Below, piece by piece: positions 1-36,324 of a stretch of DNA of 36,324 bases. The number at the start of each line of letters is the position of its first letter. Position 1 is the first letter of the stretch. The notes below the pieces were generated by a model that was given only the letters and a program-made list of their open reading frames with translations, had not been told where the DNA came from and made no database searches. The translations under genes and the position numbers were made by a program. Source of the stretch: an uncultured Desulfuromonadales bacterium (GTDB taxonomy: Bacteria; Desulfobacterota; Desulfuromonadia; Geobacterales; CAIOGM01); the NCBI GenBank assembly GCA_903929485.1, contig CAIYUY010000060.1, positions 1 through 36,324 on the forward strand. The letters run 5' to 3'.

Positions 1-294
1 AACGGTTGAGCGGCAATTGACAGTGCGGAGGATGCTTGAGGCATGCCCCCTTCTATACACGAATACTATCGATGTGTCCCGTTATTTCATTTTAAGGGAA
101 TGTGGGTAGGGACACCTACGGGGTTAACCGAATATTTACGTTGCGGAAATAGCGGAGAGGAGCAATTTGACGCAGCGAGCAGCGGATCAAGGGACAAAAT
201 ATCCCAAGTCAGGACAAAATGATACAAATTCAGGCATTAAAATCCCGTCGACCGTTGTTCAAGGTGAAGGATGGAATTACATTCCGAATCCTCG
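1..294. other. Stretch without a supported gene
   Basis: No start-to-stop reading frame with a recognisable product or a good ribosome binding site was found here. A 36-codon frame is open from base 2 to a stop near 108, which could be the tail of a gene entering from the left, but its sequence matches nothing I know. A second stop-free stretch at about 128-319 lacks an ATG. A small palindrome (GTAGG..CCTAC) sits near 103-118. The region is AT-richer than the rest and adjoins a decayed toxin gene, so it may be insertion or deletion debris; this is inference. Confidence 0.3.
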
Positions 295-537
295 TCATCC
301 GGAACGTGATGCAATTTGAGTATGTCCATGGCGCGGATCCGTCAGCTTGTTGTGAGACCCCTTTCGTGTATCCGGGTTGAACGATTTATTATCTTTTCTC
401 GACGGCGAGACTTGACCGACAAGCTGAAAACCGGGTATATTCGCGGCAAAAGGGGGGGCGACAATCTCCTGTTGAGCTTGGTTTCTGTCGGTGACAAAGG
501 AAATAAGTGCATTGGTGTCGATAATGTATTTTTTCAT
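295..537 (-). pseudogene. vapC: Truncated PIN-domain (VapC-type) toxin remnant
   Basis: The first ~30 residues begin MKKYIIDTNALISF, the standard start of a PIN-domain ribonuclease with the first catalytic Asp (D7) in place. After about residue 30 the PIN pattern vanishes and the frame runs through low-quality, polar sequence to a stop at 80 aa; VapC proteins are usually 120-150 aa with three further acidic active-site residues, none of which is seen. A run of seven G on the plus strand (about 451-457) lies near the break and could mark a frameshift, but I do not find the rest of the domain in the other minus frames, so a deletion is more likely. The start overlaps the antitoxin stop by 4 bp (ATGA), the usual coupled layout of VapBC. 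Almost certainly inactive as a nuclease. Confidence 0.65.
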
Positions 538-767
538 CGATACTTCCCGATTTGACTCTCCCGTGCTGCCGCGATATCGGAAGCAATATCTCCGGTACCG
601 GTTTTCACGCTGCCCCGATAGCGGCTGAAGTTGTCATGTACGGGAAGAACAAAAACTTTTCCTTTCTCGACGATCCACTCCAGCGCATCGTTAATGGAAA
701 TACCGAGTTGTTTCCGCACAGCTTTGGGAATGGTTGTTTGGTATTTTACCGTGACTGTTGAATTCAT
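534..767 (-). CDS. vapB: AbrB/MazE-type antitoxin, partner of the broken PIN toxin
   Basis: A 77-residue protein whose N-terminal half (STVTVKYQTTIPKAVRKQLG) is a typical swapped-hairpin AbrB/SpoVT DNA-binding domain, the DNA-binding fold of many VapB and MazE antitoxins. The C-terminal half would be the toxin-binding tail. A GGAGG lies 4 bp before the ATG. It is the first gene of a two-gene unit, overlapping the toxin remnant by 4 bp. In intact systems this protein neutralises the toxin and represses the operon; here only the repressor half appears intact, so it may survive as an orphan DNA-binding protein. Its promoter overlaps a perfect inverted repeat (784-815). Family assignment is firm; the VapB rather than MazE label rests on the PIN remnant. 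Confidence 0.8.
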   Translation of the reverse strand: MNSTVTVKYQTTIPKAVRKQLGISINDALEWIVEKGKVFVLPVHDNFSRYRGSVKTGTGDIASDIAAARESQIGKYR

Positions 768-783
768 GGGGCCTCCGGATAAT

Positions 784-827
784 ATTCCTTACGTTTTTAC
801 GATATTGTAAGGAATTATGGATGTCAA
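784..827 (-). promoter_or_regulatory. Antitoxin promoter with overlapping operator palindrome
   Basis: Reading leftwards, a -35 TTGACA (822-827) and a -10 TATCGT (799-804) are 17 bp apart. The -10 box lies inside a perfect inverted repeat with 9-bp arms, ATTCCTTAC (784-792) and GTAAGGAAT (807-815), 14 bp between arms. This placement fits autorepression by the AbrB-type antitoxin, which is usual for such operons. The binding itself is inferred. Confidence 0.6.
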
Positions 828-839
828 GCAATGACATCT

Positions 840-1158
840 GTACGACACGATCATGTTGATTCACACCCCAACTTACGTCTGAAACAAAACGGGCGATCCT
901 TGTGAACGTCCGGTCTTGTGCCCCCCCTCGCACTACCCCGCCTGCCGCCGTTCTCCCCTGTTCGCCCATGCTTTCTTCCGAAGGAGGGACAGGGTGAGGG
1001 GGGGACAGTTAAAAGAGCTCGGAGCTCTTAGAGAGCTCGGAGCTCTTTTTGCGTCAGATGCTTGTCTTTATACCACGTACAGCAGGATCGGGCGCCCAAG
1101 ACGTCAAAGAGACTAAGGTAAAAACCAGCGGCAGGTGACGATGGGGCTTGGCTATAAG
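840..1158. other. Intergenic region with terminator, no gene
   Basis: About 320 bp between the antitoxin promoter and the fliB stop codon. Apart from the repeated GAGCTC hairpin at 1011-1050 I see no gene with a credible start, no RNA gene and no clear promoter. It contains C-rich and G-rich runs around 917-1007. Confidence 0.4.
1011..1050 (-). terminator. Duplicated GAGCTC hairpin, probable fliB terminator
   Basis: AAAAGAGCTC at 1011-1020 pairs perfectly with GAGCTCTTTT at about 1040-1049. Inside, the GAGCTCGGAGCTCTT unit is present twice in tandem, so alternative shorter hairpins are possible. In the fliB direction the stem is followed by a T-rich end, as in an intrinsic terminator; it is nearly symmetrical, so it could work in both directions. 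Confidence 0.6.
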
Positions 1159-2367
1159 CTAATTTTTAAGGAGGATTGCAATGAATGGCATGCCATCCAT
1201 CCCTTGCCGACGAAATTTATCGAGAATTTCATCCAAAAAATCATCACAGTGCTCAATGGTTTTTGAGAAAGAAAACATGAATTTTATCAAGGATTTTTCG
1301 CTGATTCCCTTTTCGTCGGCGGCAAGACCGACAAGGAGTACCTTGATCAACGCGTACTGCAGGGCGAATTTAACATAATTATCGAAAACAGGGTTCCCGT
1401 CCGCAAGAGGGAAAACTCCCTTAAATGCAAGGTTTACAAAATAATTCTCAAAAACATGCTCATATGATTCCATCGCCGGCTGATAATACGTGACGTAGGC
1501 GCGCCGATAATTCCTTTCCAGTTCGGCGGGGTCAAGGGTTGCTGAAAAATGTATCCCACGCAGAAATGATTGAAAGCATTCATTATATGTTGGGGAGGTT
1601 GCGTCGATGGTGTTTCTAAGAAGAACAATTTCAGTCAGCAGTCGCGCCTGCAAGGAGATGTTCACGGGGATGTTCGCCAGCTCTGTCTTGATTTCCGGGG
1701 AGGAAATCATTTTCCCGTACTCCTCGACAACGCTCTGAACCGGATGTTCATTTCCCGAAATTTTCCGGCAGAACAGACCGAGCAGTATCAGCCGTTCCCA
1801 AATTTTGAAATTACGGTTTTGCAAAAGCGGAAAAATGAATTGCCGCAATAACCAAAGCTGTTCCACTGCATCGTCCAGCAGAGTGTACCTGATAATATCC
1901 CGATCAACAGAACCTTTGTCATCTTGATCAAACTCCATTGGGGCGGGATTCAGCAGCGCAATTCTGGCAACCTCGGGACATGATACGGATGCCGAGCGTT
2001 CAAATGTGTCTGCTATTTTGTTGGTGCTGCGAGGATAGGTTGCACAGACCAGGGGTAAAAATTCCGCCCCGAGGTCGCGATGAATACGGCATAGATTGGC
2101 GTCATCAAGTAAGGGACATGCTCCGTCCCGGTCAAGAATGATCCTGCCGGGAAAACCGTCGGATACCGGTGTGACCGGTTTCTCCATGCTTTTTTCCAAG
2201 AGGTCACTCAGTTCGGTTTTTTTCAGCTTACCATAGTTCTCCAAGGCTTTGACATCCACGGAGATTGCCCAACCTTTGCAGCAAGCCTCTTCACATCGGG
2301 AGCCAATACAGTGAAACGTTTCAAGATAGCGCGGCGCAAGTACGGACACACTCTTCCCGGATGACAT
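1159..2367 (-). CDS. fliB: FliB-like lysine N-methylase
   Basis: A 402-residue protein of the FliB family, whose founding member methylates lysines of flagellin in Salmonella. The N-terminal half has the family's cysteine set: C-x4-C-x3-CC-x-GW near residues 20-33, then CPLL, LCRIHRDLG and the C-x2-YPR motif near residues 84-112. These cysteines probably bind a metal or Fe-S cluster. The C-terminal half is helical with no known motif, and full length is normal for the family. The ATG at 2365-2367 is preceded by AGGGAGAA. No flagellin or flagellar gene is in the window, so the substrate is unknown. It is divergent from the sigma-54 regulator operon and has its own promoter (2421-2449). Confidence 0.85.
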   Translation of the reverse strand: MSSGKSVSVLAPRYLETFHCIGSRCEEACCKGWAISVDVKALENYGKLKKTELSDLLEKSMEKPVTPVSDGFPGRIILDRDGACPLLDDANLCRIHRDLGAEFLPLVCATYPRSTNKIADTFERSASVSCPEVARIALLNPAPMEFDQDDKGSVDRDIIRYTLLDDAVEQLWLLRQFIFPLLQNRNFKIWERLILLGLFCRKISGNEHPVQSVVEEYGKMISSPEIKTELANIPVNISLQARLLTEIVLLRNTIDATSPTYNECFQSFLRGIHFSATLDPAELERNYRRAYVTYYQPAMESYEHVFENYFVNLAFKGVFPLADGNPVFDNYVKFALQYALIKVLLVGLAADEKGISEKSLIKFMFSFSKTIEHCDDFLDEILDKFRRQGMDGMPFIAILLKN

Positions 2368-2420
2368 GCATTCTCCCTTAAAATCAGGACAGTTCCCGCT
2401 TGGCAGTCATCGACATGGTT

Positions 2421-2449
2421 ATTGTATCCGTTTGGTAAAACAGTTGCAA
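2421..2449 (-). promoter_or_regulatory. Sigma-70-type promoter for fliB
   Basis: Reading leftwards, -35 TTGCAA (2444-2449) and -10 TACAAT (2421-2426) with a 17-bp spacer. It lies about 55 bp upstream of the fliB start codon. Confidence 0.5.
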
Positions 2450-2544
2450 GGTAATGGTGACACGATTAAAATCACGGGTCGGCAAAACTCGCTTCCCATG
2501 ACAACCTCTTGGTTTCAAGCGCGCCCTTTTCGGCTACCTTTCTC

Positions 2545-2573
2545 TTGATTCCCATCGCCCCTCCCTGTATCAT
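2545..2573 (+). promoter_or_regulatory. Sigma-70-type promoter for the regulator-kinase operon
   Basis: -35 TTGATT (2545-2550) and -10 TATCAT (2568-2573), 17-bp spacer. The predicted start of transcription near 2580 gives a leader of about 55 nt before the ATG at 2635. It also argues against starting the protein at 2509, which would lie upstream of the transcript. Confidence 0.5.
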
Positions 2574-2634
2574 TTTGTCACGACCACTCAGCAACCATCA
2601 CGATCCCCTCTCGGCGCGAGGAGAAAGCACATTC

Positions 2635-4014
2635 ATGACAACCAGACGGATACTCATCTGCGATGATGAAGAGGAAATTCTACGCTATCTGTGCAAGCTT
2701 CTCGCCGGCCGGGGGTATGCCGTGGAAACCTTCACCAGAGGCGCCCACCTTCTCCAGAGAGTAAGAACGGGAGAGAACGGAGAAGCCGACCTGCTCCTTC
2801 AAGATGTCAGGATGCCGGAAATGGACGGCATTGCCGTGCTGAAAGAGGTCAGACAACTCCGACCGGAGCTGCCGGTGATCATCATGACCGCCTTCGGCGC
2901 CATCGATGACGCCGTGGGCGCCATCCGGTTGGGGGCCTATGATTATCTTACCAAGCCGTTCCCCAAGGAGAAGATCCTTGGTGTCCTGGCAAACCTCCTG
3001 GAACGAAACCAGCTTCTGGAGGAGAACCGGGCGTTGCGGGGAGAGTTGGGACGCGGCCCGACCCCCTCCTCCGTCATATTCCGGAGCGCCCGGTTCCGGG
3101 AGCTCTACGATCTGACGATTCAGGTGGCGGACAGCGACGCCAATATCCTTATCACCGGCGAATCGGGGACCGGCAAGGAACTCATCGCCGCGGCCATCCA
3201 TGAAAACAGCCCCCGGCGAAAACGTCCGCTCCTCTCCCTCAACTGCGCGGCCCTCACCGACACCCTGCTGGAGAGCCAGCTTTTCGGATATCTACGGGGC
3301 GCCTTCACCGGCGCAGTCGCCACCCGAAAGGGGCTTTTGGAGGAGGCTGATGGCGGCACCCTCTTTCTGGATGAGGTGGGAGACATGAGCCCCACCCTCC
3401 AGGCCAAACTCCTCCGGGTGATCCAGAGCCGAGAGTTCCTCCCCGTGGGGGGGACCCGTTCCTGCCGCGTGGATATCAGGTTCGTGGCCGCCACCAATAA
3501 GGAACTGGAAACGGAGATTCGCCAGGGTCGGTTCCGGGAAGATCTTTACTATCGGCTCAATGTAATCTCGCTGCCGCTCCCCCCTCTTCGGGAACGAAGA
3601 GAGGACGTTGCCCCACTGGCTCACCATTTTTTAGGCCGGTTTGCCCGTCGGATGAACCGGGGGATCACCGGAATCAGCCGGAAGGCCCTGGCCGCCCTGG
3701 AGGCCCACTCGTGGCCCGGTAACGTGCGGGAACTGGAGAATGTCATGGAACGGGCGGTGATCCTCACCCGGGGGAACGAGATCCAGTCGGAGGTGCTTCC
3801 CCTGAAGCTGACAACCTGTCAACGGTCGCTGGTCACGGACGGTGAGGATCTCTCCCTGGAGTCGGTGGAGAGGGATCATATTCGGCGCGTGCTGCTCCTG
3901 ACCGATTTCCACAAGTCCGGAAGCGCCGAAATCCTCGGCATCTCCCGTAAGACCCTGGACAGAAAGATCGCCGAGTACGGTATTCGCTCAGTAAAGAGTA
4001 ATCCTTTGTTGTAA
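2635..4014 (+). CDS. NtrC-family sigma-54 dependent response regulator
   Basis: A 459-residue three-domain transcription activator. Receiver domain, residues ~5-120: acidic pair DD at 10-11, phosphoacceptor D57 in LLLQDVRMPEMDG, K107 in YLTKPF. AAA+ domain, ~145-385: Walker A GESGTGKE (175-182), GAFTGA loop that contacts sigma-54 (222-227), Walker B GGTLFLDE, and GNVRELENVMERA near its end. A Fis-type helix-turn-helix closes the protein (GSAEILGISRKTLDRKI). All key residues are present, so it should be active. I start at ATG 2635, after GAGGAG, because the receiver begins at once; the open frame extends to 2509 but that part has no domain. The cognate kinase follows directly. Targets are unknown; the sigma-54 promoter at 11513-11528 is a candidate within the window. 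Confidence 0.93.
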   Translation: MTTRRILICDDEEEILRYLCKLLAGRGYAVETFTRGAHLLQRVRTGENGEADLLLQDVRMPEMDGIAVLKEVRQLRPELPVIIMTAFGAIDDAVGAIRLGAYDYLTKPFPKEKILGVLANLLERNQLLEENRALRGELGRGPTPSSVIFRSARFRELYDLTIQVADSDANILITGESGTGKELIAAAIHENSPRRKRPLLSLNCAALTDTLLESQLFGYLRGAFTGAVATRKGLLEEADGGTLFLDEVGDMSPTLQAKLLRVIQSREFLPVGGTRSCRVDIRFVAATNKELETEIRQGRFREDLYYRLNVISLPLPPLRERREDVAPLAHHFLGRFARRMNRGITGISRKALAALEAHSWPGNVRELENVMERAVILTRGNEIQSEVLPLKLTTCQRSLVTDGEDLSLESVERDHIRRVLLLTDFHKSGSAEILGISRKTLDRKIAEYGIRSVKSNPLL

Positions 4015-4051
4015 TTTGCCACGCGCCCAGAGCCCCGAGCCGGTACCACCC

Positions 4052-6061
4052 ATGCCACGTCGCTTCCCCATCAAAGCCAAGCTTGCCTTGGCCACCCTGA
4101 TCCCGATGTTCGTCGCCATTGCCTCCTGCTGGCTGGTGGGGGTCTTCATTCTTAACAGCCGGGTAGCCACCGAGGCCCAGGGAAAGGTACGCAACAACCT
4201 GAACGCGGCCCACGAGAGCTACCGGCACGAACTGGAGACCCTCCGAAATCTGGTTCGCTTCACTGCCGCGGCCCCCTCCACGATACGGGCCGTGGAGAAC
4301 GGGGACCGGGAGGCCCTGGCCGCCATCCTTCCTCCGCTCCTGAGGGGGGAACGTCTTGACATCTTCACCGCGGTGGACGCCGGAGGCGCGGTCATCTTCC
4401 GGGGAGGGAATCCTCCGGTATACGCCGATAGCCAGCTAAAAAACCCCTTCGTGGCCCGGGCGCTTGCCGGAGAACTCCTTGCCGGCGCCGACGTGGTCCC
4501 CCTCCGGCGGCTGACGGCTGAAGGAAAAGAATTGGCCCGCCGGAGCGTCATTACACGCTTGCCGACCCCCCACGCCCGCCCCGCCAGGGAAGAACCGGAC
4601 TCCTCCGGCATGGTGATGATGGCGGCCGCGCCCATACGCGATACCGCCGGAAACGTAGTGGGAGCGCTCTATGCCGGTGTGCTCCTCAACAACAACAATC
4701 TTCTGGTGGACCGAATACAGGAAATACTCTTCGGCAACGACGGGGAGAACGCGTCGGGAAGATCGACGATCTTTCTCGGTGATCTCCGGATCGCCACCAA
4801 CGTGAAACTCCCCGACGGCAAACGGGCCATCGGCACCCGGATGTCGGAAGAGGTCTACGCCCAGGTTCTCCTGCGCCGGGAAAAGTGGTTCGGCCGAGCC
4901 TTCGTGGTTAACGACTGGTTTTTTTCCGCCTACGAGCCGATCCTCTCCCTTACCGGTATCCCCATCGGCGCCCTCTATGTGGGAATACCGGAGCGCCCCT
5001 ATACCGTCGGCAAGCTGAGGATGGGTTTCCTCTACAGTGGAGTGCTCCTCATCGGGACTCTTCTTGGACTGGCGGTATCACATCTTCTCAGCGCCCGGCT
5101 GGCTGCACCCATTGGCGAACTGGAGCGACTGGCGCGCCGGGTTGCAGCGGGAGAACGAGGGTTACGGATTGAAGTTCCCTCACGGGATGAAATCGGGGAT
5201 CTGGCAATGGAGTTCTCCGCCATGACCAAGGCGCTGACCCGACAGGAGGAGGAGATCCGGGATCTCAACCGTGAGCTGGAACAGAAGGTACGGGAACGAA
5301 CAGTTGAGCTGGAGGAGCAGGGGAGACAGCTCCTCGTCACCCGCGAGGAGCTGTTTCGAGTGGAAAAACTTGCCGCCGTGGGAGAGCTCGCCGCGGGGGT
5401 CGCTCATGAAATCAACAATCCACTGGCCATCATCCGGGGAAATGCGGAACTGCTGGAGATGGAGCTTCCCCTGGACTCCCCCAGCCGCGAAGAGGTGGCG
5501 ATCATCAACCGCCAGGTGGGAAGAGTGGAGCGGATCGTCTCCGGACTCCTCCACTTTGCCCGACGCAAGGAGCGTCAGCTTGACCGGGTGGACCTTCACC
5601 AGATCCTTAACGATGTTCAGGGGAGCATCGGTCATCAGGTTTCTCTTGACGGGATCACCCTGGAGAAGGAGTACGACCTCGCCCTTCCCGGGTTGGATGC
5701 CGACGGCGACCAGCTCCGCCAGCTCTTTGCCAATCTCATGGCCAACGCCGCGCAAGCCATGCCGGACGGCGGCACCCTCACCCTGACGACCCGGTTCACC
5801 CCGACCACGGAGAGCTGCACCGTCACCATCGCCGACACCGGCAACGGCATCGCCCCGGACCACCTCTCCAGGATCTTCAACCCCTTCTTCACAACTAAAG
5901 GGAGCGGAACCGGTCTCGGTCTCTCCATCTCCTACGGTATCGTCCGGGAGCATGGGGGGAGTATCACGGCCACGAACAACCCCGGAGATGGAGCGCTCTT
6001 CACCGTCACTCTCCCGTGCAAAATGAGTACTCCTCCGGACTCCCTCGCCCTCCTCGATTAA
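4052..6061 (+). CDS. Cache-HAMP sensor histidine kinase
   Basis: A 669-residue membrane kinase, partner of the preceding response regulator. TM helix at ~9-33; extracytoplasmic double-Cache-like sensor ~40-320 (with GNVVGALYAGV and GIPIGALYVGIP, the two characteristic Cache strand ends); second TM helix ~324-346; HAMP ~347-400; coiled coil; HisKA with phosphoaccepting H452 in AAGVAHEINNPL; HATPase_c with GNGIAPDHLSRIFNPFFTTK and GTGLGLS. The ligand is probably a small molecule outside the membrane. An in-frame TTG start at 4016, 1 bp after the regulator stop, is possible, but the ATG at 4052 fits the membrane anchor better. Neither has a strong Shine-Dalgarno, which suggests translational coupling to the gene before it. 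Confidence 0.9.
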   Translation: MPRRFPIKAKLALATLIPMFVAIASCWLVGVFILNSRVATEAQGKVRNNLNAAHESYRHELETLRNLVRFTAAAPSTIRAVENGDREALAAILPPLLRGERLDIFTAVDAGGAVIFRGGNPPVYADSQLKNPFVARALAGELLAGADVVPLRRLTAEGKELARRSVITRLPTPHARPAREEPDSSGMVMMAAAPIRDTAGNVVGALYAGVLLNNNNLLVDRIQEILFGNDGENASGRSTIFLGDLRIATNVKLPDGKRAIGTRMSEEVYAQVLLRREKWFGRAFVVNDWFFSAYEPILSLTGIPIGALYVGIPERPYTVGKLRMGFLYSGVLLIGTLLGLAVSHLLSARLAAPIGELERLARRVAAGERGLRIEVPSRDEIGDLAMEFSAMTKALTRQEEEIRDLNRELEQKVRERTVELEEQGRQLLVTREELFRVEKLAAVGELAAGVAHEINNPLAIIRGNAELLEMELPLDSPSREEVAIINRQVGRVERIVSGLLHFARRKERQLDRVDLHQILNDVQGSIGHQVSLDGITLEKEYDLALPGLDADGDQLRQLFANLMANAAQAMPDGGTLTLTTRFTPTTESCTVTIADTGNGIAPDHLSRIFNPFFTTKGSGTGLGLSISYGIVREHGGSITATNNPGDGALFTVTLPCKMSTPPDSLALLD

Positions 6062-6104
6062 GCACTTATTACCATTGTTTCATAAAAATATTTCAATAAA
6101 TTAA

Positions 6105-6134
6105 TTGACCTGCTCCCGGGGAAGATGATATGTT
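6105..6134 (+). promoter_or_regulatory. Possible promoter of the propeller gene
   Basis: TTGACC (6105-6110) and TATGTT (6129-6134), 18-bp spacer, in the short AT-rich gap after the kinase gene. It would give a leader of about 55 nt. A moderate match only. Confidence 0.35.
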
Positions 6135-6196
6135 CCCGTCAGACGTTACTTGCCTGCAAGAAATACCAAACCATTCACAACAAAGGAGAAAAGACC

Positions 6197-8221
6197 ATGA
6201 GTACTATTACGCAATTGGCAACCGGCTTGGCGGGCGCGATCGGCTCCGATTTTCGCCGTTCCCGTGGGCAACTCATCTTCGTGGAATATGGGGGGAAACT
6301 CTCCTGCCTCAATCTGTTTCGCACCGCCACCGTCATCAGCTCGGGAGCCACCGTTTTAAAAGGAACCTGGACATTCGACCTGGAAACAGGGGTACAGGGG
6401 GGAATCGGACCGGGATTCGATATCTGGTGGGAACAGATGACCGATGTGGCGCGACAGATGATGCCGCAAAACAGCGCACGCCTTCTCAACCTGGGCAACG
6501 TGGATTTCAATTCTCTCACCGCCGATGGCCTGCAAAAACTCACCTACCAGGCCACCCCCATACCCGGCAATAACGACCTGACGAACAAACTGATTCCCGG
6601 AGACGTGTTCGCGGTTAAAACCGCCCAAGGCAATTATGCAAAGGTGAGGGTCTTGACCTACGGGTACAATCTCGGCATCCAATGGGTCACCTACAAGCTC
6701 AATCCGGCAGTCACGGTGCTGGGAACCGGTTACCAGCAACCCGAGGATGTCCGGTTAAGCATGGACGATATTCACGCCTATCTCACCGAACGGAGCGGAG
6801 AGCTGCTTCGGGTGGATCTGAACAACGCCAATCGTCCGGCCGCCACCGTAATCGCCTCCGGAATGGTCGCGCCCCAGCAGCTTTTTCTGGATGAACCGCA
6901 CCACGCGGCCTATCTGGTGGAGTACGCCCCCGTGGGACATCTCTGGCGGATCGATCTGACCAGCGGCGTCAAAACTCCCCTGGTTTCAAACCTGGAAAAC
7001 GCGGTGGGGCTGGTGCTCAGCAGTGACTTACAGTATGCCTACGTCTCCGAACAGAGCGCCGGGGCGGACAAGGGACGCGTCAGCCGCATTCAACTGAGTA
7101 ACGGCTCCCGCACTAAACTAGCCACCGGCCTGGTCAATCCCTTCTTCCTCGCTTGGGAGAATTCGACCCAGACATCCCTCCTCGTTCCCGAACGTGACCC
7201 TGCCAACCGTATCACCCGTATCAGCCTCACCGGCGCGCCGGCGCAGTGCATTGCCGCCACGGTTTCAGTCAGACCCTCCAGCGTCGCCATCCTGAATCAG
7301 GGGGACATCCTGATTTGCAGCGATCAGAGTATCGACGAGCTGGTGTACGCCGCCATCCAACCGGGGGGACCGCTGCTCATGGGTATCGGTTTCGTCCCCT
7401 ACGACAAAATAGCGCCCGCCACAGGCCTGGCAACCACGGATCCGGATTATTTTTACCACGTGCTCAATGCCCCTTTCGGCGGTTCGCTCCCGCTGATGGT
7501 CAACCATCAGCGAGCCTTCAACGACAGCGCCCGTTTTTACCGGATCAAGGTTGACGGTGTCGTCACGAGCAACTCCCCCTGGAGTGACTACAAATGGGAC
7601 GGCCTGCATTATTTCCTCAACACCACAACGCCGGTGGCCATGGGGGGGCAACCCGGATATTACCCGGTGCATCCCCCCAGCGAACTGTTTCTCTGGATGA
7701 ATCCGTCGCTGGGTGGCTTTGTGGATTCCACCTCCCTCGGTAACGGCTTGCACACGATCGTGCTGGAGTTCATCAACGCCGCCGCTGTTCTCGTTGAAAC
7801 CAGCATACCGCTGACCATTCTGGTCAACAACCAGCTCTGCGTGGCGGGGATCAATCTCCCCACGATCAACAGTGTGGGGGCGGAACCGCTCTGCGGCGTA
7901 CTGAAATACAACCCGGCTACCATGGCCGGCGACAAGGTCAGCATGACCTATTGCGCCGGCCAACCGGGCGATTTCGCCACGTACTGGTTCCAATTGGTGA
8001 AGGGGGTTAACGGGATCACTCTTCCCCCACCCACCAGCGGTCCGATCACCGCGCCGCTGGTGCAGTTGGTCAGTTCCGACACGGTGGCCAAGCTCCTGGG
8101 ACCATGCTCCGTCGCCGGTTTTGCGGAAAGCATTTATGTAGCCGCCACGATTCAGAACGGCTGGGGAAGGCAAAGCCAGTATGACGCATCCGCCACCATC
8201 GCCTTTGTCCTCTCTCCCTAG
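6197..8221 (+). CDS. Large beta-propeller (NHL/YVTN-like) protein of unknown function
   Basis: A 674-residue protein. The ATG at 6197 follows AAAGGAGAA at good spacing. Residues ~200-430 contain repeated units of the type GxLxRVDLxxGxxxxLATGLxxPxxLxxxxxxxxxxVxE, typical of six- or seven-bladed propellers; the N-terminus (TQLATGLAGAIGSDF followed by GQLIFVEYGGKLSCL) is itself a propeller-blade signature. The C-terminal ~250 residues hold no known motif and may be beta-sandwich. There is no signal peptide, TM segment or lipobox, so secretion, if any, would need another route. It lies 135 bp after the sensor kinase with its own likely promoter. No function can be assigned. Confidence 0.75.
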   Translation: MSTITQLATGLAGAIGSDFRRSRGQLIFVEYGGKLSCLNLFRTATVISSGATVLKGTWTFDLETGVQGGIGPGFDIWWEQMTDVARQMMPQNSARLLNLGNVDFNSLTADGLQKLTYQATPIPGNNDLTNKLIPGDVFAVKTAQGNYAKVRVLTYGYNLGIQWVTYKLNPAVTVLGTGYQQPEDVRLSMDDIHAYLTERSGELLRVDLNNANRPAATVIASGMVAPQQLFLDEPHHAAYLVEYAPVGHLWRIDLTSGVKTPLVSNLENAVGLVLSSDLQYAYVSEQSAGADKGRVSRIQLSNGSRTKLATGLVNPFFLAWENSTQTSLLVPERDPANRITRISLTGAPAQCIAATVSVRPSSVAILNQGDILICSDQSIDELVYAAIQPGGPLLMGIGFVPYDKIAPATGLATTDPDYFYHVLNAPFGGSLPLMVNHQRAFNDSARFYRIKVDGVVTSNSPWSDYKWDGLHYFLNTTTPVAMGGQPGYYPVHPPSELFLWMNPSLGGFVDSTSLGNGLHTIVLEFINAAAVLVETSIPLTILVNNQLCVAGINLPTINSVGAEPLCGVLKYNPATMAGDKVSMTYCAGQPGDFATYWFQLVKGVNGITLPPPTSGPITAPLVQLVSSDTVAKLLGPCSVAGFAESIYVAATIQNGWGRQSQYDASATIAFVLSP

Positions 8222-8270
8222 AGCGAAACGACAAAGAAAGTTCCACAAGAGAAGGTAAAAAAACCAACAT

Positions 8271-8319
8271 GGCAACGCCACCGACGGGTCGTTATGAGAC
8301 CGCTAAGGGTGGCGTTGCC
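8271..8319. repeat. Perfect 12-bp inverted repeat
   Basis: GGCAACGCCACC (8271-8282) and GGTGGCGTTGCC (8308-8319), 25 bp between arms. No T-run follows on the plus strand, so it is not a standard intrinsic terminator, though it sits 50 bp after the propeller stop codon. It may be a structured transcript end or a mobile-element trace. Confidence 0.5.
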
Positions 8320-8432
8320 TTGCCCGGCGGAAAAAACCCCGGGAAGAAGCAGCTGGCGTCTGTTTTTCGCCCGTCAATATACCGTCGCAAAATAACCTCA
8401 AAAGTCAATCCAATGGCGATGACACGAAACAA

Positions 8433-8489
8433 TTGAGAGAGTCCGGCATCGATCTCATACAGTTCATGGGCCACTCACCACTTCAATAG
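8433..8489 (+). pseudogene. Relic of a tyrosine recombinase C-terminus
   Basis: Eighteen codons from TTG to TAG read LRESGIDLIQFMGHSPLQ, closely resembling the conserved LLESGxDLRxIQxLLGHSSL stretch near the end of tyrosine integrases. The catalytic Tyr region and everything upstream are missing. Short, so chance similarity is possible; the surrounding lack of genes supports decayed mobile DNA. Confidence 0.4.
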
Positions 8490-8772
8490 TTACCGGCAAC
8501 GCAGCCATACCTTGTTTACATATTATTTCCTTACCTGAAGCCTGTTTTGGTCATGATTCTTGCTACGTACCTCACACCGGTAGCGGCTGTTCCCTCTGAA
8601 GGGAGCAGACTCCACCTGCAACCGACAAGAAAATGGCTATTAACCAAGGAGAAAGGAGAAGAGCAACACCCCCTGCGCGGCGGGAAGAGGAGATGCACGG
8701 CAACTGACTTTCAAGGTCACCCCTCCCCTGTCGAACTGAAAACATGAACTTAACACCAAGAGGAGCAGCACC

Positions 8773-9642
8773 ATGTCCAACGCAATCAGTAGTACCGGTA
8801 GCGGAATAAATGACGCTATTCTGCAGCAGATACAGGCGCAGTTGTTCAAAAAAGCCGATCTGAATGGAGACGGCAAGATAACCGCCTACGAACTGAGCCA
8901 AAAATCCAAATCCGCCGGTTCATCAACAAGCAGTTCCGCCACAAACAATCTGTTCAGCAAGTTGGATTCCGATGGCGATGGCGCCATCAGCAGGCTTGAG
9001 TCTGATTCCGCAATCGCCAAGATGGTGCAGGCGATGCAGAGTTACTCCGGGTCCGGCGCTGCCGGCGGCAGTACGGCCGGCGCAGCGGCAACCGCACCCG
9101 GCATGGATTCGCTCCTGAAGAGTCTCGGCAACGCAATACAGTCAGGAAACAGCGCCGACGCCAACAGCTCTCTGGCATCGCTGGAAAAACTGGTATCCTC
9201 TGCCGGCAGTACGACCAGCGCCAACAATCCATTCCTCAAGGATCTCCAGAGCATCGGCAGCGATCTGGCGTCCGGCAACACAACCGACGCGCAATCGGTT
9301 CTTAAAAGTATTCAGAAAAAGGTACATGGCCATCATCACCACGGACCACCTCCTGCCGATACCGCCTCCGGCGCCGCCGGCAGCTCCGCTACCGGCGCCA
9401 CGGCAACGGCGTCCGGCATGGATTCACTGCTGAATATTCTCAACGGCTCACCGCAGTCAGGAACCAACGCCAATGGCAATGGCTCTCCGGCATCACTGGG
9501 GCAAGCCGCCTACACCTCGGACGGCGCCAACGGCAACATGCAGGATTTTTTCGCTTCCGCGATAAAGAGCTACCTGCAGCAGAACATGTACGCCAACACC
9601 GGTGCTTCCATGAATCCGACCGTGCCGTCATCAGCCGCCTAG
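8773..9642 (+). CDS. EF-hand calcium-binding protein with internal repeats and His cluster
   Basis: A 289-residue low-complexity protein rich in Ser, Ala, Gly and Asn. Two EF-hand loops are plain: DLNGDGKITAYE (residues ~29-40) and DSDGDGAISRLE (~65-76), both with Asp/Asn at positions 1, 3, 5 and Glu at 12, so Ca2+ binding is likely. Then come a unit of the form GMDSLLxxLxxxxQSG, seen at ~112 and ~216, and two helical-hairpin repeats (GNAIQSGNSADANSSLASLEKLV and a degenerate copy near 160-185). HGHHHHGPP at ~190 could bind a transition metal. There is no signal peptide. The ATG follows AAGAGGAG. Similar EF-hand/Ala-Ser proteins are common in proteobacteria with unknown roles. Confidence 0.75.
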   Translation: MSNAISSTGSGINDAILQQIQAQLFKKADLNGDGKITAYELSQKSKSAGSSTSSSATNNLFSKLDSDGDGAISRLESDSAIAKMVQAMQSYSGSGAAGGSTAGAAATAPGMDSLLKSLGNAIQSGNSADANSSLASLEKLVSSAGSTTSANNPFLKDLQSIGSDLASGNTTDAQSVLKSIQKKVHGHHHHGPPPADTASGAAGSSATGATATASGMDSLLNILNGSPQSGTNANGNGSPASLGQAAYTSDGANGNMQDFFASAIKSYLQQNMYANTGASMNPTVPSSAA

Positions 9643-9707
9643 GAAAAAACTATCCCTCCGGAAGACAGGGCGGGGGGGGCGGAGTATCACGACGCCAAGA
9701 GCCGATC

Positions 9708-10469
9708 TCAGGATGCCTCCGGTAACCGCCGCAGCTTTTCCTCGGCAAAAAGCGCCGCTCCGACCATCCCTGCCTGATTCAAAAACAGGGCGGGAACGAC
9801 GGGGGCCTGCGTGGTAATCAACGGAGCGAACTTGTGCAGCTTGTTGCTGGCGCCCCCTCCCAGCACGATCAAATCCGGCCAGAACAGTTTTTCCATGGTC
9901 GTCAGGTAACGATTTAACCGCTTTCCCCAGGCTTTCCATTTGAGCTCCCGGATGATACGCACGGACTCGGAAGCGTAACGTTCGGCTTCAATACCGTTGT
10001 CAAGAAACAGATGGCCCAGTTCGGTGTTCGGCAGCAGTTGTCCACTGGTGAAGAGGGCCGTTCCCAGCCCGGTACCGATGGTGACTATCAACACCACACC
10101 CGCCACATCCTTACCGGCTCCGAAACGCATTTCCGTCACTCCGGCCACGTCGGCGTCATTGGCCACATACGCCGTGCATCCGGTTTGAAATGAAAAATAT
10201 TCATCCACCGGCAAACCAATGAAGGAGTTATCAATATTGGACGCCGTCCTGACGATGCCGTTCTGGATGGCGGCGGGAAAGCCGATACCGATTGGTCCGG
10301 ACCAGCGGTGCCGGCGGACAAGATCATTCAAGGCGAGTCCGATGGCCTCGGGGGTTGCCGGCTGGGGCGTCCGGATTCGAATCCGCTCGCTGACCAAACT
10401 GCCGGTGGATGTTTCCACAATGGCCCCCTTTATCCCCGTACCCCCCACATCAATACCCAGAATCTGCAT
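9708..10469 (-). CDS. ppgK: Polyphosphate glucokinase (ROK family)
   Basis: A 253-residue ROK-family kinase. The N-terminal GIDVGGTGIKGA is the phosphate-binding loop; GFPAAIQNGIVRTASNIDNSF and NDADVAGVTEMRFG match the glucose-binding and catalytic-Asp segments of polyphosphate glucokinases, and GTGLGTALF is the second phosphate loop. Length is close to that of mycobacterial PpgK (about 265). Such enzymes phosphorylate glucose to glucose-6-phosphate using polyphosphate, some also ATP; the donor cannot be decided from sequence. I start at ATG 10467-10469, preceded by AGGAGAAGG; the frame extends to 10529 without a domain. Monocistronic, convergent with the EF-hand gene. Confidence 0.85.
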   Translation of the reverse strand: MQILGIDVGGTGIKGAIVETSTGSLVSERIRIRTPQPATPEAIGLALNDLVRRHRWSGPIGIGFPAAIQNGIVRTASNIDNSFIGLPVDEYFSFQTGCTAYVANDADVAGVTEMRFGAGKDVAGVVLIVTIGTGLGTALFTSGQLLPNTELGHLFLDNGIEAERYASESVRIIRELKWKAWGKRLNRYLTTMEKLFWPDLIVLGGGASNKLHKFAPLITTQAPVVPALFLNQAGMVGAALFAEEKLRRLPEAS

Positions 10470-10564
10470 ATCCCTTCTCCTCTCAATGAACGACACGATA
10501 AGCGTTGGAGTATCTTTCCCGCTCCCCATGGGTGAGATTGTTCAATCGCCACTCATGTCATCGG

Positions 10565-10593
10565 ATGCTAGCCAACATCAACCAAGGAGTCAA
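10565..10593 (-). promoter_or_regulatory. Possible ppgK promoter
   Basis: Reading leftwards, TTGACT (10588-10593) and TAGCAT (10565-10570) with a 17-bp spacer, about 95 bp before the ppgK start. Confidence 0.4.
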
Positions 10594-10621
10594 CACTAAT
10601 TCCCGATACCCGGAGCCTTGC

Positions 10622-10654
10622 AAAAAGAAAGAGCCTTGCTTTTGGCAAGGCTCT
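10622..10654 (-). terminator. Intrinsic terminator of the PEP-CTERM gene
   Basis: Stem AGAGCCTTGC (10630-10639) with GCAAGGCTCT (10645-10654), 5-nt loop. On the minus strand it is followed by TTTCTTTTT, a good U-tract. The plus-strand side also ends in CTTTT, so it may act in both directions. Confidence 0.85.
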
Positions 10655-10681
10655 CTTTTGCGCATCCGCTCAATGACGATT

Positions 10682-11401
10682 TTATTTTTTTGATCTCTTT
10701 CTGAGAAGAGCCAACCCACCAAGACCGGCGCCCAGAAGGAGGAAGGTGGAGGGTTCGGGAACCGGTGCAGTGTAATCATAGGTAACCGTGAAGTTTCCCG
10801 TTGTCCCCGTCCCGGTCATGTTTGGGGTTACTGTCCAGCTTCCATTCCCCGGAGGAATTGCCGGAGCGGTGCCGCCCCACACGGAGGAGAGGGTCAAGGG
10901 TAGTGTCCCTATCCCGGTGTACACGGCAAGATCGCCGGAATCCGAAAGGAGATACGTGGCGGAATCCAAGCCGGTTCCGTTCGGGGTGGTTTTCGTTAGG
11001 TTCAGTGTCATGGGCCCAAGGTTCAGGAGAACTGCGACGGGATTGGCGTCAAGCTGCACGGCAACGCTACTGGTGGTGATCGGCAACCCCACAAGATATC
11101 CAAGTTGAGCATTGACCGTAGTTTGGCTTCCGGCGCTTTTTTTCGTCAAGGAGAGGGAGCCGCTGGTGGCGCCGTTTACATCAAAGGTTACCGAATTGAG
11201 TTTACCCTTGGCCCCATTGAACAAGGCGACGTTAAAAACACTGCTCCAGGTCAACGCCGAGGAACCGGCATAGGTGTACGTGGCGGAGATAATCGAGGCA
11301 TGAGCAGCCGAGCTCACCATGACAACCGATCCGACGAATAGGCCGAGTAACAAGTTAACCATCGACCCCCTGTCCATGCCGCGCTTACGTTGAATATTCA
11401 T
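10682..11401 (-). CDS. PEP-CTERM sorting-domain surface protein
   Basis: A 239-residue exported protein. The N-terminal signal peptide ends in an AHA cleavage site (SSAAHAS). The C-terminus is a textbook PEP-CTERM signal: VPEPS, a hydrophobic helix (TFLLLGAGLGGLALL), then basic RKRSKK. Such proteins are processed by exosortase and placed at the surface or in exopolysaccharide; no exosortase gene is in the window. The middle is Thr/Ser/Gly-rich beta sequence without a known domain. I start at ATG 11399-11401 after GGGGGA; the frame extends to 11524, but that start lies upstream of the predicted transcript start. Transcription is predicted from the sigma-54 promoter at 11513-11528 and ends at the terminator at 10622-10654. 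Confidence 0.85.
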   Translation of the reverse strand: MNIQRKRGMDRGSMVNLLLGLFVGSVVMVSSAAHASIISATYTYAGSSALTWSSVFNVALFNGAKGKLNSVTFDVNGATSGSLSLTKKSAGSQTTVNAQLGYLVGLPITTSSVAVQLDANPVAVLLNLGPMTLNLTKTTPNGTGLDSATYLLSDSGDLAVYTGIGTLPLTLSSVWGGTAPAIPPGNGSWTVTPNMTGTGTTGNFTVTYDYTAPVPEPSTFLLLGAGLGGLALLRKRSKK

Positions 11402-11512
11402 ACTTGTCCCCCGCTTGGAATACCTGCATCTACGTGGTCTCGCGTCCGGTAACGATCCTGCTCTTGGCTTTATCCCGCGCCTGTTTATTTCATGGCGGAG
11501 CATTTTTTCCAA

Positions 11513-11528
11513 AGCAAAAAACATGCCA
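11513..11528 (-). promoter_or_regulatory. Sigma-54 (-24/-12) promoter of the PEP-CTERM gene
   Basis: Reading leftwards the sequence is TGGCATG-TTTT-TTGCT, with GG and GC exactly 10 nt apart, a nearly full match to TGGCACG-N4-TTGCW. The predicted transcript starts near 11502, giving a leader of about 100 nt. It needs an NtrC-type activator; one is encoded at 2635-4014, but that link is inference. Confidence 0.75.
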
Positions 11529-11641
11529 GGAAGTGAAACAAAAAAACACTATTAAATCAAAATGTTACGAAACAGCTTTTCCCACTCTCCTTGATTTCAC
11601 TTTTGATGTGTAAAGTTACCCGACAGTAACTGTAAAGAAAA

Positions 11642-11691
11642 CCGACAGTAGCAGCCTGTCGGACCCGATAAAAAAAACCGAATCCGGTTTT
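11642..11691. repeat. Two adjacent hairpins in the divergent intergenic region
   Basis: CCGACAG (11642-11648) pairs with CTGTCGG (11656-11662), and AAAACCG (11674-11680) pairs with CGGTTTT (11685-11691). They lie between the divergent PEP-CTERM and glycosyltransferase genes. They may be binding sites or leader structures. The second, flanked by A and T runs, has terminator form in both directions, but no gene ends there. Confidence 0.5.
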
Positions 11692-11756
11692 CCAGTGATA
11701 TTCATGATATGATTGCGCAGAGTGTCACGTTTTTTTTTAAAACAATGGAGTGCAAG

Positions 11757-13031
11757 ATGCATTTGACAGCCCCCTACCTGCGGCGCGCCGGGATTACCGG
11801 CTCCTGGCGCATTGACAAACCGGTTACCGGCGCCCATGCCGGCGTCGTGGTCATTCCCGCCCTGGCTGAGGCGGATAATCTTGGCGCGACGCTGCAATCC
11901 CTGGCGGCCAATCCGCCGGAACTGCTGGCGCGCTTTCTGCTGTTAGTGGTGGTCAACCAGCGTGGAGACGCCAACGAAGGAGATAAAGCCGATAATCGGG
12001 CCACACTGGCGTCGCTCCCGCTCTGGCGGAGACAGTACGCACTTGAGCATCTCCACTGGATCGATGCGGCGGCGCCGGGGCTGGAACTTCCCGCCAAGCA
12101 GGGAGTTGGCCTGGCGCGCAAAATCGGTCTCGACCTGGCCCTCCCCCACCTGGAATACGGCGCCAACGATCCGCTCCTGATCTGCCTGGACGCCGACACC
12201 CTGGTGCAGCCCGACTACCTGAACGCCGTCACCCGACACTTTGCCGACTCAACCCGCGGCGGCGCCGGCATCCCCTTTCGTCACCGCACGGCCGCCGATC
12301 CGGCCGGCCAGGATGCCATCCATCGCTATGAGCTGTTCCTCCGGAGCTACGTGCTGGGTCTGGAACTTGCCGGCTCCCCCTACGCGTTCCATACGGTGGG
12401 AAGCGCCATGGCCTGCCGGGTTTCGGCCTATGTGGCCGCCGGCGGAATGAATCGCCGCCTGGCGGGGGAGGATTTTTATTTTCTGCAACAGATCCAGAAA
12501 ACCGCCGGAGTGGCCTCCATGACCGGGACAACCGTCCACCCCTCCCCCCGGGCATCCCATCGCGTCCCCTTCGGCACCGGCCGGGCGGTGGGTGACATGG
12601 TGAAGGAAGGAACCGGCCGGCTCCTATTCTACCAGCCGATACTTTTTGTCCTGCTGGGGGAGTGGCTCCGGATGGTGGAGCAAGGAGGAGATAAGAGTGG
12701 CGCCACGCTCCAGGAGGGGGCGGGGGAGATCTCGCCCCACCTGGAGAGTTTTCTGAACAGAGCCGGTTTCGCCGCCACCTGGGACAACCTCAAACGCCAC
12801 AATCCCGCCGGAGAGCGGCGGATGACGGCATTTCACGGCTGGTTCGACGCCTTCCGGACCATGCGACTGCTGCACGTCCTGACCGAGGCCGCCTATCCCC
12901 GTGTCCACCCCGAGCAGGCGGTGGCCCCGCTTCTGGCTCGAGCCGGTCACGACTCGCCACCGGCTATCGCCGACCAACTGGAGCTGCTCCGCCGGTTGCA
13001 GGGAAGCTCCGCCGTCGGACTTCAGCGTTGA
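11757..13031 (+). CDS. GT2-type glycosyltransferase
   Basis: A 424-residue protein with a GT-A fold glycosyltransferase family 2 core. GVVVIPALAEADNLGATLQSL is the nucleotide-binding first strand and helix; LICLDADTLVQPDYL carries the metal-binding DxD-like motif; AAGGMNRRLAGEDFYFLQ holds the Glu-Asp catalytic pair. There is no clear TM helix apart from a short hydrophobic stretch (LLFYQPILFVLLGEWL) near residue 300. The C-terminal ~120 residues are specific to this protein. I chose ATG 11757, 6 nt after GGAG; the frame opens at 11709. It is divergent from the PEP-CTERM gene and ends 13 bp before the convergent chemoreceptor gene. Sugar donor and acceptor are unknown; a role in surface polysaccharide is a reasonable guess. 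Confidence 0.75.
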   Translation: MHLTAPYLRRAGITGSWRIDKPVTGAHAGVVVIPALAEADNLGATLQSLAANPPELLARFLLLVVVNQRGDANEGDKADNRATLASLPLWRRQYALEHLHWIDAAAPGLELPAKQGVGLARKIGLDLALPHLEYGANDPLLICLDADTLVQPDYLNAVTRHFADSTRGGAGIPFRHRTAADPAGQDAIHRYELFLRSYVLGLELAGSPYAFHTVGSAMACRVSAYVAAGGMNRRLAGEDFYFLQQIQKTAGVASMTGTTVHPSPRASHRVPFGTGRAVGDMVKEGTGRLLFYQPILFVLLGEWLRMVEQGGDKSGATLQEGAGEISPHLESFLNRAGFAATWDNLKRHNPAGERRMTAFHGWFDAFRTMRLLHVLTEAAYPRVHPEQAVAPLLARAGHDSPPAIADQLELLRRLQGSSAVGLQR

Positions 13032-13044
13032 AGGATGAATCCGC

Positions 13045-15093
13045 CTACAGCTTGAACTGCCGCACTATCCGCTGCAACTCCTCGGCATTGCTGTTTAATT
13101 GCGCCGCGGCCGTGGCCGACTGGTGAGCGCAACCGGCGGTATCCTGAACAACCTCGGTAATCCGGAGCATGTTGCGGGATATCTCGCCGGTGGTGGCGGT
13201 CTGCTCTTCGGCGGCGGTGGCGATCTGGTTGACCTGCTGCGCGACGGAGTCAATCTGCGCCAGAATGTCCCGCAGTGCTTCTCCGGATTTTGCCGCCTCC
13301 ATCGTCCCGGCTTCAACCTGGCTGACCCCCTGCTCCATGGCCCCCACGGCCCCTCGAGTCTCCTTCTGAATGGCCTTGATCATCTCTCCGATCTCTTTGG
13401 TGGCGCGAGTGGTCCGTTCAGCCAAGGCGCGGACTTCATCGGCCACAACGGCAAAACCTCTTCCCTGCTCTCCGGCCCTGGCCGCTTCGATGGCGGCATT
13501 CAGCGCCAATAGATTGGTCTGGTCGGCAATATCCTCAATGGTGCCGATGATGGCCCCGATCTGTTCGCTCCGCGCCCCCAGGGTCTCAACCGTTTGCGCC
13601 GATTCCTGTACCCTGCTTGCGATCTGACTCATGACGGCGATAGTGGCGTCCACAACCAGAGAGCCGTTCCGGGCTGCTTGAGAGGCCCGTTGGGCACCCT
13701 CGGCGGCCATGAGACAATTTTGAGCGATATCTCCGGAGGTGGTTGACATCTCTTCACCTGAAGTCGCCACAGTCGTTGTCTGGCTGACCACATCTTCCGC
13801 CCCGGTGGCGATCCGTTCGGCGCTGCTGTTCACCCACCCCGCCGCGGCGGAAACCTCCTGGGATGAGCTGCTGATTTTCACCAGCAACTCCTTCAGGGCG
13901 GACGCCATGCGACGAATTCCCCGGGAGAGATACTCCACCTCATTGGCAGTTTCTATCATATCGGAATCAAGAGCGGAGACGGTCCTGAAGTCTCCCGAAG
14001 CCAACAACTCAGTCATGGCGACGGCATCCCGGAGAGGTTGTGAAACCCAACGTTTCACCATGATCATGAACAGAAGGACTAAAATTGTAACAACAAAGAG
14101 AGTAGCGCCAAACATGGCGCGGCGCAGCAACTCTGCCTCGGCGAATATTTCATCAACATACGCTCCTCCGGCGATTATCCAGTTCCACTCCTTGAACTGT
14201 CTATAAGCAACCACTTTCATCCGGGGGGACGACTCTCCCAGCTCTTTATTGACCCAAGGATAATAAATTACCCCTTCTCCATGCTTTAACATCTCCTCGG
14301 TTAAATCCTTGTCGCCGGAGTACTTCACCGGGACAACGGGTGTCCCCTCCTTGGTGGGATGAATCTGCACCGTCCCATCTACTCTCGCATCCTGGGCATA
14401 GATATAGCCGGTCCGGGCGACTTTGATTCCTCGAATTTTCTCCTTAAACCCCTTCAAGCCATCGGTAAAATCAAGACCGATAAATAAAACGGCGATGATA
14501 TTGTTCTCTCGGTCTTTTACCGGCAGGTACTGAGTGATGTAATCCTTGTCAAACAGTGTCGCCTTGCCTGTATATCCCTCTCCCTTGAGCAGTCCCACGT
14601 AGGCTGGATTTCCCCTGTCCAGTATCGTCCCGATGGCTCGGCTACCGTCACCCTTTTTCAGTGATGTGGCCACGCGAACGAAGTCATCCCCCGATCGGAT
14701 AAAAATTGTAGCAGTTGTCTTGGTAATCTCGCTGAATCCGTCCACAATGGCGGTATTCAGATTGAGCGTTATCGCCCCGCTCTTGAGGATCGGTGTCGAG
14801 GTTTCTCCAACGGTCACCTCGCGCGAGGAATCCCGCGAGAATTGACCGGGAAAAGAACCGCGGAACAGTGCCATCAGCTTGCCGACACTCTCCGTAATCG
14901 CGGAATTATATACCGACATGGAATTAACCACCAGCAGCACCTGCTGCTCAAGCTCTTTTTCGGCGCGATGCTCCAACCGTTTTGTAATAAGAGTCGAAAC
15001 AGCACCGGTAAAGATCCCCATTATGATAATGGTGGTGATGGCCTGAACAAGTGACAGACGCACTCCCAGTGGAAGTCCGGCAAAGTACTTCAT
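13045..15093 (-). CDS. Methyl-accepting chemotaxis protein with Cache3-Cache2 sensor
   Basis: A 682-residue chemoreceptor, last gene of the signalling operon. TM helix at ~12-36; periplasmic Cache_3-Cache_2 fusion ~40-320 ([19 protein letters not shown], then [19 protein letters not shown] and [15 protein letters not shown]); second TM helix ~325-350; HAMP; then the long cytoplasmic hairpin with the conserved tip [20 protein letters not shown]. It ends RQFKL without the CheR/CheB-tethering pentapeptide. Start at ATG 15093 after AAGGAAG; an in-frame ATG six codons upstream has no binding site. No che genes are nearby, so CheA/CheW must be elsewhere. The co-transcribed kinases and diguanylate cyclase suggest it may feed a non-flagellar pathway. 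Confidence 0.92.
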
Positions 15094-15112
15094 GGCAATA
15101 CTTCCTTTCATA

Positions 15113-16009
15113 TCAGATATTTACCAAACTAACCCGGTTTCTGCCGGCCCTCTTTGCCGTAAACAGCTCGGCGTCGGCGGCCTCCACGAGAACGGAGGGC
15201 GCCATATCCGCCGTCGGCCGGCAGATCGCGGCGCCGACACTCACCGTCACCCAGGGGGAAACAGTCGACGCGACGTGAGGAATCCGGAGCGCCTCCACCG
15301 AAGCCCGAAGCTTCTCCCCCACGGCGTCCAGCCCCTTGGCGCCAACCCCGATAAAAAGACAGATAAACTCTTCTCCTCCATATCTGGCGACAAAATCCCC
15401 ACCCCGGTTCAGCCCCTCCGCAAGAATGGCGGCCACCTGGCGCAAACAGGCGTCCCCCGCCGGATGGCCGTAGGTGTCGTTGTACCCCTTGAAATGGTCG
15501 ATATCGATCATCGCCGCCGCCAATGACTCTTGACCACGGGTGGCTCGCCGCCACTCCCGATCCAGCTGTTCGTCGAAATCTCTCCTGTTGGGAATCCCGG
15601 TGAGACCGTCCAGACGACAGAGCCGATCCAGAAGATCGCGCTGGCGCTTGAGTTCCAGATGGGTCCGAACCCGAAGCCTGACGATAGCCTCCTTGAACGG
15701 CTTGGTAATATAGTCCACCGCCCCCATTGACAAACCACGGGTCTCGTCCTCGGCATCGGCCAGGGCGGTGATGAAAATAACCGGTATGCCGGAGAGGAGG
15801 GGGTTGGCCCTCAGCACCTCGCAGACCTCATAACCGTCCATCTCCGGCATCATGATATCCAGAAGGATCAGGTCCGGCCGGCAACTTTCCACAAGCTCCA
15901 GTGCTTCGCGACCTCCGGTGGCGGCGGAAAGCTGGTGCCCCTCTTCGGCGAGCATCCTGCTGAGAACCCGGATATTGTCCGGCACATCATCCACTATCAA
16001 TATCCGCAT
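15113..16009 (-). CDS. REC-GGDEF response regulator, diguanylate cyclase
   Basis: A 298-residue output protein of the operon. Receiver ~1-118 with D7/D8, phosphoacceptor D51 ([13 protein letters not shown]) and K103 (YITKPF). GGDEF domain ~130-295 with [10 protein letters not shown], metal-binding [14 protein letters not shown] and active-site GGEEF (211-215). An RxxD inhibitory site, RGGD (202-205), lies five residues before GGEEF, so feedback inhibition by c-di-GMP is expected. It should make c-di-GMP from two GTP when phosphorylated. GGAG precedes the ATG by 5 nt. It is 38 bp after the preceding kinase and 19 bp before the chemoreceptor, so co-transcribed; the upstream kinases are the obvious phosphodonors. 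Confidence 0.93.
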
Positions 16010-16047
16010 AAGAGCTCCATGTAGATAATTCTAAAACCGGGAGAGAC

Positions 16048-17541
16048 TCATCCAAGAACGAAAGAGAAGAGCGCCCCTGCTCCCGGCACAGCTTCGGCCC
16101 AGACCGCGCCGCCATGGCGCGCAACGATGCGCGAAACGGTGGCCAAACCGACGCCGGCGCCATCATACTCGCCACTCCCCGGGAGGCGCTGAAAGGGGAC
16201 AAACAGCCGCTGGGCGTCCGCCATGTCGAATCCGATACCGTTGTCTCTCACATGACAGGTGGGAACACCGGCAATCTCAACCTCTCCGAATTCGATCTCC
16301 GCGCCATCTTTCTTACTCGTATACTTCCAGGCATTCCCCAACAGGTTCTCCAGAAGAATTCTCAGCAGACAGGGATCTCCATGAAGGCGGATTCCCTCCT
16401 GGACAGTCAGCTTCACCTGACGCTCCGGATCCATCCGCCGAAGCTCCATCCCGACCTGGCGGACCAGGTCGCTCACATCCACGCTCTGTCGTTGCAATTC
16501 TTGGGAAGAAAGGCGCGATAACTCCAGCAGGGCGCCGATAAGCCGGTTCATCCGCTGCGTGGCGGCTCGAATCTCCCCCAGATACCCGCGGCATGTATCG
16601 TCAAGATTTTGGGAATAAATTTCCTGGATGAGCTGACTATAACCGGCCACCAGTGTCAGGGGAACCCGCAGATCATGGGAGACCGTGTAATTGAACGCCT
16701 CAAGATCGGCGGCGGACGCCGCCAGTCGGGTATTCAACAGCTCGATCCGTTGCGCCGCATGCTTTTGTTCGGTAACGTCTTCCTTGATCGCGGTAAAATG
16801 CGTCGCGACCCCTGTCCCGTCGAAAATGGGGGAGATGGAGATCCGTTCCCAAAAAAGATCGCCGCTCTGCTTGCGATTGAGCAGTTCGCCATGCCACTCC
16901 CTGCCGGAGCTGATCGTACTCCAGAGCTGTTCATAGGTCTTTGCGGAAGTCTGACCGGACTTCATGAAACTTGGCGTGTTCCCCACGACCTGCTCCGCAC
17001 TGAAACCGCTGACACCGGCAAACTTTGGATTGACGTACTCTATGACTCCATGAAGATCGGTGATCATAACCGAACAGGGACTCCCCTCCACCGCCGAGGA
17101 GAGTTTACGAATGTACAGCTCCTGGGCTCTCAGCAGCCGCCTCATCCGAATCAGGTCAATGCAGCCATCCAGCGCCGCAAAGAGTTTCCGGTGATCGATG
17201 GGTTTCAGTATATAGTGATTGATGCCGATCTCGATGGCGTCCAGAAGGTACCCGGTATCGCTGTGGGCGGTGAGCGCGACGATGAATGCTTCCGGGTTGA
17301 GCGAGCGGATCTCCCGCGCCATCTCAAGGCCATCCATCCCCTGCATGCTGATGTCCGTCACCACGATCTCCGGCTGCAGAGTACGAAACAGAAGGAGTCC
17401 CGCCGCGGCATCCCCCGCCGCATGGATATTCAGACATCGGTATTTCCTGGCCATGAGGGCGCGGGTAATTTCCCGGGCGTCAGCATCATCTTCCACGAAC
17501 ATGAGTGACATCTCGGAACTGCCGCTGACCGTCACCGTCAT
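16048..17541 (-). CDS. REC-PAS hybrid histidine kinase (second tandem paralogue)
   Basis: A 497-residue soluble kinase with the receiver at its N-terminus. Receiver ~10-125: D63 in IVVTDISMQGMDG and KP near 113-114. PAS ~147-262 (ITDLHGVIEYVNPKF). HisKA with H289 in NYTVSHDLRVPL, and HATPase_c with N-box LLENLLGNAWKYTSK, DNGIGF and GAGVGLATVSRIV. No TM segment. The start codon overlaps the stop of the preceding gene (ATGA), with GGAGGGG just upstream. It aligns without gaps to the preceding paralogue through ~270 residues, D63 included. An N-terminal receiver means it is itself controlled by phosphorylation, probably as a relay step between the first kinase and the diguanylate cyclase. Confidence 0.9.
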   Translation of the reverse strand: MTVTVSGSSEMSLMFVEDDADAREITRALMARKYRCLNIHAAGDAAAGLLLFRTLQPEIVVTDISMQGMDGLEMAREIRSLNPEAFIVALTAHSDTGYLLDAIEIGINHYILKPIDHRKLFAALDGCIDLIRMRRLLRAQELYIRKLSSAVEGSPCSVMITDLHGVIEYVNPKFAGVSGFSAEQVVGNTPSFMKSGQTSAKTYEQLWSTISSGREWHGELLNRKQSGDLFWERISISPIFDGTGVATHFTAIKEDVTEQKHAAQRIELLNTRLAASAADLEAFNYTVSHDLRVPLTLVAGYSQLIQEIYSQNLDDTCRGYLGEIRAATQRMNRLIGALLELSRLSSQELQRQSVDVSDLVRQVGMELRRMDPERQVKLTVQEGIRLHGDPCLLRILLENLLGNAWKYTSKKDGAEIEFGEVEIAGVPTCHVRDNGIGFDMADAQRLFVPFQRLPGSGEYDGAGVGLATVSRIVARHGGAVWAEAVPGAGALFSFVLG

Positions 17542-19064
17542 GCCCCTCCACTCTCCAGCGTAAAATAAAACGTGGCCCCTCCACCCGGTACGGCCTCGGC
17601 CCGGATCGCGCCGCCATGGCGCTGAATGATCCGTTGCACCGTGGCCAGGCCGATCCCCAGCCCCTTGAGGCCGTCGAATCCCGGCAGACGCTGGAACGGC
17701 ACGAAGATCTTATCCGCCGCGGCAGGATCGAAACCGGGCCCATTGTCCCTGACAAAATAAGTAGCGCCCCCCGGTTGCGCCGTTACCCCAAACTCGATAA
17801 CCGCGAGCTTCCGGTTACCGGTATACTTCCAGGAATTACCCAGCAGATTCTGTAACACCAAAAAGAGCAACTGCCGGTCGGCGTTAGCCGTTACCCCTTC
17901 ATGAATTTGGAACACAACCTGTCGTCCCGGCTCGGCCTTGCCCAGATCTGCTGCAACGATTCGTGCAATATCACTCAAATCCACCGGTTCCCGTTGCAGC
18001 TCTTCACGGGAGAGCCGGGAAAAATCCAGGAGAGCGGTAATGATCTGCTCCATCCGGACCACCCCTTGGGAAATTTCCTCCAGGTACCGGCAATAGCGCT
18101 GATCCAGCAGGTCGGCGTTATGCTTCAGCACAACTCGACTGTACCCCCCTATCCACTGTAACGGGCTGCGCAGATCATGGGCGACGGTATAATTGAACGC
18201 CTCCAGCTCCCGATTGGCGGCTTCCAGTTCAGCGGCCCGGGCCGCGAGTTCGCCATTGAGGAGCCGGATGTCCGCCTCGGCCTGATTCCGCACGGTCACA
18301 TCCTCGGACACCGCCGCAAAGCTGACGATCTCTCCGGTTTCGCCGCGCAGGGGGAAGATCGAAACCGCCTCCCAGTAGAGATTGCCGTTTTTATGCCGGT
18401 TCTGCAATTCGCCACGCCACTCCCCGCCGGAAAAAATGGTGCGGCGAAGCTCATCGTAAACCTGGGGGGGGATGACGTCCGATTTGAGAAAGTGCGGGTG
18501 GCGCCCGATGACCTCCGCCGCGGAGTAACCGGTCAGCATGGTGAAGCGGGGGTTGACGTAGGTGATGATCCCTTGAGCATCGGCGATAACCACCGAACTG
18601 GGACTTTCGTCCACGACCCGGGAAAGGAGACGAATGTGGGCGTCCTGAGCCTTCACCCGCCGGTTCATGGCATGGAGTGCTCGACATTTGTCGGTGACGG
18701 CAAAGAGCTTGCGGTAATCAACCGGTTTCAGCACGTAATGGTTGAAGCCGATTTCTATGGCGTTCAACAACTGATCGGTGTCGCTATGCGCGGTGACGGC
18801 GATAATGAAGGTATCCGGATTCAGCTCCCGTATGGCCGATGCCATCCGAAGACCATCCATGACCGGCATCCGGATATCGGTGATGACGATCTCCGGCTGC
18901 CGCTCCCGAAACAGCTCCAGGCCGCTGCGGCCGTCTCCGGCGACATAAAGCCTCAGCCCCGGATAGTTCTTCATGAGCATGCCGCTCACCAATTCCCGGA
19001 CATCGGCCTCGTCTTCCACGTACAGCAGCGAACTCTCCGTAACGCTCCGCTCTCCCTCACCCAT
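17538..19064 (-). CDS. REC-PAS hybrid histidine kinase (first tandem paralogue)
   Basis: A 508-residue soluble kinase. Receiver ~12-125 with D63 in IVITDIRMPVMDG and KPVD; PAS ~147-262 (IADAQGIITYVNPRFTMLTGYS); coiled coil; HisKA with H296 in NYTVAHDLRSPL; HATPase_c with LLGNSWKYTGN, DNGPGFD and GLGIGLATVQR. It has the same architecture as the next gene and differs there mainly by a 7-residue longer linker before the His domain, so the pair arose by tandem duplication. I start at ATG 19064, one base after the stop of the upstream kinase with GAGG upstream; the open frame to 19109 would overlap that gene. No membrane anchor is present. Confidence 0.9.
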   Translation of the reverse strand: MGEGERSVTESSLLYVEDEADVRELVSGMLMKNYPGLRLYVAGDGRSGLELFRERQPEIVITDIRMPVMDGLRMASAIRELNPDTFIIAVTAHSDTDQLLNAIEIGFNHYVLKPVDYRKLFAVTDKCRALHAMNRRVKAQDAHIRLLSRVVDESPSSVVIADAQGIITYVNPRFTMLTGYSAAEVIGRHPHFLKSDVIPPQVYDELRRTIFSGGEWRGELQNRHKNGNLYWEAVSIFPLRGETGEIVSFAAVSEDVTVRNQAEADIRLLNGELAARAAELEAANRELEAFNYTVAHDLRSPLQWIGGYSRVVLKHNADLLDQRYCRYLEEISQGVVRMEQIITALLDFSRLSREELQREPVDLSDIARIVAADLGKAEPGRQVVFQIHEGVTANADRQLLFLVLQNLLGNSWKYTGNRKLAVIEFGVTAQPGGATYFVRDNGPGFDPAAADKIFVPFQRLPGFDGLKGLGIGLATVQRIIQRHGGAIRAEAVPGGGATFYFTLESGGA

Positions 19065-19065
19065 G

Positions 19066-21123
19066 TCAGACCTCGATCCTGAATTCCGCGCCGTCGTCCC
19101 TGTTGACAACGGTCAATCTCCCCCCCATGTTGCTCTCAATGATAGTCTTTGCCATGAAGAGGCCGAGCCCGGTGCCCTGTTCCGGCCCCTTGGTAGTAAA
19201 ATAGGGATCAAAAATCTTGTCCAGTATCTCCCGGGGAATTCCCCCGGCGTTATCCCTCACCGTCACCGTCGTCCGCCCCTGTTCTTCACTCAATCCGATA
19301 CTGATAACAGGCTCAACGGTGGCGCGCTCAACGTGGGCATCCCTGGCGTTATTGAGGATATTCAAGAGGACTTGGGAAAATTCATTGGGGTAACCGACGA
19401 TTACCGGGTCGGTGCCGGTCTCCACCTCAACCCGAATCCGGAGCGATCCGAGGCTGCCACCCACCAGGGACAATGTCTTTCCGATAACCTGACTGACCTC
19501 AAAGGGGACCTTCTGCTTGTCCGGCCGAAAAAAACTTCGGAAGTCGTCGATGGTCCGGGACATATGGTTAATCACCTGCATGGACTTTTCCACACGGGCA
19601 TCCAGGAGTTCCTTGGTGAATTCGCCCAGTTCATAGGAAAGCGACAGATCCTGAACCGCCAAACCCAGGGTGTTCAGCGGCTGCCGCCACTGGTGAGCTA
19701 TGTTGCCGATCATTTCCCCCATGGCCGCCAGACGGTTCTGATGCATGAGCAGATGATCTTTTTCTCGAAGTTCTTCCAAAGCCCGCAGCCGTCGGGCGGT
19801 TTCCTGCTGTAGCGCCTGCTCCGCATCCCGGCGGCGCGCCTCCCTGTCAAAATTATCCAGGGCAAAGGAGATATCGCCGGCCATCTGTTGCAGAAGCTCC
19901 ACCAGTTGCTGGTCAAAATAGTCCGGCTCCCCGGCGTACAACGTAAACGCGCCGACGGCCTTACCGTTTTGCCGCAAGGCAAAAGCAGCGGCGGAGCAGA
20001 ATCCGGAGGCAACGGCCAGGGTATGCCAGGGAGAGGATGGATCAGCGGGAAAATCATTGCAGACATGATGCGAATTTTCGCGGATGGCGCTCCCCGTGGG
20101 CTCGAACCCCCTGGGTTCCGCCATGATGAAGGCGCTGACGGTTTCCAGATAAACAACTTTTTCACCAAAAGACGCCACCGGCCGCAGTGAGCCGGACTCT
20201 TCCACCAAACCGATCCAGGCCAGCAGAAATCCTCCATGGTCAATGGCTATACGACAAAACTCACGGAACAGCTGCTCCCGGTCAGAGAAATGGACGATGG
20301 CCTTGTTGGTTTCGCTCAAGGCCGTATAAAGCCGATTGAGCCGGCGGACCCGGTGCTCGGCAAGCCGGCGTTCCGTAATGTCGTAAAGCGTGGAGCGGCT
20401 CATCAGATACCGACCTTCCTGATCGGTAACCGTCGTGGCGCTCAGGGAGACAGGGAGAACCGTTCCATCCTTGCGCAGCAGATCAAACTCCAGATTCTGA
20501 ACGGCGCCATATTTTTTGAACCGTTGAAAATTAGACTGGAACGTCCGGAAACTTTCCCGGGTGAGGAGATCCGGGAATTTCATCTTACCGATGATCTCTT
20601 CCCTTTGATACCCAAGCCACTGGAGTTCAGTATCATTAATCCTGAGATAGCACCCTTCCGCGTCCAGGGAATGATAGCCGCAGGGGGCGCGCTCATAGAG
20701 ATCCTGGATCTCCGCGGCGGATTTAGCCAATTCAGCCACTTTACGCCGCAGCTCCCGATTCCGGGCCTCCTCGGCCTCCCTATAGACGCTGATGTCGTGA
20801 ACGACGGAGAAAAGATAGCAGCGACCGCCCATCTCCAGGGGGCCGGAGCGCACCTCAACGTCCCGCAGTGAACCGTCGGCGAGACAATGCCTGCCGATAC
20901 GACGTGATCCCTTTTCCGCAACCCCCCGCCAACCGGATCGTTGGCTGTCATCCGTCGTCACGGCGTCAAGATCGGCACGATTCAACGTCTTGAATCGCTC
21001 CGGTGCATACCCATAGAACGTACAGGCAGCGGAATTGACGTCCAGCACTGCTCCCGTCTCCGGGTCACTGAGGAGCATGATCGTGTGATCGTTGCGAAAG
21101 AAAAATTCAGAGCAGACGTCCAT
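19066..21123 (-). CDS. PAS-PAS-GAF sensor histidine kinase
   Basis: A 685-residue soluble sensor, first gene of the five-gene operon. PAS1 ~10-115 (TIMLLSDPETGAVLDVNSAA), PAS2 ~140-255 (YLRINDTELQWLGYQREEIIG), GAF-type domain ~270-425, coiled coil, then HisKA with H477 in IGNIAHQWRQPLN, the subtype common in delta- and epsilonproteobacteria. HATPase_c has LLNILNNARDA, DNAGGI, IFDPYFTTK and GTGLGLFMAK. No TM helix, so cytoplasmic cues (redox, ligand or light) are likely. ATG 21123 is preceded by a weak GGAAATC. It has no receiver of its own; the two downstream REC-kinases and the REC-GGDEF are candidate phosphoacceptors. Confidence 0.9.
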   Translation of the reverse strand: MDVCSEFFFRNDHTIMLLSDPETGAVLDVNSAACTFYGYAPERFKTLNRADLDAVTTDDSQRSGWRGVAEKGSRRIGRHCLADGSLRDVEVRSGPLEMGGRCYLFSVVHDISVYREAEEARNRELRRKVAELAKSAAEIQDLYERAPCGYHSLDAEGCYLRINDTELQWLGYQREEIIGKMKFPDLLTRESFRTFQSNFQRFKKYGAVQNLEFDLLRKDGTVLPVSLSATTVTDQEGRYLMSRSTLYDITERRLAEHRVRRLNRLYTALSETNKAIVHFSDREQLFREFCRIAIDHGGFLLAWIGLVEESGSLRPVASFGEKVVYLETVSAFIMAEPRGFEPTGSAIRENSHHVCNDFPADPSSPWHTLAVASGFCSAAAFALRQNGKAVGAFTLYAGEPDYFDQQLVELLQQMAGDISFALDNFDREARRRDAEQALQQETARRLRALEELREKDHLLMHQNRLAAMGEMIGNIAHQWRQPLNTLGLAVQDLSLSYELGEFTKELLDARVEKSMQVINHMSRTIDDFRSFFRPDKQKVPFEVSQVIGKTLSLVGGSLGSLRIRVEVETGTDPVIVGYPNEFSQVLLNILNNARDAHVERATVEPVISIGLSEEQGRTTVTVRDNAGGIPREILDKIFDPYFTTKGPEQGTGLGLFMAKTIIESNMGGRLTVVNRDDGAEFRIEV

Positions 21124-21201
21124 CTCATGATTTCCGTTTTGCTTATGAGGGTGATCTTGGCGACAAATCCGGCAACGGTGACAGATACGTCACGCCTACA
21201 C

Positions 21202-21229
21202 ATTATGAACAGAAAAATTTAACTGTCAA
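21202..21229 (-). promoter_or_regulatory. Promoter of the five-gene signalling operon
   Basis: Reading leftwards, TTGACA (21224-21229) and CATAAT (21202-21207), 16-bp spacer; a TAATGT at 21200-21205 offers an 18-bp alternative. The start codon of the first kinase is about 75 bp downstream. No clear promoter appears in the gaps inside the operon. Confidence 0.6.
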
Positions 21230-21401
21230 CTTGAATTAAATCACCGCCGCCCGAACCGGTTCGCCGCAACCCCAAACCATCGCCATCTCCTGCCTGTTTT
21301 CAGGTGCGCCTCTCCCCGCAACTATGATAGAATATGCAAATAAGCATACGATTACTTTGCAAGCAGACCACATTCAGGTCGCCATATCAGGAGGTAATAC
21401 C

Positions 21402-22508
21402 ATGACAAGCACCGTTTTCTTCGCGGATCTTAGGACAGGCGCGAAAGAGAATCTGTTCCACAAGATCGGCAGGCTCATGCGGCAGTGCGGCCTGGAGGAG
21501 TGCATCGCCCCCGGAGACCTGGTCGCGGTGAAGGTACATTTCGGGGAACGGGGGAACCACAGCTTCATCAGGCCGGTCTTTCTCCGGCGGGTCGTTGAGG
21601 AACTGCAACAGTGCGGCGCCCTCCCTTTCCTCACCGACTCCTCAACTCTTTATCCGGGAGAACGTAAGGAAGCAATCTCGGCGCTCCGCTGCGCCATCGA
21701 AAACGGCTTTGCCTACGCCACCGTAAACGCTCCCCTGATCATGCTGGACGGCCTCCGGGGACATACCGCCGTGGAGGTTCCCGTTGCGGGGGAGTTGCTG
21801 AAAAAAGTCTCCATCGGCGCCGCCATCGTGGAGGCCGACGCCCTGGTGGCGGTCTCCCACTTCAAGTGTCACGAACTGACCGGATTCGGCGGCGCTCTCA
21901 AAAATCTGGGGATGGGGTGCGCCGGCCGTGAAGGGAAGATGCTGCAGCACTCCACCGTCGGCCCCACGGTCTCGGCGAAACGTTGCAGCTCCTGCGGCCG
22001 CTGTGTCACCTCCTGCGCCCACGACGCCATCTCCTTCCCTGCCGGAACCGCCTGGATCAATGAGGAACTCTGCGTCGGCTGCGCCCACTGCGTCACCGCC
22101 TGCCCGGAAAAGGCGATCAACATCCGGTGGGACGAAGCCGGCGATCTGGTCATGAAAAAAATGGCCGAACACGCCCTGGGTGCGGTGGCGGGTAAAAGGA
22201 GTAAATCCCTGTTTCTCAACTTCATCACCCAGGTTTCGCCGGCCTGCGACTGCTACGGCTATAGCGACGCCCCCATTGTCAACGACATCGGCATCTGCGC
22301 CTCCATGGACCCGGTAGCCCTTGACCAGGCCTGCGCCGACTTGGTAAATGGGGCAAGAGGGAATCATGAAACCGCCCTCCAAGAGGGGTTCGAACCGGGG
22401 GGGGATAAATTCCGGGGGGTCTACCCGATGGTCAACTGGGAAGTGCAGCTGGAACATGGGGAAAAGATTGGACTGGGGAGCAGGGCATATAACCTGGTGA
22501 AACTCTGA
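21402..22508 (+). CDS. DUF362 protein with two 4Fe-4S ferredoxin clusters
   Basis: A 368-residue protein. The N-terminal ~185 residues are a DUF362 domain (VAVKVHFGERGNHSFIRP, SHFKCHELTGFGGALKNLGMG). A bacterial ferredoxin insert follows with C195-C198-C201-C205 and C224-C227-C230-C234 (CSSCGRC..., CVGCAHCVTACPEKA), enough for two 4Fe-4S clusters. The family's CDC segment (SPACDCYGYSD) and a DxVALDQA segment lie near the C-terminus. The biochemical role of DUF362 proteins is not settled; electron transfer is likely from the clusters. ATG 21402 follows GGAGG at ideal spacing, whereas the frame's first ATG at 21324 does not. Monocistronic, ending in a strong terminator. Confidence 0.88.
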   Translation: MTSTVFFADLRTGAKENLFHKIGRLMRQCGLEECIAPGDLVAVKVHFGERGNHSFIRPVFLRRVVEELQQCGALPFLTDSSTLYPGERKEAISALRCAIENGFAYATVNAPLIMLDGLRGHTAVEVPVAGELLKKVSIGAAIVEADALVAVSHFKCHELTGFGGALKNLGMGCAGREGKMLQHSTVGPTVSAKRCSSCGRCVTSCAHDAISFPAGTAWINEELCVGCAHCVTACPEKAINIRWDEAGDLVMKKMAEHALGAVAGKRSKSLFLNFITQVSPACDCYGYSDAPIVNDIGICASMDPVALDQACADLVNGARGNHETALQEGFEPGGDKFRGVYPMVNWEVQLEHGEKIGLGSRAYNLVKL

Positions 22509-22548
22509 AACGACAAGGGCCGGAGATACTCTCCGGCCCTTGTCGTTT
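22508..22548. terminator. Strong bidirectional intrinsic terminator
   Basis: An 18-bp perfect stem, AAACGACAAGGGCCGGAG (22508-22525) with its complement (22531-22548), 5-nt loop ATACT. It ends in GTCGTTTTG on the plus strand and GTCGTTTCA on the minus strand, between the convergent DUF362 and radical SAM genes. Confidence 0.93.
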
Positions 22549-22599
22549 TGTCGCCCATTCTCCTTGACAGCCCAATTGAGGCCTCAAGATCCAGCGTCT

Positions 22600-24120
22600 C
22601 TACGGTATGGGCGCTATGGCCGGATGACGATCCAACTCCTGCCCCTTGGCATGCCCCTTCACCGCTCTCATCAACGCCTTGACCTCTTCCGGCATATCCT
22701 TGCCGTTCTTCATGGCAGCCTTCATCTGTCCCGCCAGGTACGAGTGATTGATAAAAATATCCAACACCGACAGCATGAACTCCTGCTTCCAGGGGGTGAG
22801 TTCGTGCAGATGCTTGAATTTATGCATGTAAAATTTCTGCGCGGCCTTGCCAAGCTCCATTTCGAGCTCTTCCACCGTCATGTTTTTCGGCTTTATTACC
22901 GCCTCCACCAGGTTGTATTTACTGTAATCCTTGGTAAATACATACGGTTCCAGCTGCGGGTACAGGTCCGCGTAGGGCCAGGGGGCGATCGCCAGGAAAA
23001 AGGCCATGTCCGGGTTATAATGCATGGCAAGTTCCACTGTCTGGGCGATTGACTCGGAAGTATCGTCGGGAAGACCGAGAACAAGCGAGGTCTCCGAAAC
23101 GATATCGGCGGCATTGATAATGTCGATGGCCTGCTTGGAATGGGATACTTCAGTATCTTTATTAAAGAGATCCAGCGTCTCCTGGGATCCGGCTTCAACC
23201 CCCACATAGATATGCTCCACACCGGCTTTCTTATATTTCCACATGATATCGGCGTCGCGGAGAATATCATCCACACGGGTTTCCATGAGGAGTTTGACCG
23301 GAACCTGGCGCTGGATCATCAGATCGAGTATTTTCTCCCAGCGCAGACGATCATAGGTCGGCAATTCATCGGCAAGCATGGCTACTTCAACGCCGTAAGT
23401 TGTACTCAGCATCTCGATCTCGTCAACAACGTTCTCGGCGGAACGGGCGCGCCAGGTCTGCGCCCAGAAGAGCTGCTGGGAACAGAAAGAACACTGGGAC
23501 TTGCAACCGCGAGCCGTGGAGATGATAGCCAGCCGGGCGTTTTTCTTGGCGCGATAGGTATAAATCGGCCACTCCACCAGATCCCAGGCTGTGGGAAGAT
23601 TATCCAGATCGTGAATATAGGCGGCCTTGGGGGTAACCACAACCGCGTCATCCCGCCAGAACGCAATTCCGTTCACCGAGGAGGGATCACCGACGGCGTT
23701 GAGACAGTCCAGCAATTCAACAAGTGTTACCTCCCCTTCACCGCGAACGATATAGTCAAGGACTCCGTGACTCTCCTTGAGCAGTTCATCATAGCAGAAG
23801 GCGGCATGGACATTTCCCAGCACCGTAACGACGGAAGGATTGATTTGCTTGGCCAGATCACACAATTCCAGAGCCTTGCAGATGGAGGCGGTATAGGCCG
23901 TTGTCGCGATGACATCCGGCTTGAACGTCTCCATGCGAGCCTTTATCTCCGGCCACTTGTGCCAGAGTGACATGGCGTCATAATAGTCCACCTCGTACCC
24001 GGCGGCGCGCAACGAGCCGGCCATGTAGACAAACCCCACATTGAGCCAAGTACCGGCCGACTCAACAACGCCGGAATGGTACGGAGGGGTGATGAGTGCT
24101 ACTCTCTTGATCTTGTTCAT
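22600..24120 (-). CDS. BchE-like B12-type radical SAM protein
   Basis: A 506-residue protein. The N-terminal ~180 residues resemble the cobalamin-binding half of BchE-type enzymes (PYHSGVVESAGTW, AGYEVDYYDAM, VTVLGNVHA, DYIVRGEGE). No DxHxxG motif is present, so if cobalamin binds it is without the lower His ligand. The radical SAM core starts at TARGCKSQCSFCS, with C206, C210 and C213 for the 4Fe-4S cluster. A C-terminal helical region of ~120 residues follows. BchE makes the fifth ring of bacteriochlorophyll; nothing else here suggests phototrophy, so this is a paralogue with another substrate. ATG 24120 follows AGGGG. The LuxE-like gene and a second radical SAM gene lie upstream on the same strand. 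Family firm, reaction unknown. Confidence 0.85.
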   Translation of the reverse strand: MNKIKRVALITPPYHSGVVESAGTWLNVGFVYMAGSLRAAGYEVDYYDAMSLWHKWPEIKARMETFKPDVIATTAYTASICKALELCDLAKQINPSVVTVLGNVHAAFCYDELLKESHGVLDYIVRGEGEVTLVELLDCLNAVGDPSSVNGIAFWRDDAVVVTPKAAYIHDLDNLPTAWDLVEWPIYTYRAKKNARLAIISTARGCKSQCSFCSQQLFWAQTWRARSAENVVDEIEMLSTTYGVEVAMLADELPTYDRLRWEKILDLMIQRQVPVKLLMETRVDDILRDADIMWKYKKAGVEHIYVGVEAGSQETLDLFNKDTEVSHSKQAIDIINAADIVSETSLVLGLPDDTSESIAQTVELAMHYNPDMAFFLAIAPWPYADLYPQLEPYVFTKDYSKYNLVEAVIKPKNMTVEELEMELGKAAQKFYMHKFKHLHELTPWKQEFMLSVLDIFINHSYLAGQMKAAMKNGKDMPEEVKALMRAVKGHAKGQELDRHPAIAPIP

Positions 24121-24268
24121 TTCTATCCCCTTGGTGCCCCACGCTGCCGAGACGACGGCAGGTGTCAGCCACTCTTCGCATATTCATGAGGAGTATAAAC
24201 CGGGACATCGTAAAGGAAAAGATGAGGTAAGTCCAGAAAAAAGGGGGAATATCCACGGTGGGGAATCA

Positions 24269-24298
24269 AATAAAGAACAGAATTTTGACAAAGGTCAA
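24269..24298 (-). promoter_or_regulatory. Possible promoter of the BchE-like gene
   Basis: Reading leftwards, TTGACC (24293-24298) and TTTATT (24269-24274), 18-bp spacer, just downstream of a terminator hairpin and 150 bp before the start codon. It suggests this gene can be transcribed apart from the LuxE-like pair. Confidence 0.4.
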
Positions 24299-24306
24299 GA
24301 ACAAAG

Positions 24307-24337
24307 ATACCGGCCGGGATAAGCACCCGGCCGGTAT
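24307..24337 (-). terminator. Hairpin after the small membrane protein gene
   Basis: Perfect 12-bp stem ATACCGGCCGGG (24307-24318) with CCCGGCCGGTAT (24326-24337), 7-nt loop. On the minus strand it is followed by CTTTGTTCTT, a moderate U-rich tail. It lies 38 bp after the stop codon of the membrane protein gene. Confidence 0.65.
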
Positions 24338-24375
24338 GCGGAAATAGAAATTGCTCGGTAACCGGTGGAGGCCGG

Positions 24376-24726
24376 CTAGTGAAATACCTTTCTGAATATG
24401 GCAAGGTAGCCGGCCGCGAAACAGCCGAAAAGAATGACATGTTTGTACATCAGCATCTTCCTCCGAACCCGTTCGGCGTCGGCGCCATACCAGTTCTCCA
24501 CGTAGGTAAAAGTACGACCGGCGCCGGTGGCCATGATGATGACCATGGCCACGACGCTTCCCCAGAAAAAGAGCCGCTCCAGACTGTTCAGCACCGAAAC
24601 GACCTCCGGATGATCCAGATGGGCGTTGTGCAGCAGGGCAATGGTGACAATGGCCGCCAGCCAGATACCCGCGGCAAAATCATGAAGGAATCCGTTGAAG
24701 ATAATCGCGCTTTTTTTCAGATCCAT
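24376..24726 (-). CDS. Small multi-helix membrane protein
   Basis: A 116-residue protein with three to four hydrophobic helices: FNGFLHDFAAGIWLAAIVTIALL, LERLFFWGSVVAMVIIMATGA, and KHVILFGCFAAGYLAIF. Histidines at HDF, LLHNAHLDH and YKHV, near or in the helices, could bind haem or metal, but there is no family match I recognise. ATG 24726 follows GGAG at 8 nt. It is 70 bp after the LuxE-like gene on the same strand and before a terminator, so the two are probably co-transcribed. A membrane partner of the neighbouring enzymes is inferred from position only. Confidence 0.65.
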   Translation of the reverse strand: MDLKKSAIIFNGFLHDFAAGIWLAAIVTIALLHNAHLDHPEVVSVLNSLERLFFWGSVVAMVIIMATGAGRTFTYVENWYGADAERVRRKMLMYKHVILFGCFAAGYLAIFRKVFH

Positions 24727-24796
24727 GGAAGCAGCTCCGCTACACCAAAGGGGTCAACAATTACGTCCGGGATGACAAGCAACGAACGTGCGGTTG

Positions 24797-26281
24797 TCAG
24801 CTCTTGGGAGTTTTGGGGATAAGTGAAGGTCCCGGCTTCTCCGACTGAATGCCTTCGGGATGATCCTTCAACAGCTGCTTGTCCGATTCCCCCGTGTACC
24901 ACTCCATCGGCCGGTCGCTCTGGTCCCTGAAGGTGTTCAGCGCCTCGTCACGCAACTGTGCGGCCTCCTCGTCGGACTGGGCCATGAGAATCTCGTCCAC
25001 CACCTGCGGGCAGGAGGCTACCGAACCGGGACGAGCCTCGATCTCTTCGCGGATGCTGGGCGCCACTTTCTGGTCCTTGGCGATGCGCATTTTCAGATCT
25101 ATGGAAAAATTTACATAGGTCTCAAGCATCCTGAAGATAGTCGAGTCCCCCATGGCGCTGATCGGTTTTTCATCCGGCAGCGGCGAGACCTTGCCGTTTT
25201 CGATCTTGGCCCTCCCCACCATCTCGCAGCCGGTGCCGCCATCGGTGGTGTAGCCCAGGTTGTCGGTGATGACCGCCAGGACCGTGGGGACATTGGCCAG
25301 ATCCCAATGGGCAAGAAGACCGATCTCTCCGTCGGGAAGCGGCGTAAGCTTGTCAATATCCATGGCCAGAACCCGTGACCAGGGAGGGACAGGGCGGGTC
25401 CGTTTGCGCGGAGGGAGCCCCTTCACGTGACGGCGCAGGGAATCGTCAAACAGGTTGGTCGCCGTTTCGGCCTCTCCCAGGACGTTGACACAGTGAGAAT
25501 CGGGGACCTCAAGGATCTCCGTGACCATGGCCAGATAATCCGCGCGGGTCACCACGCCGAATCTCCCCCGATAGCCGCCGCCGTCGCAGACCCGGCTCCC
25601 CGGAGGAAGGTGAAACGACATCTTCTTCCTCCGGCACGCCTGGAAGAAATAGACATAGGCCGAGGTGGCGCCGATGAGAGCCACCGGCACGCCGCTGGCC
25701 TCCGCCTCCCGCAGCGCCTTAATGAGACCTTTCACGTCGATGCCGCTCCTTCCCAGGAGGAACATGCTGTCCGGTGTCCCGAATGCCTGGCGCGTCTGCT
25801 CCATCCCGATGGCCATCCCCATGGAGGGGGCCATCTCCGGACTGGGGGCAAGAATCAGTATCCGGCACCGCTTCCCCTCCTGGAAATCAGGGAAGAGATA
25901 CGCACCGGTCATGGTCTTATTGGCGGCGAAAACAAGCTTTTTACCGTCTTCATCACGAAAAATTCTTCCCCGCTGCGTCAGACTGGTGGTGCCGCCGGTG
26001 AGGCAGGCCATCACCGACTGCTCCAGCGGAAACGAGGCCACCAGGTGGGTCTTGAACATGTCATTATACACCAGTGGCACATCCTGCCACCGGGTGACAT
26101 CCTCCTTCTTCACTTTCTTGGCGTCGCAGAATTCACGGAAAATTTTGTTCGTCTCAAACTGTAAGGCAAACAGTTCCAGGGCATGTTCATTGAAGGAGGG
26201 AAGTTCGGCATCAACTCCCGCGGCGATGACGCCAAGGGTAGCCTCGGTCAGGCGATGAGTGTCGCTGCTGTTCGTAGACAT
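24797..26281 (-). CDS. LuxE-like acyl-activating (acyl-protein synthetase) enzyme
   Basis: A 494-residue member of the LuxE/phenylacetate-CoA-ligase-like adenylating family. Diagnostic segments: FNEHALELFALQFETNKIFREFC near the N-terminus, the nucleotide-binding LTGGTTSLTQRGRIFRDED (~92-110), CDGGGYRGRF, NVLGEAETATNLFDD and TDNLGYTTDGGTGCEMVGR, the adenylate-binding C-terminal part. LuxE activates fatty acids with ATP and carries them as acyl-enzyme to the LuxC reductase; no LuxC is here. At 494 aa it is well over the ~370 usual for LuxE, mostly through an acidic C-terminal tail of ~110 residues. CAGGAGT precedes ATG 26281. Its position between two radical SAM enzymes suggests activation of a carboxylate made or modified by them, which is inference. 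Confidence 0.8.
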   Translation of the reverse strand: MSTNSSDTHRLTEATLGVIAAGVDAELPSFNEHALELFALQFETNKIFREFCDAKKVKKEDVTRWQDVPLVYNDMFKTHLVASFPLEQSVMACLTGGTTSLTQRGRIFRDEDGKKLVFAANKTMTGAYLFPDFQEGKRCRILILAPSPEMAPSMGMAIGMEQTRQAFGTPDSMFLLGRSGIDVKGLIKALREAEASGVPVALIGATSAYVYFFQACRRKKMSFHLPPGSRVCDGGGYRGRFGVVTRADYLAMVTEILEVPDSHCVNVLGEAETATNLFDDSLRRHVKGLPPRKRTRPVPPWSRVLAMDIDKLTPLPDGEIGLLAHWDLANVPTVLAVITDNLGYTTDGGTGCEMVGRAKIENGKVSPLPDEKPISAMGDSTIFRMLETYVNFSIDLKMRIAKDQKVAPSIREEIEARPGSVASCPQVVDEILMAQSDEEAAQLRDEALNTFRDQSDRPMEWYTGESDKQLLKDHPEGIQSEKPGPSLIPKTPKS

Positions 26282-26477
26282 GAAGTGACTCCTGTATGAT
26301 CCGCTGGTTTAACAACACGATAATCTACTTCGGCAGCATGGCTATGCATTTTTCGCGCCAAGGTATCAGTGGAGATACTGATTGAATAAGCCGTCTCGAC
26401 ATGAAAACAGGGAGATCCCCCGGCGGACAGTTGCCGTTTTATTAAGCAAAAGTGCCTATAAACCGCTCGACTGACGC

Positions 26478-27815
26478 TTACCCCAGCCGCTGCTTGCAGC
26501 GTAGCGAGGGGCTATCCAGCTTCCACTGCTCGTAGCAGATTTTCATCCCCTTGCGCACCGGAAGCTGATTCATCAGCGAGATGATGTGGGCATAGGGAAA
26601 ACCGGAGAGTGGGACATGCCTCATATGACCCAGTATCCGCCCCAGGCTCAATATTTCCAGGGAGCTTTCATAAAACTGCTCTTCCCGAACCTCCGGAGTC
26701 ATGGCGGGATCGGGGTGCTCGAACAGAGCGTAAGCGCCGGAGTAGTACTCCCATCCCAAATCCTTATAGAGATACGGTTCGTACTGGCGGCGGAGCTCCG
26801 TCCCCGGGTAGGGGACAAGAAGAGACGGGTGCATGCTGACCCCAAGTCGATCAGCCACCTCCACGGAACGCTTGAAGTCATCAAGAGAGTCGGTCCGCCC
26901 CCCCAGCATGTAAAAGAGGGAGACGTCAATGCCGTGATCCCGGAGGATCTTGATGGCCCGCTCCCGGTCCACCCCGATCTTGCCATCGGCCTTATACGCC
27001 GTCAGCGAATCGTCGGAGATGGAATCCCAACCAACCCAGACGGTAAGCATGCCCGATTCCCGGGCCGCCTTGAGCATGCGCGATCCGGCGGGGGTCATGA
27101 CCGGCCGCAGACTCCCGAACCCCATCCACTTCTTGCCGCTCCCTTTGAGGGCCGTGAACATGTCCGTTGCACGCTGCTCGAATCCCTGCCACCAGATATT
27201 CTCGTCACCGTTGATATACATCTTTTCCGGAATGGCAGCCACATCCCGCACCACATGATCAATGGGACGAAACCGGATATCCGCCCCGTAGAACGGCTTG
27301 ACCGAACAGAAGGTGCAGTTATAGGGACAGCCACGGGAGGTATTGAGTATCCGGAACTGATGTCTGTCCTGGAGCATCCCGTACAGCGGCGTAGGGAGAT
27401 CGTCCAGTGGAATCTGCTCCCCCTTGTAGAACGGCTTGAGAGTCCCGGCGCGATAATCTTCCAGAACCTGCGGCCAGGAACTCTCGGCTTCACCCACCAC
27501 CACAGCGTCGCCATACTGCTTGGCCTCTTCCGGCATGGCGGAGGCATGCATGCCGCCGAATACCACCGTGATCCCACGGGCGCGGAGTTTTTGCGCAATC
27601 CGGTAGCCGGGCACGGAGGTGGGGGTCAGAATGCTGATGGCCGCCAGATCGCACTCCAGGGTATCGAAGGCGTTAGGGGTAGCGCTGGCGCTGATCAGCT
27701 TGATTTCTATGGAGGGGTCGCATCTGCGAGTCAGGGCGGCAAGATATTCCAGAATCGGCGGTGCGACCGGCGTCCAACCAAAAGGAAGAGGGGGGAAAAT
27801 AATGGCAAGTTTCAT
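26478..27815 (-). CDS. B12-binding-type radical SAM protein
   Basis: A 445-residue protein. An N-terminal Rossmann-like domain ~1-125 has the order of B12-binding radical SAM enzymes (IIFPPLPFGWTPVAPP, DLAAISILTPTSVPGYRIA, VVFGGMHASAMPEEA, DAVVVGEAE) but no DxHxxG motif. The radical SAM core begins at TSRGCPYNCTFCSV with C163, C167 and C170, and includes GDENIWW, VGWDSISDDSL and FYMLGGRTDS. Methylation or rearrangement of an unactivated carbon is typical of the class; the substrate is unknown. The start ATG abuts the stop codon of the lipoprotein gene upstream (TAGATG) with AAGGAG inside it, so translation is coupled. It is only distantly like the BchE-like protein at 22600-24120. Confidence 0.85.
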   Translation of the reverse strand: MKLAIIFPPLPFGWTPVAPPILEYLAALTRRCDPSIEIKLISASATPNAFDTLECDLAAISILTPTSVPGYRIAQKLRARGITVVFGGMHASAMPEEAKQYGDAVVVGEAESSWPQVLEDYRAGTLKPFYKGEQIPLDDLPTPLYGMLQDRHQFRILNTSRGCPYNCTFCSVKPFYGADIRFRPIDHVVRDVAAIPEKMYINGDENIWWQGFEQRATDMFTALKGSGKKWMGFGSLRPVMTPAGSRMLKAARESGMLTVWVGWDSISDDSLTAYKADGKIGVDRERAIKILRDHGIDVSLFYMLGGRTDSLDDFKRSVEVADRLGVSMHPSLLVPYPGTELRRQYEPYLYKDLGWEYYSGAYALFEHPDPAMTPEVREEQFYESSLEILSLGRILGHMRHVPLSGFPYAHIISLMNQLPVRKGMKICYEQWKLDSPSLRCKQRLG

Positions 27816-28334
27816 CTAAAACCGTATCTCCTTCTTTCCGAAGAGCCTCTCGGCGAACCCCTTAAGATCTTCCAGAGGCTCGGACGACACCTTGCCGTCC
27901 ACCCCGCTCTCCAGTTTGGAGATCATAACCAGACCAAACGTTCCGTCGGTTGTAATGACAAATTTCACCGCCAGACCCTGGGCGGTGACACCTCTCCCAA
28001 GGGTGGCGGCGTCAAGCGCTTTCCCGTCAAACCAGCCGATGCAGTCGATATAAATCTTCCCGTTATTCGCCCTGATTTCACTCCATTCATGGCGCGTGAA
28101 ATAGGGATACGAGTCCAGCGCCCCGCCGATAGTCACGGAAGGATAAGCGGGAAGACTCTTTGTCTTGAGGACATCCATGAATTTGACAACATCGCCCTTA
28201 CTGTCGGCGGCAGTATGAACCAGCTTCTGCCCGCTCTTGCTTCCCTTTTCCTGCCGGCTCTCCGGGCTCTTTCCGGAACAACCGGAGAGTGTCAGGGAAA
28301 GGGCGGCGGTGACAACAATGAACAATTTCTGCAC
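27816..28334 (-). CDS. Small lipoprotein coupled to the radical SAM gene
   Basis: A 172-residue protein starting at GTG 28332-28334, 8 nt after GGGGAG. The signal peptide QKLFIVVTAALSLTLSGC ends in a lipobox with Cys19, so it should be acylated and anchored in a membrane. The mature part, with KFMDVLKTKSLPAYPSVTIGGAL and WFDGKALDA, has no domain I recognise. The open frame continues to 28463, but that extension lies in the repeat element and is spurious. Direct abutment with the radical SAM gene implies a shared transcript. Whether the lipoprotein takes part in the same process is unknown. Confidence 0.75.
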   Translation of the reverse strand: MQKLFIVVTAALSLTLSGCSGKSPESRQEKGSKSGQKLVHTAADSKGDVVKFMDVLKTKSLPAYPSVTIGGALDSYPYFTRHEWSEIRANNGKIYIDCIGWFDGKALDAATLGRGVTAQGLAVKFVITTDGTFGLVMISKLESGVDGKVSSEPLEDLKGFAERLFGKKEIRF

Positions 28335-28381
28335 GATCGAATCTCCCCTGGATACGGCTTTTGGTTCCGGTCTGTCCGGCT

Positions 28382-28648
28382 CTAGTACCCCGTCCGGCTT
28401 AAAGTTTCGTGATACTTTGAACCGCAAAGACGCAAAGTACGCAAAGAAAATAGAGAAAAACAACGAACCTGGATTCTTTTTCGGTATATCCCAAAAAAGG
28501 CTTTAACTTTGCGGTTCCTTTGCGTCCTTTGCGTCTTTGCGGTGAAACTTTTTTGTTTTTCGTCGTGTCGGTGAGTTATCTTACGAATCACGGTTCACTC
28601 GGGCTCCTTGGGGTGCATACCGCAATATCAAGCCGGACAGGGTACTAG
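28382..28648. repeat. 267-bp element of nested inverted repeats (MITE-like)
   Basis: Outer ends are 19-bp inverted repeats matching at 18 of 19 positions: CTAGTACCCCGTCCGGCTT (28382-28400) and 28630-28648. Inside lies a second pair, a 26-base arm at 28421-28446 built on CGCAAAG units and its complement at 28518-28543 (25 of 26), with AAGTTTC/GAAACTT also paired. The CGCAAAGACGCAAAG motif is a widespread bacterial intergenic repeat known for producing spurious reading frames. No transposase is encoded. The right end overlaps the ccsA stop codon. No clear target-site duplication was found. Confidence 0.8.
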
Positions 28649-29472
28649 GTGTGCTCGATCCTGAAGCCGGAATGAAAAGTCTCCACCGAGAAGGGAATTC
28701 CCCAGTAGCTGACGATCATCGCCACCAGGGCGATGAGGGCATACCATGCAAGTTTACGTCCGCGCCAGCCGAAAGTGATCCGGAGATGGAGATAGATCCC
28801 GTAGGTGAGCCAGGAAACAAGGGACCAGACTTCCACCGCATCCCAGTTCCAGTAATTTCCCTTCACCTGATTGGACCAAAAACAGCCGGAGACCAGCATG
28901 AGACCATACAGGATGAACCCACCGGAAATAAAGCGATACGAAAGGTCGTCTATGGCGGCCAAATCAGGGAGTTTGTCGTACAGTGGGCCACTGTTTCGCT
29001 CCTTGAGCAGGTAAAGGAGCCCCAGACCGGCCGCGATGAGGACCGATGCGAAACCCGCCGAGGCGCCGACGATATGTACCCAGATCCAGCCGCTCTGCAA
29101 CGCCGGCGCCAGGGTGCTGGCCACCTCCTTCATCAGCGTGCCGGCCCAACCCAGGAGCACAAAGGCGACAGGCATGACCAGAACACCCAGGGGGCGGACC
29201 TTTTTGGTGGAGAATTGGATGATGAGAAAGACGAGCACCGTCATGAAAGTGCCCAGCGTGATGGACTCGGAAATGGAGATGAATGGACTGATTCCGGTTG
29301 CCGACCAACGGAGTGCGATCACCCCCACATGGGGCAAAAAACCGGCCAGAGCGCTGAATAAACCCAGGGTGAAGAGCTTCTCCTGGCGCGCCATAAGGCC
29401 GAAAATGAAGCTGAAGGTACTGACGCCGTACAATCCCACGGCGATCCAGAAGAGCATTAGTTCGGGTTTCAT
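28645..29472 (-). CDS. ccsA: CcsA/ResC-like haem-handling cytochrome c synthase subunit
   Basis: A 275-residue polytopic membrane protein of System II cytochrome c maturation (also named CcsB in some databases). About eight TM helices. The tryptophan-rich haem-binding WWD segment is GNYWNWDAVEVWSLVSW near residue 215, with a Lys in place of the usual first Trp. Conserved His candidates include FLPHVG (~48), WVHIVG (~132) and YLHLRI (~240). With CcsB/ResB it moves haem across the inner membrane and attaches it to CXXCH motifs. GGAGACCTC precedes ATG 29472. It follows the ResB gene by 83 bp and lies in the same run as the multihaem cytochrome, its likely client. Its stop codon is inside the end of a repeat element. 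Confidence 0.9.
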   Translation of the reverse strand: MKPELMLFWIAVGLYGVSTFSFIFGLMARQEKLFTLGLFSALAGFLPHVGVIALRWSATGISPFISISESITLGTFMTVLVFLIIQFSTKKVRPLGVLVMPVAFVLLGWAGTLMKEVASTLAPALQSGWIWVHIVGASAGFASVLIAAGLGLLYLLKERNSGPLYDKLPDLAAIDDLSYRFISGGFILYGLMLVSGCFWSNQVKGNYWNWDAVEVWSLVSWLTYGIYLHLRITFGWRGRKLAWYALIALVAMIVSYWGIPFSVETFHSGFRIEHT

Positions 29473-29555
29473 GAGGTCTCCTCTTGAGAAATTTTTGTAC
29501 CGCTACCCTACCATGACTGGGCGACCCCATGCAAGGCTCTGTTTGCACAAAGGCG

Positions 29556-30725
29556 TCATTGCCCCTTCCGTGGTTTGGGCCTGCCACGCAGCATCCGCCC
29601 CATGGTCGTAATAATCATCCCCGCCAGACCGATCCAGAGACTGGCCAGGACGATGAAGTTTCCCGGCTCGTACCGCACCGTCATTCCGACCCAGTACCGC
29701 ACCTCTTTGGGCGCGAGCTGATAGTCACCGGCGACATACCTGCCGCCGATTGGCGCATTACCCTGGGCAAAGGGCTTATCGTACAGCGGCTTACCGTTTT
29801 TATCCAGGGGAAAGAGCGCAAAGTGCGCCACCCCGTCCCGTTCATTCAGTTTGGAAAGGGTATAGCCCAACTGAAGAGCAAATAAGGGCTTTTCCGGAGA
29901 GTTCGGAAAAGGAATCACATCGGTCATCACCCTCTCCCCCTCCCTGTAACCGGTTGAGTAGGTGAAACTCCCGTCCTTTTGACGAATGCTCTGCAACGGG
30001 ATATGGCCGCCGTACAGTTCCTTCCCCTGACTGTCGGCAAGCAGCACCAATAATGAGTACCCCTCCCGGTCGTTGAAATAATCAACTCCATGATGGGAAA
30101 GTTTATGAGTTATGTAGATGATCCCCTTCGTGCTGTCGATCCCCTCACCCACCTGGACCTCGTAAGCGGCCCGTTTATTCTCGGCGCCGACCTTATAGCC
30201 GGAAAGCATCTTAAGGAGGGTAGTCTCCCCCTTCAAGCGGGAAAAGTTAAAATAACGCCCCTGCTGGAAGCTATCGTAACTGCGGGGATCACCGCTGGCC
30301 AGCGACTCCCCCTCGGTCAACCGGATGTTACCACGGAAATAGAACAGACTGTTGTAGACCACCCCCAGCAGGATAGTGACAAAACAGAGGTGAAAAAGGA
30401 TCATGCCGAAGGAGATCAGCGTGACCCTTCTCCCCCAGATTCTGCCAAAAAAGCAGCAGGCGATGTTCACCACCAGGAGCACCAGGATGGAGTTGAACCA
30501 GAGGGTGCCGAATACCATGCGACCGGCCTCGGCGCCGCGCCAGAGTGTAACACCGGAGATACAGCAGGCCAGGATCGTCACCAGAAGCAGCATGGCGAGA
30601 CGCGCGGACGCCAGGAAATCATAGATTTTTCGGGGTAGCTTGTGGATCGGGTGATAACGTGGTTCCAGGGGGAAAACTTCCTGCTCCGGTTCATTATCGT
30701 CGGGTGGCATCATGGAATCATTCAT
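29556..30725 (-). CDS. ccsB: ResB/CcsB-like cytochrome c biogenesis protein
   Basis: A 389-residue membrane protein of the ResB family, partner of CcsA in System II. TM helices near residues 40-62 (LAMLLLVTILACCISGVTLW), 75-95, 103-125 and the C-terminal FIVLASLWIGLAGMIITTM give the family's four-helix pattern, with a large extracytoplasmic domain between helices 3 and 4. HLCFVT in helix 3 holds a likely haem-linked His. It is shorter than many ResB proteins (about 450-550). ATG 30725 is 9 nt after AAGGAC. It is 55 bp after the TMTC-like gene and upstream of ccsA. Confidence 0.88.
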   Translation of the reverse strand: MNDSMMPPDDNEPEQEVFPLEPRYHPIHKLPRKIYDFLASARLAMLLLVTILACCISGVTLWRGAEAGRMVFGTLWFNSILVLLVVNIACCFFGRIWGRRVTLISFGMILFHLCFVTILLGVVYNSLFYFRGNIRLTEGESLASGDPRSYDSFQQGRYFNFSRLKGETTLLKMLSGYKVGAENKRAAYEVQVGEGIDSTKGIIYITHKLSHHGVDYFNDREGYSLLVLLADSQGKELYGGHIPLQSIRQKDGSFTYSTGYREGERVMTDVIPFPNSPEKPLFALQLGYTLSKLNERDGVAHFALFPLDKNGKPLYDKPFAQGNAPIGGRYVAGDYQLAPKEVRYWVGMTVRYEPGNFIVLASLWIGLAGMIITTMGRMLRGRPKPRKGQ

Positions 30726-30780
30726 ACATTAATTGTCCTTTTTAAATGAGCAAATAAATTATTACTCCGCCGGCGGCTTA

Positions 30781-32349
30781 CTATTCCATCTCCCTCACCG
30801 CACGGCGAGCGGTTTCTGATTCCGGATTTGACCGGAGAATCTGTTCATAAAGATTCCTTGCCGCGGCCGTCTGCCCGGTGTTCTTATATACGGAAGCCAG
30901 AAGGAGCAGAGATTCCAGGTCGTTGGGAGTAATGGCGCACAATTTTTCCAGGGAGAGCTGCGCCGCATACGGATTATTCACCCGCAGGGAGACCGTCGCG
31001 GCAAACCTCAAGACATCCGGTGAGGAGGGAAAGTTACCCTGTAATTTCTCCGACAGCGCCAGCAATCCGTCGGCATCGCCCTGGAGAAAATTTTGGTCGT
31101 TGAGGATCTTGAAGTCGATCCGCTCCCTGTTCTGAAGGATGATCTGTTTGTATAAGCTGAAACTGTTCCGCCACGTTTTAGCCTGGAGATAGGTGGACCA
31201 AGGGAGCAGGAGACAGATAAGAACGGTTACCACCGCCACGGGGCGCCCGGCTTTCTCGTACTTTTGCCGTATGAGCCTGAGCACGACGGCAAGAAATCCC
31301 GCCGCGCCAACCATGGGAAAATACAGATACCTGTCGTTTATCAGGGTTACGATAGGGACAATTTGCGAGACCGGGAGGAGTCCCACGAAGAAAAGAGCGT
31401 ACCAACAGAAAAGCTCCCTGTTTCTCCTCAGCAGGTAAAAGCCCAGGAACAGTAGGAAGAGCGCCACGAGTGCCGAAAGGAAGACCTCCTCGTCAAAAAA
31501 AGGCTTTGCCGCCAAATCCCCATAAAAGACGGTCAACCCGACCGGATAAAAAATATTCCGGAGATATTTCAGCAGAACGGGAAGCATGGTAAAGAACGTG
31601 GCCAGCGGAGAGCCGCCATGGTACTCCGTTCTCCCGCCGAATCTTGATGACTCTTGGGAGTAGAGTGTCATGCAGGCGGCGGCAAGAGCAATTAATAAAA
31701 AAGGGATCTTATCTTTTACCCTGGTAGCGCGACTACCCTGTTTCCGGTATACGTCGTCATGACAGATCAAACAGACAGGCAGAATAAGGGCAGTGGACTT
31801 GCTCAAAAGCGCGGAGACGAAACAGAGCAGCGAGAAGAGATACTTTTTCCCGCTTCCCCCTCCAAGATACGAGATATACAGATGAAATGCGGAGAGAAAA
31901 AAGAACATGGAAAGAACGGTTTTTCTTTCCGACATCCATACTACCGACTCGACCTGGACAGGGTGAAGTAAAAACAGGTATGCCGCTAAAACAGCGTAGC
32001 GAGGTGCAAGAGTGCTCCTCAGGAGCAAAAAATAGATAAGAACGCCGTTGAGGATATGAATAACGATGTTAGTGAGGATGAAACCGGCCGGATCCAGCCC
32101 GGAAATCTCATAGTTGAGCATGTACGAGATGATATGTAACGGAGCATAATTACCGCAGTAAAAACCGGTAAAAGCGCTCTTCGCATGCGCCCACGAAAAA
32201 CCTTGGACGCTGGGGTTGCAGAGGAGATAGGGTGTATCGTCATACAACGGAATGAAGTCATGTCCGATTGAGGGAAGATACACCGCAAGAGTGGCGGTGA
32301 TCAAAAACAGGCAACAGAGTATGATTTCACCTTTTTTAAGCCGTTCCAT
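30781..32349 (-). CDS. TMTC-like multi-pass membrane protein with TPR tail
   Basis: A 522-residue protein with about ten TM helices followed by TPR units. The first loop has the acidic motif LYDDTPYLL and HIISYMLNYEISG, and helix segments read LFLLHPVQVESVVWMSERKTVLS, a pattern of bacterial relatives of TMTC/PMT-type glycosyltransferases (GT-C fold). C-terminal residues ~430-520 form two or three tetratricopeptide repeats (LESLLLLASVYKNTGQTAAARNLYEQIL). It would transfer a sugar from a lipid carrier to an exported protein or lipid, but catalysis is not proved by these motifs. I start at ATG 32349; a TTG eight codons upstream is possible. It lies between a propeller lipoprotein and the cytochrome maturation genes. 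Confidence 0.75.
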   Translation of the reverse strand: MERLKKGEIILCCLFLITATLAVYLPSIGHDFIPLYDDTPYLLCNPSVQGFSWAHAKSAFTGFYCGNYAPLHIISYMLNYEISGLDPAGFILTNIVIHILNGVLIYFLLLRSTLAPRYAVLAAYLFLLHPVQVESVVWMSERKTVLSMFFFLSAFHLYISYLGGGSGKKYLFSLLCFVSALLSKSTALILPVCLICHDDVYRKQGSRATRVKDKIPFLLIALAAACMTLYSQESSRFGGRTEYHGGSPLATFFTMLPVLLKYLRNIFYPVGLTVFYGDLAAKPFFDEEVFLSALVALFLLFLGFYLLRRNRELFCWYALFFVGLLPVSQIVPIVTLINDRYLYFPMVGAAGFLAVVLRLIRQKYEKAGRPVAVVTVLICLLLPWSTYLQAKTWRNSFSLYKQIILQNRERIDFKILNDQNFLQGDADGLLALSEKLQGNFPSSPDVLRFAATVSLRVNNPYAAQLSLEKLCAITPNDLESLLLLASVYKNTGQTAAARNLYEQILRSNPESETARRAVREME

Positions 32350-32408
32350 CGCCGCCCTGCCGCTCTTGCTCAAGAGTCATGGTCTGAGTCACTCGCAACA
32401 GCATACCG

Positions 32409-33815
32409 TTACAGGGGCGCAACTTTCCAGGCCAGACGATTTCCATCCTTCACGCCATAGGCGATGGATTTGCCGTCCGCGGTAAACTTCACCCTTGAAA
32501 CCTGCTCATAGGGAGGATGAGCCGCAACCGTTTTTGCCAGAGTATCGGCAAGCACCACGAAACGCTTCCCGTCCTTCCTGGCGCGATAGGCGACATGTTT
32601 ACCGTCAGGGCTGAACAGCGGTTCAACCACCTTGTCAAATGCCGGCCCCTCGTTGCCGTTCACCACGACAAACCAGTTTTTGCCGGTTCTCGCCGCATAG
32701 GCATAGCTCCCGTCATTGCCGTAGGTCAGAGTGGAAGCCTCGTCGTAAATTTTCCCCTTCTCCCTCCCGTTGATAAAACAGTGATGCAGTGAGATACGAT
32801 TATTCTCGGCAAGGAGAATCCCGACCCCTTTTTTGTCGGGACGGATTACCGGCAGCTCGGGAGCACGCCCGGCGGGAAGGAGCTCTTCCCTGTCATCGAG
32901 TTTTATCAAACGGCTGCCGCCTTTGAGAGCGCAGTAGGAGATCGATCGTCCATCATCACTCAGCGTCAGCTGCTCGATGACATCATACAGCGGACCCTCG
33001 CGAAAGAGATCAGGCTTGTCAAACATCAAATCGATGACACGGAATTTATTTTTCACCGCCTCCACAGCGGCGATACGTGTTCTGTTCTTATTTATCACCA
33101 AAACTTCATCCCCAATGGAGATCCTGCCGCGCTGTTTGTGAAACAGCAGATCAGTCACGATTAAACGAGTATCACCTATGGAAGCCGCCGACTCCACATA
33201 AGCAATGGAAGAGGAATCCGAGCTGAATAACGGTGGAGAATAACTGGCGGGGGTACCCTGATTCGGGGCGCCGTCCACGATGATGTACCATTTATCCGCA
33301 TCCTTCGCCTGATACAGAAGATGTTTACCGTCGGGGCTGAAGATGGGGGTAAGCACCGTATCGTAACGTTTCCCCTCCTTGCCGTCTACTACCATGCACC
33401 ACTTCCGGTCATTACCATCAGGATGAGCGCCATACGCCAGACGACTCCCGTCAGGGCTGAGCACTATGGTTGCGATCTCGGGATACTCTTTCCCCCGCTC
33501 CTGATTATGAACAACGAAGAAGCGATTATCCTTGCCGGCCAAATAAGCCACGCTACTGCCCGAATCGCTGAAAGCCACCTGAAATGAGTCAGACTTCCCC
33601 GGTAACGTGGGGTCCGGCTCATGGCCGGGTAACGCCGGTGGCGGTTTCAGATCATCCGGGATGGTCGCCACCACTGTTGTGCCGGCTCCGCTCTCCTTGG
33701 CGGATTGCGGCGCAATCTTCGCCTTTTCCTGCCGCCCGGTGCATCCGGCAACGGAGATGAACAGAACCAGACAAAAACAGACGGTACCCCTTGGGAGAAT
33801 CGATAATTTCTTCAC
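32409..33815 (-). CDS. Beta-propeller lipoprotein (WD40/PD40-like)
   Basis: A 468-residue protein. The signal peptide ends in lipobox VAGC with Cys25, so it is probably an envelope lipoprotein. After a Pro-rich linker (~45-75) there are repeated blades with SPDGK-type turns: LSPDGSRLAYGA, FSPDGKHLLYQAKDADKWYIIVDG, LSDDGRSISYCA, FSPDGKHVAYRARKDGKRFVV and FTADGKSIAYGV, as in TolB/PD40 propellers. A recurring FVVxNGxEGxxYD segment suggests a specialised subfamily. The start is GTG 33813-33815, 9 nt after GGAG. It is 59 bp ahead of the TMTC-like gene. Function unknown; protein or ligand binding in the envelope is likely. Confidence 0.8.
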   Translation of the reverse strand: MKKLSILPRGTVCFCLVLFISVAGCTGRQEKAKIAPQSAKESGAGTTVVATIPDDLKPPPALPGHEPDPTLPGKSDSFQVAFSDSGSSVAYLAGKDNRFFVVHNQERGKEYPEIATIVLSPDGSRLAYGAHPDGNDRKWCMVVDGKEGKRYDTVLTPIFSPDGKHLLYQAKDADKWYIIVDGAPNQGTPASYSPPLFSSDSSSIAYVESAASIGDTRLIVTDLLFHKQRGRISIGDEVLVINKNRTRIAAVEAVKNKFRVIDLMFDKPDLFREGPLYDVIEQLTLSDDGRSISYCALKGGSRLIKLDDREELLPAGRAPELPVIRPDKKGVGILLAENNRISLHHCFINGREKGKIYDEASTLTYGNDGSYAYAARTGKNWFVVVNGNEGPAFDKVVEPLFSPDGKHVAYRARKDGKRFVVLADTLAKTVAAHPPYEQVSRVKFTADGKSIAYGVKDGNRLAWKVAPL

Positions 33816-33874
33816 GCCGTTACACTCCGCTCAAATTCGTAAACAACCTTCAGGCAAACCGGATCCCGTCATAA

Positions 33875-33906
33875 AACAAGCCCTGCCTTTTCAGACAGGG
33901 CTTGTT
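33875..33906 (-). terminator. Intrinsic terminator after the multihaem cytochrome
   Basis: Stem AACAAGCCCTG (33875-33885) with CAGGGCTTGTT (33896-33906), 10-nt loop, followed on the minus strand by TTTTAT. It lies 26 bp after the cytochrome stop codon and separates it from the lipoprotein gene. Confidence 0.85.
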
Positions 33907-33931
33907 GAGCGGACCGTTTCAGAGTTATCCG

Positions 33932-36324
33932 TTAGTAGGTTCCGCCGGCGGTATAGGTTCTCGTGCTTCCGTCACCAACAAGACCTCCGTTGGGACATGC
34001 GCCGGTGCCGCAGGTGGCGCTCCCCGTGGTGAATTCCGATGCGCGGTACGGCCGGTGATACGCGGTAGTGCTCCACCCTCTGATGAACGCATAGGGGCGG
34101 GAAAGTACCGTCGGCCACTTACCGCCCCCCACCAGGGCGTTATTCCCATGATAATCCTGGGCGCGAATGGGGCGAACCTGAGCCGTGGTGTTGATGCTGC
34201 TCCCATGGCAGTATTGACAGGTTGAACTTGCGTTATGGCTGGAACCGGTAACGGACCATGCCGATCCGGTGCTGTGGTTGCCTGTCACGGTATAACCGAT
34301 ATGACAGGTGGTGCAGAGCGTGGACGCCGTAGTCGCGTAGATGGTGCCGCGCAACGTCACCGCGTTACCATGAGCGGCAACGGTGCGCAGGGTAAGGGGG
34401 CTGGTAACGGTGTTGTGGCAGTCGAAGCAGTTGATGACGACACTGACCGCGGTTGTATGAGAAGCGGCGGCATTGGCGTCCCGCGCCGTCCCGATATTGT
34501 TATAGGGTGCGGCAAGCCTCGTGGAGTAGGGGAAGTCCTTGATCCTGGAGCCTCGCACCGGGTGGCGTGAAGCATTACCGGTACTGAACTGACTGAAGAC
34601 GTTGATCAGACCTTGGGTGCCGATGGCGCCGTTTAACGCCGTATACGTAGTCCCCAGGGCGATCCCGCCGAAAGGCATGGCGGCGGTGCCGGTGCCGCCG
34701 TTGTTGGAACGGGCGGTGGGGTTGGTGGCGCCATTGCCGTCATGGCACTTGAGACAGAACTTCTGCGAAATAATATTGTCTATGGTATTGAGAGTCTGGC
34801 CGTTGGCTACTCTCGAACCGGCGGCATAGGAGGTGGAGAACCGCTGGAAGGTCCAGGCAGCATTGCTCATGTTGGTAATGGGGGTTTCTCCGGCGCCGTC
34901 CGGATCACGAAGGTCGATGTTGCCGTCGCCATGATAGGCGGTGGTCTTGTGTGTCGTCCCGCTCCCCTCCAGATGGCAGACGATACAGTCATCGTCGCTT
35001 ACCGCCGCGCGACCGGTTTTCTTATGACCCCAGGCCAGGGCGAACTCCGTCGTCACCGCCGCCAGTGTGGTGCCGGGACGTCCCTTGGTCCGGGTGATGG
35101 TGGCGCTGTGGCAGTTGATGCAGCCCAGGTGTGTACCCCAGACCGCCGCCACGTGGCAGGCAGCGCTGCAGGTAGCGGTTGCGGGGGTCCAGGTCGGCGC
35201 GGTAACGGTCAGACCGCTGAAAGCTACCTTCCCCTTGGTGGTGGCGGAGGTGTTGCTGAAGCCATGCTTGACGCTCCCCGTGCCGTAGCCGCTGTGGCAG
35301 TTGGCGCAGGTCAGAGCCTGGGCGATATGCTTGGTATGATTCCCGCTGATATTGGGGAAGACGTTGCTGCTGGGCTGCCCGCTGATGGCGGTGGCCCCAT
35401 GGCAGTCATAGCATGATGAGGTGGCGACTGTCCGGAGCAGGCCGCTCTTGTGGCAAGCCAAGCAGTTGGGCGCCGTACCACGGGCCACGGGGTAGGTTCC
35501 GGCGGCGGTGCTGTTGTGACAACTGCAACCGGAGGTGGGGGTGGTCGCCCCAACTGCGTTCATATGCGTAGCGCCCGGATTGGGATAGCTATGGCTTGCG
35601 GAACCATTGGTGCTGACATTTATGAAGCCGTTGATATGCAGGTTCTTGTTCCGGAAGATGGTAGCATAGGTGGTGCCGGTGGAGAGCATGTTCGGGTGGC
35701 AGCTGCAGGTTGTACCCACAGGGAAAGCCGTGGGCGCGGTAACCGACGGGTGACCGGTGGAGGCTGCCGGCGGGAAACCGTGACAGTTGCCGCAACCGGC
35801 GATGGTCATGGTGGCCGGCACGTATCCGGAGTTGACCCACAAAGGGGTCATATTGGAACCGGAATTAAGTTTACCCGTATGGCAGTAGGTGGTGGCGCAG
35901 GATATGAGGCCGCTGCTTCTGGTGGCGGTGGGAGCATGCCCCTGAGACGTGGCCAAGGTTCCGAAACGGACGGTGGCGGTGGTGTAGTTAAGGTGAGTCG
36001 CATCGGCCACCGTAGTCACCACCACGTGACACTCGCCGCAATGGATCTTGTCCGAGATGCCGTCGGCGGCGGTAAGGTGAGTCTGATGGGCCCCAACCCG
36101 AGGCGAGGTGGCGACGCTATTGCCGCCGGTATCGGTACCGCTTCCGCCGGGAGCCACGGTGGCCGCCGAGACGTTGGTGTAAATCGCAAGTTTCTGGCCG
36201 TGGCACTTGAGACACGTATTGTTGGCCGTTACGGCGGTTCCCCAGGGGGCCGGGCTGTTCTGGCCGTGGCAGACCGTGGTGGCGCAGCTGTTGTAGCTGC
36301 TGCTCCCGGCGATATTAATCTTGG
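33932..36324 (-). CDS. Multihaem c-type cytochrome, C-terminal part (gene runs off the window)
   Basis: The frame is open from the stop at 33932 to the window end, so at least 797 residues are seen and the start lies outside; the GTG at 36157 is internal. Twelve CXXCH motifs are visible (for example CGECH, CGNCH, CLACH, CYDCH, CINCH, CIVCH, CFDCH, CTTCH, CQYCH), plus two CX4CH (CATTYCH, CATTVCH), one CX3CH (CSAACH at 35153-35170) and two CXCH (CSCH at 35696-35707 and 35516-35527). The CX4CH...CXXCHGFPP arrangement is that of the Geobacter CxxxxCH/CXXCH domain family. It is rich in Thr, Ser, Ala and Gly with few charges, as in extracellular or outer-membrane cytochromes. The C-terminus has a His-less Cys pair (CGTGAC). 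A role in extracellular electron transfer is inferred from family. Confidence 0.92.
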   Translation of the reverse strand, partial: KINIAGSSSYNSCATTVCHGQNSPAPWGTAVTANNTCLKCHGQKLAIYTNVSAATVAPGGSGTDTGGNSVATSPRVGAHQTHLTAADGISDKIHCGECHVVVTTVADATHLNYTTATVRFGTLATSQGHAPTATRSSGLISCATTYCHTGKLNSGSNMTPLWVNSGYVPATMTIAGCGNCHGFPPAASTGHPSVTAPTAFPVGTTCSCHPNMLSTGTTYATIFRNKNLHINGFINVSTNGSASHSYPNPGATHMNAVGATTPTSGCSCHNSTAAGTYPVARGTAPNCLACHKSGLLRTVATSSCYDCHGATAISGQPSSNVFPNISGNHTKHIAQALTCANCHSGYGTGSVKHGFSNTSATTKGKVAFSGLTVTAPTWTPATATCSAACHVAAVWGTHLGCINCHSATITRTKGRPGTTLAAVTTEFALAWGHKKTGRAAVSDDDCIVCHLEGSGTTHKTTAYHGDGNIDLRDPDGAGETPITNMSNAAWTFQRFSTSYAAGSRVANGQTLNTIDNIISQKFCLKCHDGNGATNPTARSNNGGTGTAAMPFGGIALGTTYTALNGAIGTQGLINVFSQFSTGNASRHPVRGSRIKDFPYSTRLAAPYNNIGTARDANAAASHTTAVSVVINCFDCHNTVTSPLTLRTVAAHGNAVTLRGTIYATTASTLCTTCHIGYTVTGNHSTGSAWSVTGSSHNASSTCQYCHGSSINTTAQVRPIRAQDYHGNNALVGGGKWPTVLSRPYAFIRGWSTTAYHRPYRASEFTTGSATCGTGACPNGGLVGDGSTRTYTAGGTY

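Follow-up and report, generated by a model that had tools for sequence, protein, structure and literature searches.

Comparison of genomes shows that, as far as gene content and homology indicate, a BchE-like radical SAM protein, a second B12-type radical SAM protein (rSAM2) and a LuxE-like ligase are inherited together with a specialised cytochrome-c synthase subunit, CcsB, and usually with ResB, a PD40 lipoprotein and a multihaem cytochrome, in both Geobacterales and Nitrospirota. The cluster is best explained as one functional unit that builds a special multihaem cytochrome. In the window, a stretch of 36,324 nucleotides from an uncultured Desulfuromonadales bacterium, all five minus-strand genes named in an earlier sequence-only reading were found at the correct coordinates and with the correct identities, Pfam assigning B12-binding and Radical_SAM domains to both radical SAM proteins and PF04443 to the LuxE-like protein. 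The limits then given to the locus, 22600–28334, hold for these five genes but not for the end of the unit: conserved genes for CcsB, ResB, TPR, PD40 and multihaem cytochrome proteins run on upstream of the lipoprotein gene, across 28645–36322, to the end of the contig (Table 1). The five genes are the distal half of a larger gene cluster and not a stand-alone lipid pathway.

Table 1. Features of the cluster and its border in the window.
Feature	Position	Strand	Basis or remark
DUF362 / 4Fe-4S protein	21402..22508	+	PF04015, 180.3 bits; adjoins BchE-like gene
BchE-like B12-binding radical SAM protein, 506 aa	22600..24120	-	TIGR02026 match, tree
Intrinsic-terminator-like hairpin	24307..24337	-	Between small membrane protein and BchE-like gene
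Small CopD-like membrane protein, 116 aa	24376..24726	-	Three long helices
LuxE-like acyl-adenylating enzyme, 494 aa, C-terminal extension	24797..26281	-	PF04443
rSAM2, B12-type radical SAM protein, 445 aa	26478..27815	-	PF04055 and PF02310 above cut-off
Lipoprotein, 172 aa	27816..28334	-	GTG start, lipobox LSGC
CcsB, cytochrome-c synthase subunit, specialised clade	28645..29472	-	PF01578, 115.3 bits
ResB-like cytochrome-c synthase partner	29556..30725	-	PF05140, 54.3 bits; syntenic in relatives
TPR membrane protein	30781..32373	-	Multi-pass, C-terminal TPRs; TPR families
PD40 beta-propeller lipoprotein	32409..33815	-	PF07676
Multihaem c-type cytochrome	33932..36322	-	5' end cut by contig end

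The cluster recurs, with the same genes in mostly the same order, across genera, in several Geobacterales families (isolates and MAGs) and in Nitrospirota, where it is present on the closed chromosome CP070669.1. Of 198 Nitrospirota genomes, 13 have the specialised CcsB, the same 13 have rSAM2, and 12 of these also have a full-length LuxE-like protein, at cut-offs chosen after the scores were seen (at least 519 bits for rSAM2, at least 340 bits for CcsB and more than 970 bits for LuxE) and with one genome, G488, left out (rSAM2 604 bits, CcsB merely 260 bits). The corresponding hypergeometric values, 1e-20 and 2e-18, overstate the significance because they ignore phylogenetic kinship and gene linkage. 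Identity between the phyla is 71–80% for CcsB, rSAM2 and LuxE, 56–64% for the BchE-like protein (leaving out one partial match of 23% in L080), 48–65% for ResB and 41–48% for the membrane protein. The low-GC Nitrospirota loci were read with six-frame open reading frames and HMMs derived from the studied loci themselves; these matches therefore depend on how the cluster was defined, and an HMM label that Pfam does not back is provisional.

In Geobacter argillaceus the set is split between two contigs, one with CcsB and rSAM2, the other with the genes for the BchE-like protein, ResB, LuxE and the membrane protein, although all parts are kept. Scattering in close relatives, named beforehand as evidence against a system, was looked for and not encountered, and recurrence in genera, families and two phyla bears out the earlier proposal of a single system. 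Conservation in two phyla, near one-to-one co-occurrence and the complete though split G. argillaceus set led to rejection of chance adjacency, and the closed chromosome together with several isolates makes an artefact of MAG assembly or binning unlikely. Co-inheritance, by linkage alone, of respiratory and biosynthetic genes with no functional relation would fit the variable genes between core members (TPR genes, lipoprotein, paralogues) and the differing orientation of LuxE; the persistence of the set despite rearranged order largely refutes this explanation, as do the co-occurrence and the G. argillaceus set, and the closed chromosome argues against assembly contamination as the source of the Nitrospirota copies, leaving this explanation very improbable.

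Around this core, the TPR membrane protein is a variable member, found at some loci only; the PD40 lipoprotein, TmcD-like at 86.8 bits and under the cut-off, is syntenic in Geobacterales and Nitrospirota. Type III clusters additionally carry an FtrD-like iron–sulfur membrane protein and ABC permeases. The DUF362 / 4Fe-4S gene is peripheral, lying near the BchE-like gene at a few loci only (L033, L044, L086 and L105). An Rfam scan of the whole window gave no match. The intergenic hairpin reported earlier is real, with a 12-pair stem followed by a T-rich tail at 24337–24307; the candidate promoter reported with it is at chance level, the promoter scan giving 4 matches against 4.3 expected. Co-transcription is not general, since the strong terminator sets the BchE-like gene apart and the LuxE gene is frequently on the opposite strand in relatives.

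The BchE-like protein combines the B12-binding domain (PF02310, 91.8 bits) and radical SAM core (PF04055, 64 bits) of BchE, the anaerobic Mg-protoporphyrin IX monomethyl ester cyclase, with which it is about 36–38% identical over 90% of its length. The cysteines of its CxxxCxxC motif (C206, C210 and C213) are invariant in the family alignment, and identity across the order is 75–94%. Against TIGR02026 (BchE) the protein scores 395.7 bits, below the curated cut-off of 481.35, the next family reaching 154.7; for all BchE-like types tested, TIGR02026 is the clear top family (391–437 bits, runner-up at most 165). In the tree, the BchE-like proteins and phototroph BchE stand apart from other radical SAM proteins with support of 100/98, long branches being flagged, and the window protein falls in a separate clade beside phototroph BchE, a position that marks it as kin of that enzyme and not of other class B radical SAM families. 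It differs from BchE further in that its hosts are no known phototrophs and its neighbours are cytochrome genes, not photosynthesis genes. BchE itself is the anaerobic ring-E cyclase, which oxidises the 13-propionate of Mg-protoporphyrin monomethyl ester and requires the methyl ester. One MAG, G348, also has a Geobacterales-like BchE copy (1021 bits), which may be contamination.

The LuxE-like protein has a homologous adenylation core (PF04443, 55.7 bits, above the cut-off of 24.9) and aligns with the solved LuxE 7xc6_E over residues 35–348, motif segments included, in which it resembles the acyl-protein synthetase of luminous bacteria. It differs from that enzyme in scoring 55.8 bits against the equivalog NF052244, far under the cut-off of 550, and in its C-terminal extension from about residue 350; the alignments stop short of the C-terminal acyl-accepting Cys region, and the AlphaFold2 model is poor (pLDDT 39.7). 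LuxC and LuxD are absent from the scanned and annotated window proteins, as the sequence-only reading had stated. The small membrane protein has three invariant histidines (H15, H33 and H96) and an AlphaFold2 pLDDT of 85.6, and is homologous to a 135-residue protein of sister clusters (hhalign). CopD was matched by 13 of 15 family members, mostly weakly (best member E 1.3e-5), and the window protein scores 15.4 bits against PF05425, below the gathering score of 32.1; a fold search gave no match at E < 0.9 and no haem-protein structure. The CxxxCxxC motif of rSAM2 is at C163, C167 and C170, and no NCBIfam family came close to its cut-off with this protein. As read earlier, the stop codon of the lipoprotein gene abuts the rSAM2 ATG; the lipoprotein has no Pfam match, and its family, 27–42% identical, is frequently found upstream of rSAM2.

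CcsB belongs to a diverged clade (TIGR03144, 165.9 bits, below the equivalog cut-off of 187.6), in which W208, W210 and D211 of the WxWD motif and E214 are invariant; with PF01578 and this motif beside PF05140, the CcsB/ResB pair has the composition of a system II cytochrome-c synthase. The neighbouring cytochrome has 12 CXXCH, 2 CX4CH and one CX3CH site and matches TIGR01904 (CxxxxCH/CxxCH) at 35.5 bits, above the cut-off of 27. In type I cytochromes a wide-spaced site (CX3CH to CX4CH, few wider) has a fixed position in both phyla. Dedicated system II synthases are known to serve special cytochromes, NrfI for CXXCK and CcsA1 for CX15CH (PMC12285233). The arrangement resembles Wolinella NrfI and CcsA1 in placing a specialised CcsB/ResB beside a likely multihaem substrate, besides other ResB genes in the genome, and differs in its radical SAM, LuxE-like and CopD-like partners, which are absent from the descriptions in that review (PMC12285233).

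The fixed wide-spaced site, the TIGR01904 match and the precedent of synthases for odd motifs would suit a scheme in which the radical SAM proteins and the LuxE-like protein modify the apocytochrome, for example by C-methylation or a side-chain link near the unusual haem site, ordinary haem is used and the synthase is needed only for the non-canonical sites. BchE-like genes, however, also occur with ResB/CcsB at L135–L138, where the neighbouring cytochromes have no CX3–4CH site, and CX4CH sites were therefore rejected as a general reason for the BchE-like enzyme. The BchE family moreover acts on small molecules, and the LuxE-like ligase has no clear peptide-modifying role; modification of the apocytochrome thus appears decidedly improbable.

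The association with cytochromes extends to loci at which the BchE-like gene occurs without LuxE or rSAM2. ResB lies within 8 kb in 8 of 11 such Geobacterales loci and 8 of 8 Nitrospirota loci (about 3–5% expected per locus), and multihaem cytochromes are nearby in 9 of 11 and 7 of 8, respectively. In the cluster neighbourhoods, no recurring gene of lipid biosynthesis was seen. The earlier suggestion, a carboxylate activated by LuxE and modified by radical chemistry at the membrane, can be spelled out as a pathway for a fatty, other lipid or quinone carboxylate, the nearby cytochrome genes serving one respiratory chain with it; the context does not support a lipid carboxylate. In favour of such a pathway, the LuxE family activates fatty acids, the lower-scoring radical SAM matches include the lipid-acting HpnR, HpnJ and ladderane families, some Nitrospirota BchE-like genes adjoin SRPBCC proteins of lipid/polyketide type, and the membrane protein might interact with a quinone or a lipid. 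Set against these points, what recurs beside the genes is a specialised cytochrome-c synthase together with multihaem cytochromes, and the BchE score is about 2.5 times that of any lipid-acting family, so that a lipid or quinone substrate is unlikely.

It is quite possible, if a little short of an even chance, that the module serves to produce or alter a tetrapyrrole (probably haem), which the dedicated synthase attaches to the cluster cytochrome, a reading drawn from protein families and gene neighbours. The BchE-like enzyme would act in the cytoplasm, on haem itself or on one of its precursors. The LuxE-like enzyme may adenylate a carboxylate, for which a porphyrin propionate is the simplest candidate; this step would correspond to the methyl ester in the BchE reaction, and rSAM2 would add a second change, such as methylation. 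Once formed, the product may be kept in the membrane by the three-helix CopD-like protein, and the dedicated CcsB/ResB would export it and join it to the cytochrome, the invariant wide-spaced CX3–4CH site being a possible place of attachment. Several observations count against a role in haem modification. Neither a BchM-like methyltransferase nor any other porphyrin gene was seen in the clusters, LuxE in other Desulfobacterota adjoins LuxC and chain-elongation enzymes, and the unusual attachment site alone could explain a dedicated synthase. The lack of general co-transcription and the failure of the CopD-like protein to match any haem-protein structure also tell against it. A Nitrospirota subgroup of BchE-like proteins (L141–L149), mostly fused to or adjoining SRPBCC proteins, has no ResB and one CcsB-like match only within the 8 kb around; the family is thus not tied to cytochromes everywhere, and a reading confined to haem is weakened.

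Radical-SAM modification of haem for a dedicated respiratory enzyme has a precedent in haem d1 biosynthesis, which employs other enzyme families and does not use the thioether chemistry of ResB/CcsB to attach its product. A published precedent within the phylum of the Nitrospirota hosts is cytochrome 579 of Leptospirillum, a c-type cytochrome (CXXCH) whose covalently bound haem has a novel structure yet to be identified (PMC8126622); unlike the multihaem cytochrome of the cluster, it is a small protein with a single haem that assembles into an octamer. A search of the open-access literature, with subscription papers mostly outside its reach, found no description of the gene set, so that novelty is not proven.

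The fuller proposal, possible but on balance doubtful, is of a new pathway in anaerobic metal-cycling bacteria of two phyla, in which a BchE-type and a second B12-type radical SAM protein and a carboxylate-activating ligase make a modified haem; covalently joined to a multihaem cytochrome by a dedicated CcsB/ResB, this would constitute a new class of c-type haem. If this is true, haem c would not always be attached as plain haem b, and in some cytochromes of extracellular electron transfer the attached group would be a tailored tetrapyrrole whose potential is shifted or whose linkage is new. Such a pathway would bear on the tuning of electron flow to minerals in Geobacter relatives and subsurface Nitrospirota, open unexplained haems, for example the one in Leptospirillum cytochrome 579, to genetic study, and give a function to the large BchE-like clade of non-photosynthetic bacteria. 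The co-occurrence and context data make the proposed role in haem chemistry directly testable in cultured Geomonas, Geotalea and Citrifermentans strains.

On the minus strand, an open reading frame check confirmed the five genes proposed by the sequence-only reading, and Pfam returned B12-binding and radical SAM domains for both suspected radical SAM proteins (the BchE-like protein and the B12-type protein rSAM2) and LuxE for the suspected acyl-activating enzyme. A lipobox marks the lipoprotein, whose stop codon directly adjoins the ATG of rSAM2. The small membrane protein bears a weak likeness to CopD, and a fold search with it gave no structural match. Of the two elements suggested to lie between the genes, the hairpin, a 12-pair, terminator-like structure separating the membrane-protein and BchE-like genes, was upheld; promoter matches did not exceed chance.

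Features of the locus and its surroundings in the window
Feature	Position	Strand	Remarks
Sensor-kinase, response-regulator and chemotaxis-receptor genes	13045–21123		Run adjoining the cluster
BchE-like	22600–24120	−	
Hairpin	24337–24307		
Small membrane protein	24376–24726	−	116 aa; three helices; H15, H33, H96 invariant
LuxE-like	24797–26281	−	
rSAM2	26478–27815	−	
Lipoprotein	27816–28334	−	
CcsB	28645–29472		Upstream extension of cluster
ResB	29556–30725		Upstream extension of cluster
Large multi-pass membrane protein	30781–32373		C-terminal TPRs
PD40 beta-propeller lipoprotein	32409–33815		Upstream extension of cluster
Multihaem cytochrome	33932 to contig end		Upstream extension of cluster
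Non-canonical CX3CH site	Residues 385–390 of open ORF, 33932–36322		Aligns with relatives' CX4CH sites

LuxE was searched for in 58 relatives and 20-kb neighbourhoods were inspected, which showed that the five-gene set recurs in many genera of the order with further genes upstream, often including TPR genes. Scanning GTDB genomes yielded 42 loci, from Geobacterales isolates and MAGs and from Nitrospirota (one, L082, on the closed chromosome CP070669.1), and the order cytochrome–PD40–ResB–CcsB–lipoprotein–rSAM2–LuxE–membrane protein–BchE-like is largely kept in both phyla. The cluster genes are conserved in linkage and co-occurrence, and comparative genomics strongly supports the unity earlier proposed from proximity. 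Because LuxE is inverted in many Geobacterales, the conserved feature is synteny and not one transcript. TPR proteins like the window's multi-pass protein recur inside these clusters, sometimes in runs.

The rSAM2 gene (>880 bits) is present in 20 of the 58 relatives, all 20 of which carry a LuxE-like gene (hypergeometric 1e-13), itself found in 22. Of 198 genomes from Nitrospirota, the 13 with rSAM2 are also the 13 with the specialised CcsB (cuts of 519 and 340 bits; G488, with an rSAM2 relative at 604 bits and CcsB at only 260 bits, was left out), 12 of them with LuxE at >970 bits and the thirteenth, G426, with a relative at 368 bits; probabilities for this co-occurrence ignore kinship. Geobacter argillaceus (G013) has the set split over two contigs, yet complete, with CcsB and rSAM2 on one and BchE-like, lipoprotein, ResB, PD40, membrane protein and LuxE on the other. 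CcsB, rSAM2 and LuxE share one identity level between the phyla (71–80%), which fits a module that moved jointly; the values are 56–64% for BchE-like, 48–65% for ResB and 41–48% for the membrane protein.

BchE-like orthologues are more widely spread than LuxE or rSAM2. Of 11 Geobacterales loci where BchE-like occurs without LuxE/rSAM2, 8 have ResB within 8 kb and 9 a multihaem cytochrome; chance would place ResB so close in about 3% of Geobacterales loci, assuming about six ResB hits per genome. The Nitrospirota loci L133–L140 have ResB and CcsB within 8 kb in 8/8 and a cytochrome in 7/8, and L093 and L094, from other Desulfobacterota families, read cytochrome–ResB–CcsB–membrane protein–BchE-like–LuxE. 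At distant loci, most families were assigned with HMMs derived from the very loci described here, the exceptions being labels verified by Pfam or NCBIfam. In paralogous (type III) clusters, one or two BchE-like genes and an rSAM2 relative occur with CcsB and ResB, along with ABC permeases, an FtrD-like protein and a 135-residue homologue of the small membrane protein. In L118, L117 and L122 (Geobacterales, type III), permeases of FtsX/MacB type accompany the FtrD-like protein, synthase genes and BchE/rSAM2 paralogues; a second locus of the window's own genome (L115, G000:C364) has two BchE-like paralogues and CcsB. A conserved 119-residue membrane protein, for which Pfam gave no match, adjoins BchE-like paralogues in L119, L120, L115, L117, L121 and L112.

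A Nitrospirota BchE-like subgroup (L141–L149) is mostly linked to SRPBCC proteins of PF10604 type, by fusion (L141, L142, L144) or as separate neighbours (L143, L145, L148, L149), several loci also having the 135-residue membrane protein; one CcsB-like hit and no ResB lie near these genes, so the wider BchE-like family may have other substrates.

The window's BchE-like enzyme scores best against the curated family BchE, at 395.7 bits against a cut-off of 481 (next family, 154.7); other BchE-like types score 391–437 bits. A maximum-likelihood tree groups BchE-like proteins with phototroph BchE, away from the remaining class B radical SAM proteins (100/98 support, with a long-branch warning), BchE forming its own clade. 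Judged by the sub-cut-off score and separate clade, the enzyme is BchE-related and not classifiable as BchE. The reaction of BchE is a cobalamin-dependent oxidation in which water supplies the oxygen and the 13-propionate of Mg-protoporphyrin monomethyl ester is the group oxidised (PMC7242693).

The window cytochrome passes TIGR01904. Alignment with 18 others revealed a C-terminal core with one wide-spaced site, kept in position in both phyla, CX3CH in the window and CX4CH in most of the 18. Cytochromes of L135–L138, beside LuxE-free BchE-like genes, are without it, so its relevance could be confined to the window-like (type I) cluster.

L095–L098 (Desulfobacterota) represent another kind of LuxE cluster, in which a LuxE relative adjoins a LuxC-like reductase and a homocitrate/isopropylmalate-synthase-like enzyme, with homoaconitase-like large and small subunits typed in L098 and a TIGR04190-type B12 radical SAM protein typed in L097; the cluster may encode a pathway of chain elongation and acyl reduction.

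System II synthases export haem, then attach it. The open-access papers searched describe dedicated system II synthases for special cytochromes (PMC12285233) and a Leptospirillum CXXCH cytochrome with covalent haem of unidentified kind (PMC8126622). We infer that the BchE-like, LuxE-like and rSAM2 enzymes would make or adjust a tetrapyrrole that the dedicated synthase attaches; hypothetically, a LuxE-type ligase could provide activated propionate, in parallel with BchE's need for an esterified one. The locus connects with cytochrome-c assembly and shows no demonstrable connection to lipids, and haem modification is the leading but unproven reading of its function.
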